From NCBI GenBank assembly GCA_958430865.1, contig CAUDNR010002291.1, positions 1 to 64,000 of the forward strand: DNA of 64,000 nt, written 5' to 3'. This DNA comes from Entrophospora sp. SA101 (lineage: Eukaryota; Glomeromycota; Glomeromycetes; Entrophosporales; Entrophosporaceae). The position numbers and the translations under genes are program-made. This document shows, in pieces, positions 1 through 64,000 of this stretch. Position 1 is the first letter of the stretch, and the number at the start of each line of letters is the position of its first letter. The notes beneath the pieces were generated by a model that did no database searches, was not told where the DNA came from, and saw nothing but the letters and a program-made list of their open reading frames with translations.

Positions 1-13
1 GGGTTCAGAATTG

Positions 14-69
14 GCCAGCATTATGTCGATATTTTGGTAATTCTGTTAACATTTCCGCATAATGCTGGT
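14..69. repeat. Short inverted repeat beside a truncated gene
   Basis: A 12-base arm GCCAGCATTATG at 14-25 is matched by CATAATGCTGGT near 58-69, with about 32 bases between. It lies directly upstream of a gene whose 5' exons are absent, so it is probably the end of a small DNA transposon that cut the gene. I see no target-site duplication because the window starts here. Confidence 0.45.
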
Positions 70-106
70 CAGTTTTAGGTTTACGTGAGATTTATTTTCC
101 TGATGT

Positions 107-553
107 ATGCTTATCTCTAAGGAAAGCAATAAATTATATGAACTTATGTATGCGGAATGTTTGCGAATTATCTGTACCATACAAAAAGAGGAAGCTGATA
201 GTATGAAATTATGGCGCGAAACGAATGATGGAATGTATTGGGCACTTAAAGGCCGTAGGGTAGAAAATAGCCAGTTTGGCATTGTTGGAGTACAAGTGTC
301 GGGTTGTAAATTACGTTTGAATGTTCTTATCAGAGATTCGGTCGAGGTGCATCGTTATTATAATTTGCGGGAATCTGAAATATCGATCAGATATTCAAAC
401 GATCCTTCTATTCTAGAGGAATTCATAAATACTTTGCTAATTTTACGGAATATCTTAATAGTTAATATGTCCTTATTACGTAGTACACGCCCACGTAGAT
501 CAAGTAGAAATTTAGAAGAAGATAGTTCAACTATATCATCTGATGTCGAATAA
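107..553 (+). pseudogene. 5'-truncated copy of a lineage-specific expanded family (copy L1)
   Basis: This 148-codon open frame is closely similar to the 3' exon of the gene at 24182-25430. Both contain YELMYAEC, RIICTIQKEE, the stretch ENSQFGIVGVQV and a C-terminal RPRRSSRNLE. L1 begins at the codons for LISKES and lacks the upstream exons visible in the other copy (those containing the MEDMVPP and GRRPDIM parts). An inverted repeat sits just before it. I recognise the pattern as an expanded family of arbuscular mycorrhizal fungi with no function known to me. It is probably a pseudogene, although this exon itself has no internal stop. Confidence 0.6.
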
Positions 554-865
554 ATATATATATATAGTTTTTTCCGATAATTTTTCTCTACATGCTGAGA
601 ATATTTGAATCGAGATTATTCGCTTTGAGATATCTACATAATCAAATACCTCATTTACATCTTGTGTCTTCTTATTTATAATAGTTATATGACCTTCATG
701 AATAATGTGATCATATTTACCCAGTTTTGATATTGCATATACTGTTTTGAGTTCATAGTAAATATGCCTAGAGTTTTTTCTTAGAATTGCGAGACATAGT
801 AATATATTATGTATAATGACGTATTGTATCAAAGCATTGAAATTCAATTTTTTTTTTCTTGGCAA
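536..865 (-). pseudogene. Decayed convergent partner of L1
   Basis: The C-terminal half of this frame (HITIINKKTQDVNEVFDYV) resembles the small gene at 23872-24103 (HITIINKNTQDTKATFDYV). The N-terminal part does not match, so the homologous frame has been disrupted. It overlaps the end of the L1 exon tail to tail, the same arrangement as in the other locus, so the pair was duplicated as a unit. Function unknown. Confidence 0.5.
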
Positions 866-2236
866 AAGTGATCGGCGTGGACAATGCTTATACGTTTCCT
901 AAAATCATCAGTTATTAATGTTAAAATAATTGTGGATTCTTTACTTACTGTTCATTGCAGATTAATAAATTCGTTACGACCATTTTTAATATTATCATTG
1001 ATATGGGGATATTTTTAAAAAATTGCAATTTAATAGCAAAATAGTAGTATTAAAAGTTACTGAGCAAATCAGTCACTATGTAGGAGTTTACGTTTATAAA
1101 TCTAATAAGCTAACACTAATACATGATTATCTGTAAGATACATATAATAATTATACCATTTCTATTGTGCTATTTTCTATTATAGAATAGATTTATAATT
1201 TTTTATTTTGCACCTTAATGATCGATATTGTTTATAATATCACCGAATGTTCTTTTATTTTTGAGTAGATTGAATCGATATAATACTGAAATAAGTTAAT
1301 TGCTAATAACAATAATTTTTTTTGCCATTAAATTATAATTTATTGTAGCAAACCAAAGGAATAATGTATAGTATTTAATGCAAACAGAAATATCTTGAAA
1401 TAGACAGGACATTTTTGTTTTATTATTAAAAAAAAGGAAAAAAAACCGATTAGATTAAAAAAGTTTCAATACACGTAAAAAGATAATACTTTCTATTTTA
1501 TATTTTTCAAGAGATAAAGAATATTATTAAATTGTCCATAATTTTGATAATTTCAGCTGAAATTCGTTTAGCTCTTGTTAATTTTTTAGTAAAAAATTTC
1601 TAGAGATTAAGGTTTGAATCATAATAGATAAATTTCTTATCAAGATAAAACTTTGTATGCATTTGTACATCGTTAACATAATGATTATTAATCATTATGT
1701 ACTAGAACAAACAATGTTAGCAAATATATTCATTAATGCTACCAGTCGATCGTTATTTCACAAAAATTAGATAATAAAAAATGTTGTGTCACGCGGTACC
1801 AATTTTTTTGTATATATATATGAAAAAATCGCCGAAAAATAATTGTGTAACTAAGCTTTATTAAGTAAAGCTATGATGCTGTCTAACAATAAAAACAACC
1901 CAGATTTAAAAAAACTCAAACCAATAATAATAAATAAATTTTTGAATGAGATACATGTAATAAAATATTTATTTACATGATACGAACCAATAAACCACGA
2001 AGAAAAATGTCCTATATTAATATACTGGCTTTAAATACCGATGATCTACGATGGATGCACAACGTTTGAGGTCAATGCTCATCCTCTCTTTTTTTTTTTT
2101 TCTGTTATTAATAAATAATAGAAAGAAAATAAATAGTTTCACACCATTTTCATTGGTTACCAAAATTAAGTTCAATTTTTGCAAATATAAAAAGGATGTT
2201 TTTTCGTCGGTCTTTTTTTAAATGAGTTAGATAAAA
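866..2236. other. AT-rich interval without recognisable gene
   Basis: No open frame of credible length and no tRNA-like or hairpin structure was seen on either strand. It ends in the upstream region of the GPCR-like gene, which includes a poly-T run near 2087-2101. Confidence 0.5.
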
Positions 2237-3860
2237 ATGAGAAGATTTTTTTTTATTTCTTTGTCGTTCCTTTATAATATAAATTTTGTTTTTTCACAAG
2301 ATGAAAGTCAAAAAACCGAAGATTACAGATATCCAAATAACGATCGTGTGGGATATTACGTTTTCTTAACATTCACTTTGATCACTTTGCATTTAAACTT
2401 AATAGGTAAATTTTTTAAATCGAATCAATTAATTTTGAAATGGTTTCGTTTTATTTTTAATTCATTGTATGAAATTTATTTACCATCAGGTTGTTGTTAC
2501 ATATTTTATTGGACTTTCATATACTGGAGAAGAATTGGATCACTCCCAATGGTTTTAAAAGTTCCATTTTATATCGCATGCAGCGACTCCTTAATAACAT
2601 TAAGCGAGCTCCCAGAATTTGTAATAAAATTACATATACTGTCTAATTTTTAATCAACCAACCAAACCAAATACCATAATAACATTTTTTTATTTTTTTA
2701 AATTTTTTTAAAAAAAGTATTATTTAGCAACGCATGGCAAACTTTTACCGGAACTTCAATGTAGAATTACTGGAGTGTTTGTAATATTAATTGTACTGGC
2801 AAACGTTTTGTTGGGAGCCTGTATTTCAATAAACACATTTATAAGGTAAATCGAGTTTTATGCATTGAATTGTAATCTTTCAAATACATTTTCGTTACAT
2901 AACATCATTTTTATTCTTATAAACTTTCAAAGGGTATGTTTAAATAAGCACCCAGGTTTAGGGAAATACGATTGGAAATTATTATCACCTGTCATAATAA
3001 TAAGTCTTATTTCTACGTCACCAAGTATCGAAAGGTCTGGATCTGACGAATTCTGGTAATTCATCATCATCATAATCATCATTGTTGTTGTTGTTTCGCC
3101 ACCGTAATTCACGAAATAACAACGCTAATTAATCAATTAGGTGTGGGTCTAGAGACTTGCAAGGCACGTTAATACTATTGACGTCAACTGTGGTCATAAT
3201 AACGTTTTGTTATGGAAGTATACTTTATAAAGTCAAAAAAATTGATCGACAAACATTAAACGGTAAAAAGCAAGGAAACATACGTACACGTGTATACAAA
3301 AAAATAGCTGGATATATTTTAATTTTGATTTTTCAGTAAGTGATTGAAACAAGTGAATTAAAAATTTAAAAAGAAACTATATTTTCATTTACATATAATA
3401 TATCGTTTTCTAGATGGGCTCCTTCTTTATCAAGATTTGTTTATATCTTGTTCTCGCCGACCACACCGACTTGGCTTTACATTTTAATAGGTGAATAATC
3501 AAATCTAAATATGCTTGCTTAATATATTCACGTATTTAACATGAATATATACAATATTTAGGCGTAACAATAAATTCAGGCGGTATCGCGAATGCCTGCA
3601 TGTATCACTTCCAAGAAGCATTTAAAGAAGAGTTCAACTCTTTTTCATTAAAAGGTACGATGGATGGTAGTAGTAACGAAAATAACCGTAGTGAAGACAA
3701 TAACAATAACAATGATGGTGGTGGTGATGGTGGTGGTGATGGTGATGGCGACGGTGATGACGATGGTATAAACAGCGAAACCTTAACAAAAGTAGAACTT
3801 CATGAAATACCAATTGCAACTAAAGTAGATTTTTATAATGACGATAATAATAAATTATGA
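2237..3860 (+). CDS. Fungal G-protein-coupled-receptor-like seven-helix protein (spliced)
   Basis: A predicted plasma-membrane receptor built from several exons. An N-terminal signal-like segment (MRRFFFISLSFLYNINFVFS) precedes hydrophobic helices, then a loop with GKYDWKLLSP, a helix pair around LILLTSTVVIITFCYGS, and an Arg/Lys-rich loop (KIDRQTLNGKKQGNIRTR). Final helices contain QWAPSLSRFVYILFSP and TWLYILIGVTINSGGIANA; the tail is Asn/Asp/Gly-rich. Well supported junctions join 2845/2933, 3055/3141, 3335/3414 and 3490/3562, all GT-AG and in phase. An 84-nt stop-free stretch 2406-2489 has good splice signals and may be removed or retained. The junction near 2630/2718 is uncertain. The pattern fits the Git3/Dicty_CAR-like receptors of fungi; the ligand cannot be told. 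The stop is TGA at 3858-3860. Confidence 0.7.
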
Positions 3861-4458
3861 ACATTTTTATATTTAACAATTATTGAAGTGTTGACTGATT
3901 ATTTTTCGTTAAATAACAAATCAAAAATATATAGCTAAAAAATATATGATAATCCATTATGAATAAGTTATAGATGGAACTTTATTTCATATTATTAATA
4001 TTAATATTAATGTTATTGGTGTCGGTCGGTGACCGTCACGCTTTTTTCCTTTTTTTCTTTCTTCGTCTTTAATATGTATCGATGAATTGTTTTGTAAGAT
4101 TTTAAACAAAATATATATTGACCATAATCATTATCTTCAAAAATCAGCCAGAAGTTTAATTGTAAAAAATAGCCAAATCATTTTCAAAACACAAGAAGAG
4201 CCTTTATTTTACAAATCGACACAGACAATAAGATAAATCGTGGACCAATTAATTTCATTGGTCAATGTTAGTACACAGTGAATGACTTATAAATTCATCA
4301 ATTCGAGGTTGTCTTTTTCTTGGATATTCCTATATATAAGAAATTTCTCTTTTCAACTTTAATACCATTTTTTTGAATGTTTAAAATAGCAAATGATCAG
4401 GATTTTACAGCATGGTTAAAAATCCTTTTATGGATAGATTTGCAAGTCACGATTACTA

Positions 4459-4569
4459 CCGTAAAGTCTGGAAAGATAGCATCCCCTTTTTACATATGTG
4501 TAACATTTTTTTTTATATTGACGCTCAATTGTTTTAAAGTAGGGGGTGCTATCTTTCCAGACTTTACGG
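4459..4569. mobile_element. MITE with near-perfect terminal inverted repeats and TA target duplication
   Basis: The ends are CCGTAAAGTCTGGAAAGATA and its complement, about 27 bases with one mismatch. They are flanked by TA at 4457-4458 and 4570-4571. The element is 111 bp with no coding capacity, which fits a Tc1/mariner-type miniature element. Confidence 0.85.
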
Positions 4570-5072
4570 TATTGATATTTCTACAATTTATATGTATAAA
4601 GTATTTTAAAATCGAAAAAAGGACCTATTATAAAAACATGTAAAACATGGGACACACCACATAATTACTATATCTCAAATTTTACCAGATATTCTTGTTT
4701 CTAGAACCGGTGGTCGTTTTACGAGTTTATTTGTAATAAAGTTGACTCTGAATTTCATTTATTTCAGTCATAGTACCTAAATTTGTTAATGATCTACATC
4801 TTTTAATTCCCGCCAACTAAGAAAAGTCATAGAATAATAGTGTTTAAACATGCTACTTTTTGTGTTCTCATGTACAATCGAGCTAATTTAGCTATTATTA
4901 GAACGTGTAAGAGGTCAGTTGATATATTTGTGCGATTATATACAGGATATCAAAATTGGATTAACTACACATGGTTTAGATTCTTGTTAAAAATCATGCA
5001 TATTAAATGGGGGGTTTTCCAGAAAAATCGGGCTCTGAGAATAATATATAAAATTTTTTTGAAAAAAAAATA

Positions 5073-5977
5073 CAGCGAGTCTCGCTCGGTATAACGGGAT
5101 ATGTTTGTTACAGTAAATTTATCCGCTATACTGAGTCATCCGTAACACCGAGATATCCATAAAAAATCGAATTTTTGACTAAATCATGTGATACATGTTA
5201 CGTAAAAAATTTTTATTTTTAATAATATGAATGCAAATAATAATGATGATAATAAAAATACAGTTGGTAAAAAATTAAAAAAAAAAACAATTCATTCACT
5301 TAAAACGTTGACATTATAATGATCTTCCATTCTTGTTTGCGCTTGTTCTTGAGAATTTTTGCAAGAAATTTCACTTTTTATTCTTTTGACATTTCTAATT
5401 ACTTGAAAATCAATATATAAAATTTCTTGCTTTACATATTAAGTATAGTTTCCGGAGCTTTTATAGCTTTCATATTAATGACCATCATCTCAGGTTCATT
5501 TGTTTCATTTGTTTCATCGTTATCAACTTCACTTTGTCCTTTTACAATATTTACGATTTTAGCATATATTGATGGTGTCATTGCCAAGAAATAGCTAGAA
5601 ATATGTTAGATTAAATTGTGGATGTATTGCTGATTATTACAATTTATTTCTAATTACTACTTTTTTTAAAATCCTTGTCCGCTTTTTCGATAGTTTGTAA
5701 TTGCATAGTAATTTAGCAAAGAATAAAAAGCGGAAATTAATTATTAAAATAGTAATATTTACGTTCTTAATATTAATATTTAATAATTGCGCGTCATTAC
5801 TTTTATTAGCCCAAAATAGTAAGGATCATTGTTATACGTATATCAAAAAAAATTTATTACAAGTGACATATAAAAAATATCCGGTAAACCGAATTTATAA
5901 AATTGTTATAGAAAAATTTGGGTTTGAAATTTTATCCGCTAAACCCCCAAATCTGGTCCGCTATACCGAGACTCACT
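5073..5977. mobile_element. Non-autonomous pogo/Tigger-like DNA element
   Basis: The left end reads CAGCGAGTCTCGCTCGGTAT and the right end, reversed, reads CAGTGAGTCTCGGTATAGCG. Both have the CAG(T)...CTCG..TATA..CGG pattern of pogo/Tigger terminal repeats. Subterminal copies of TCCGCTATAC occur at both ends. No transposase frame remains. The left flank is TA; a clean right TA duplication is not obvious. A second motif of the same style, CAGTCGGCGCTCGATATAG, starts at 5982. Confidence 0.6.
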
Positions 5978-5981
5978 GTGT

Positions 5982-6165
5982 ACAGTCGGCGCTCGATATA
6001 GTGTACCTACTATATAGTAAATCACACGATATAGCAAAGTTGGAAAATTTCCCATTTCATTACATATAAATTCTGCTCGATATAGTGATTTTTAATATAA
6101 ACTCTCGATATATATAATGAAGTTTTACTTGGTACCCATTATATTAACTAGAGCTCGATATAGTA
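5982..6165. repeat. Direct repeats of a GCTCGATATAGT motif
   Basis: CTCGATATAGT or a close form occurs near 5991, 6073, 6096 and 6151. This looks like the remains of another pogo-type element next to the one at 5073-5977. No coding content. Confidence 0.4.
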
Positions 6166-6349
6166 AAGTCTTTATTAAAATTTTGTCGATCATTACTTAA
6201 TATTAATATTAATTGTATTAAATAATAAATTTGAATTTAGTAATTTGTCGCAAAAAATTTTTCATTGACATCATTAATATTAACATTAATATGAATTTGG
6301 TAGTTTGTCGCAAAAAAAATTTTAAATTTAGTAATAATATTGGAAAATA

Positions 6350-6556
6350 AAAATAATTGAATTTAGTAATGTGTCGCGAAAAATAAAGCAATTGAATTTA
6401 GTAATATCTTGCGAAAAATAAAATAATTGAATTTAGTAATATCTTGCGAAAAATAAAATAATTTAATTTAGTAATGTCTCACGGGAAATAAAATAATTGA
6501 ATTTAGTAATGTCTCGCGAAAAATAAGGTAATGTGTCGCGAAAAAACAATTTAGTA
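6350..6556. repeat. Tandem repeat, period about 35 bp
   Basis: About six degenerate units follow the pattern AATTTAGTAATGTCTCGCGA then AAAATAAAATAATTG. Unit variants are TGTGTCGCG, ATCTTGCG and GTCTCACG. Two more divergent units lie upstream between 6230 and 6350. Confidence 0.8.
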
Positions 6557-6665
6557 ATAGGGGTGTTCAAAGTTGTTCCGTTCCTGTTTCCTGTTCCTTG
6601 TTACACAGTCAAAATTAAATTTTATTGACTGATCAGAAGGAACAGGAAACGGAACAAATTTGTTG
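6557..6665. repeat. hAT-like terminal sequence with internal hairpin, cut by block A
   Basis: TAGGGGTGTTCAAAG resembles hAT-type terminal repeats. Inside it, GTTCCGTTCCTGTTTCCTGT pairs with AGGAACAGGAAACGGAACAA to form a long hairpin. I find no matching right end before the block A junction at 6711, so the element appears to be interrupted there. Confidence 0.45.
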
Positions 6666-7135
6666 TTTCTCCTTGTTTCCACTTCCAAATTTGGAAACGA
6701 TTTTAAAAAAAAAAATGGTAATCCAAACTCGAAAATTAGAAAGCAAAATTCAACAAATTAAGCTAGATAAAACCTGAAAGTAAAGGTGAAAGAGATGAAA
6801 GAAAAGTAAGCTCCAATTATTCTGTATGGAAGTTATTGAATAGGAAAAGAATAATGAAAGCACATTGTGACATAATGTTCGCATTGTCTAGTTTTGTCAC
6901 AGCATTGCCCACTTATTAAATTTGTTAAGACCACTATCAACTCTAATCTAAAGTGACCAGGATTTTCAGCCACTCTTGTATCTTTGAAAGATATTCAAAT
7001 TTTTGCTTCTGATACCCAAGGTCTGTTACATTTCGGCGGCTTTAACGCCGGAAATTATCGTTCCCGTGTTACAAGCATACAATAGTAATAGTAATAGTAT
7101 TTTTTGTGGCACAATTGAATTTTTTTAAAAAAAAA

Positions 7136-7639
7136 ATGTCAAGTCATCCATATGTAAAAGCATTGTTTGCAGGCACCTCAATAATCGGATTTGGATATTT
7201 ATTAATGAAATTTTCAACACCAACCAGAGAGCAAATATATGAAGTTATTATTTTTAATATATAATTGATGTATTTTTTAAATTATTATATAAATTTTTTG
7301 GATTTTATTTTATTAGAAATTATCACCTGAAGTTAAACATTCAATCGAAGGTCCTGAAAATCAAGAAAGAATGAAGCAAATCATGACAGTAATGAGAAAA
7401 GCTGCAGAAACTGATAAAACAAGTAAAAAAAAGCCATTTCATACATGGGAACTGTGCCAATAAAATATGGTTCTGGCAAAAACTAAAAATTGTTGGCACA
7501 ATCCCATTTATTTATAATTTAAGATTATTATTATTATTTAATGTTACTAATGTCATAACAAATTAATTCACTATTAGTATTTGATCCTAAACAATTGATC
7601 GAAGAGATTAAAAAAGAAAAAGAAAAAGAAAATAAATAG
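7136..7639 (+). CDS. CBP4-like mitochondrial cytochrome bc1 assembly factor
   Basis: A small mitochondrial inner-membrane protein of 91 residues from three exons (7136-7243, 7317-7422, 7578-7639), all GT-AG with phases that fit. It starts with a single hydrophobic helix (ALFAGTSIIGFGYLLMKFST), then PTREQIYEKLSPEVK and a charged Lys/Glu tail. CBP4 proteins (assembly of cytochrome b into complex III) show the same plan: one N-terminal helix followed by a T-P-[ST]-x-E-Q...LSPE motif and a basic/acidic C-terminus, and a similar length. The assignment rests on pattern only. Confidence 0.6.
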
Positions 7640-8942
7640 ATTATATAAAATACAATTTATAATAATAATAACAATAACAATAAAATTATTGGCTATAACC
7701 ATTTAACATTTGCAATAATAAGGTTACATTTTGATCATACCAATCTCTTGGTGATATTGACATATAAAAATTGTTTCTAATTTTATTTTTAAATATTTTT
7801 TATATATCCAGACTAAAGGTCAAAAAAATTATGCAAAGATAAGTGAGGAAACATAAAATCTGAGTTGAGGCATTCCTGCAAATTTATGGTCTGATTGAGA
7901 TTTTACTATATCATCTTTTATTGGATGTGTGATTTCTATATCACTGCAATACCTTTAATGGCCAATATAATTAAGATTCAGATTATTGTTAAGATTTGAG
8001 ATTGTAAAAACAGCCAAATGTATTCTGTTAAATTTATTGTAATCAAGAAATCAAGAAATCTGTAACCTGATGATTTCAGTCAAGTGACAAGACAAGAATT
8101 TTCACTTGAATCAATTAATCAAATAATAACTATAACTTCTTGTTTGAGTATGATGATACCCATGTATTTTTATTGCCATCATTATATGCAATCATAAACA
8201 TATGTAAACCTATACAATGATCCTGGTTCTTTATTTAATTTTGAATCACAAGGTGTAATGCCATCAGAACTTTTCAAAATTAGCAACAGAAACAGTGTAT
8301 TCAGGTGGAGATGGCAAATGCCCTTCATCTCCTTCTGGTGATAATGATGATTTACTTGAGTCATAATAATAATTCTTCTTTTGTTTTTGTTGTTAAGTAA
8401 ATGTGAATTCACTATTATTATTTTCTCTAACAACAACTTTACCAGGTGATTGAATATTTCTTTCAAATGAATTCTTATCAATTACAGAGTTGTTGTTAAT
8501 GGGATATAAGGGTTGATTATTATTATTTGATAATTAGAACCAGTATCTTGGAATATTTTAGCATTTCTTGCACGTTATAATAATAAATATATAGCAAAGA
8601 AATTTTTTTAAAGGTGTTAATAAGAATATTATCTGTAAAAATTATTTATTAAAAAATTATATGTTTACTATGTAGTGAATTTAAGTCTTTGTGTATTGTA
8701 CTAGTACTTTGTTAAAATAAATGGAACAATTTCTCCTTGTTGAATTCCATTGACTAAACGTTCAATTTAAAATCTTTCCAAATCATAAACTCCGTTCAAA
8801 TTTAACTCTATATAGTAACAGCATGCAAATTTTTTTTGAATATCAGAAATTTTTGTCGGTTTTTAAATCATGTGATTTGAGATTATCAACAAATTTTTTA
8901 TAAATATTGGGTGGGAGCTTTTTTGATTATAACAAAATAAAA
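7640..8942. other. Intergenic, no supported gene
   Basis: A 99-codon reverse frame at 8182-8481 has no recognisable domain, splice context or codon bias, and I treat it as chance. Simple sequences (AATAATAATAACAATAAC) occur near 7660. An exact copy lies at 26930-28232. Confidence 0.5.
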
Positions 8943-11900
8943 ATGTCTTCAAGTTTTAACACACTCGAGAGAGAAAAATTGTTTTTAAATCCAAATTCAA
9001 AGAAATTCGGTGTACCTAGATTACAAGAAATAGTAAAGCCTCATGTTGATTCGTTTAATTGTTTATTAGAACCTCCTACAAAAAGCTTGTTGAATTTTGC
9101 TATTGATGATATTGGAGTTCGGGAAATTTTTGATGTTCCCGTTGATAGTCTTGTAGCAGGAAATAAATTATCAAGTAATAATATTTTATTTGAATTTACT
9201 TTTAATTAATTTTACATGTACATTTTAATTGAGTATATGACATTATTTATTTGGAAAACAAAAGTATGGATTGATGAAGTAAATATTGCAAGGCCATTAT
9301 TGCCAGAAAATGTTAGTGTTAGACTTACTAGTACAAGATTAATATATCCTACAGAGGTACTATCATTTATTTATAATATGTCAGCCATTTTATAATATAT
9401 ACGTATATATATATAAATTGATATATATAATTTTGATTAATTTAGTGCCGTGAAAGATTGACAACTTATGCAGGAAGGATGACTATTAAATTGTGTTGGA
9501 AAGTAAATGATGGGCCTGTTAATATCGAATCTAAGTATATGGGAATGGTTCCTATAATGGTCAAAGTAATTTGATAAATTTTATTAAACATTTGATATAT
9601 TATCATTAAATTATAATGTTCTTATTCTTGCTATTTCGTATTACTCCTTAATTAAGTCTAATCGATGTAATTTACAAAATCTTTATTCAAAACAATTGAT
9701 CCAACATCATGAAGAATCGGAAGAAATGGGCGGATATTTCATAGTAAATGGAATAGAGAAAATCATTCGTCTTTTAATGGTTCAAAGACGTAATTATGTA
9801 ATGGCACTCGTTCGTCCCTCATTTGCAAATAGGGGTACAAATTATTCAGAATATGGAGTAACAATTAGATGTGCTAAGCCTGATCAAACAACATTTACAA
9901 ATACATTACATTATTTAAAAGATGGTGGTTGTAATTTAAGATTTTCTTGGAGAAAAAACGAATATGTCATTCCAGTTATTTGGGTACTAAAGGTATTAAC
10001 ATAATATCATTTTCTATAAAAATCTTAAAACAAAAAATATATTTACTACTCATTATCATCACTTACTAAAAAAAAAAAAGGCACTTTGTGATGTTACCGA
10101 TAAAGAAATATTTGAGATGTTGATGCAAGGAAATTTTGATAATACATTTTTAGCAGATCGTATTGAATTAATGCTTGTGAATTTCCGGGGATATAATATC
10201 CTGAAACAAGATCAATGTGTTTCCTTGCTAGGTGAAAAATTCCGGATAATATTTTCATTTCCAAGTTTTTATTCCAATAAAAAGGTTGGAGAATACATGT
10301 TAAAAAAAGTGATATTAGTTCATCTTAAAAATAATAGAGATAAATTTAATTTATTATGGTAAATATATACATATACACACGTATGATTTTATTTTTCATT
10401 TAATAATTTACTTACTATTTTGATATATTTTTTTGAACCTTTTTAAAAAACAAGTTTTATGATTCATAAACTTTATTCTCTTGCTGCAGGAAAATGTTGC
10501 CCAGACAATCCTGACTCGCCACAAAATCAAGAAATTCTTTTAAGTGGATATTTATATGCAATTATTATCAAAGAAAAGTTATCAGATTTTCTTTATGAAA
10601 TTCGTAGTACAGTAACTACGCAACTTAGATCAGGAAAAGAAGTAAACTTTAATGATAGTAAGTAAACTATTGATTTATTATTCTATTTTGATTTCTCAAG
10701 TTAATTTATATTAAAAAAATTTTTATATAGAAAAATATATAAATAATCTATTCGCAAAAATTCCTTGCGATATTGGAAAGAAATTATCGTATTTCTTAGC
10801 AACAGGGAATCTTATATCACGTACAGGATTAGATTTAATGCAGGTATTTATTGAAAAGTTTTTTCTTTCTTAATTATTATTAAATCCCTCCATGTTAATT
10901 AATTTATACATTATTATTACTTGTCGATTTTTCAGACTTCCGGTTATACAATAGTTGCTGAAAAACTTAATTTCTACAGGTTCATTTCACATTTTCAATG
11001 TGTTCATCGTGGTTCTTTCTTTACTGAGTTAAAAACCACAACAGTAAGAAAACTCTTGCCTGAATCTTGGGGTATCTATCTATTTTATTTATTTATTTTA
11101 ATTTTTTTAAATTATAAAAATCAATTCACAAAGACTAAACATCAAAAATTTTTTTTTGAAGGATTCATTTGTCCAGTCCACACACCAGATGGTACTCCTT
11201 GCGGATTACTTAATCATTTTTCACATGCTTGTAGAATAGTTACCGAAAGACTTAATACAAATGATTTACCAGAAATATTATACATGTTAGGTGTACAAGA
11301 AGCTATTTCTTCAGATTATTCACATAAACCTAAAAAAAATCAATTATGTGTTCAGTTGGATGGGAAAATTCTTGGGTGGTGTGAAAACAAATTTTCTGGG
11401 AAGCTTATAGTCATACTACGATCAATGAAATATGATAAGAAAAAAAAAGTATTTATATATACGATAATAAATACGATATAATTATTATTGTTTTATTACA
11501 TTATAATTTAATTAATTATGTTCGTATATTATATATAAATCAACATGTAAAGGTACCTCTTGATCTTGAAATTGGTTATGTTCCTACTTCGAATGGAGGT
11601 CAATACCCAGGCATTTATCTATTTTCATCACAAGCACGTATGATGCGGCCAGTTAGATATTTGGCTAATAATAACATTGATATGGTTGGTTCATTTGAAC
11701 AGGTAAATTTTTTAAGGAATTTTTAATTAATATATATATATATATTGTATTTATCTAACAATATATATACAATAAATATAGGTATATATGAATATTGCTT
11801 GTACGAATGAAGATATAGTTGAAGGAGTCACAACTCATCAAGAGATTTCTCCGACAAACATTCTAAGTATTCTTGCTAATTTAACACCATTTTCTGATTA

Positions 11901-13599
11901 TAATCAAAGTCCACGTAATATGTATCAATGTCAGGTATTTATATATATGACTTGATTTCTTTTGTTTTTAATATTTTTTTTTTTTGGAAATGAGGAAGAA
12001 AACATATCGTTAATTAATTGATTAATATAAATATATAGATGGCTAAACAAACGATGGGTACGCCATCAACTGCTATTATGCATAGAACAGATAATAAAAT
12101 GTATCGATTACAAACAGGTCAAACACCTATTGTTAGGTCTAATGTAATTCACAATAAATATGGTTTAGACGGGTTTCCCAATGGTATAAATGCTATTGTT
12201 GCAGTAATTTCATATACAGGTTAGTTGGGATTTAAAATTATTTAGAGAAAACCTCTTTTCTTAGCATTAAAATAATCAATAAATACATCTTTTTTTCTCC
12301 ATTGCAAAATTTTCAAAAAAAAAAATTTAAGGTTATGATATGGAAGATGCTATGATCATCAACAAGTCTTCACATGAAAGAGGTTTTACATATGGAACCA
12401 TATATAAATCAGAAGTGATTAATCTTGCTGATTATCGAATAGGTAGTGAAATAAACGTTCATTTTGGTCTTGGGCCAGATGCTCCTGCATCTTTACGTAA
12501 GAAGATTGATGATGACGGATTTCCATATATTGGGATAAAGTTGACAAATGGTGATCCTTTATGTACCTACATTGACTCAAAAGGTGTTACTAAAATAAAA
12601 AAATACAAAGGATTAGAGGATTGTTATGTGGATAAAGTACGGGTTTTAGGTGATGATTTGGGACTTTATGAGGCTCAAAAAGTCCACATTATGTTAAGAA
12701 TTCCGAGACCAGCTATCATTGGTGATAAATTTTCTTCAAGGCATGGACAAAAAGGTGTTTTGTCACAAAAATGGCCCCAAGTTGATATGCCATTTACAGA
12801 AAGTGGTATGCAGCCAGACATTATCATCAACCCTCATGCTTTCCCCTCGCGTATGACTATTGGGATGTTTGTGGAGAGTTTAGCTGGGAAATGTGGCGCT
12901 ATGTTTGGTGTGCCGCAAGATTGTACGCCATTCCGATTTGATGAAGACCACACTGCAATTGATTATTTTGGTGAAGAATTGAGAAGAGCTGGATTTAATT
13001 ATCATGGTAATGAACCTATGTATAGTGGAATCACTGGCGAGGAATTTCAGGCAGATATTTATATTGGTGTTGTTTATTACCAACGTTTACGTCATATGGT
13101 TTCGGACAAATGGCAAGTTAGATCCACAGGACCAGTTCATAACCTTACTATGCAACCTATAGGAGGACGTAAAAAAAGTGGTGGTATAAGATTCGGTGAA
13201 ATGGAGCGTGATTCACTTTTGGCACATGGAATGAGTTTTTCTTTACAAGATAGATTATTAAATTGTTCAGATTATTCACAGGTTTTGTATATACTTTGCA
13301 GGTGGGGGGTTTTAAAAAATAATATTATATATTCCTAATTACTAATCATCAAAAATTTTTTTATAATAATAATTTAGTGTCATGTATGTCGAAATTGTGG
13401 TTCACTTTTTACTTCAGTCTCTTTTAATACACAATACTTGGCAAAAAGTCAGAGAAATTTCGAGAAACATTCTATGAAATGTAATATATGCGATAACTCT
13501 AAGTGGATTGCTTTAATAAAAATACCTTATGCATTTAAATATTTAGCTACAGAGCTTATTAGTATGGGCGTAAAGATTAAAGTAGACGTCAAATCATGA
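8943..13599 (+). CDS. RPA135: DNA-directed RNA polymerase I second-largest subunit (RPA135/RPA2)
   Basis: Second-largest subunit of RNA polymerase I, which makes pre-rRNA in the nucleolus. Fourteen exons, all in phase, give 1150 residues, close to the usual 1135-1200. Exons are 8943-9174, 9265-9356, 9446-9565, 9657-9992, 10081-10358, 10455-10657, 10731-10843, 10936-11071, 11162-11448, 11553-11702, 11782-11934, 12039-12219, 12332-13281 and 13378-13599. Landmarks in order: the early [32 protein letters not shown]; the fork region [58 protein letters not shown]; the catalytic-cleft segment [17 protein letters not shown]; and a C-terminal zinc ribbon CHVCRNCG...CNICD. The exon 1/2 junction is the least certain. 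Confidence 0.95.
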
Positions 13600-13706
13600 T
13601 TGGTAATGGCGATTTAGGTATTTCCCTTCTTATGTCAAAAAAAAAAAGATCTTGTATTTTTTTGTACTATATAATTAAATTAAAAAAAACAGACTTATTT
13701 TTAAAA

Positions 13707-13707
<1 letters not shown>

Positions 13708-13742
<35 letters not shown>
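13708..13742. repeat. (TA)n microsatellite
   Basis: An uninterrupted TA dinucleotide run of about 17 units in the 3' flank of the polymerase gene. Same length in the copy at 32998-33032. Confidence 0.9.
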
Positions 13743-13746
<4 letters not shown>

Positions 13747-13838
13747 TTGATTGATTGATTTAAACAATGTTTTGTTTTTTTACAAATAAATGAATTTTAA
13801 TTTAATCATTATTTTGTTTTTTCGAATAATTAAAATTT

Positions 13839-14434
13839 TCAAGAAGCAATAGTCACTTCAACTTCAACACCAGGTTCGATAGAAATCGAAGTCTAAAGAA
13901 GAATGAGGGAAAGGGAAGAGGCAAAGGAAAAAAAGTAGAGGAATAAGAGACAAAAATAAAAAAATTTAATTATTACATAAAAATTCATACTAAAAATAAA
14001 TAACTTACGATCTGTTTAACGATTTCACTTGGGCTATGTAAATCAATCAATCTTTTATGGATTCTCATTTCATATCTATCCCAAGTTTTACTACCCTCAC
14101 CACAAGGAGTTTTACGTGTAGTAATACGTAAAACTTTAGTTGGCAAACGTACAGGTCCTTTCACACGTAATTGTTTATCTTTTGCTCTGTTTATCAAATC
14201 TGTGCATACTTTTTCTAAAGCTTTGACTTTCCGTGAAGTTAAAGTTATACGAATACGATGAACCTGTCAACAAAAAAGTTTTAATTAATTTGAGGTAATA
14301 ATAATCTATTTGATGAAAGTGTTGATATAAAATTTAAATTTTTTTTAATCTAATTTATCAAATTTGCCATTATCTACTACCTTTGGAGCTTCGTCGATGT
14401 AATCGTCTTTACCTTTTGATGTATTATAACTCAT
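13839..14434 (-). CDS. RPS20: 40S ribosomal protein uS10 (RPS20)
   Basis: Small-subunit cytosolic ribosomal protein of 120 residues from three exons (14381-14434, 14009-14263, 13839-13892), all GT-AG and in phase 0. Residues 1-18 are the N-terminal tail [18 protein letters not shown]. The core has [58 protein letters not shown] and [20 protein letters not shown]. Length and all blocks match eukaryotic uS10. It is transcribed divergently from the Mrp10 gene across 124 bp. Confidence 0.97.
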
Positions 14435-14558
14435 AGTTATTTAAAAGATATTTTTATTAATAAAATTTTAAAAAAAAATTTTTTTTTTTAACAATCGAAA
14501 AAAAAATAAAAAGGAAAAGATCATCGATAAAAAAATTTTTTTTTGATTTATTTTTATT
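14435..14558. promoter_or_regulatory. Shared divergent promoter interval RPS20/MRP10
   Basis: The 124 bp between the two start codons is almost pure A/T, with alternating poly-A and poly-T tracts of 8-10 bases. Such tracts typically exclude nucleosomes in fungal promoters. No discrete factor site could be identified. Confidence 0.5.
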
Positions 14559-14881
14559 ATGAAAATTACAAAGCTTCGGGCAAAACCAAAAAAACTTGAA
14601 CAATTAGGTCCATGTACACCTGAAGTAGCAGCATTATTGACTTGTTGGGCCAATAATACAATGAATTCTTCTGCTTGTATACAAAATGTGCAAGCACTTT
14701 CTAATTGCATGCGTAATGTGGTGAGTAAACGATCATTTATATTTTATTAAAATCTATTATTGAAAATTAATCTATTCATCAAATTTTATATATAAATACA
14801 CATGTGTATATTTAGCCAAGAAAAACGAAACCTCCCAATACTATCAATTATCATCTTTCAAGACTTGGTAAATTATTATGA
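14559..14881 (+). CDS. MRP10: Mitochondrial small-subunit ribosomal protein Mrp10 (mS37), CHCH type
   Basis: A twin-cysteine protein of the mitochondrial ribosome: 75 residues from two exons (14559-14720 and 14816-14881, phase 0). The N-terminus is basic (MKITKLRAKPKKLEQLGP). The CHCH fold follows, with cysteines in CTPEVAALLTC (CX9C) and CIQNVQALSNC (CX9C). The exon 2 tail PRKTKPPNTINYHLSRLG corresponds to the conserved KSTINYHLSRL-type end of Mrp10. It is slightly shorter than yeast Mrp10 but carries all family landmarks. Confidence 0.9.
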
Positions 14882-14994
14882 ATCGATTTAATCTTTTTAG
14901 AATATTAATAAATGAATGATTAATGATGATGATGATTGGCCGATAAAAATTTTGTATCAAAAAAAATATTAACTAAAAAAATAATATAAATAAA

Positions 14995-15804
14995 ATGTTT
15001 TTTAAAAATATTATTAAATCAATTTATCCAAAAAATTTAATTCACCCAAGAAATTTAATTTATCCAAAAAGAATATTTACGAACAATCCATCATTATTGA
15101 TTTTTATTAATATTAACAACTATATTACTAATAGTCACAGTCACAATCATAGTCTGTATTATAATTATAATACAGTAGCAATCAATGAGAATAGAGAGGA
15201 GAAGGAAAAACAAGTTAAAGTGAGTAATTATGAGAACGAGAACGAGGAAAAGAAAAAAAGTTGTGTTGATGAAGATGAAAGAGAAAAGAAGAATTCTAGA
15301 AAGAGAAGAGAAGAAAAAAGAAATCAATTACTTAAAGAACAGAGAAAACAATATTATATTGATAATTATGTTGATGTGAATTTTGATCTTTTAAAAGGAA
15401 GTTAACATAGAAAATTTATTCTGTTAACTTTAATAAATAATAAATGTATATTAATTTATTAATTTTATTAATTTTCATAGATTTTCCCAAATGGTTATAT
15501 GGAATTAGAATGCATAGATATGTAAAAAATTTTGAAAATATGAAATGGGAAGAGATTGTTGAATTGGATTCTGAGGGATTAGAACAATTAGGAATTGAAG
15601 AACATTTTGATAGGAAAAAATTGTTAAAAGAATTTAGAAATATTAGAAATACCATATATGTGTTGGTAAGTGTTTGTCCCTTTAATATTCACATTATTTA
15701 ATATTATTATTGTACTAGTAGCAACATGCTATTATATTATTAACAATATTTTTGGTTATATATAGTCATTATATGATAATAGAAATGGCGAGGAACCTTT
15801 ATAA
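14995..15804 (+). CDS. SAM/IGR-motif protein, candidate mitochondrial ribosomal protein mS41-like
   Basis: Three exons (14995-15400, 15481-15665, 15766-15804) encode 209 residues. The start is Lys/Arg-rich and free of acidic residues, like a mitochondrial presequence. A long Glu/Lys/Arg-rich linker follows (about 70-120), then a compact helical domain with FPKWLYGIRMHRYVKNF, MKWEEIVELDSEGLEQLGIE and DRKKLLKEFRNIR. That spacing (aromatic helix, W-x2-[IL]-x2-[LM], LGI, R-x-[KL]-LL) is typical of SAM-like folds and of the IGR motif in mS41/Fyv4. The neighbouring Mrp10 gene makes a mitochondrial role reasonable, but mS41 identity is inference. Other SAM-domain proteins are possible. Confidence 0.55.
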
Positions 15805-15996
15805 TCCCTAAAATGGAATTTTTTAATTAATCAATTTATTGTCTATAATTTCTAATATTACAATTAATTACAAAAAATAAAATTAATTTATAAATATAGC
15901 AAATTAAATAAAAACACTATATTCCAAAAAAAAAGGATTATCTATGTAACTAATAATCCCTTCTTATCATCACCACTATTACCACCACCACTAATA

Positions 15997-18900
15997 TTAT
16001 TCTACAAATTCGACATGAATTGTAGGTGGTGATATCTTTTCTTTAGGTTTTCTCTTTGGTGATTCATTTGCTACTTCTCTTGTAATTATTGAATGTTTTT
16101 CCAATTTTTCTTTTTTTCTAATTTGTCTCGCCAAATCCAAATTATCTGGATACCACCATTGTTTAACGAATGTTATAATATATCTTGGTAACAATGACAA
16201 CCAAATTACGAATAATAATCCAAACCAAAATATCGGCTCACTGAACAACTGTGCACCAATTCCATATATTGGACTATCCACAAACATCCCGTAAATTGTA
16301 ACGAACGCAAATACTGAAAAAATTTCTACGACTAAAGATGCCCAAGTAAAAAATGTCCAATGGTAAGTATTATAGCTAACAAACAGATTTGCTATCACTA
16401 TCACTGAAACTGCTACTGCTGTAGAAAATTCAATTGGACCAGCTGCCGCTCCTTCGATTGTCACCACATTTTCGGACAATATATATATAAAGTGATGGAT
16501 GAAATATACAACTAACGATTGCCAAATTCCATCAAGAAAATAGATTGTAAACAGGAATTTCGAGTATCTTTTTTGTTTAATGCCCAATATATAAATACTT
16601 GGATATCGCAAACAATACGATTTACTGACCGATTGGTCCATTGCACCTAATACAATTACAGGTGCGACTGTAAATATCATGTTGTAAAGTTGTACAAAAC
16701 TATAATCGTAAAATATATTTCCTGAAAATCTAATATTAATGATTCAATTAATTAGTGCTGATTAATAAACTATTAATATCATTCAATTACGAAAACACTT
16801 ACAGGCAAAATATTTGATACCATAATACAGGAAATACCCATATCACATTCTTATAAAAGAAATTCAATATCATTTCAGAAATTCTCAAGTAATCCCAATG
16901 GCCATGTACTAATAATAAATTTCCAAGAAAACGAAATTGTGGCATAGAATAATCAGCTGCCATTGATGCTTGAACTCCTATAAAATATTTATATGTGAGA
17001 TATTTAGCAAACTAAATTTTCCATCCGGATATTATAATAATAATAAGTATTATTTTACCTTCTTGTCCAGATATTCCAATACCAACATTTGCTGCTTGAA
17101 TCATACTTACATCATTAGCACCATCTCCGATGGCCAAAGTTGTAGTCCTTTTACCTGTTCTTATTAGCTCTACAACAAAAGCTTTTTGTAAAGGACTTAC
17201 ACGACAACATATCACTGAATGAAAAGCCTCTGATAATGATATCAATTTGTTTCTAGCACTATCGTCATTTAATAAATGTGCCAAAGATGCACCATCAATT
17301 ATTAAAGCATGTTGTACATTTTGCATATTATCATTATTATCATCATTAAGATCATCTTCATAATCATTATTATTATTGACTTCTTGCATCTGTTGATTTT
17401 GTTGTTGCCCATTAGGTGTCGCAATATTGTTTCCAAGTAAGGAAGCCACTACATCATCTAATTGCTTCATTACGCTATCTTTTTTAGATCCTCTTATAAT
17501 CCATAATCTCATTTCTTTTGTTAATAGTTGAGCTGCAAATCCAATATTAATTGCAGTCTCTAGCTTATCACCAGTCAACACCCAAACTTTAATTCCTGCC
17601 TCTCTTAATGACGTAATACATTCAGGCACTCCTTCTTGGAGTTTATCCTCGATTGCTGTTGCACCTAACAAAGTTAAATCCTTTTCTATTTCTTCAGAAA
17701 TTTGGTCAATTTTCTGTGATCGATTTTCTAAAGATGTCGATGCCTCATTGTATTTTTGTGACCATGTTTGATAATGCGATTCATCTATTTTACGATATGC
17801 CAAGGTCAATGTACGAAGTCCTAAATAATATTAATGGTTTTATTAAAAAAAAAAATAACGATAATAACGATTTAAAGAAATTTATATTTATAATTTTAAA
17901 AGTTACCATAATTAGAAAAAACATCAATATCATTGGAAGTTTTTTCGATTAAATCATCTTGCCCAGGAGCCAATAGTTCAAAAATGACGTTATCAGCACC
18001 TTTACAAAACAAAAGGATCTCGCTACCTAATTCTTCTGGACTTTTAACAATAACACTCATTCTTTTACGAGTAGAATTGAATTGTAATATGTTGAGGATT
18101 TGGTAGGTATATTCTTTACCGAAAATATCGATTGTGATAGAATCAGTAGACCTACCCAAGAATACAAATCCAAGATTTTTAGCTGCCGAGACAAGAGCTG
18201 CCTCATCAGGCGATTCAGCTTTATATATAAGATTTTTTTCTAGTGATTTGTCAATTGGAATTGCTTTAATGGTACCAGGATTTGATGGGCCAACTAGATT
18301 TGTAACTGAATCAAGAGCTTTCAATGATGGTAGTATACTATTAATATTAATAAATGATTCTCTGACTTTTCTCTTTGCTTGATAAATATATGAACCATTT
18401 TCATCATCATTATTATTCACATTATTATCATTATTATTATCATTGACATTTATGTTTTCTTCACTACTAAAATTTGATTCTTGATCTATTTTAGTATCAT
18501 TATTATCGTTATTAGTATCGTTATTATCATTGTTATTATCATTGACATTATCATTGCCATCATTATTATTATCAGAATCAACAACTACAGTATGGCAAAT
18601 TGCCAATAAGGTGAAAAATTTTGTAATCAAGCCTGCTCTATCTATCAAATCTTGATGATGACTGTCATCACCACTGCTACTGCCGCCAATGTTATCGTCA
18701 TTGATTTCATATTCAATTTTACTATCGTTATAATTATCTTTTTTTTGAGCTCTAAGATCTCTAAATAATTCAGGATCAGCAAATGACAAGAAATTGGAAT
18801 CGGTACTTGAATATTTTGGTTTAAATGTTTTTGTTAACTCTCGTAAATAATCATTAAAAATTTGATCTTTAGATGACTTGTTATTATCGTCATCACCATC

Positions 18901-21036
18901 AACAACATCAACCTGACTTTGTATCATTTCTTTTCCTCTTTCAGCATCTGTTTTATCACCCCAACCATTTTTACCATATATTTTAGCACCAATAGAACAT
19001 TGCCTGAATTCCATTATGTTACGTGTGAGTGTACCTGTTTTATCAGAAAATATATATTCTATTTGTCCTAGATCATCTGATAGATTCCACTATTGATTTT
19101 GTGATTAAAAATTTGGATTAAAATATGTAGAACTTTTTTAAAGAAAAATAATTAATATACTTGCAGATTTTGGAACACATGAAGCCTGAGAATCTTCATC
19201 CCACATATCAAGATCATTATAAATAAAAAATGCCTAATTCGATCCATAAATATTTATATATAAAATATTTTTTTAAATAAAATATAATTAATCAATCAAT
19301 CAACCAATCAACTAATTACCTGAACTATTCTCACAAATTCTATTGAAATGTATAATGAGATTGGAATAATATTTTGAAAAATAATTAAACTTGCCCTGTT
19401 AAAATATAATTTTATTTTTAAAATTTAAATAATTATTTACTTTTTTTTTTTTTAAAAAAAAAATAAGAACAACATACCAAAAAGTGACAAATGAAGCCAA
19501 TTCAATTGAGTCTCTATTTGAATCTAATCTTTCAACAGCATCAGGTACTTGATCTTTCAATACATAAGTTGATATAGCACTTCCTATTGCGCAAGTTAAC
19601 GCAAGCATAATAAGAATGATAAAATTTAAAATAACCTTTTGGAAAATAGGGGTAAGAATTAATTGTAAGATTAATATGAATGTGTATATTTTAGATTTCA
19701 ATAATTAATTGATTTATAATAAAATTACCTCATGATTCATTTCCTTCTCAATTCTACTACGTTTACTTGGAGTTTCGCCAGAATTAAGCATAATTTTTGT
19801 TTCAATGCCAGTAAAAATAGTAATTGCTATTACCCATTTTGTATTTCTAATAACATGAGCTCTTAACAGCAAATTATTTACATCTAAAGGTACTATTCTT
19901 TTTTCTTCGTCAATAGCTTCTTCTTCTTGTATTTCACCTTGTTGCACCGATTTATTTTGAATTAATACAAGTTTCGCACTGTAAGAATACAAATTAGAAT
20001 TTGGAGCTTCTGATTCAATATAAAATTTCAGTTGTGTACAATCTTTAGCACTGTTAATGATATCTTTTGTATCAGGCACACATCTACGAGGTTTTAGATT
20101 AGTTTCACCGTCAAGATCTTTAGTTTCAACATAACAAGTTCCTGACTGTTCTGATGTTGATAAAATTATTGAATCAGCAGGTACAACATCTCCATTCCTA
20201 AGAAATATGAAATCACCAACACGAACATTTCTCCATGTAGTTTTTTTAAACAATGGCTGACCATCTATAGTATTTGACGGTTCTGATGGTGGAGATTCTT
20301 CATCAACACCTTCTAGCCGATCATTATCATCATTATCTATTTGTTGTTCATTGTCATTATTATTTTGCTCGATTTGATCAATTTGTCGTGTATTATCATC
20401 ATCATAATTATTGTTGATTGATCGTTTTTGACTTTTGTCGGATTTAAAGAATAATTTATACAATATTTTTTCCCAAGCAGTAATTAATTTTTCTCGAGGA
20501 TAATTTACATTATAAAAATTTTGCAATACATAACAAGTATCACTATTGAATTTCTTGTCTATTTCATGTCTATTTCTATCCTCGATAGCATCTTTCATAG
20601 CAGTGAAAAAGACTACAGTTGATAAAGGGAGAACAGTCAAAATGGGGTTGTTTGTTGCAAGTTGTGGTAAAAGTCCAAGTATGGCCATGAATAAAAAATA
20701 CATATTCGCAGCTTTACGAAACTGTTCAAATAAATTTTTTGGTAAAAAAGTCCAAATTGTATATTTCGAGGTTACTATTTTATTTGTCACATATTTAATT
20801 TTTGGATTCCCTTTATGATCTATGTCGGTTTTTGGCAATTCTAAATTAGCATGCACTTTACGTTCTTTTTTACTTGCTTTTCTTTCCTTAATTTTTGATT
20901 TTTTTCTCTTGGTCTGTTTTTTGGAAACCTTTTTAGCTTCATTATTGATAGACTTATTATTAGAATTAGTAGCAGTAGTTGTGTTTATATTAGAATTATC
21001 GTTATCGTTATCATTAAATTTAAAAATCGATGGCAT
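15997..21036 (-). CDS. P4-type ATPase, phospholipid flippase (Dnf1/Dnf2-like)
   Basis: Moves phospholipids from the outer to the cytosolic leaflet at plasma or Golgi/endosomal membranes. Eight exons give 1487 residues: 19729-21036, 19478-19635, 19320-19395, 19165-19233, 17907-19089, 17059-17820, 16803-16977 and 15997-16729. Motifs in order: [19 protein letters not shown] before helix 1, the A-domain DLDGETN, the P4 hallmark PISL in helix 4, DKTGTLT with the phosphorylated Asp, FCKGADNVIFE, VLTGDKLETAINIGFA and GDGANDVSMIQAANVGIG. A long Asn/Asp-rich insert separates the phosphorylation and nucleotide-binding parts. The intron 19090-19164 uses a GC donor (GCAAGT), which restores the [10 protein letters not shown] sequence. 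It needs a Cdc50-type partner, not seen here. Confidence 0.95.
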
Positions 21037-22446
21037 GATAAAAAAGTGAATATAAATGATCTTTACATTAATATTAATAATGAAATTTTTGAATTATTAA
21101 CACGCATGGATATAATGAGCATAGTGAGTGAACATTTATATTGGTTGGTAGTACTCGTGTCAATCACTTTGTATTAGTATGTATGTCACAATAAGGGGAC
21201 CTCGGAATAGATTCTGTCTATCCCGTCTTTATTGTATATTATTTTTTAGGAAGTTTGCGTCACAAATACCCAAAATGTTACAATGATGTTATTTAACGGA
21301 TTATCTAAAAATAAAAGATGCAGTGCAGATCGTCTATACCAAGGTTGGCTATGATACCGATTCATTGATGGTCATTGGACCCATTGGTGTAACAATTTAA
21401 CCATATGGAGTAATTTATTAATAGCGTAGCAACATGAATTTTTTCCATTATTAATTTGACGGACAATCCTTTAAAATCGGTACCCACCGACCATCCTAAA
21501 CCATTAAACATTCCCATTATCATCTTTAATATTTAAAAGTTTTTAAAAGTTCTTCAAGGTATTTTTTATTTACTCTATTTCCAACAATGTTGCAATCCTG
21601 TTTTTATATTCATTGTGTTTCACGTTTTATAGGGGGGGCGACATTTATATGTGTAGCATTTGTTGATAATATATCACCCTTTTCGGAAAGACATTTACCA
21701 TATTTACATATTAATTAATTTCTTTTTTTGCCCAAATTGAAAAAGTGATTATGGAAATCATTTTGACTATAAATGAATGAGCATGAATAAACAAATTAAC
21801 GAGTTCCGATCATTTATAATAAAGGTGATCTCATATATACATGACCTTCTTAATTTGGATGTGGAACCTATAGAACATGAATTAACAAGGGTTCACGCAC
21901 ATCATAGATGGCGCTTCCAAATTAGGAAGGTCCTGTATATAGGATTTTCCTTGTAATTTTTCGAGAAAATGGTTTTGGGATTTAAACTATCAAATGCTTT
22001 TATCATTGACTGATTTTGGTTTCAATCAGATTATCTGTTTGTTACCGAATTTTATTGTATCATAATTCACTTTTAAAACAGATATTATTACCTTTAGATG
22101 CTCAACTAAAAACTTTGGAAATTTCAACTATTTCTTGTCTGAAAAAATCATGTGACTTTTTGATGCTTACCCAAAATTTTACCATCTAACTAATATACTA
22201 ATATGACGATTCTCCGGGTTCTTCTGTTCAACTTCACTAAGCACTTTATCTTCTTTAGAGAACTATACCATATCAGACAACATTTCTTCGTCTTTGTAAA
22301 AAAATAAATTGTTTTTCCAAAAAAAAAAAAATCAATCGCGTCAACAATATAAAAAAACCAATAGGGGATTTCTTGTACAACCCATATAAAAATCAATTCA
22401 TTTTCATTTGGATCAAAATCTTAATCTTGAACAAATAAATAGATGA
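21037..22446. other. Upstream flank of the P4-ATPase gene containing dispersed repeat R1
   Basis: No gene is supported. From about 21955 to 22375 the sequence matches, in inverted orientation, divergent copies at 56340-56640 (outer part) and 48890-49010 (inner part with a CCAATAGG-type end). I call this family R1. A 7-base G run lies near 21635. Confidence 0.6.
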
Positions 22447-22606
22447 AAGGCGGATTTATGAGGTGGATTTCATCCTTATATTTTTTAATGGAAAAAAAAA
22501 GTCTACAATTACAATGGAAGGAACACTTTCAGTTAAATTCGGTAAATAAATTCTTCTATTGACTTTATTAATATATGGAATTCATAGGCATAATCCGATA
22601 AAAACA

Positions 22607-23012
22607 ATGATACTTTTTTACATAGTGAGAGGACTAGGTCAAATTTACCTCGCAGTTCATGACGGGGGTGATAATAGAATAGACGACGGAACAATAAATC
22701 AAGGAGAATCTGCTGAACTGTAAGTTGCATGATTTCTCTAATTGTTTCAGAAGGAAGCGATTTTGTTTTGCATTTATATGCCTCATTCTCATTTCCACCG
22801 CTCTGTGTAATCATAGGTCAATTCAAAAAAAGGAAAATGGTTCATATTTATTAGTTAATAACGTAAGAATATCTCTTGATAATGTCATTCGAAATCCGGG
22901 ACAATCAGAAAATCAGACCGTAGGAGGAATAGAATTAGAATTGGTATTCATTAGTAGTGAACCAGGATATTTCCAAGAAGATGCAGGCAGTGGTAGCATC
23001 AAGAGAGAATAA
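22607..23012 (+). CDS. Possible two-exon small membrane/secreted protein (tentative)
   Basis: An exon 22607-22719 ends at a canonical donor (GTAAGT) and joins 22751 after a TTTCAG acceptor. This keeps a frame of 124 residues. The second exon starts with a hydrophobic stretch (FCFAFICLILISTALC), followed by a polar tail rich in Asn, Glu and Ser. The clean splice signals favour the + strand over the overlapping reverse frame. The start codon is uncertain and no family is recognised. If exon 1 is untranslated, the hydrophobic segment could be a signal peptide. Confidence 0.35.
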
Positions 23013-23117
23013 TATATACGTTTTTTTATATATATTTAATAAAATATTTTTACGCCTTTTTTGGGTGCTAGTTTTATAATTCATTACTTACATGATATGA
23101 AATATCAACTGTAATGC

Positions 23118-23597
23118 TTATCTAAAATTTTTGAGAATAGCAAGTTTATCAGTATAATATATTATTATATCTTGTATTTGAGCATCTGTTAAACTAGAAA
23201 TATCATCAATACTACATTCAGAAAAGAATCCGATTTTATCTATCCCAATTCCATTAAACAATGTATAAATTTTTCTAGCCTTTTCAGTCATCTCACGCAA
23301 ATCCTCTATCTTTAATTCTGGATGTGCTAAAATCATTTGATTAAATATCTCTGTACTTGCCTTTTGATAATTAATTTTGTTTTTTTGAGCTGACCTTTCT
23401 TTCGAATTCCTAGCCGAAGATTGTTTGATTTCCTTAATATCATCATATAATTTTGCAATATTGGCTTTAACCTCGATAGTTTCGGCCTTAATATCGCCAT
23501 TCTCTTTTCTAAGTTCATTAATCTCGGCTACGAGTTTGGAATTTAATTCCCTCAATGAATCGATTGTAGATTGCATGTTTTCCATTGTAGATTGCAT
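23118..23597 (-). CDS. Coiled-coil protein of unknown function
   Basis: An uninterrupted 159-codon frame. Residues 1-60 form heptad-like coiled coil (MENMQSTIDSLRELNSKL, then EINELRKENGDIKAE). A Lys/Gln-rich bridge leads to a C-terminal helical part (MILAHPELKIEDLREMTEKA, then SSLTDAQIQDIIIYYTDKL). Short N-terminal repeats (MQST) make the start ambiguous. It resembles many lineage-specific coiled-coil proteins of mycorrhizal fungi. It contains no in-frame TGA, unlike the code-4 genes of the core. Confidence 0.55.
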   Translation of the reverse strand: MQSTMENMQSTIDSLRELNSKLVAEINELRKENGDIKAETIEVKANIAKLYDDIKEIKQSSARNSKERSAQKNKINYQKASTEIFNQMILAHPELKIEDLREMTEKARKIYTLFNGIGIDKIGFFSECSIDDISSLTDAQIQDIIIYYTDKLAILKNFR

Positions 23598-23871
23598 GTT
23601 TGCGATTGTTTTATACTATATGCAAGATATATTCAAAAGCTTATTCACATATAAATATTGTAATTCAATTTTGTTGAGAAAAATCGAATCTAATGTTTTT
23701 ATACTATATGCACGAAATGAAAAAAAATGTATTATGTAATATGGTAGAATCTGAAAAAAACCCATGGTAAACCATTTATATATAATATATTTTTTATTTC
23801 CTTGACGATTGATACATTTACGGAAGATAAAAATTGAAGTCATTTATCCATATTAATATAGATATATCAAA

Positions 23872-24103
23872 TATGTCTCGAAAATCTAAGAATAACAGAC
23901 GAAAAACTCAAGGTAGATTTACCGATAATCCTACGCAGTATATGCAATTTTTAAACCGGGATAAGTACATGCAAAGAAAAGATGAAGATCACATAACTAT
24001 AATAAATAAGAATACGCAAGATACGAAAGCGACTTTTGATTATGTAGAACTATGCAGGTATTTAGAGGTAAATAATCTTGATTTGGATATTCTCAACATG
24101 TAG
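23872..24103 (+). CDS. Small basic/polar protein, convergent with the L2 pseudogene
   Basis: The frame from ATG at 23872 begins MSRKSKNNRRKTQGRF and continues with DNPTQYMQFLNRDKYMQRK and EDHITIINKNTQDTK. An upstream in-frame codon at 23834 is less likely as a start. A decayed relative lies on the reverse strand at 536-865, also tail to tail with the same neighbour family. Function unknown. Confidence 0.45.
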
Positions 24104-24181
24104 CGGGAAATTGTCAGATATGCGTAATAATTAATTAGCATCTTTTTTTTCTATATACCCATTGAAAAAAACTATATATAT

Positions 24182-25430
24182 TTATTCGATATCAGATGAT
24201 ATAGTCGAACTATCTTCTAAATTTCTACTTGATCTACGTGGACGTGTAGTACGTAATAAGGTCATATTAACTATTAGGATATTCCGTAAAATTAGCAAAG
24301 TATTTATGAATTCCTCTAGAATAGAAGGATCGTTTGAATATCTAATCGGTATTTCAGATTCCCGCAAATTATAATAACGATGCACCTCAACCGAATCTCT
24401 GATAAGAACATTCAAACGTAATTTACAACCTGCAACTTGTACCCCAACAATTCCAAACTGGCTATTTTCTACCCTACAGCCTTTAAGTGCCCAAAACATT
24501 CCATCGTTTGTTTCGTGCCATAATTTCATGCTATCATCTTCCTCCTTTTGTATGGTGCAGATAATTCGCGAACATTCCGCATACATAAGCTCATAAAATT
24601 TATCGCTTTCCTTAGAAATAAGCATAATATCTGGCCGTCGCCCCATTCGTTTATCTATTTTTTTTTCTATCCGCACTCGCAAGGCTCTGGCGTTCAAAGC
24701 TGAAAAAAAAAAAGTAGCATCTTTCCAAATTTCAGAAATCAATTTATTTGAGATCATTATATATATTATAAGAACTTACGTGGTAATAAATGCACATTCT
24801 CCAAAGGGGTTATCAAATAATGAAGCATGAATTGTGGTTACAACTACATTATTTACATAAGTACCTTCATTCAACGATTCAACAAATTCGGGACGAAAAG
24901 CTGGATTATCCCAAACATTTCTCATTGTATCCAGAATCTTTAACGCAACCTCCTTAAGCTTATCGTTATTTTCTTTCCAGTTCCCATCATGCGATAATCC
25001 TTGATGCAAGCTTAACGTACTTCGTATCATAAAATTCGATACAAATTTACTGCATTCTTCTCGTATAGCTGAAGGAATTATTGGTGGTACCATATCTTCC
25101 ACCGGTTTCTTAAAATGGATCAGAATTTATCAGTTAAGATAACGCAATCCATTCTATACAGAATTCAAATTTACCCATACCATGAATTTTTTTTTATGTT
25201 TCTTTGATAATCATTGGACTAATTGCAAATCATCACTGATAACTCGGCTGGCTAAAGGATCCCTCCAAGTTAGTTCAGAAATTGATAACCCATTCAAAGC
25301 GGTAACTAATTCTCGGTGAAGTTTAGATGTACCGTTCTTGGAAAAGTAATATAATGTGAAAAAACCTCTCGATGGTGTTATAAACCGATAAATATATAGC
25401 ATTAGTTACCATAAGTTTTCCCCTCAACTT
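24182..25430 (-). pseudogene. Lineage-specific expanded family gene, copy L2, with frameshift
   Basis: Exons 24780-25108 (MEDMVPPIIPSAIREE onward) and 24182-24699 join through a GTAAGT donor and a pyrimidine-rich acceptor. The joined frame reads ITTFERQSLASADRKK. A single-base shift in a 9-A run near 24660 is then needed to continue as KRMGRRPDIMLISKES and on through the part shared with L1. A further upstream exon (25211-25402) ends in TGA before joining. So it is either a young pseudogene or carries homopolymer sequencing errors. The family is an uncharacterised, highly amplified one in mycorrhizal fungi. Confidence 0.6.
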
Positions 25431-25619
25431 TTCTAGATTTTGTTTGATCTTCTCAGAGGTAAGAGGCTTCTCTTTATTCTACGAGTAAAATATTACATTA
25501 CAAACTGTTCTGTTACAAACTGTTCTGTAATGAAATCAATCAATTAGAAAATGAGTCAAATGGATTGACAACAAAATTAAAGCAAACCAAATATAAATAA
25601 ATGTGTCCAACTTATTATT

Positions 25620-26000
25620 ATTAATGAGGTCAAAAAAAGTAAATGACAATGCAACAATTAGCAAAAGAAGGTATTAAAGGAAGGAAATGAGGACATAAAC
25701 CAATTATAACCAATAAGGATTAGCAATATCAGAAGTTAAAGGATAAAAAAATAAAAGATTTAGAGAATGATTATAATAATGAACAAAAAAACAAAGAGGA
25801 GAGCAAGCAAATAAATAATCAGCAACTAGAGAATGATATTGCTCAATTAAAACAGCAGCTAAATTTTTAAATGATGATAATAAAGAAAACAACCCTGAAC
25901 AGCAAAACTTATTCAGTAACTTAGAATAAAGTTAAAGAATTAAAGAGTCAAAACTCTAAATCAATGAAAATTATTCAAGAATTAATTAAACAAAAAAAAC
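25620..26000 (+). pseudogene. Decayed coiled-coil gene truncated by the block A junction
   Basis: Fragments in successive frames read MQQLAKEGIKG, then KDLENDYNNEQKNKEESKQI, QQLENDIAQLKQQL, DDNKENNPEQQNLFSNLE and KVKELKSQNSKSMKIIQEL. They form one Gln/Lys/Glu-rich coiled coil broken by at least two frameshifts, one TAG and one TGA. The last frame runs directly into the block A copy 2 boundary at 26001. Confidence 0.45.
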
Positions 26001-26425
26001 AAAAATGGTAATCCAAACTCGAAAATTAGAAAGCAAAATTCAACAAATTAAGCTAGATAAAACCTGAAAGTAAAGGTGAAAGAGATGAAAGAAAAGTAAG
26101 CTCCAATTATTCTGTATGGAAGTTATTGAATAGGAAAAGAATAATGAAAGCACATTGTGACATAATGTTCGCATTGTCTAGTTTTGTCACAGCATTGCCC
26201 ACTTATTAAATTTGTTAAGACCACTATCAACTCTAATCTAAAGTGACCAGGATTTTCAGCCACTCTTGTATCTTTGAAAGATATTCAAATTTTTGCTTCT
26301 GATACCCAAGGTCTGTTACATTTCGGCGGCTTTAACGCCGGAAATTATCGTTCCCGTGTTACAAGCATACAATAGTAATAGTAATAGTATTTTTTGTGGC
26401 ACAATTGAATTTTTTTAAAAAAAAA

Positions 26426-26929
26426 ATGTCAAGTCATCCATATGTAAAAGCATTGTTTGCAGGCACCTCAATAATCGGATTTGGATATTTATTAATGAAA
26501 TTTTCAACACCAACCAGAGAGCAAATATATGAAGTTATTATTTTTAATATATAATTGATGTATTTTTTAAATTATTATATAAATTTTTTGGATTTTATTT
26601 TATTAGAAATTATCACCTGAAGTTAAACATTCAATCGAAGGTCCTGAAAATCAAGAAAGAATGAAGCAAATCATGACAGTAATGAGAAAAGCTGCAGAAA
26701 CTGATAAAACAAGTAAAAAAAAGCCATTTCATACATGGGAACTGTGCCAATAAAATATGGTTCTGGCAAAAACTAAAAATTGTTGGCACAATCCCATTTA
26801 TTTATAATTTAAGATTATTATTATTATTTAATGTTACTAATGTCATAACAAATTAATTCACTATTAGTATTTGATCCTAAACAATTGATCGAAGAGATTA
26901 AAAAAGAAAAAGAAAAAGAAAATAAATAG
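26426..26929 (+). CDS. CBP4-like assembly factor, second copy
   Basis: Exact duplicate of the gene at 7136-7639, with exons 26426-26533, 26607-26712 and 26868-26929. It has the same N-terminal helix and LSPEVK motif. All splice signals are unchanged, so the copy should be as functional as the first if the duplication is real. Confidence 0.6.
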
Positions 26930-28232
26930 ATTATATAAAATACAATTTATAATAATAATAACAATAACAATAAAATTATTGGCTATAACCATTTAACATT
27001 TGCAATAATAAGGTTACATTTTGATCATACCAATCTCTTGGTGATATTGACATATAAAAATTGTTTCTAATTTTATTTTTAAATATTTTTTATATATCCA
27101 GACTAAAGGTCAAAAAAATTATGCAAAGATAAGTGAGGAAACATAAAATCTGAGTTGAGGCATTCCTGCAAATTTATGGTCTGATTGAGATTTTACTATA
27201 TCATCTTTTATTGGATGTGTGATTTCTATATCACTGCAATACCTTTAATGGCCAATATAATTAAGATTCAGATTATTGTTAAGATTTGAGATTGTAAAAA
27301 CAGCCAAATGTATTCTGTTAAATTTATTGTAATCAAGAAATCAAGAAATCTGTAACCTGATGATTTCAGTCAAGTGACAAGACAAGAATTTTCACTTGAA
27401 TCAATTAATCAAATAATAACTATAACTTCTTGTTTGAGTATGATGATACCCATGTATTTTTATTGCCATCATTATATGCAATCATAAACATATGTAAACC
27501 TATACAATGATCCTGGTTCTTTATTTAATTTTGAATCACAAGGTGTAATGCCATCAGAACTTTTCAAAATTAGCAACAGAAACAGTGTATTCAGGTGGAG
27601 ATGGCAAATGCCCTTCATCTCCTTCTGGTGATAATGATGATTTACTTGAGTCATAATAATAATTCTTCTTTTGTTTTTGTTGTTAAGTAAATGTGAATTC
27701 ACTATTATTATTTTCTCTAACAACAACTTTACCAGGTGATTGAATATTTCTTTCAAATGAATTCTTATCAATTACAGAGTTGTTGTTAATGGGATATAAG
27801 GGTTGATTATTATTATTTGATAATTAGAACCAGTATCTTGGAATATTTTAGCATTTCTTGCACGTTATAATAATAAATATATAGCAAAGAAATTTTTTTA
27901 AAGGTGTTAATAAGAATATTATCTGTAAAAATTATTTATTAAAAAATTATATGTTTACTATGTAGTGAATTTAAGTCTTTGTGTATTGTACTAGTACTTT
28001 GTTAAAATAAATGGAACAATTTCTCCTTGTTGAATTCCATTGACTAAACGTTCAATTTAAAATCTTTCCAAATCATAAACTCCGTTCAAATTTAACTCTA
28101 TATAGTAACAGCATGCAAATTTTTTTTGAATATCAGAAATTTTTGTCGGTTTTTAAATCATGTGATTTGAGATTATCAACAAATTTTTTATAAATATTGG
28201 GTGGGAGCTTTTTTGATTATAACAAAATAAAA

Positions 28233-31200
28233 ATGTCTTCAAGTTTTAACACACTCGAGAGAGAAAAATTGTTTTTAAATCCAAATTCAAAGAAATTCGG
28301 TGTACCTAGATTACAAGAAATAGTAAAGCCTCATGTTGATTCGTTTAATTGTTTATTAGAACCTCCTACAAAAAGCTTGTTGAATTTTGCTATTGATGAT
28401 ATTGGAGTTCGGGAAATTTTTGATGTTCCCGTTGATAGTCTTGTAGCAGGAAATAAATTATCAAGTAATAATATTTTATTTGAATTTACTTTTAATTAAT
28501 TTTACATGTACATTTTAATTGAGTATATGACATTATTTATTTGGAAAACAAAAGTATGGATTGATGAAGTAAATATTGCAAGGCCATTATTGCCAGAAAA
28601 TGTTAGTGTTAGACTTACTAGTACAAGATTAATATATCCTACAGAGGTACTATCATTTATTTATAATATGTCAGCCATTTTATAATATATACGTATATAT
28701 ATATAAATTGATATATATAATTTTGATTAATTTAGTGCCGTGAAAGATTGACAACTTATGCAGGAAGGATGACTATTAAATTGTGTTGGAAAGTAAATGA
28801 TGGGCCTGTTAATATCGAATCTAAGTATATGGGAATGGTTCCTATAATGGTCAAAGTAATTTGATAAATTTTATTAAACATTTGATATATTATCATTAAA
28901 TTATAATGTTCTTATTCTTGCTATTTCGTATTACTCCTTAATTAAGTCTAATCGATGTAATTTACAAAATCTTTATTCAAAACAATTGATCCAACATCAT
29001 GAAGAATCGGAAGAAATGGGCGGATATTTCATAGTAAATGGAATAGAGAAAATCATTCGTCTTTTAATGGTTCAAAGACGTAATTATGTAATGGCACTCG
29101 TTCGTCCCTCATTTGCAAATAGGGGTACAAATTATTCAGAATATGGAGTAACAATTAGATGTGCTAAGCCTGATCAAACAACATTTACAAATACATTACA
29201 TTATTTAAAAGATGGTGGTTGTAATTTAAGATTTTCTTGGAGAAAAAACGAATATGTCATTCCAGTTATTTGGGTACTAAAGGTATTAACATAATATCAT
29301 TTTCTATAAAAATCTTAAAACAAAAAATATATTTACTACTCATTATCATCACTTACTAAAAAAAAAAAAGGCACTTTGTGATGTTACCGATAAAGAAATA
29401 TTTGAGATGTTGATGCAAGGAAATTTTGATAATACATTTTTAGCAGATCGTATTGAATTAATGCTTGTGAATTTCCGGGGATATAATATCCTGAAACAAG
29501 ATCAATGTGTTTCCTTGCTAGGTGAAAAATTCCGGATAATATTTTCATTTCCAAGTTTTTATTCCAATAAAAAGGTTGGAGAATACATGTTAAAAAAAGT
29601 GATATTAGTTCATCTTAAAAATAATAGAGATAAATTTAATTTATTATGGTAAATATATACATATACACACGTATGATTTTATTTTTCATTTAATAATTTA
29701 CTTACTATTTTGATATATTTTTTTGAACCTTTTTAAAAAACAAGTTTTATGATTCATAAACTTTATTCTCTTGCTGCAGGAAAATGTTGCCCAGACAATC
29801 CTGACTCGCCACAAAATCAAGAAATTCTTTTAAGTGGATATTTATATGCAATTATTATCAAAGAAAAGTTATCAGATTTTCTTTATGAAATTCGTAGTAC
29901 AGTAACTACGCAACTTAGATCAGGAAAAGAAGTAAACTTTAATGATAGTAAGTAAACTATTGATTTATTATTCTATTTTGATTTCTCAAGTTAATTTATA
30001 TTAAAAAAATTTTTATATAGAAAAATATATAAATAATCTATTCGCAAAAATTCCTTGCGATATTGGAAAGAAATTATCGTATTTCTTAGCAACAGGGAAT
30101 CTTATATCACGTACAGGATTAGATTTAATGCAGGTATTTATTGAAAAGTTTTTTCTTTCTTAATTATTATTAAATCCCTCCATGTTAATTAATTTATACA
30201 TTATTATTACTTGTCGATTTTTCAGACTTCCGGTTATACAATAGTTGCTGAAAAACTTAATTTCTACAGGTTCATTTCACATTTTCAATGTGTTCATCGT
30301 GGTTCTTTCTTTACTGAGTTAAAAACCACAACAGTAAGAAAACTCTTGCCTGAATCTTGGGGTATCTATCTATTTTATTTATTTATTTTAATTTTTTTAA
30401 ATTATAAAAATCAATTCACAAAGACTAAACATCAAAAATTTTTTTTTGAAGGATTCATTTGTCCAGTCCACACACCAGATGGTACTCCTTGCGGATTACT
30501 TAATCATTTTTCACATGCTTGTAGAATAGTTACCGAAAGACTTAATACAAATGATTTACCAGAAATATTATACATGTTAGGTGTACAAGAAGCTATTTCT
30601 TCAGATTATTCACATAAACCTAAAAAAAATCAATTATGTGTTCAGTTGGATGGGAAAATTCTTGGGTGGTGTGAAAACAAATTTTCTGGGAAGCTTATAG
30701 TCATACTACGATCAATGAAATATGATAAGAAAAAAAAAGTATTTATATATACGATAATAAATACGATATAATTATTATTGTTTTATTACATTATAATTTA
30801 ATTAATTATGTTCGTATATTATATATAAATCAACATGTAAAGGTACCTCTTGATCTTGAAATTGGTTATGTTCCTACTTCGAATGGAGGTCAATACCCAG
30901 GCATTTATCTATTTTCATCACAAGCACGTATGATGCGGCCAGTTAGATATTTGGCTAATAATAACATTGATATGGTTGGTTCATTTGAACAGGTAAATTT
31001 TTTAAGGAATTTTTAATTAATATATATATATATATTGTATTTATCTAACAATATATATACAATAAATATAGGTATATATGAATATTGCTTGTACGAATGA
31101 AGATATAGTTGAAGGAGTCACAACTCATCAAGAGATTTCTCCGACAAACATTCTAAGTATTCTTGCTAATTTAACACCATTTTCTGATTATAATCAAAGT

Positions 31201-32889
31201 CCACGTAATATGTATCAATGTCAGGTATTTATATATATGACTTGATTTCTTTTGTTTTTAATATTTTTTTTTTTTGGAAATGAGGAAGAAAACATATCGT
31301 TAATTAATTGATTAATATAAATATATAGATGGCTAAACAAACGATGGGTACGCCATCAACTGCTATTATGCATAGAACAGATAATAAAATGTATCGATTA
31401 CAAACAGGTCAAACACCTATTGTTAGGTCTAATGTAATTCACAATAAATATGGTTTAGACGGGTTTCCCAATGGTATAAATGCTATTGTTGCAGTAATTT
31501 CATATACAGGTTAGTTGGGATTTAAAATTATTTAGAGAAAACCTCTTTTCTTAGCATTAAAATAATCAATAAATACATCTTTTTTTCTCCATTGCAAAAT
31601 TTTCAAAAAAAAAAATTTAAGGTTATGATATGGAAGATGCTATGATCATCAACAAGTCTTCACATGAAAGAGGTTTTACATATGGAACCATATATAAATC
31701 AGAAGTGATTAATCTTGCTGATTATCGAATAGGTAGTGAAATAAACGTTCATTTTGGTCTTGGGCCAGATGCTCCTGCATCTTTACGTAAGAAGATTGAT
31801 GATGACGGATTTCCATATATTGGGATAAAGTTGACAAATGGTGATCCTTTATGTACCTACATTGACTCAAAAGGTGTTACTAAAATAAAAAAATACAAAG
31901 GATTAGAGGATTGTTATGTGGATAAAGTACGGGTTTTAGGTGATGATTTGGGACTTTATGAGGCTCAAAAAGTCCACATTATGTTAAGAATTCCGAGACC
32001 AGCTATCATTGGTGATAAATTTTCTTCAAGGCATGGACAAAAAGGTGTTTTGTCACAAAAATGGCCCCAAGTTGATATGCCATTTACAGAAAGTGGTATG
32101 CAGCCAGACATTATCATCAACCCTCATGCTTTCCCCTCGCGTATGACTATTGGGATGTTTGTGGAGAGTTTAGCTGGGAAATGTGGCGCTATGTTTGGTG
32201 TGCCGCAAGATTGTACGCCATTCCGATTTGATGAAGACCACACTGCAATTGATTATTTTGGTGAAGAATTGAGAAGAGCTGGATTTAATTATCATGGTAA
32301 TGAACCTATGTATAGTGGAATCACTGGCGAGGAATTTCAGGCAGATATTTATATTGGTGTTGTTTATTACCAACGTTTACGTCATATGGTTTCGGACAAA
32401 TGGCAAGTTAGATCCACAGGACCAGTTCATAACCTTACTATGCAACCTATAGGAGGACGTAAAAAAAGTGGTGGTATAAGATTCGGTGAAATGGAGCGTG
32501 ATTCACTTTTGGCACATGGAATGAGTTTTTCTTTACAAGATAGATTATTAAATTGTTCAGATTATTCACAGGTTTTGTATATACTTTGCAGGTGGGGGGT
32601 TTTAAAAAATAATATTATATATTCCTAATTACTAATCATCAAAAATTTTTTTATAATAATAATTTAGTGTCATGTATGTCGAAATTGTGGTTCACTTTTT
32701 ACTTCAGTCTCTTTTAATACACAATACTTGGCAAAAAGTCAGAGAAATTTCGAGAAACATTCTATGAAATGTAATATATGCGATAACTCTAAGTGGATTG
32801 CTTTAATAAAAATACCTTATGCATTTAAATATTTAGCTACAGAGCTTATTAGTATGGGCGTAAAGATTAAAGTAGACGTCAAATCATGA
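28233..32889 (+). CDS. RPA135: RNA polymerase I subunit RPA135, second copy
   Basis: Exact duplicate of 8943-13599; each of the 14 exons is displaced by 19290 and the predicted 1150-residue protein is identical. Two intact copies of a gene that is normally single-copy in fungi are unexpected and bear on whether the duplication is biological. The zinc-ribbon exon is 32668-32889. Confidence 0.93.
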
Positions 32890-32996
32890 TTGGTAATGGC
32901 GATTTAGGTATTTCCCTTCTTATGTCAAAAAAAAAAAGATCTTGTATTTTTTTGTACTATATAATTAAATTAAAAAAAACAGACTTATTTTTAAAA

Positions 32997-33036
<40 letters not shown>

Positions 33037-33128
33037 TTGATTGATTGATTTAAACAATGTTTTGTTTTTTTACAAATAAATGAATTTTAATTTAATCATT
33101 ATTTTGTTTTTTCGAATAATTAAAATTT

Positions 33129-33724
33129 TCAAGAAGCAATAGTCACTTCAACTTCAACACCAGGTTCGATAGAAATCGAAGTCTAAAGAAGAATGAGGGA
33201 AAGGGAAGAGGCAAAGGAAAAAAAGTAGAGGAATAAGAGACAAAAATAAAAAAATTTAATTATTACATAAAAATTCATACTAAAAATAAATAACTTACGA
33301 TCTGTTTAACGATTTCACTTGGGCTATGTAAATCAATCAATCTTTTATGGATTCTCATTTCATATCTATCCCAAGTTTTACTACCCTCACCACAAGGAGT
33401 TTTACGTGTAGTAATACGTAAAACTTTAGTTGGCAAACGTACAGGTCCTTTCACACGTAATTGTTTATCTTTTGCTCTGTTTATCAAATCTGTGCATACT
33501 TTTTCTAAAGCTTTGACTTTCCGTGAAGTTAAAGTTATACGAATACGATGAACCTGTCAACAAAAAAGTTTTAATTAATTTGAGGTAATAATAATCTATT
33601 TGATGAAAGTGTTGATATAAAATTTAAATTTTTTTTAATCTAATTTATCAAATTTGCCATTATCTACTACCTTTGGAGCTTCGTCGATGTAATCGTCTTT
33701 ACCTTTTGATGTATTATAACTCAT
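33129..33724 (-). CDS. RPS20: Ribosomal protein uS10 (RPS20), second copy
   Basis: Exact duplicate of 13839-14434 with exons 33671-33724, 33299-33553 and 33129-33182. The 120-residue product and the divergent promoter interval to the Mrp10 copy are unchanged. Confidence 0.95.
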
Positions 33725-33848
33725 AGTTATTTAAAAGATATTTTTATTAATAAAATTTTAAAAAAAAATTTTTTTTTTTAACAATCGAAAAAAAAATAAA
33801 AAGGAAAAGATCATCGATAAAAAAATTTTTTTTTGATTTATTTTTATT

Positions 33849-34171
33849 ATGAAAATTACAAAGCTTCGGGCAAAACCAAAAAAACTTGAACAATTAGGTC
33901 CATGTACACCTGAAGTAGCAGCATTATTGACTTGTTGGGCCAATAATACAATGAATTCTTCTGCTTGTATACAAAATGTGCAAGCACTTTCTAATTGCAT
34001 GCGTAATGTGGTGAGTAAACGATCATTTATATTTTATTAAAATCTATTATTGAAAATTAATCTATTCATCAAATTTTATATATAAATACACATGTGTATA
34101 TTTAGCCAAGAAAAACGAAACCTCCCAATACTATCAATTATCATCTTTCAAGACTTGGTAAATTATTATGA
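33849..34171 (+). CDS. MRP10: Mitochondrial ribosomal protein Mrp10, second copy
   Basis: Exact duplicate of 14559-14881 with exons 33849-34010 and 34106-34171. Both CX9C pairs are intact. Confidence 0.9.
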
Positions 34172-34284
34172 ATCGATTTAATCTTTTTAGAATATTAATA
34201 AATGAATGATTAATGATGATGATGATTGGCCGATAAAAATTTTGTATCAAAAAAAATATTAACTAAAAAAATAATATAAATAAA

Positions 34285-35094
34285 ATGTTTTTTAAAAATA
34301 TTATTAAATCAATTTATCCAAAAAATTTAATTCACCCAAGAAATTTAATTTATCCAAAAAGAATATTTACGAACAATCCATCATTATTGATTTTTATTAA
34401 TATTAACAACTATATTACTAATAGTCACAGTCACAATCATAGTCTGTATTATAATTATAATACAGTAGCAATCAATGAGAATAGAGAGGAGAAGGAAAAA
34501 CAAGTTAAAGTGAGTAATTATGAGAACGAGAACGAGGAAAAGAAAAAAAGTTGTGTTGATGAAGATGAAAGAGAAAAGAAGAATTCTAGAAAGAGAAGAG
34601 AAGAAAAAAGAAATCAATTACTTAAAGAACAGAGAAAACAATATTATATTGATAATTATGTTGATGTGAATTTTGATCTTTTAAAAGGAAGTTAACATAG
34701 AAAATTTATTCTGTTAACTTTAATAAATAATAAATGTATATTAATTTATTAATTTTATTAATTTTCATAGATTTTCCCAAATGGTTATATGGAATTAGAA
34801 TGCATAGATATGTAAAAAATTTTGAAAATATGAAATGGGAAGAGATTGTTGAATTGGATTCTGAGGGATTAGAACAATTAGGAATTGAAGAACATTTTGA
34901 TAGGAAAAAATTGTTAAAAGAATTTAGAAATATTAGAAATACCATATATGTGTTGGTAAGTGTTTGTCCCTTTAATATTCACATTATTTAATATTATTAT
35001 TGTACTAGTAGCAACATGCTATTATATTATTAACAATATTTTTGGTTATATATAGTCATTATATGATAATAGAAATGGCGAGGAACCTTTATAA
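34285..35094 (+). CDS. SAM/IGR-motif protein, second copy
   Basis: Exact duplicate of 14995-15804 with exons 34285-34690, 34771-34955 and 35056-35094. Same presequence-like N-terminus and SAM/IGR-like domain. Confidence 0.55.
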
Positions 35095-35286
35095 TCCCTA
35101 AAATGGAATTTTTTAATTAATCAATTTATTGTCTATAATTTCTAATATTACAATTAATTACAAAAAATAAAATTAATTTATAAATATAGCAAATTAAATA
35201 AAAACACTATATTCCAAAAAAAAAGGATTATCTATGTAACTAATAATCCCTTCTTATCATCACCACTATTACCACCACCACTAATA

Positions 35287-38200
35287 TTATTCTACAAATT
35301 CGACATGAATTGTAGGTGGTGATATCTTTTCTTTAGGTTTTCTCTTTGGTGATTCATTTGCTACTTCTCTTGTAATTATTGAATGTTTTTCCAATTTTTC
35401 TTTTTTTCTAATTTGTCTCGCCAAATCCAAATTATCTGGATACCACCATTGTTTAACGAATGTTATAATATATCTTGGTAACAATGACAACCAAATTACG
35501 AATAATAATCCAAACCAAAATATCGGCTCACTGAACAACTGTGCACCAATTCCATATATTGGACTATCCACAAACATCCCGTAAATTGTAACGAACGCAA
35601 ATACTGAAAAAATTTCTACGACTAAAGATGCCCAAGTAAAAAATGTCCAATGGTAAGTATTATAGCTAACAAACAGATTTGCTATCACTATCACTGAAAC
35701 TGCTACTGCTGTAGAAAATTCAATTGGACCAGCTGCCGCTCCTTCGATTGTCACCACATTTTCGGACAATATATATATAAAGTGATGGATGAAATATACA
35801 ACTAACGATTGCCAAATTCCATCAAGAAAATAGATTGTAAACAGGAATTTCGAGTATCTTTTTTGTTTAATGCCCAATATATAAATACTTGGATATCGCA
35901 AACAATACGATTTACTGACCGATTGGTCCATTGCACCTAATACAATTACAGGTGCGACTGTAAATATCATGTTGTAAAGTTGTACAAAACTATAATCGTA
36001 AAATATATTTCCTGAAAATCTAATATTAATGATTCAATTAATTAGTGCTGATTAATAAACTATTAATATCATTCAATTACGAAAACACTTACAGGCAAAA
36101 TATTTGATACCATAATACAGGAAATACCCATATCACATTCTTATAAAAGAAATTCAATATCATTTCAGAAATTCTCAAGTAATCCCAATGGCCATGTACT
36201 AATAATAAATTTCCAAGAAAACGAAATTGTGGCATAGAATAATCAGCTGCCATTGATGCTTGAACTCCTATAAAATATTTATATGTGAGATATTTAGCAA
36301 ACTAAATTTTCCATCCGGATATTATAATAATAATAAGTATTATTTTACCTTCTTGTCCAGATATTCCAATACCAACATTTGCTGCTTGAATCATACTTAC
36401 ATCATTAGCACCATCTCCGATGGCCAAAGTTGTAGTCCTTTTACCTGTTCTTATTAGCTCTACAACAAAAGCTTTTTGTAAAGGACTTACACGACAACAT
36501 ATCACTGAATGAAAAGCCTCTGATAATGATATCAATTTGTTTCTAGCACTATCGTCATTTAATAAATGTGCCAAAGATGCACCATCAATTATTAAAGCAT
36601 GTTGTACATTTTGCATATTATCATTATTATCATCATTAAGATCATCTTCATAATCATTATTATTATTGACTTCTTGCATCTGTTGATTTTGTTGTTGCCC
36701 ATTAGGTGTCGCAATATTGTTTCCAAGTAAGGAAGCCACTACATCATCTAATTGCTTCATTACGCTATCTTTTTTAGATCCTCTTATAATCCATAATCTC
36801 ATTTCTTTTGTTAATAGTTGAGCTGCAAATCCAATATTAATTGCAGTCTCTAGCTTATCACCAGTCAACACCCAAACTTTAATTCCTGCCTCTCTTAATG
36901 ACGTAATACATTCAGGCACTCCTTCTTGGAGTTTATCCTCGATTGCTGTTGCACCTAACAAAGTTAAATCCTTTTCTATTTCTTCAGAAATTTGGTCAAT
37001 TTTCTGTGATCGATTTTCTAAAGATGTCGATGCCTCATTGTATTTTTGTGACCATGTTTGATAATGCGATTCATCTATTTTACGATATGCCAAGGTCAAT
37101 GTACGAAGTCCTAAATAATATTAATGGTTTTATTAAAAAAAAAAATAACGATAATAACGATTTAAAGAAATTTATATTTATAATTTTAAAAGTTACCATA
37201 ATTAGAAAAAACATCAATATCATTGGAAGTTTTTTCGATTAAATCATCTTGCCCAGGAGCCAATAGTTCAAAAATGACGTTATCAGCACCTTTACAAAAC
37301 AAAAGGATCTCGCTACCTAATTCTTCTGGACTTTTAACAATAACACTCATTCTTTTACGAGTAGAATTGAATTGTAATATGTTGAGGATTTGGTAGGTAT
37401 ATTCTTTACCGAAAATATCGATTGTGATAGAATCAGTAGACCTACCCAAGAATACAAATCCAAGATTTTTAGCTGCCGAGACAAGAGCTGCCTCATCAGG
37501 CGATTCAGCTTTATATATAAGATTTTTTTCTAGTGATTTGTCAATTGGAATTGCTTTAATGGTACCAGGATTTGATGGGCCAACTAGATTTGTAACTGAA
37601 TCAAGAGCTTTCAATGATGGTAGTATACTATTAATATTAATAAATGATTCTCTGACTTTTCTCTTTGCTTGATAAATATATGAACCATTTTCATCATCAT
37701 TATTATTCACATTATTATCATTATTATTATCATTGACATTTATGTTTTCTTCACTACTAAAATTTGATTCTTGATCTATTTTAGTATCATTATTATCGTT
37801 ATTAGTATCGTTATTATCATTGTTATTATCATTGACATTATCATTGCCATCATTATTATTATCAGAATCAACAACTACAGTATGGCAAATTGCCAATAAG
37901 GTGAAAAATTTTGTAATCAAGCCTGCTCTATCTATCAAATCTTGATGATGACTGTCATCACCACTGCTACTGCCGCCAATGTTATCGTCATTGATTTCAT
38001 ATTCAATTTTACTATCGTTATAATTATCTTTTTTTTGAGCTCTAAGATCTCTAAATAATTCAGGATCAGCAAATGACAAGAAATTGGAATCGGTACTTGA
38101 ATATTTTGGTTTAAATGTTTTTGTTAACTCTCGTAAATAATCATTAAAAATTTGATCTTTAGATGACTTGTTATTATCGTCATCACCATCAACAACATCA

Positions 38201-40326
38201 ACCTGACTTTGTATCATTTCTTTTCCTCTTTCAGCATCTGTTTTATCACCCCAACCATTTTTACCATATATTTTAGCACCAATAGAACATTGCCTGAATT
38301 CCATTATGTTACGTGTGAGTGTACCTGTTTTATCAGAAAATATATATTCTATTTGTCCTAGATCATCTGATAGATTCCACTATTGATTTTGTGATTAAAA
38401 ATTTGGATTAAAATATGTAGAACTTTTTTAAAGAAAAATAATTAATATACTTGCAGATTTTGGAACACATGAAGCCTGAGAATCTTCATCCCACATATCA
38501 AGATCATTATAAATAAAAAATGCCTAATTCGATCCATAAATATTTATATATAAAATATTTTTTTAAATAAAATATAATTAATCAATCAATCAACCAATCA
38601 ACTAATTACCTGAACTATTCTCACAAATTCTATTGAAATGTATAATGAGATTGGAATAATATTTTGAAAAATAATTAAACTTGCCCTGTTAAAATATAAT
38701 TTTATTTTTAAAATTTAAATAATTATTTACTTTTTTTTTTTTTAAAAAAAAAATAAGAACAACATACCAAAAAGTGACAAATGAAGCCAATTCAATTGAG
38801 TCTCTATTTGAATCTAATCTTTCAACAGCATCAGGTACTTGATCTTTCAATACATAAGTTGATATAGCACTTCCTATTGCGCAAGTTAACGCAAGCATAA
38901 TAAGAATGATAAAATTTAAAATAACCTTTTGGAAAATAGGGGTAAGAATTAATTGTAAGATTAATATGAATGTGTATATTTTAGATTTCAATAATTAATT
39001 GATTTATAATAAAATTACCTCATGATTCATTTCCTTCTCAATTCTACTACGTTTACTTGGAGTTTCGCCAGAATTAAGCATAATTTTTGTTTCAATGCCA
39101 GTAAAAATAGTAATTGCTATTACCCATTTTGTATTTCTAATAACATGAGCTCTTAACAGCAAATTATTTACATCTAAAGGTACTATTCTTTTTTCTTCGT
39201 CAATAGCTTCTTCTTCTTGTATTTCACCTTGTTGCACCGATTTATTTTGAATTAATACAAGTTTCGCACTGTAAGAATACAAATTAGAATTTGGAGCTTC
39301 TGATTCAATATAAAATTTCAGTTGTGTACAATCTTTAGCACTGTTAATGATATCTTTTGTATCAGGCACACATCTACGAGGTTTTAGATTAGTTTCACCG
39401 TCAAGATCTTTAGTTTCAACATAACAAGTTCCTGACTGTTCTGATGTTGATAAAATTATTGAATCAGCAGGTACAACATCTCCATTCCTAAGAAATATGA
39501 AATCACCAACACGAACATTTCTCCATGTAGTTTTTTTAAACAATGGCTGACCATCTATAGTATTTGACGGTTCTGATGGTGGAGATTCTTCATCAACACC
39601 TTCTAGCCGATCATTATCATCATTATCTATTTGTTGTTCATTGTCATTATTATTTTGCTCGATTTGATCAATTTGTCGTGTATTATCATCATCATAATTA
39701 TTGTTGATTGATCGTTTTTGACTTTTGTCGGATTTAAAGAATAATTTATACAATATTTTTTCCCAAGCAGTAATTAATTTTTCTCGAGGATAATTTACAT
39801 TATAAAAATTTTGCAATACATAACAAGTATCACTATTGAATTTCTTGTCTATTTCATGTCTATTTCTATCCTCGATAGCATCTTTCATAGCAGTGAAAAA
39901 GACTACAGTTGATAAAGGGAGAACAGTCAAAATGGGGTTGTTTGTTGCAAGTTGTGGTAAAAGTCCAAGTATGGCCATGAATAAAAAATACATATTCGCA
40001 GCTTTACGAAACTGTTCAAATAAATTTTTTGGTAAAAAAGTCCAAATTGTATATTTCGAGGTTACTATTTTATTTGTCACATATTTAATTTTTGGATTCC
40101 CTTTATGATCTATGTCGGTTTTTGGCAATTCTAAATTAGCATGCACTTTACGTTCTTTTTTACTTGCTTTTCTTTCCTTAATTTTTGATTTTTTTCTCTT
40201 GGTCTGTTTTTTGGAAACCTTTTTAGCTTCATTATTGATAGACTTATTATTAGAATTAGTAGCAGTAGTTGTGTTTATATTAGAATTATCGTTATCGTTA
40301 TCATTAAATTTAAAAATCGATGGCAT
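35287..40326 (-). CDS. P4-type ATPase, second copy
   Basis: Exact duplicate of 15997-21036, including the GC-AG intron (38380-38454) and the Asn/Asp-rich insert. All eight exons are intact; the predicted 1487 residues are identical. Confidence 0.93.
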
Positions 40327-41743
40327 GATAAAAAAGTGAATATAAATGATCTTTACATTAATATTAATAATGAAATTTTTGAATTATTAACACGCATGGA
40401 TATAATGAGCATAGTGAGTGAACATTTATATTGGTTGGTAGTACTCGTGTCAATCACTTTGTATTAGTATGTATGTCACAATAAGGGGACCTCGGAATAG
40501 ATTCTGTCTATCCCGTCTTTATTGTATATTATTTTTTAGGAAGTTTGCGTCACAAATACCCAAAATGTTACAATGATGTTATTTAACGGATTATCTAAAA
40601 ATAAAAGATGCAGTGCAGATCGTCTATACCAAGGTTGGCTATGATACCGATTCATTGATGGTCATTGGACCCATTGGTGTAACAATTTAACCATATGGAG
40701 TAATTTATTAATAGCGTAGCAACATGAATTTTTTCCATTATTAATTTGACGGACAATCCTTTAAAATCGGTACCCACCGACCATCCTAAACCATTAAACA
40801 TTCCCATTATCATCTTTAATATTTAAAAGTTTTTAAAAGTTCTTCAAGGTATTTTTTATTTACTCTATTTCCAACAATGTTGCAATCCTGTTTTTATATT
40901 CATTGTGTTTCACGTTTTATAGGGGGGGCGACATTTATATGTGTAGCATTTGTTGATAATATATCACCCTTTTCGGAAAGACATTTACCATATTTACATA
41001 TTAATTAATTTCTTTTTTTGCCCAAATTGAAAAAGTGATTATGGAAATCATTTTGACTATAAATGAATGAGCATGAATAAACAAATTAACGAGTTCCGAT
41101 CATTTATAATAAAGGTGATCTCATATATACATGACCTTCTTAATTTGGATGTGGAACCTATAGAACATGAATTAACAAGGGTTCACGCACATCATAGATG
41201 GCGCTTCCAAATTAGGAAGGTCCTGTATATAGGATTTTCCTTGTAATTTTTCGAGAAAATGGTTTTGGGATTTAAACTATCAAATGCTTTTATCATTGAC
41301 TGATTTTGGTTTCAATCAGATTATCTGTTTGTTACCGAATTTTATTGTATCATAATTCACTTTTAAAACAGATATTATTACCTTTAGATGCTCAACTAAA
41401 AACTTTGGAAATTTCAACTATTTCTTGTCTGAAAAAATCATGTGACTTTTTGATGCTTACCCAAAATTTTACCATCTAACTAATATACTAATATGACGAT
41501 TCTCCGGGTTCTTCTGTTCAACTTCACTAAGCACTTTATCTTCTTTAGAGAACTATACCATATCAGACAACATTTCTTCGTCTTTGTAAAAAAATAAATT
41601 GTTTTTCCAAAAAAAAAAAAATCAATCGCGTCAACAATATAAAAAAACCAATAGGGGATTTCTTGTACAACCCATATAAAAATCAATTCATTTTCATTTG
41701 GATCAAAATCTTAATCTTGAACAAATAAATAGATGATCAACCT

Positions 41744-41911
41744 GTCAGAGCCAGGGTTGGCAAATTGACTGGTCCATTGAGAATTGTGTACTTTGGACTG
41801 ATCCATTGCCATTAATAAATACTAAATATGGTTAATGGTTACATTAATGGGCTCAATAGATCACCAATGGACCACCAATGGACCACATATTTGCCAACCT
41901 TGGTCAGAGCT
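41744..41911. mobile_element. MITE-like element with GGTTGGCAAAT termini
   Basis: The left end TCAGAGCCAGGGTTGGCAAA and the reversed right end (CTGACCAAGGTTGGCAAATA) form imperfect terminal repeats of about 20 bases. The interior has direct repeats of GACCACCAATG. It starts 8 bases after the end of block A homology. A related CCAAGGTTGGCTATGAT segment is seen near 21338 in block A. Mirror copy at 60207-60374. Confidence 0.55.
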
Positions 41912-42286
41912 CCTAAATTATATCAAAAGTATAGATACTTCGAGTTTCACGAAACCAATTGTCTCAATTGATCTATTTTTAATTTTGAAGAATCTTTATG
42001 AAATGGTATATCACATATTATTAATGAATAAATCCATAATGAAACAAATAATGATAATAATACCGATAATAACAATCACTTTGAGGTTATTGACAATAAT
42101 GACATTGATATCAACAATATTGAGATGACTGATAATAATAGCAATCAATCAATTCATAATAATTGAATTGAAATAAATAACAATTCACAATGTCATTGAA
42201 GAAAAAGGTGGTTGGTCACACCATGAAATAAATATCCTAGTAGAATTTATTTTAGACAAAAAAATTGAAATGAGAAAACTCAATCA

Positions 42287-42410
42287 CAGTCAACCCCCTC
42301 TAAGTGCAACCCTCCTTGAGAACATATCACTATTTCTCATGAATGTGCATTTAGAGAGGGTTTACATAGTGAGTGCATTTAGAAAGTGTGCACTTAGAGG
42401 GGGTTTACTG
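42287..42410. mobile_element. Pogo/Tigger-type MITE (124 bp)
   Basis: The ends are CAGTCAACCCCCTCTAAGTG and, reversed, CAGTAAACCCCCTCTAAGTG, with one mismatch across about 22 bases. The CAGT...CCCCCTCTAAGTGCA pattern is typical of pogo/Tigger ends. Near-complementary flanks (AACTCAA.../...TTGAGTT) extend the hairpin outward. Mirror copy at 59708-59831. Confidence 0.7.
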
Positions 42411-42711
42411 CAGTTGAGTTTATATAGAACTAAAGATGCAATATTAAATAAGAGCAGAATAATCAAACGGCAAATAAGAAATTTATTTAATGTTTAGCAC
42501 ATTGCAAAACCTTCAAATAATTTTTTTTTCAATAATTCAAAATAAAATAAATTGATATTCGCATTATATTCAGTTGAGTTTATATAGAACTAAAGATGCG
42601 ATATTAAATAAGAGCAGAATAATCAAATGGCAAATAAGAAATTTATTTAATGTTTAGCTCATTGCAAAACTTTCAAATATATTTTTTTTTGATAATTCAA
42701 AATAAAATAAA
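42411..42711. repeat. Tandem duplication, unit about 160 bp
   Basis: Two near-identical units start with CAGTTGAGTTTATATAGAAC at about 42411 and 42570. They differ at scattered positions such as GATGCAATA/GATGCGATA and AAACGGC/AAATGGC. Each ends in TTCAAAATAAAATAA. The first unit abuts the MITE end. Mirror copies at 59407-59707. Confidence 0.8.
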
Positions 42712-42884
42712 ACGGGCATGCTGCAACAAAACCAGACAAAGTGAACATTGGTATAACCAAGAATTTCAGGGATCAAAATTTAGTAATGTGATTATTATTA
42801 TTAAAATCTCCCATTCGTTCATTTGTTTGTTATCTTTGTTTTTTCCTTGATATATAGAATCACCTCTATATAAAAATAGTTAAT

Positions 42885-43148
42885 ATGAAGCTAATTTACA
42901 TTAGGTCTACTATGGAACCCAAGAATTATAGTACCATTAGAGGTATCCTGAAGAAAGAGCAAGGTGAAATTGCTCCTTATATTTTCAAAATAAATGACAC
43001 TCAAACACTGGAAATTTATCTAAAAAAAGAAAGGATTACTTATGAAATTTACCAAGAAGAAAGGAAAATAATAAATGTTGGAAAATGAAAACATCATGAT
43101 GATGCATTATTACCTAATAAAAAGCAAAAATCTTTAAAAGGAAAATAA
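42885..43148 (+). CDS. Small ORF of the code-4 island; continues through TGA
   Basis: ATG at 42885 (or MEPKNYST at 42912) opens a frame that meets TGA at 43086, then continues 20 more sense codons to TAA at 43146. If TGA is Trp the product is 87 residues and ends VGKWKHHDDALLPNKKQ...KGK, a typical basic tail. It converges on the zinc-ribbon gene that ends at 43231. The spacer contains AAAGGAAA...TTTCCTTT, a weak hairpin that could terminate both. The start is preceded by AT-rich sequence without a clear ribosome site. No family recognised. An exact reverse copy lies in the right arm. Confidence 0.45.
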
Positions 43149-43230
43149 CTACCATTTCCTTTAATAGTTGGAATGAATTTCAATTTATAGAGAGGAAAAT
43201 TATTTTCTTATTTTCAATCAAGATCATCTT

Positions 43231-43787
43231 TTAGTCTCTTTGACTTCAATTTGAGCAATTTGACCATTCTGTTGATCTTTTAATTTCCTTGTTTTCTTCT
43301 TCCAGATGATTAATTTTTTCTTCTAAACTTTTTATCTTATCTAATAACTCCTGTTTTTGCTTTTTACTTCACTCTTCAGATTTTTCCTGAAACTTGGCTA
43401 CTTCTTCTCTTTCTATTTTCAACCCCTCCTTGGCAGTTTTCAATTCCTTTTCAAGTTCCTTTGTTTTCTTTGCTAAGCGAGCTTCAATAGTTTGAGAAGA
43501 AGATGATTGAATTGGTCTTTCTTTTTGAAGACTACAAAAGCAATATCCTCTGTTTCTTTTTAGTCTACCACATTCCTCACAATAAGGAAGTGTGCCATTT
43601 TCTAAATCTTTCTTACAATTATCACAGATAGAAGCAATATCAACACATTTATCTTTCTTATCATAAGCCACTATCTCATAATTAGCAGGAGTGAAAGTAA
43701 GTTCTTGTCAAAGGGAACATCTAACAAACAATAATTACAACTCCGTGTTTTATTTTCTGCTTCTAAAATTCTGTATTCCAATTTCAT
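43231..43787 (-). pseudogene. Zinc-ribbon/coiled-coil gene of the code-4 operon, left copy, frameshifted
   Basis: Starts MKLEYRILEAENK, only 2 bases after the stop of the upstream gene, with AGG in place as a ribosome site, like a bacterial operon. Cysteine pairs CNYC, CDNC, CEEC and CFC suggest a small zinc-binding region. A Glu/Lys coiled coil follows (REEVAKFQEKSEE, KKQKQELLDKIKSLEEKINH) and the end is EWSNCSNWSQRD. Two TGA codons (EE-W-SKK and SN-W-SQ) must be read as Trp. One frameshift lies near 43700 between DVPFDKN and TFTPANYE. The right paralogue at 58306-58887 is unbroken in code 4, so this copy has decayed or carries a sequence error. From 43400 down it is identical to the right copy. 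Confidence 0.6.
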
Positions 43788-43789
43788 AA

Positions 43790-44428
43790 TTACCTGTTAT
43801 TTTGTAAAATGTAAGTGTTGAATTTTTCTCTTGCTTGCTCTTTTACTCTATTTGCTAATTGTTGTAATTTAATCTTTTTCTCTTTTGCTAGCCTTGTTGT
43901 TTTGAACTGTAATTTTTTAAGTTTGCTTGGTTTACACTTCTTTCTTAATTCTTGGTTCTCTATCATCAAATCAAATATAACATTACCTTTATCCATGCCT
44001 AGATTGAAAAGATTTCTATCATGATATTCTTTGGACTTGTCTAGTGCTTTCAAGTTCATTTCAACTTCTATGTCTACTCTTTCTTCTAAATTCTCCATTA
44101 TGTTATCTTTTTCTTCCACATTTGCTTCTAATTCCTTAATTTTTTCAAGCAATTCATTCCTCTCTTTCTCTAAACTAGATGTTAGTGACTGTAGACTTTT
44201 AACTTCTTTATCAGCTTCTACTCATCAATTCATTGCATTTTTATGCATGTAAATAAGGAGAACAAAACTTTTTCTAAATTTTTTGTCTTCTAAGTGTTTT
44301 AATGCATAAGGGCGAAGTCAAAAATAATCTATAACTGCTCTTATCTCTGTTTCATCTGGATTTTGGTTTAAACCACCAATTAGTTCTCTTATTTCTTCTT
44401 CAGTCAAAATGTTGTTTTGGTTTGTCAT
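43790..44428 (-). CDS. Coiled-coil protein, first gene of the code-4 operon (left copy)
   Basis: With TGA as Trp this is one uninterrupted frame of 212 residues from MTNQNNILTEEEIRELIG to KEQAREKFNTYILQNNR. An AAAGG ribosome-site-like sequence sits 7 bases before ATG. In-frame TGA codons occur at DYF-W-LRP and AMN-WW-VEA. There is no TAA or TAG although the frame is rich in Glu, Lys and Gln. Residues about 75-130 are strong coiled coil. It is paralogous to 57694-58299: the ends (KEKFxTxIxQxNR) match and one TGA falls at the same aligned site. In the standard code only a 120-residue piece would be seen. The product family is unknown to me; the lack of introns and the ribosome site suggest bacterial origin. 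Confidence 0.65.
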
Positions 44429-44628
44429 GATTTTACCTTTTTTTTTTTTTTTTTTATTCTTTTAATATACTTATATCCTTTTTATGCATATTAAGTATAT
44501 AAATTATTTTAGTGCTTTTTTACTTTAAAACTAACAATATTTGTCAAAAGATTAAACTTATTAAACTTAATGACAGCAAACAAATTAATGGGTGACAAAG
44601 TCATGGAAGTGATTTTATTCCAAATATT

Positions 44629-46384
44629 TTATTTGTTGCCAGTATAGAATGGTCTTGGACAAGTAATATCTTTGTATTCATCCTTTACAAATGGGCGAAT
44701 ATTATTATAAAGATACTCTTGTCTTTTGTAATCCAAAGGAGGAGGTGTTAATACTAAAATGGATAAAGCTCTAATTTCTTCAAAAATATCTGCTCTCTTG
44801 GATTTCAATAAATTGAATTCAGTAAAAGGTCCATTAGCAACTTCTTGAACTTTGACCATACCAAGATTAGGTGCTTCAAAAAGAAAATGTTGATATTTGT
44901 ATACTTGGTAATTTCTTGAAATAAATTCCCAAAATTGCTTTAATATCTAAATATTGAAAGCCTTTTCCACTTTCATAACATTGAGCCTTATTCAATCCTG
45001 CTGGACTAGACTTTTTTATCACTTCAACCACATGATCTAGACAATCTACTCTCGTTCTTCTATAGAGTTTTTTAATCATGCCAAAATTACCATCACATTT
45101 GAATTTAGTATGTCCTGGAATCATGAAATTCAATTCAATACTTTCATAATAACCACAAATTACTAAATATAAATAAAATCAAATAGTAGTGTTATTTTTA
45201 TTCTGTCCTCCAGCATTATCACAAGTAATCTTTAAATGCTTTTCACCTTTATTCAATTTCTTAATTCCATCAAAAATCATGCTAAGAGTGCCATTGGGTC
45301 CTTTGCCTATAATTTCATCTTCATTAAGAACATAATTAGTTTGTTCCCTTACTGCTTCATCTTGAATACCAAATAAATGAACTTTACATGGACTAAGATA
45401 ATAAATCTTACTTACTTGTTGATCAGAATGGGGCACATGAACATTTTGGGCTCAATCATAACTATAATGTGCAGTGGCATCAATACTGCAATATGGTGTT
45501 TTACCCTTTGAATAATTTTGATTAATCAATTTTCTTTGTTCTTCAGCTAATTTAGTATTTTTATTGTAATAATTTCTTTCTAATCTTGCCTTGGACAAAT
45601 GTTCTTTGAATCTTTTGAGCAGATCTTTGGCTTCTTCCTCTTGGCGAGCATTGTAATGTAAACCATTTCGAAAATGTTGACAAGTATCACACAAGTCAGT
45701 CCTTGGACTCATAATTTGAATTTCTGGTGTCAATTGATGTCATAGTTTTCTGAAAGCATCATATTTTAAGGATTTCAAATTACTATCTTCTTCCAGACCA
45801 GCCAGAAAATCTCTATACACTGATTTATAACTCATTTCAGCTGGTAAAAAGATAACTGACTGAGTTATTCTATTAACACTTCTGCCTGGGCTTGGTAATC
45901 CATGAACTTCTGCATAATTTTCTAGAAAATTCCTTACCACCTCAGCAACATTTTTGTCAATCACTATTTAGTTTTCCATTGAGGCATCCTTTTAATATTG
46001 CCATGAACTCTTGCTAGAAGACCATTTTTTATCAAATGATTTCTAATGTTTCCAAAATAAGTTCTACCAATTCCTAACATATTGAGATAAGTTTCTTGAC
46101 AAAGAGGTGTATTGTGATTCAGTGATAGAAAGTTCTTTTATTAGATCTAGTTTTCTTTTTAAGGCATCTGCTAGCACTTGTTAATCCCCCATCCATGGCT
46201 TTAAGTTGAGCCATTAAAAATATGTCTTGTTCTACTTTAGAAAGAGCTTGAAAAGATTCTCTTAATTCTGCAATTGTTCTTTGGGAATTCTTGAAGAACA
46301 ACCACAATTACAACCTTTTTCTAAAAAATCAATGGCTTTTTGATATTCATTAGAACCATTATATTTATTATTATTACCTTTCAT
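44629..46384 (-). pseudogene. DUF7869-like transposon-associated protein gene in genetic code 4, frameshifted
   Basis: Pieces in order: MKGNNNKYNGSNEYQKAIDF...GCNCGC; AELRESFQALSKVEQDIFLM; TPLCQETYLNMLGIGRTYFG and GLLARVHGNIKR; DKNVAEVVRNFLENYAEVHG; SPRTDLCDTCQHFRNGLHY; KITCDNAGGQNKNNTTI; NFMIPGHTKFKCDGNFGMIK; APNLGMVKVQEVANGPF. The order and motifs (LxMLGI...RxHGN, P-x-TDLCxTCQ, DNxxGQNKNN, GHTKFxxDxxFG) fit the eukaryotic DUF7869-like family found beside transposons. TGA interrupts the frame at FRKL-W-HQL, SYD-W-AQN and TTI-W-FYL, where I expect Trp or an aromatic residue. Four frameshifts (near 46285, 46138, 45968, 44895) show decay or indel errors. Seen: motifs, TGA, shifts. Inferred: a fungal or animal-type gene that spent time in a code-4 genome. 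Confidence 0.65.
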
Positions 46385-46473
46385 ATACACTTATCCCTAT
46401 ATATATAATTTTATGTTCACTTTGTAGTTTTTTATAAAATTGAAGGAGAGTATATGAATGGAATTAAACTTAG

Positions 46474-46632
46474 ATGACCAATTGAATAGTTTTAGGTAAA
46501 TGATTTAAAAGATATAATTGTGATGTTGAAAAATTTGATCAATTGGCTCCAATGAAAAATAATTATGGCATCATCAATAATCAAAATGGGAAAAGACAAC
46601 TTAAAAAGCAAACAATAAATGAATATTTGTAA
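46474..46632 (+). CDS. Possible 52-residue code-4 ORF with PIP-like tail
   Basis: ATG at 46474 opens a frame with two TGA codons (MTN-W-IVLGK-W-FKRYN) and ends at TAA. The C-terminus KRQLKKQTINEYL resembles a sliding-clamp-binding (PIP) peptide. It is divergent from the DUF7869-like gene. It is short, so chance cannot be excluded. Confidence 0.3.
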
Positions 46633-49069
46633 TATTTTACTTCATCAATAACAAGTTAATAAAAAATTGATTGCCTTTACCAATGAATTTTTCCACACAT
46701 TGTTGATCATAAACATAGAAAATACTATTATTGTAGAAAAATTATATCAATTTTTGAAAACCTAAGTTAAAAATTAATTTGATATAATGATTATTACATT
46801 AAGGTAAATAACTTGATTTGTAAAATGCAACCTACAAGAGCAATGAAAGATGTGACTCTAAATTAATATAAAAGGATTTTAAATTGCATACAAAAGTGCA
46901 CCAATGTATTCAAATAATTGCTTGAATGACCTTGAAACATGCATATAATTGTGTTATTGGTCCAGCCTTGTATTCCATGCAATCGCTCTGGCAATTTTTT
47001 ATTTTATATATTTTCAATATAATTAATTATATATCTTGGATAGAATAAAAAATAAAATAGACAAACACAATATTGCTATTTAATACTTTCCTCATATATG
47101 AATTCCTTTGTTCCCACATACATCACAATGATTATTCAATACATTTGATATCATCATTGACATAACCAACAATTGCATCACCCAGGTAGTAATGATAACA
47201 AGGCCATGCATAAACAAAACTCTTAACAATGCGTGTCTACCCAGATCTCTGGGATTCACAATAATAAATTATTCTTCCTGATTATCAATTATTGTTGCTC
47301 ATGAATAATAAATCTGATGTTGATCACAAGTGTCAGATTTAATTAAAACTTTCCTATCACAAACAAGCAAGCGCCGTGCAATTAAGCACCATTCAGCACC
47401 ATGGAATTTTTTTTTCCACAGGTGAAAGCGACTTGAACAAGTTGGAAGGCTTTGGACAAAACTTTTCTTATCTCCTCAGACCAGGCTTGGCTGTTATCAT
47501 ATGGGCAATGATCACTGATAGCTGGCATTTGTGTGATGATTGCTGCATGTTATACCTCTCCAGTACAAAGTTGGCATTAAGACTGGCTTGAAAATTCTCC
47601 AACTTGGAAGTTGCAACCTGGGTTTTTGTTTTGGTTTTTCCCTGGATTCAGAGTTTTGAGTCCTGGGTTGCTGTAGTTTTTATGAAAAGAAAAGCATTAA
47701 TATTTAACAATTAATTATTTAAATGTTTATTTTGTTGAAAAAAAATATAACTGATAGTGTACATTTTCTGTGCTTAACATCCATGTGACCCTAAGTCTGG
47801 ACAAAAGATCCCTTTCTATGAGTTTGGCTGGTATATCTCAAAGGTGTCTCCTGTCTTGTCAGTGGCATGCCTGCTCACCAATAACCCTACCCCCATTTGA
47901 AAAACAAATTCAGTTGGTCAAACAAAAATTAAAGAGAAACAGAAAATTTATGGGAATGATTAATTTATAACATAACATACCAAACAAAATCCGAGCCATT
48001 TTTATAACTTTTTCTTGTTGGCCATATTGCTGACAAAGATGTATATAATCGTGTAATAATTTTAACCTACATGACAGAGGACTGGTTGGGCAAAAACCCA
48101 ACCCAGTCCCCTACTCAAAATTATTAAATTAATTAGTATCAAAAAAACAGAGAATTTATGAAAGTGATTACACAAAACAAACACTATTTTACAACTTTCC
48201 TCTTAACATCAGAGCCCAAATGCAATTTCAGGGTCACAAACCCTGCTCTGGATTGTGACCTCCTACACTTGGAATGAGTTGCAGATTCTCTTAATATTCC
48301 TTCAGAGTTGCAACATCTTGGCCACAGAGCCATCATTGCCCTAGAGGTGGGATCATTGCAGGTGACTTTTCGACCAGCGTGCCAGCAGCCATCTCTGGTC
48401 TGGGAAGATTAGTGAAAGCGTCATTGACGATCGATGCAGTCTCGGTCGGTAAACTCCAGGGCCATGCGCCAACCCCCTGGAATTCTGTAGCATCATTATA
48501 TCCATAGGACGGAGCTGGTCAGATTAGCCTTGTGAACATGAGGAACATGTGTGAATGACTGTAAAGTGTTCAAAGCGATGTGCGTGCTTCAACACCTGCC
48601 AATCTTCGATAATCAAATGTCGCATTTCGAAATGTTTCTTTTTCAACAGTCTGCTGCCTTGACATCATCTTGTAATTATATATTAATAATAATAGTATTA
48701 TTAATGATTACGAAAAGCAAAATATTACCAATGAAAATCTTGTAATTACCCAGCAAGATCTGTTCCGCGTTTTGATTCCAATTAAAATATTTATAAGCTA
48801 AAATAAAAATATCAATCAATACAAATAAAAAATAGTACCTCTGGTTAGTTATTAAAACGTATTCTTTAGGAGACCCAAACCAAACAAAACAACAACACTC
48901 ACGTTTTGTCACCTTGGACTCTGTCAAAAAATAAATTGTTTTTATTGTTTTTCCAAAAAAAATCAATTCGCGTCTGACCTACCAAATAAAAAAAACCAAT
49001 AGGATAAATAATTAATGTGTACGCATCGATCATTCACAAACTTTATTTTTTTTATAAATTTTTGAAATC
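46633..49069. other. Long interval without supported gene; R1 repeat fragment at its end
   Basis: Several short frames here lack domains or splice context. The stretch 48180-48560 is visibly less AT-rich than its surroundings and may be another insert. At about 48890-49010 the sequence matches the inner part of repeat R1 (CAATTTATTTTTT...GGAAAAACAAT...CCTATTGGTTTTT). It lies 60 bases upstream of the next start codon. Confidence 0.5.
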
Positions 49070-50962
49070 ATGCCGAAAGACGTGAAATCAAGAGTTGGAA
49101 GAAGCAGAACAAATGAACTGGGAGGTGAACGTGGGTAAGTGTTTTAAGAAGAATGGTGGTGGTGGCTATCACCTTCCACTCGTCGTCACTCTAGTTAATT
49201 AAAATTAAAATGTTTGTTCCTTAGACGACAACATAATAAAGAAAATAAAGAAGCTGCTGCTATCCCAGCAAATCCATTGGCTGGAATTAAAGATCATTTA
49301 ACAAAATATGGAATAATTACTTTATTCGATAGAGAGTATCCATATACGAAAAAGCTTTATGATACACTTGGTAATGAAAGGATGAACTTATATAGACAGC
49401 AATGGAATGAGGTGGATATATTTTGTAAATCAATTAAGGTTTAAAACATTATTTAAGAGGTATAAATTCTTTTGTGACTATAGACCGAAGATAGGATTAA
49501 TGAAGCTATTCAACTGACTTCTAATAAGAGAGAAACAGTTATATTGATAAACAAATATCACCAAGTTGCTTCAAACTATTTGGATAACAATTACACTAGT
49601 CTTGAGCCTCTATTATCGGAAATATACGAAAAACCTTTCAGAAACTATGTTCATAAAAGTGTTTATGAACTAACTTGGTATCAACATATTTATATTACTT
49701 TGTAAGTTTTGAGAATTTGATATCTTTTTATTTGTACTGTTATATTTCCACTAAAAATTTATAGCCAATGTTTGTTTACACACTAGTATAAGTCAGTTTA
49801 TAAGAAAACGGGGTTCACTAACTGATAGCTCTTCATCTGAGTTAAAATACAGTGAGGAAATTATAAATCCCTTGTTTTCTGCAATTTTTCAAGACACAGA
49901 AGACAAATTTTGGATGGAAACGTAACCATTTTTTTTTTAAATTGTCATTTTGGATTGAATTTGTCTTTATTTTTTTTAATGCATTTTGGTTATAGTGGCG
50001 AGTTGGAAAATTTAACAATAAAAATCCAGAAGAATAGTAGAAAAGAAGAGAATGAAAGATTGAAGATTGGTGACAAGCATGACAGGATTCTTTATATGAA
50101 TTTACATGGTGAAAGTGCCCAAGTAGGATTCGTTGAAGTGGCTGGCAATGCATTTGATAAAGATCTGGCTAATCGTAATCATGATTTGACAAAGCTATTG
50201 AAGGGTATGTTTGTTAAATTTCTTCTATATGTTTTAATCAGGGTTTCATACTAGACCTGTTTTAATCACAATACCAATGAATTTCATATTTGTGGATTAT
50301 AGCCATGTCACTTTCTATTTGGAGTCAACATGAACACATCCATTTTAATAATTTGAAATTAATGTCATTTGCTGTGCTTGTTCATGGTAAATATGAGGTT
50401 TTAATCATTTATTCCTGCATCACCATCACTGCCATTGCCATCATTAGATGATAATATCGATCTGATAGATCCATTATTACCAATGCCGCCTTCGTTTTTT
50501 GGTGGATCAAGAGCACCATAAATTACCGCAAGAAGTTTTAAGTCTTCTCCATTACTATACTTTGCTAAAGATTACTGATTGGCTAAAACAATTTTTTTGT
50601 TCGTTTTGTGCAGGTAAAAAAGTCCATTTACTAATAATGCATTCAATTGATGGAAAAAACATTATTAAAAATTTTGATGAATTTTATCTCCCTTCAACTA
50701 ATATATGCCTTTTGAGAATGAAGGAAATAATTTTTTCAATATTAAGATTTAAAGTAAGTTTCTGTGACTTTTCAAGTGTACATGGGCTGCTCTTAGGTGG
50801 TAATGGTTTTATCAATGGTACCATGATTGGTTTCTTTGCTAAATTGTTCATAATTTTTTATAGATAAGAGTTAGGAATTATTATGATATGCTAACCCATT
50901 ATCCTAGAAAGGTTACAAGATCTCCAAATTCTACTCCTCCAGATTCATCACCAAAACGTTGA
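49070..50962 (+). CDS. Eight-exon lineage-specific protein, unknown function
   Basis: Exons 49070-49134, 49225-49438, 49484-49701, 49787-49921, 49996-50204, 50303-50386, 50614-50753 and 50864-50962 join in phase with GT-AG introns. They give 387 residues. The N-terminus is MPKDVKSRVGRSRTNELG; the middle has KEENERLKIGDKHDRILYMN and VGFVEVAGNAFDKDLANRN. The C-terminal half has AMSLSIWSQHEHIHFNNLKL, MSFAVLVHGKKVHLLIMHSI and LRMKEIIFSILRFK. The arrangement (a short beta-rich query-like domain after a helical region) matches an expanded family I associate with mycorrhizal fungi; I know no function. Correct splicing and a standard code show that the core around the code-4 genes is fungal nuclear DNA. 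Confidence 0.8.
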
Positions 50963-51049
50963 TTTTATTTTTTATATAGTGCAAGTCACTTAGTCCCACA
51001 ACTTTCTGCGCCACACCGCCAATTTTGGGAAAAATTCCCAATCAAAAAT

Positions 51050-51059
51050 NNNNNNNNNN
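51050..51059. other. Assembly gap (10 N)
   Basis: Ten undefined bases join two contigs of unknown spacing. The gap lies on the symmetry axis of the inverted repeat (51059). Confidence 1.
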
Positions 51060-51109
51060 GGTTAGGCCATTTATTAGCCAATTAATATTAAATATAGTTA
51101 ACAAAATCT

Positions 51110-51190
51110 TGTCGGAGAAATGTCCTGTCGGGGAAATGTATTTGTCGGGGAAACGTCCTGTCGGGGAAACGGTTGTCAGGGAAACGTACC
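51110..51190. repeat. Short tandem repeat of TGTCGGGGAAA(C/T)G
   Basis: Five imperfect units of 15-19 bases (GTCGGAGAAATG, GTCGGGGAAATG, GTCGGGGAAACG twice, GTCAGGGAAACG) begin 50 bases after the gap. A repeat here could explain why the assembly broke. Confidence 0.85.
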
Positions 51191-51202
51191 AGACCCCCAA
51201 AA

Positions 51203-51390
51203 CTATATGTTTCAAATTTGGAAAATTTTATATGTAACATATAAAAATCGCATGATTTTAAAAGCTAATAACTCCAGAACCAATAATTTTTTTAAAAATA
51301 TCTAGACGATAGATTGTAGAACTAGTCAAAAGCTATCAAATATCGTCTCTAATTTTTTCAGACAAGCACACAATATTTCCTTTATAGGTT
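51203..51390 (+). repeat. Dispersed repeat R2, copy 1
   Basis: The segment from ATGTTTCAAATTTGGA through AACTAGTCAAAAGCTATCAA to CAGACAAGCAC recurs, diverged, at 53549-53700 in the same orientation. Confidence 0.7.
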
Positions 51391-51712
51391 TTATGCAAAC
51401 ACTGGACAATGCTATCGGAAGATTATATGAAGCCTATCATAACAATCTGTATCCAAGTATTGGAGGAGTATATTTAGTAGAATTTTGGAGGGACAATACA
51501 TTTGAAGTTTCCAAAAGATGGCATGTTTTTTATTGAGATGTTGAGATGGTTTGCTATTTTGAGACACTAATATAAAATATTGAGGGCATGAAGTATACAT
51601 GTTTACATAAAAAATGTAGTTTTCAAATATGTTATTAGAATTGTTTGTATTCTGAATAAAGTACTGGAATAGCTATCAGCTTATTGAAATACAAATTTAA
51701 AGTTATGATTTA

Positions 51713-52125
51713 TTAAATAAGACCCAATTCTCAAAGATGCTCTGGAATAACTATATATGGGTCTTCATAATACCAAATATATCTTAAAACAATCCAATTC
51801 TCTTCACATAATTCATTCTTGAGTTGATCACACTCTTGCTGTTTGACAAAATTATTGGGATTGCTTCTGTGAAAAAATTCTGTGTATTTTACATGCTGTA
51901 CTCCTTGTATTTCTATAGCTAAACCATATTGTAGATAGTAACATCAAGTTGTAGTCCTCGAGGATATTCAGAAGTTTTAAGAAAGTCAGGTTGATGAATT
52001 GGTGAAAGAGGACAATCCAGATACTTTGTTACAATTTCACAACATAAATTTTCTCACTTAAATTTTGAGCATAATGGACACCAGGTATTCTTGTTTTTTA
52101 TATCTACTCTGTTTCTTACAATTCT
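51713..52125 (-). pseudogene. Zinc-ribbon plus restriction-like nuclease fragment, TGA-interrupted
   Basis: Pieces read NTWCPLCSKFK-W-ENLCCEI, LSPIHQPDFLKTSEYPRGLQ, LDVTIY, then after a one-base shift YGLAIEIQGVQHVKYTEFFH, NFVKQQECDQLKNELCEENW and IVLRYIWYYEDPYIVIPEHL. The final TGA is followed by ELGLI. The C-x2-C ribbon followed by D-x(n)-ExQ in AIEIQG is the layout of a PD-(D/E)xK-type endonuclease family that I recall from mycorrhizal fungi. TGA occurs twice. One may derive from Arg (CGA to TGA), so here plain decay is as likely as recoding. The N-terminal part is missing. Confidence 0.5.
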
Positions 52126-53548
52126 TTTTTAAGAAAAAATGAAAAAATTTTTAATAATAAAAATCCGCACAACTTTAAATCCTTATAAATCCTTTTTTTA
52201 CTAATAAAATTAAAAAAAACTCTCTGTCAGCTTAGTATTTAAGTCACAAAGAATAAAATCGTGGAAAGATTTTTGCTTTATTTTGTCTAGTTATCAAGCC
52301 TATCTATATACTTCAAAGTTCAACTGTATTTTTGACATTTTTAGATGCATTTTACTAATAAAACTCTCTTCATCATCACATTTATTTACAATCTCTCTTA
52401 ATTTCATAGTTGTATCTTTTTTTTTGGAGGAGGAGATACATTTCTTTTTTTTATATTTATTGAAAAAAGTTTATTAGTAAATTTTATATGATATTAACTA
52501 GTTTTGATTTACATAGGCCATGTTACACCCCAATAAAAGATCGCCAACTGTCACGTGATATTGGATTAAATTTTATTGGGTTTAAATCAATGTTTATCGT
52601 TCATAGTGTTTATTTTCTAGAATTATTTTCATGTCTGCCTATTTGGTTTTTGATCACATTAATTGATGTGGATTTTTAATATAGTAATAGTAATAGGAAA
52701 TCACTGTATCTAAAGATTTTAACAGTTCCGTTGTAGTAATTGTTTGTAAAACAACACCGTCATCTTCTGGTTCTGTTTGAAGTATTGTTGGCTTTACACA
52801 GCTAATTATTTATTTATTAGTAGTTCGTACCTCCGAATTCTAATTATTATCATTATCAATCGTGATAAAATCTGTGCATCCATCTTATTTGAAATTCTCT
52901 AGGAATACGTTTTCTAGATGAACCTTTTATTTCAGAAAAAAAAGTAAATTTAGGAAGGGCCGGGATTTGCAGATTATTAAAGTTGTCAAAAGCAATTTAT
53001 TTTAGAGTAAAAATTATATTCGATATAAATACCAAAGTTATTGCTTTATTTGACGTACAATCAAACACCAATCAAACACCATTATTAAATATTCGACTGG
53101 TGGTGTGTTGTGTGTATTAAAGACGATTCAATAACAATTGAGATAATAGAAATTCCAGATTTATTACAATTTTTTAACTAAATAATATCATTTTACGCGT
53201 AAAAAGTATCCGGAGAATATTATTATGTTACTTCGGAAAGACTTTGAATGTTTTTGCGGCATATATTATTAGGCTTATTTATATTATGTTAACCAATTTA
53301 AAGGTTAATCATAGTAAAGGCTTTACGCCGAGGGGTCGGGCATCCCTTATCCTGCCTAATTAACATTTAATCTGAGTAGTGTAATATTGTATATATCTTT
53401 TATTAAATATTTCAATGCGGTAATCTCGATTTAACTAGTACATATTTAGAAACTATCTGCAATCTATAACTTTAAAGCTAAATAGGGAAATAGATGATAT
53501 TTATCCTATCGTTGAAATTTTTAAAAGCTTATAATTATCTCAAATAAC
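52126..53548. other. Interval without recognisable gene
   Basis: Short frames only, none with a domain or splice support. Poly-T stretches and AT-rich DNA dominate. A less AT-rich patch with GGCTTTACGCCGAGGGGTCG is near 53320. Confidence 0.5.
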
Positions 53549-53700
53549 TAAATGTTTCAAATTTGGAGAAGTTTATATTTTTTAAAAGCAAATAACCTTG
53601 GAACCAGTAATTTTAAATTATCTCGACGACGGATTGTAGAACTAATCAAAAGCTATCAAATATCATTTTCAGATAAGCACGAAATACTCGTTAAATCGAG
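53549..53700 (+). repeat. Dispersed repeat R2, copy 2
   Basis: Diverged counterpart of 51203-51390, with GTTTCAAATTTGGAGAAG, GGATTGTAGAACTAATCAAA and CAGATAAGCACGAAATA. It ends about 110 bases before the next gene. Confidence 0.7.
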
Positions 53701-53809
53701 TAATTCTCTAGGGCATGTGATTTCAACCAACCAATTAAACATACTCGCTACCTGCCAATAAAATTCATTAATTAAAAGAAAATAAAATATTTACAACTTT
53801 TCAAACATA

Positions 53810-54838
53810 ATGACAGACGATCCCTGGGATGATTGGGAAACTGCAGCTGATGCAAATGTAAGTTAAAATATATTGAAGCGTTTTTATGGTCAATAATAGT
53901 AACAACAATGATGAAGCATGCTAATTTTCTTCCATAATGGCTAGCTAGATCCAAAACCAAGAAAGATTGTAGATGAACATAAAACAAACTTAAAGCTATG
54001 GCAAGAAGCGTATGTAAGACTCAATTTATTTTTATGAAATTTATTCTATGGTAAAAAATGGTTTTTAAAAATATTGTTATCATCAATAGAAATACTTTTA
54101 CACACCCAGAAATAATTCGTACTGATTCAACACGAACAGAATATGTTCCAGAAGTATACAATACTTTTTATTTTTGTTACCTATATAATTATTTTAAAAA
54201 CAACAATCTGACATTTATATTAATTTATGATTTTTATGAGAAACCAGCTTCATATCTTAAAACGTCCTACAAAACCTGGATCTACAACCACCACTAATCC
54301 AGCTCATTTATTATCATTAGTTGATTCATCAATTCCTGATTTTTCAAAAAAGTCTTTGCAAGAACGTGAGACAGAATATTTATTAGCTAGACAAAGGATC
54401 TTTGGTAGTATTGATAATAGCGATGGTGGTGGTGGTGGTAGCAGTACTACCGGAGATCATGTTAACATTATTAATAGTAATGATAACAATCATGGAATTA
54501 TTAATGCAGGTGGAGGCAATGATGGTGTTCAATTGAAAAAAATATTAAAAACTTCATCTTCATCTACTACACCATCATCACTGCCAATAGTTTCATCTTC
54601 AACTTCAACTTCAACTTCGTTAGTTAACGATGATAAAATAGACATTAAACAGATAAAAATAAAGAAAAAAGAAAAAGACATACATTACGAAAAACCGAAA
54701 ATCAATCTTAATATTAAAAAAAATCAGTCTTCATCACAATCAAATATCATATCAAGAGAGCCAAAACCACCTCCTGCTAATGGACAAAACATTGGATTTT
54801 GCAAAGGGTTTAAGGATGCGAATTATGGAAATAAATAA
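53810..54838 (+). CDS. SUZ-domain RNA-binding protein
   Basis: Four exons (53810-53857, 53945-54009, 54090-54153, 54248-54838) join in phase and give 255 residues. The acidic N-terminus MTDDPWDDWETAADAN leads to ILKRPTKPGS and then the SUZ core KSLQERETEYLLARQRIFGS, the conserved Leu-Gln-Glu-Arg-Glu..Tyr..AR..I-[LF]-G pattern of this RNA-binding motif. A Gly/Ser/Asn/Asp-rich linker follows, then KPPPANGQNIGFCKGFKDAN with the C-terminal PP.GxxGF-type motif also seen in SZRD1-like proteins. A cytoplasmic mRNA-binding role is inferred from the family. Confidence 0.8.
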
Positions 54839-55083
54839 TTATTATTATTATTATTTATAATCATTAAATTTTAGGGTGATGATAGTCTTAAATTATTGGA
54901 CTTTTCATCATGTTTAAATTACGCCAACTTAGTCCTTACAATCAAAATATTTTAGCATATAAATATTATTTTAGTAAATCATTAATTAGATTATATAAAT
55001 TATTTATGAGCATTCATTATACAATTACTAACAGCTATTATAATTATCATTATTATTAATACAAATAATGTTTATTTATTTTT

Positions 55084-56269
55084 TTATTTTTTTTTAATAT
55101 CACGAAATTCACCTTCAATTATTGGAGGTGATTCATCTTGATCATTGCTTTTTTCGAACGGTGGAATATTGTTGATATCTTCCGAATGTAATAAAATTTC
55201 TTTATTGGTATTTGGCCAATAAATAGTAATTTTTTCCAATATTGTGTTATTATCTTTAACAGCCCCAGTTACTTGAATACGTGCTTTATCGTTATTAGCC
55301 TTACTTGCAGCCCAGTATTTGATATTTATCATGTCTTGTTTATAATTTTTTCCAATTAAAGAACTTGTATACATAGAATCCAAAGCTGTGAACGTTATTC
55401 CTCCTGAGTTAGTAATATATCCATCAAATGATGTCTTTAAATTTTTATAATTATTTTCGTAACCTCTTTGAACCATTGCCATAGAATCATAGTATACTTG
55501 ATTAAGTGGAGAATTCTTATAATCTCCCGTTTGTCTAAATACAGGATCATCAAACAAAGCTTTATTGAATTCTACCCATGGCGAAAGAGCATTACGCCTT
55601 CTAAATAGTTGAGATGGTGCTTCACTGGTTATGTCAACTTTATATTTTGTTGTTTTATTTGGCCAAATTGCATCCAGAATCCTTCTTAATAATCTATAAG
55701 TTCCTATAGCAATTATTATATTTACAATAAACATAAACGTTGATTTTAAGATCCAATAAACTATGATCGCACCACTAAATGCCATAATTTTTTTATTAAG
55801 TGGTGATGATGATGACGATATTTCTATAATACTTTTAAAATTCTTGGTTGTAATAAATCTAATAATGTTATGATGATGACCTGCACTGTCAATAACAAAG
55901 TTATTATTCCTAATAAGAATTGATGGAAATTCAACTTTTTTTTTGAATCTTGGATAATTCTCTAAGCTCTTTGATCCAACAATTTTGTTATTATTAAACA
56001 AACAATGATATTTTTGTCTGTGTATAAAAAAATTATTATTACCATTATTAATACTATTCAACAATAATTTTTGTTTGAAGAACAAAATATCATTTTTTTT
56101 CTTTTCAGTTAAATGTGAGAAAACTATATTAAAAAAAAAAATAAATTATCAGATCGTTATTCAAAATAAAAAAAGAAGACAATTTGTAAATATTTTTATC
56201 ACCTTTAATATTTTTTACAAGTTTTATAGGATTGATGCGTCTTGTTATTAGGAAAATATTATTATTCAT
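55084..56269 (-). CDS. Predicted mitochondrial single-pass membrane protein, unknown
   Basis: Two exons (56203-56269 and 55084-56123) give 368 residues. The N-terminus MNNNIFLITRRINPIKLVKN is basic with no acidic residue, as in mitochondrial targeting sequences. A hydrophobic segment, AFSGAIIVYWILKSTFMFIV and on through NIIIAIGTY, is followed by RLLRRILDAIWPNKTT and a soluble C-terminal domain with SPWVEFNKALFDDPVFRQ and ITIYWPNTNKEILLH. One membrane helix plus a small alpha/beta domain recalls Coa1/Tim21-type assembly factors, but I do not claim identity. The exon 1 splice was chosen because only the acceptor at 56124 keeps the frame. Confidence 0.65.
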
Positions 56270-56339
56270 TGTTAGAAAAAAAAATCTCGAGAACAAAAAA
56301 ATGATAAGTCAGCGCCATAAATCACATGATTTCTTTGAG

Positions 56340-56640
56340 GTTGAACAGAAGAACCCAGACAATCGTCATATTAGTATATTAATATTAGCAATTTTGGGGT
56401 AAGCATCAAAAAGTCACATGATTTTTTTTCATTTTCGGCCAAGACAAGAAAGTAGTTGAAAGCTCCAAAGTTTTTAATTGAGCATCTAAAGGTAATAATA
56501 TCTGTTTTAAAGTGAATTATGATACAATAAGATTCTATAACAATCAGATCATCTGATTTGAAACCAAAATCAGTCAATGATAAGAGCATTTGATAGTTTA
56601 AATCCCAAAACCGTTTTCTCGAAAAATTACAGACTAATAG
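56340..56640. repeat. Dispersed repeat R1, diverged copy
   Basis: TTGAACAGAAGAACCCAGAC, AAGCATCAAAAAGTCACATG and AAATCCCAAAACCGTTTTCT recur at about 60597-60890 and, reversed, in both direct block A copies. Small indels and substitutions show this copy is older than the block A duplication. Confidence 0.75.
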
Positions 56641-57287
56641 GAGATTTTTACAAGGAAAGTCCGCAACATTTCAATTTTTTATTAAATTTATTAATTTTGA
56701 AATAATAACAATTTGTTTATTTTTATTACTTGTCTAAATTCAAAGGAAATTTCTTCTAAAAATTTTCTTTCTTTCGTCAGGACTAATTAGATTGACAAGC
56801 GGATTGATTTCACAGCTTATTTTCACCAAAATCCAATTATATTTATATACTTAACAACATATAATATAGAGTTTATATAATATATATATCTTGATTACCA
56901 CATACTATACAAGGACCAAAATTTTTTCGGCTTACACCTTTATTCATTTTATTACAGTATTAATGATAAATGATAGTTAGAAATGTTATTTTATTTTTAC
57001 TATTGCTTGAATTATATATTAATATATATATTAGTCTTATTTTTTATGTTACGCGCAACTTTGTTAATAAAAATCCAATTCCGCTCAGGAAATAACAATA
57101 ATAACAGAACATTTGTGCAAATTTTGAGGTGGTGTTATATATTCTGTGCAGCGCCACTTTTCTAAGTGGTATTTTTTCAATTTTACAATACTCTTCACAT
57201 AAATTGTTGATCTTTTTTTTGAAATAAATGTGTGTAACGCAGATCTATCCATAAAAGGATTTTTATCTATGCTGCAACCAAGTCAGA

Positions 57288-57545
57288 TTGTCAAAAGTAG
57301 AAAATGAACTGGTTGTTGATAAATCAATAATTATCTCAGAGATAAAAACTGAACAAATGACAGCAATTGTTAATTCACTAAAATTAAAATTTCAACTTGT
57401 AAAAACAAACATTGAATTACCAGATATAGATATTCCACCATATCATTGGAATTCACAAAATGAAGATAAACAAATTAATTGGTGATTACATTATTTTAAG
57501 AATATTACGAATCTTCTTGAATCATTGGTACTTGATGGGAAATAA
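57288..57545 (+). pseudogene. Fragment with one in-frame TGA, unknown family
   Basis: An open frame (MSKVENELVVDKSIIISEIK if TTG is used as start) runs through LPDIDIPPYHWNSQNEDKQ to INW, then TGA, then LHYFKNITNLLESLVLDGK and TAA. More sense codons follow. The TGA could be Trp (INWWLHYF) or a stop. There is no recognised domain and no clear start. It lies 150 bases upstream of the right code-4 operon. Confidence 0.35.
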
Positions 57546-57693
57546 CTTTCAGTATATAAAGCACCCAAAGAATGTTTATGCAAAGTTTCACGCATTTTTG
57601 TTTGTGTAATTTTTATGTTACATTAATGAGTATTTTAAAGTACTTTTTCAATTAATTTTGTTAGTTGCACAATATAAATATGATCGTCACTTT

Positions 57694-58299
57694 ATGTCAC
57701 ATTTAGTGTTAAAATCGAAAGTCCACTATGCTAATGAAACTAGGGAATGAGCTAAAAACTGTAAAAGAGTTTGATTTGACAATATTACCATTGAAGAGAT
57801 GTTAGATGGATTTATTGATAGTTCTAATGAGTTAAGTTCAGAATGATTAGACTATGTTGGAAAATTAAGCAGAACCAATAGTAAACTTTATGAACAAAAG
57901 AGAGACTATGAAAAGAAAATTGAGGAGTTAGAGGCAAAAAAGGAGGAATTGGAAGCAAGAGTAGAAGAGTTAGATGACGGAGTATGAATGGAGTGAGAAG
58001 AGGCTGAAAAAGCACTAAATAAAGCCATGGAATGGAGAAAATGACAAATGTTTGAAACTTTGTTGAAGCATGATGCTGCAATGGGCAAACTTCAAGACCA
58101 AATAGATTTATTGGAAAATAATTTAGCTGCTAAAAATCAGGAAATAAACTGAAAAGATTATTTAGCAACCAAAGAATTACCAGCTCTACCAAAACAACAA
58201 AAAGAAAGTAGATTATGTAAACTCAAAAAATTAGTAAATAAAGTAAAAGAAAAAACTAAAGAGAAGTTTCAGACTTTTATTGTTCAAAAGAACAGGTAA
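57694..58299 (+). CDS. Coiled-coil protein, first gene of the code-4 operon (right copy)
   Basis: With TGA as Trp, 201 sense codons run from ATG at 57694 to TAA. Seven TGA codons lie at 57748, 57772, 57844, 57985, 57994, 58042 and 58150, all in one frame. There is no TAA or TAG despite many CAA, CAG and AAA codons. The middle is coiled coil (EKKIEELEAKKEELEARVEE); the end KEKTKEKFQTFIVQKNR matches the left paralogue. The frame is open upstream to 57609 and similarity begins before the ATG (DRHF/DKKF), so the true start may be upstream or the 5' end lost. The next gene follows after 6 bases. Standard-code translation gives only fragments. Confidence 0.65.
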
Positions 58300-58305
58300 G
58301 CCAAT

Positions 58306-58887
58306 ATGAGATTAGAATATAGAATTCTGGAAATAGCCCAGGGAGATGAACAAGAGTGTAATTTCTGTTTTCTAGATTTTGATGACCCAACTCTCCTTAA
58401 TTTCGATACTGCTCTTGCTACTCATCAAATGGTGGCTCATAATACTCCTGATGGTTATTCTGACATTGTCTTTATCTGTGGTGAATGTAAAAATGATTAT
58501 GATAATAATACTCTTCCATGATGTGAGAAATGTGGTAGGTTAAAAAGGAATAGAAACAGATGTTTTTGTAGTCATTTAAAAGCTAAATCAACTAAACCAC
58601 TTTCTGACAAAGAACTACTTTCACAAGCTTTCAGTTTTCGCCTAGAAAATAAAACTAGAGAACTAGAAAAAGAGTTATCAATTACCAAAGAAGAATTAAA
58701 AATTGAAAGAGAAGAAATAGCCAAGTTTCAGGAAAAATCTGAAGAGTGAAGTAAAAAGCAAAAACAGGAGTTATTAGATAAGATAAAAAGTTTAGAAGAA
58801 AAAATTAATCATCTGGAAGAAGAAAACAAGGAAATTAAAAGATCAACAGAATGGTCAAATTGCTCAAATTGAAGTCAAAGAGACTAA
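58306..58887 (+). CDS. Zinc-ribbon/coiled-coil protein of the code-4 operon (right copy, intact)
   Basis: Code-4 frame of 193 residues from MRLEYRILEIAQGDEQE to EWSNCSNWSQRD. TGA-Trp codons are at 58519 (TLP-W-CEKCGR), 58747 (SEE-W-SKK) and 58870 (CSN-W-SQ). Cysteine pairs CNFC, CGEC, CEKC and CFC could bind zinc; a Glu/Lys coiled coil follows (about 110-180). Where the right copy has TGA at 58519 the left paralogue has TAT (Tyr), an aromatic-for-aromatic change that supports Trp. The upstream gene stops 6 bases before the ATG, and AGG lies about 10 bases before it. Exact identity with the left copy begins at 58718. Confidence 0.65.
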
Positions 58888-58969
58888 AAGATGATCTTGA
58901 TTGAAAATAAGAAAATAATTTTCCTCTCTATAAATTGAAATTCATTCCAACTATTAAAGGAAATGGTAG

Positions 58970-59233
58970 TTATTTTCCTTTTAAAGATTTTTGCTTTTTA
59001 TTAGGTAATAATGCATCATCATGATGTTTTCATTTTCCAACATTTATTATTTTCCTTTCTTCTTGGTAAATTTCATAAGTAATCCTTTCTTTTTTTAGAT
59101 AAATTTCCAGTGTTTGAGTGTCATTTATTTTGAAAATATAAGGAGCAATTTCACCTTGCTCTTTCTTCAGGATACCTCTAATGGTACTATAATTCTTGGG
59201 TTCCATAGTAGACCTAATGTAAATTAGCTTCAT
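58970..59233 (-). CDS. Mirror copy of the small code-4 ORF
   Basis: Exact reverse copy of 42885-43148, with the same TGA (59030-59032) and the same convergent position relative to the zinc-ribbon gene, which ends at 58887. Confidence 0.45.
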
Positions 59234-61791
59234 ATTAACTATTTTTATATAGAGGTGATTCTATATATCAAGGAAAAAACAAAGATAACAAACAAATGAA
59301 CGAATGGGAGATTTTAATAATAATAATCACATTACTAAATTTTGATCCCTGAAATTCTTGGTTATACCAATGTTCACTTTGTCTGGTTTTGTTGCAGCAT
59401 GCCCGTTTTATTTTATTTTGAATTATCAAAAAAAAATATATTTGAAAGTTTTGCAATGAGCTAAACATTAAATAAATTTCTTATTTGCCATTTGATTATT
59501 CTGCTCTTATTTAATATCGCATCTTTAGTTCTATATAAACTCAACTGAATATAATGCGAATATCAATTTATTTTATTTTGAATTATTGAAAAAAAAATTA
59601 TTTGAAGGTTTTGCAATGTGCTAAACATTAAATAAATTTCTTATTTGCCGTTTGATTATTCTGCTCTTATTTAATATTGCATCTTTAGTTCTATATAAAC
59701 TCAACTGCAGTAAACCCCCTCTAAGTGCACACTTTCTAAATGCACTCACTATGTAAACCCTCTCTAAATGCACATTCATGAGAAATAGTGATATGTTCTC
59801 AAGGAGGGTTGCACTTAGAGGGGGTTGACTGTGATTGAGTTTTCTCATTTCAATTTTTTTGTCTAAAATAAATTCTACTAGGATATTTATTTCATGGTGT
59901 GACCAACCACCTTTTTCTTCAATGACATTGTGAATTGTTATTTATTTCAATTCAATTATTATGAATTGATTGATTGCTATTATTATCAGTCATCTCAATA
60001 TTGTTGATATCAATGTCATTATTGTCAATAACCTCAAAGTGATTGTTATTATCGGTATTATTATCATTATTTGTTTCATTATGGATTTATTCATTAATAA
60101 TATGTGATATACCATTTCATAAAGATTCTTCAAAATTAAAAATAGATCAATTGAGACAATTGGTTTCGTGAAACTCGAAGTATCTATACTTTTGATATAA
60201 TTTAGGAGCTCTGACCAAGGTTGGCAAATATGTGGTCCATTGGTGGTCCATTGGTGATCTATTGAGCCCATTAATGTAACCATTAACCATATTTAGTATT
60301 TATTAATGGCAATGGATCAGTCCAAAGTACACAATTCTCAATGGACCAGTCAATTTGCCAACCCTGGCTCTGACAGGTTGATCATCTATTTATTTGTTCA
60401 AGATTAAGATTTTGATCCAAATGAAAATGAATTGATTTTTATATGGGTTGTACAAGAAATCCCCTATTGGTTTTTTTATATTGTTGACGCGATTGATTTT
60501 TTTTTTTTTGGAAAAACAATTTATTTTTTTACAAAGACGAAGAAATGTTGTCTGATATGGTATAGTTCTCTAAAGAAGATAAAGTGCTTAGTGAAGTTGA
60601 ACAGAAGAACCCGGAGAATCGTCATATTAGTATATTAGTTAGATGGTAAAATTTTGGGTAAGCATCAAAAAGTCACATGATTTTTTCAGACAAGAAATAG
60701 TTGAAATTTCCAAAGTTTTTAGTTGAGCATCTAAAGGTAATAATATCTGTTTTAAAAGTGAATTATGATACAATAAAATTCGGTAACAAACAGATAATCT
60801 GATTGAAACCAAAATCAGTCAATGATAAAAGCATTTGATAGTTTAAATCCCAAAACCATTTTCTCGAAAAATTACAAGGAAAATCCTATATACAGGACCT
60901 TCCTAATTTGGAAGCGCCATCTATGATGTGCGTGAACCCTTGTTAATTCATGTTCTATAGGTTCCACATCCAAATTAAGAAGGTCATGTATATATGAGAT
61001 CACCTTTATTATAAATGATCGGAACTCGTTAATTTGTTTATTCATGCTCATTCATTTATAGTCAAAATGATTTCCATAATCACTTTTTCAATTTGGGCAA
61101 AAAAAGAAATTAATTAATATGTAAATATGGTAAATGTCTTTCCGAAAAGGGTGATATATTATCAACAAATGCTACACATATAAATGTCGCCCCCCCTATA
61201 AAACGTGAAACACAATGAATATAAAAACAGGATTGCAACATTGTTGGAAATAGAGTAAATAAAAAATACCTTGAAGAACTTTTAAAAACTTTTAAATATT
61301 AAAGATGATAATGGGAATGTTTAATGGTTTAGGATGGTCGGTGGGTACCGATTTTAAAGGATTGTCCGTCAAATTAATAATGGAAAAAATTCATGTTGCT
61401 ACGCTATTAATAAATTACTCCATATGGTTAAATTGTTACACCAATGGGTCCAATGACCATCAATGAATCGGTATCATAGCCAACCTTGGTATAGACGATC
61501 TGCACTGCATCTTTTATTTTTAGATAATCCGTTAAATAACATCATTGTAACATTTTGGGTATTTGTGACGCAAACTTCCTAAAAAATAATATACAATAAA
61601 GACGGGATAGACAGAATCTATTCCGAGGTCCCCTTATTGTGACATACATACTAATACAAAGTGATTGACACGAGTACTACCAACCAATATAAATGTTCAC
61701 TCACTATGCTCATTATATCCATGCGTGTTAATAATTCAAAAATTTCATTATTAATATTAATGTAAAGATCATTTATATTCACTTTTTTATC

Positions 61792-64000
61792 ATGCCATCG
61801 ATTTTTAAATTTAATGATAACGATAACGATAATTCTAATATAAACACAACTACTGCTACTAATTCTAATAATAAGTCTATCAATAATGAAGCTAAAAAGG
61901 TTTCCAAAAAACAGACCAAGAGAAAAAAATCAAAAATTAAGGAAAGAAAAGCAAGTAAAAAAGAACGTAAAGTGCATGCTAATTTAGAATTGCCAAAAAC
62001 CGACATAGATCATAAAGGGAATCCAAAAATTAAATATGTGACAAATAAAATAGTAACCTCGAAATATACAATTTGGACTTTTTTACCAAAAAATTTATTT
62101 GAACAGTTTCGTAAAGCTGCGAATATGTATTTTTTATTCATGGCCATACTTGGACTTTTACCACAACTTGCAACAAACAACCCCATTTTGACTGTTCTCC
62201 CTTTATCAACTGTAGTCTTTTTCACTGCTATGAAAGATGCTATCGAGGATAGAAATAGACATGAAATAGACAAGAAATTCAATAGTGATACTTGTTATGT
62301 ATTGCAAAATTTTTATAATGTAAATTATCCTCGAGAAAAATTAATTACTGCTTGGGAAAAAATATTGTATAAATTATTCTTTAAATCCGACAAAAGTCAA
62401 AAACGATCAATCAACAATAATTATGATGATGATAATACACGACAAATTGATCAAATCGAGCAAAATAATAATGACAATGAACAACAAATAGATAATGATG
62501 ATAATGATCGGCTAGAAGGTGTTGATGAAGAATCTCCACCATCAGAACCGTCAAATACTATAGATGGTCAGCCATTGTTTAAAAAAACTACATGGAGAAA
62601 TGTTCGTGTTGGTGATTTCATATTTCTTAGGAATGGAGATGTTGTACCTGCTGATTCAATAATTTTATCAACATCAGAACAGTCAGGAACTTGTTATGTT
62701 GAAACTAAAGATCTTGACGGTGAAACTAATCTAAAACCTCGTAGATGTGTGCCTGATACAAAAGATATCATTAACAGTGCTAAAGATTGTACACAACTGA
62801 AATTTTATATTGAATCAGAAGCTCCAAATTCTAATTTGTATTCTTACAGTGCGAAACTTGTATTAATTCAAAATAAATCGGTGCAACAAGGTGAAATACA
62901 AGAAGAAGAAGCTATTGACGAAGAAAAAAGAATAGTACCTTTAGATGTAAATAATTTGCTGTTAAGAGCTCATGTTATTAGAAATACAAAATGGGTAATA
63001 GCAATTACTATTTTTACTGGCATTGAAACAAAAATTATGCTTAATTCTGGCGAAACTCCAAGTAAACGTAGTAGAATTGAGAAGGAAATGAATCATGAGG
63101 TAATTTTATTATAAATCAATTAATTATTGAAATCTAAAATATACACATTCATATTAATCTTACAATTAATTCTTACCCCTATTTTCCAAAAGGTTATTTT
63201 AAATTTTATCATTCTTATTATGCTTGCGTTAACTTGCGCAATAGGAAGTGCTATATCAACTTATGTATTGAAAGATCAAGTACCTGATGCTGTTGAAAGA
63301 TTAGATTCAAATAGAGACTCAATTGAATTGGCTTCATTTGTCACTTTTTGGTATGTTGTTCTTATTTTTTTTTTAAAAAAAAAAAAAGTAAATAATTATT
63401 TAAATTTTAAAAATAAAATTATATTTTAACAGGGCAAGTTTAATTATTTTTCAAAATATTATTCCAATCTCATTATACATTTCAATAGAATTTGTGAGAA
63501 TAGTTCAGGTAATTAGTTGATTGGTTGATTGATTGATTAATTATATTTTATTTAAAAAAATATTTTATATATAAATATTTATGGATCGAATTAGGCATTT
63601 TTTATTTATAATGATCTTGATATGTGGGATGAAGATTCTCAGGCTTCATGTGTTCCAAAATCTGCAAGTATATTAATTATTTTTCTTTAAAAAAGTTCTA
63701 CATATTTTAATCCAAATTTTTAATCACAAAATCAATAGTGGAATCTATCAGATGATCTAGGACAAATAGAATATATATTTTCTGATAAAACAGGTACACT
63801 CACACGTAACATAATGGAATTCAGGCAATGTTCTATTGGTGCTAAAATATATGGTAAAAATGGTTGGGGTGATAAAACAGATGCTGAAAGAGGAAAAGAA
63901 ATGATACAAAGTCAGGTTGATGTTGTTGATGGTGATGACGATAATAACAAGTCATCTAAAGATCAAATTTTTAATGATTATTTACGAGAGTTAACAAAAA
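61792..64000 (+). CDS. P4-type ATPase, third copy, cut by the window end
   Basis: Same sequence as the two complete copies but on the + strand. Exons are 61792-63099, 63193-63350, 63433-63508, 63595-63663 and 63739 to the window end. The DGET, PISL and DKTGTLT motifs are present. The GC donor at 63664 is retained. The gene continues beyond 64000, so no statement on completeness is possible. Confidence 0.9.

Follow-up and report, generated by a model that had tools for sequence, protein, structure and literature searches.

The gene pair at the right end of the window, the whole 64,000-nucleotide stretch of DNA analysed here, is a truncated, chimeric copy of a dispersed DNA transposon and no lone bacterial operon. 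As judged from their sequences, the transposase and the two cargo genes of this element, gene 1 and gene 2, are the three genes that read TGA as Trp. Mollicutes, including the Mollicutes-related endobacteria (MRE) of arbuscular mycorrhizal fungi, read TGA in this way. We consider it probable that a fungal-type DUF7869 transposon was recoded in a lineage using genetic code 4, most likely MRE, and that it repeatedly entered the host nucleus.

Structure of the element and its two copies in the window

Under code 4, the frames at 57658-58299 and 58306-58887 of the plus strand remain open, with 7 and 3 in-frame TGA codons and a spacing of 6 bases. Re-reading of these frames confirmed what the sequence-only reading had reported, namely ten in-frame TGA codons in two adjacent frames 6 bases apart, and no intron is needed, as it had also claimed. 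Other copies show homology from 57728 onward only, hence the upstream start of the first frame is flanking DNA, and gene 1 of the right copy (57728..58299, plus strand; coiled-coil-like by eye, 7 in-frame TGA) is a fragment without about the first 80 residues. The column of the TGA at 57994 holds CGA in 8, CAA in 4 and TGA in 8 of 20 copies, and owing to this mixture the codon might represent a C-to-T change. The tenth TGA (58870) sits behind a one-base insertion relative to other copies, and the homologous frame there differs; in other copies, the homologous gene 2 frame terminates in two other TGA codons. In the right-copy gene 2 (58306..58887, plus strand), with its eight conserved Cys and its predicted long helix, this one-base insertion near 58830 shifts the last codons, with the homologous end at about 58918. 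Further downstream lie a small, convergent ORF3 of 87 aa (58970..59233, minus strand) and the conserved right terminus GTTTTGTTGCAGCATGCCC (59386..59404, plus strand), where a 35-base end recurs among copies. Overall, homology to other copies spans 57728 to 59404 on the plus strand, which marks out a 5'-truncated, chimeric right copy without transposase.

The left copy (42714..46433, minus strand, left edge provisional) is a nearly whole element. It comprises a frameshifted transposase gene (DUF7869) with TGA at Trp (44629..46384, minus strand), a gene 1 of 212 aa in code 4 with a different N-terminal part (43790..44428, minus strand), a frameshifted gene 2 (43231..43787, minus strand) and ORF3 (42885..43148, plus strand), the end of which was derived from identity with the right copy. 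Identity between left and right copies is complete between about 58737 and 60236 or beyond; upstream of this stretch, it amounts to 43-78% per 100-base block. This partial identity, along with a one-base insertion in gene 2 that is private to the two copies, indicates that the right copy is the tail of one element joined to the middle of another. Such a chimera would have arisen through recombination or assembly. The window also harbors a 15.7 kb direct repeat of 99.99% identity (6705-22446 and 25995-41736) and a 5.8 kb inverted repeat (38118-43871 and 58218-64000), which are either true segmental duplications or an assembly artefact. As the right copy is chimeric and the window has these large near-identical repeats, the right-copy junction could be an assembly product. 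The sole gap of the window consists of ten N at 51050-51059.

The right-copy DNA gave at least 48 matches on at least 36 contigs (our own count) of the assembly to which the window belongs (101 Mb, 2123 contigs), and these counts are a lower bound, as 40 of 284 candidates were scored. The transposon is about 3.7-3.9 kb long, with a provisional left edge, and its genes run from the transposase through gene 1 and gene 2 to a small, convergent ORF close to the right end. Most fetched copies extend further left than the right copy of the window. Allowing at most 1 mismatch, we counted the 35-base right terminus 19 times in the window plus the fetched loci; duplicated stretches account for some of these occurrences. 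Left ends vary, with some copies truncated at the left, while many copies share one right end. The motif ACAAAGTGAACAT lies near both ends in opposite orientation, and of the two edges the right one is sharp. Sequence upstream of the left motif, past the presumed left end, is common to loci L011 and L039 and also to the left window copy and L020, which hints at a longer left boundary in some subfamilies. The arbitrary fragment ends expected of random, numt-like endosymbiont insertion are not what we found; the common right terminus suggests transposition and argues against random fragment insertion. Outside the count of 19, a diverged right terminus (7/35 mismatches) is located at 6875-6909 and 26165-26199, and perhaps belongs to a related element.

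In the fullest copies, the transposase has about 590 residues and matches DUF7869 (PF25273) at 62.3 bits, against a Pfam cut-off of 26. In the model of a homologue, residues 271-465 form a predicted core that is RNase H-like and of the integrase/transposase type. Across 53 sequences, the acidic positions D311 and D390 are conserved in at least 90% and D432 is invariant, and these three are the putative catalytic residues. By Pfam domain, core and acidic triad alike, the protein is a DDE-type transposase of the DUF7869 kind. A search of PDB sequences with the transposase profile returned one chance-level match only. In homologues of gene 2 (40 sequences), 15 positions are invariant and eight of these are Cys, and the model of the gene 2 protein (pLDDT 70, pTM 0.37) has a long predicted helix. 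Gene 1 combines differing N-terminal parts with a common tail that looks helical by eye.

A housekeeping bacterial operon was rejected, as the frames of the window have only weak matches, all of them below curated cut-offs where the library has such; the best pairs gene 2 with an HlyD-type model and scores 26.6 bits, the cut-off there being 208.65. A phage or plasmid element was rejected as well, protein P0002 being without a match in phage or plasmid records. A relative of the transposase or gene 2 was sought in IMG/VR, and a relative also in two scans of GTDB bacterial and archaeal contigs, and none was confirmed in either.

Placement of TGA and selection on the genes

We aligned 16 transposase and 22 gene 2 copies, several of which are duplicated stretches of one another, to reference codons, and for the tallies of TGA columns one second-copy row was dropped from each set. 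TGA stands at Trp columns 28 times in the transposase and 66 times in gene 2, and at other columns 0 times in both. Off Trp columns, TAA and TAG together number 5 in the transposase and 10 in gene 2, and one TAA occurs at a gene 2 Trp column. The code 4 that had been read from the window is thus borne out by the confinement of TGA to Trp columns in the transposase and gene 2 copies. In the 21 copies of gene 1, we counted 118 TGA versus 8 TAA or TAG, and the TGA columns are mostly, yet not all, Trp columns. TGA exchanges with TGG at transposase columns 89 (4:3) and 403 (6:6). At columns 216 (8/8) and 312 (10/10), the fetched copies invariably have TGA, and column 312 adjoins an Asp that is conserved in the catalytic core.

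Under code 4, the transposase displays a median dN/dS of 0.21 over 105 pairs, after removal of pairs with dS of 0.03 or less, with fewer than 100 shared codons or involving the second-copy row. The 21 transposase pairs with more than 450 shared codons range from 0.11 to 0.25 at dS of 0.29-0.43. For gene 2, the median is 0.33 over 204 pairs, with single pairs up to 1.1. Confinement of TGA to Trp columns together with low dN/dS points at genes that evolved while functional, where UGA is read as Trp. A single ancient transfer from Mollicutes, or a few of them, with later passive amplification in the nucleus through related standard-code DUF7869 transposases, would hardly leave such a record, as decay predicts dN/dS near 1 and random TGA sites, whereas the observed transposase median is far lower and no TGA falls off Trp columns in the transposase or gene 2. 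Moreover, the identity of the gene 2 relatives listed ranges between 41 and 98%, and in many of them TGA is the sole stop type. Passive amplification could draw on the stop-free related DUF7869 elements in the same genome and would account for some sets of near-identical matches; we nonetheless judge it quite unlikely.

Distances between copies, which are biased because similarity to the window guided the choice of copies, place 13 of 15 transposase copies at 6.8-10% from the nearest fetched neighbor, 20 of 21 gene 2 copies at 0-6.6%, and the L010/L011 pair, located at different sites, at a difference of 0.2%. The transposase distances fit many separate arrivals. The close gene 2 copies and the L010/L011 pair make some movement or duplication within the nucleus possible.

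A control was available within the same genome. All 73 main transposase matches contain TGA and 24 of them are without TAA or TAG, the stops summed over the 73 being TGA 248, TAG 46 and TAA 117 (73 of 76 matches, with three short fragment rows omitted; 72 of 1634 candidates scored). The sister group was searched with a Gigaspora rosea DUF7869 protein from that other group as query, and among the 26 rows not coinciding with the focal list, 14 are without a stop, 15 are without TGA and 11 have TGA. As exceptions in the focal group, a looser transposase search gave 5 of 97 partial rows without any stop, and one of these five (C2060:120523-121149) covers column 312 yet has no TGA at its Trp. The contrast in TGA between focal and sister group is strong, not absolute. 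Some otherwise intact sister-group matches carry a single TGA (e.g. on C1356 and C736), and these are possible intermediates or readthrough cases.

Surroundings of the copies and endobacteria in the assembly

The ORFs around the fetched copies offered no bacterial-looking neighborhood, and many of them were uninformative. Pfam-confirmed neighbors are a ferric reductase (L022), an SLC35F/EamA-type transporter (L010) and, in the window, a flippase, in agreement with the location among fungal genes that the sequence-only reading had described. Transposase frames are intact under code 4 on C145, C636, C1532 and C1744, for which one-sided flanks were fetched. Beside the intact copy on C145 lies a Pfam-confirmed protein kinase in standard code (L041), the frame of which has no TGA. 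Kinases alone are weak evidence of a fungal flank, since fungal-type kinases are reported in MRE in the available part of PMC10507103.

That bacterial contamination or misassembly alone produced these observations is scarcely credible. MRE-type contigs are indeed present in the assembly, and the long identical repeats in the window are suspicious, but a single search placed copies on no fewer than 36 contigs, the neighbors include the ferric reductase, the transporter and the flippase, and relatives occur in assemblies of other genera. The contig artefact considered by the sequence-only reading accordingly fails for the family, which is found on dozens of contigs and in other Glomeromycotina assemblies, but could account for the right-copy junction, given its chimeric make-up and the near-identical repeats of the window. 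Its other proposal, bacterial DNA inserted in the fungal nucleus, also stood in part: code 4 and fungal surroundings speak for it, whereas the simple insertion of an operon gives way to a family of dispersed transposons, the DUF7869 transposase of which is of eukaryote type.

In the same assembly, three 16S genes score 1378-1438 bits with the bacterial model. Near each of them lies a code-4 frame with a bacterial-type domain, and these frames encode MnmA and a Lon-type domain (L034), NifU_N (L035), and a class-V aminotransferase and HIT (L036). MRE and metagenome proteins are the nearest to this MnmA, with identities of 69% for DhMRE, 67% for GvMRE and 66% for Candidatus Moeniiplasma; a protein in an Entrophospora assembly reaches 87%, covering 73% of the query. 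A pattern scan for UCA tRNAs, which allows no intron and no mismatch and is hence not exhaustive, gave 36 matches versus 28 in the reversed control. Nine candidates were fetched, and three of them proved to be real tRNAs, 75-76 bases long and with the CCA encoded, found once on C1735 and twice on C792. ARAGORN labels these SeC, from the anticodon; our reading is that they are Mollicutes tRNA-Trp(UCA). Bacterial 16S genes, an MnmA closest to MRE proteins and the UCA tRNAs together bear out the presence of MRE-type Mollicutes in this assembly. Contigs C1138, C293, C923, C792 and C1735 (L034-L036, L051-L053) are MRE-type contigs mixed into the fungal assembly. C792 (226 kb) has two different pairs of UCA tRNA and tRNA-Leu, perhaps reflecting two genomes or a duplication.

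The tRNAs bear on another explanation, namely that the copies are native nuclear elements and that the fungal cytosol decodes their UGA as Trp, through a suppressor tRNA or through strong, transcript-confined readthrough. This would agree with several of the 73 main transposase matches being intact under code 4, with four intact copies whose one-sided flanks are without bacterial genes, and with the absence of an MRE-resident copy among the matches listed. However, the three real UCA tRNAs of the nine fetched are of bacterial form with encoded CCA. An element-borne tRNA was sought as well, and none occurs in the 18 loci or the window. The fungal flippase exon in the window has TGG at all four Trp, and the sister DUF7869 group in the same genome is without TGA in 15 of 26 rows. 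Cytosolic reading of UGA as Trp is therefore unlikely.

The element and the endobacterial genes resemble each other in codon usage: Trp is encoded by TGA at 94 of 111 codons in the transposase and gene 2 and, in seven ORFs of MRE-type contigs, at 20 of 24. Among the matches listed, none is an element copy on the MRE marker contigs C1138, C293, C923, C792 and C1735. Neither the best 120 of 272 transposase matches nor the best 120 of 220 gene 2 matches include an MRE-named protein, and in both sets most matches are unnamed; the database does contain named MRE proteins, as seen in the MnmA search. The Mollicutes-resident homologue anticipated by the sequence-only reading was thus sought as an MRE-borne copy and not found among the matches listed. 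Code 4 is common in fungal mitochondria, and this, like the lack of an MRE copy among the matches listed, would fit a home in another code-4 compartment, for example the fungal mitochondrion, or in an unknown code-4 endobacterium. We regard such a home as highly improbable, given the three MRE-type 16S genes already in the assembly and the share of TGA at Trp in the element, which resembles that of ORFs on MRE-type contigs. The preferred home, MRE, is inferred from code, selection and company.

Proposed history and comparison with known systems

A tree of 35 proteins, rooted at the midpoint, places the focal clade with two metagenome relatives (support 100/99) beside a group that includes Glomeromycotina proteins. 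Among the matches listed, homologues occur in assemblies of Ambispora, Gigaspora, Geosiphon, Diversispora, Funneliformis and Entrophospora, and in many metagenomes. Together with the MRE, these relatives point to Glomeromycotina as the probable group of the host fungus. In the four aligned fungal models (Ambispora, Gigaspora, Geosiphon, Diversispora), the segment at column 312 is missing; as far as protein models can tell, this would be expected if a gene predictor had put an intron across the TGA. If so, standard gene prediction in mycorrhizal fungi can lose segments around such TGA codons. Two DUF7869 proteins, P0044 and P0116, come from MAGs labelled Nitrososphaeraceae archaeon, possibly through fungal contamination.

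The history that we favor would begin with a eukaryote-type DDE transposon (DUF7869) of the host entering a lineage with UGA as Trp, most likely the MRE of Glomeromycotina. Inside this code-4 lineage, mutation would have recoded the element, variable cargo genes would have been acquired, with cargo recombining between copies, and purifying selection would have been maintained. Copies from a diverse code-4 pool might then enter the fungal nucleus repeatedly, many of them decaying there. The right copy would be one such remnant, in which recombination with a second copy (or assembly) caused further scrambling. In the nucleus, either the bacterial transposase or, in trans, a related fungal enzyme could be at work. 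Both the direction and the repetition of transfer, as well as transposase-made nuclear insertions, are what we infer from these data. More tentatively, the element could be a domain-crossing shuttle, taken from the host by Mollicutes, recoded with diversifying cargo and still seeding nuclei across Glomeromycotina.

If this history is true, the genetic code serves as a passport stamp, with TGA at Trp columns telling which cell type last selected a mobile element. The direction and frequency of DNA flow from endobacterium to host would become measurable. The element would also be a case of repeated symbiont-to-host transfer of a bounded mobile element, instead of random fragments. In the portion of the literature available to us, we recognised no description of such an element.

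DUF7869 proteins of Glomeromycotina, for example those of Rhizophagus irregularis and Gigaspora rosea, share the domain with the transposase, at 36-38% identity over 92% of the query. DUF7869 sequences of the other group in this genome are TGA-free in 15/26 rows, whereas in the focal clade TGA stands for Trp and cargo genes are present. The genes of Candidatus Moeniiplasma (MRE) resemble those of the transposon in code 4, in intron-free and closely spaced frames and in a similar share of TGA at Trp; unlike them, the fetched transposon copies lie among fungal or uninformative DNA. Gene transfers from fungi to MRE are reported in the accessible portion of PMC10507103, and the transposon likewise suggests DNA traffic between this host group and its symbiont. 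The two differ in placement, as that portion describes fungal genes inside MRE, whereas here a code-4 transposon is found inside the fungus, in many copies.
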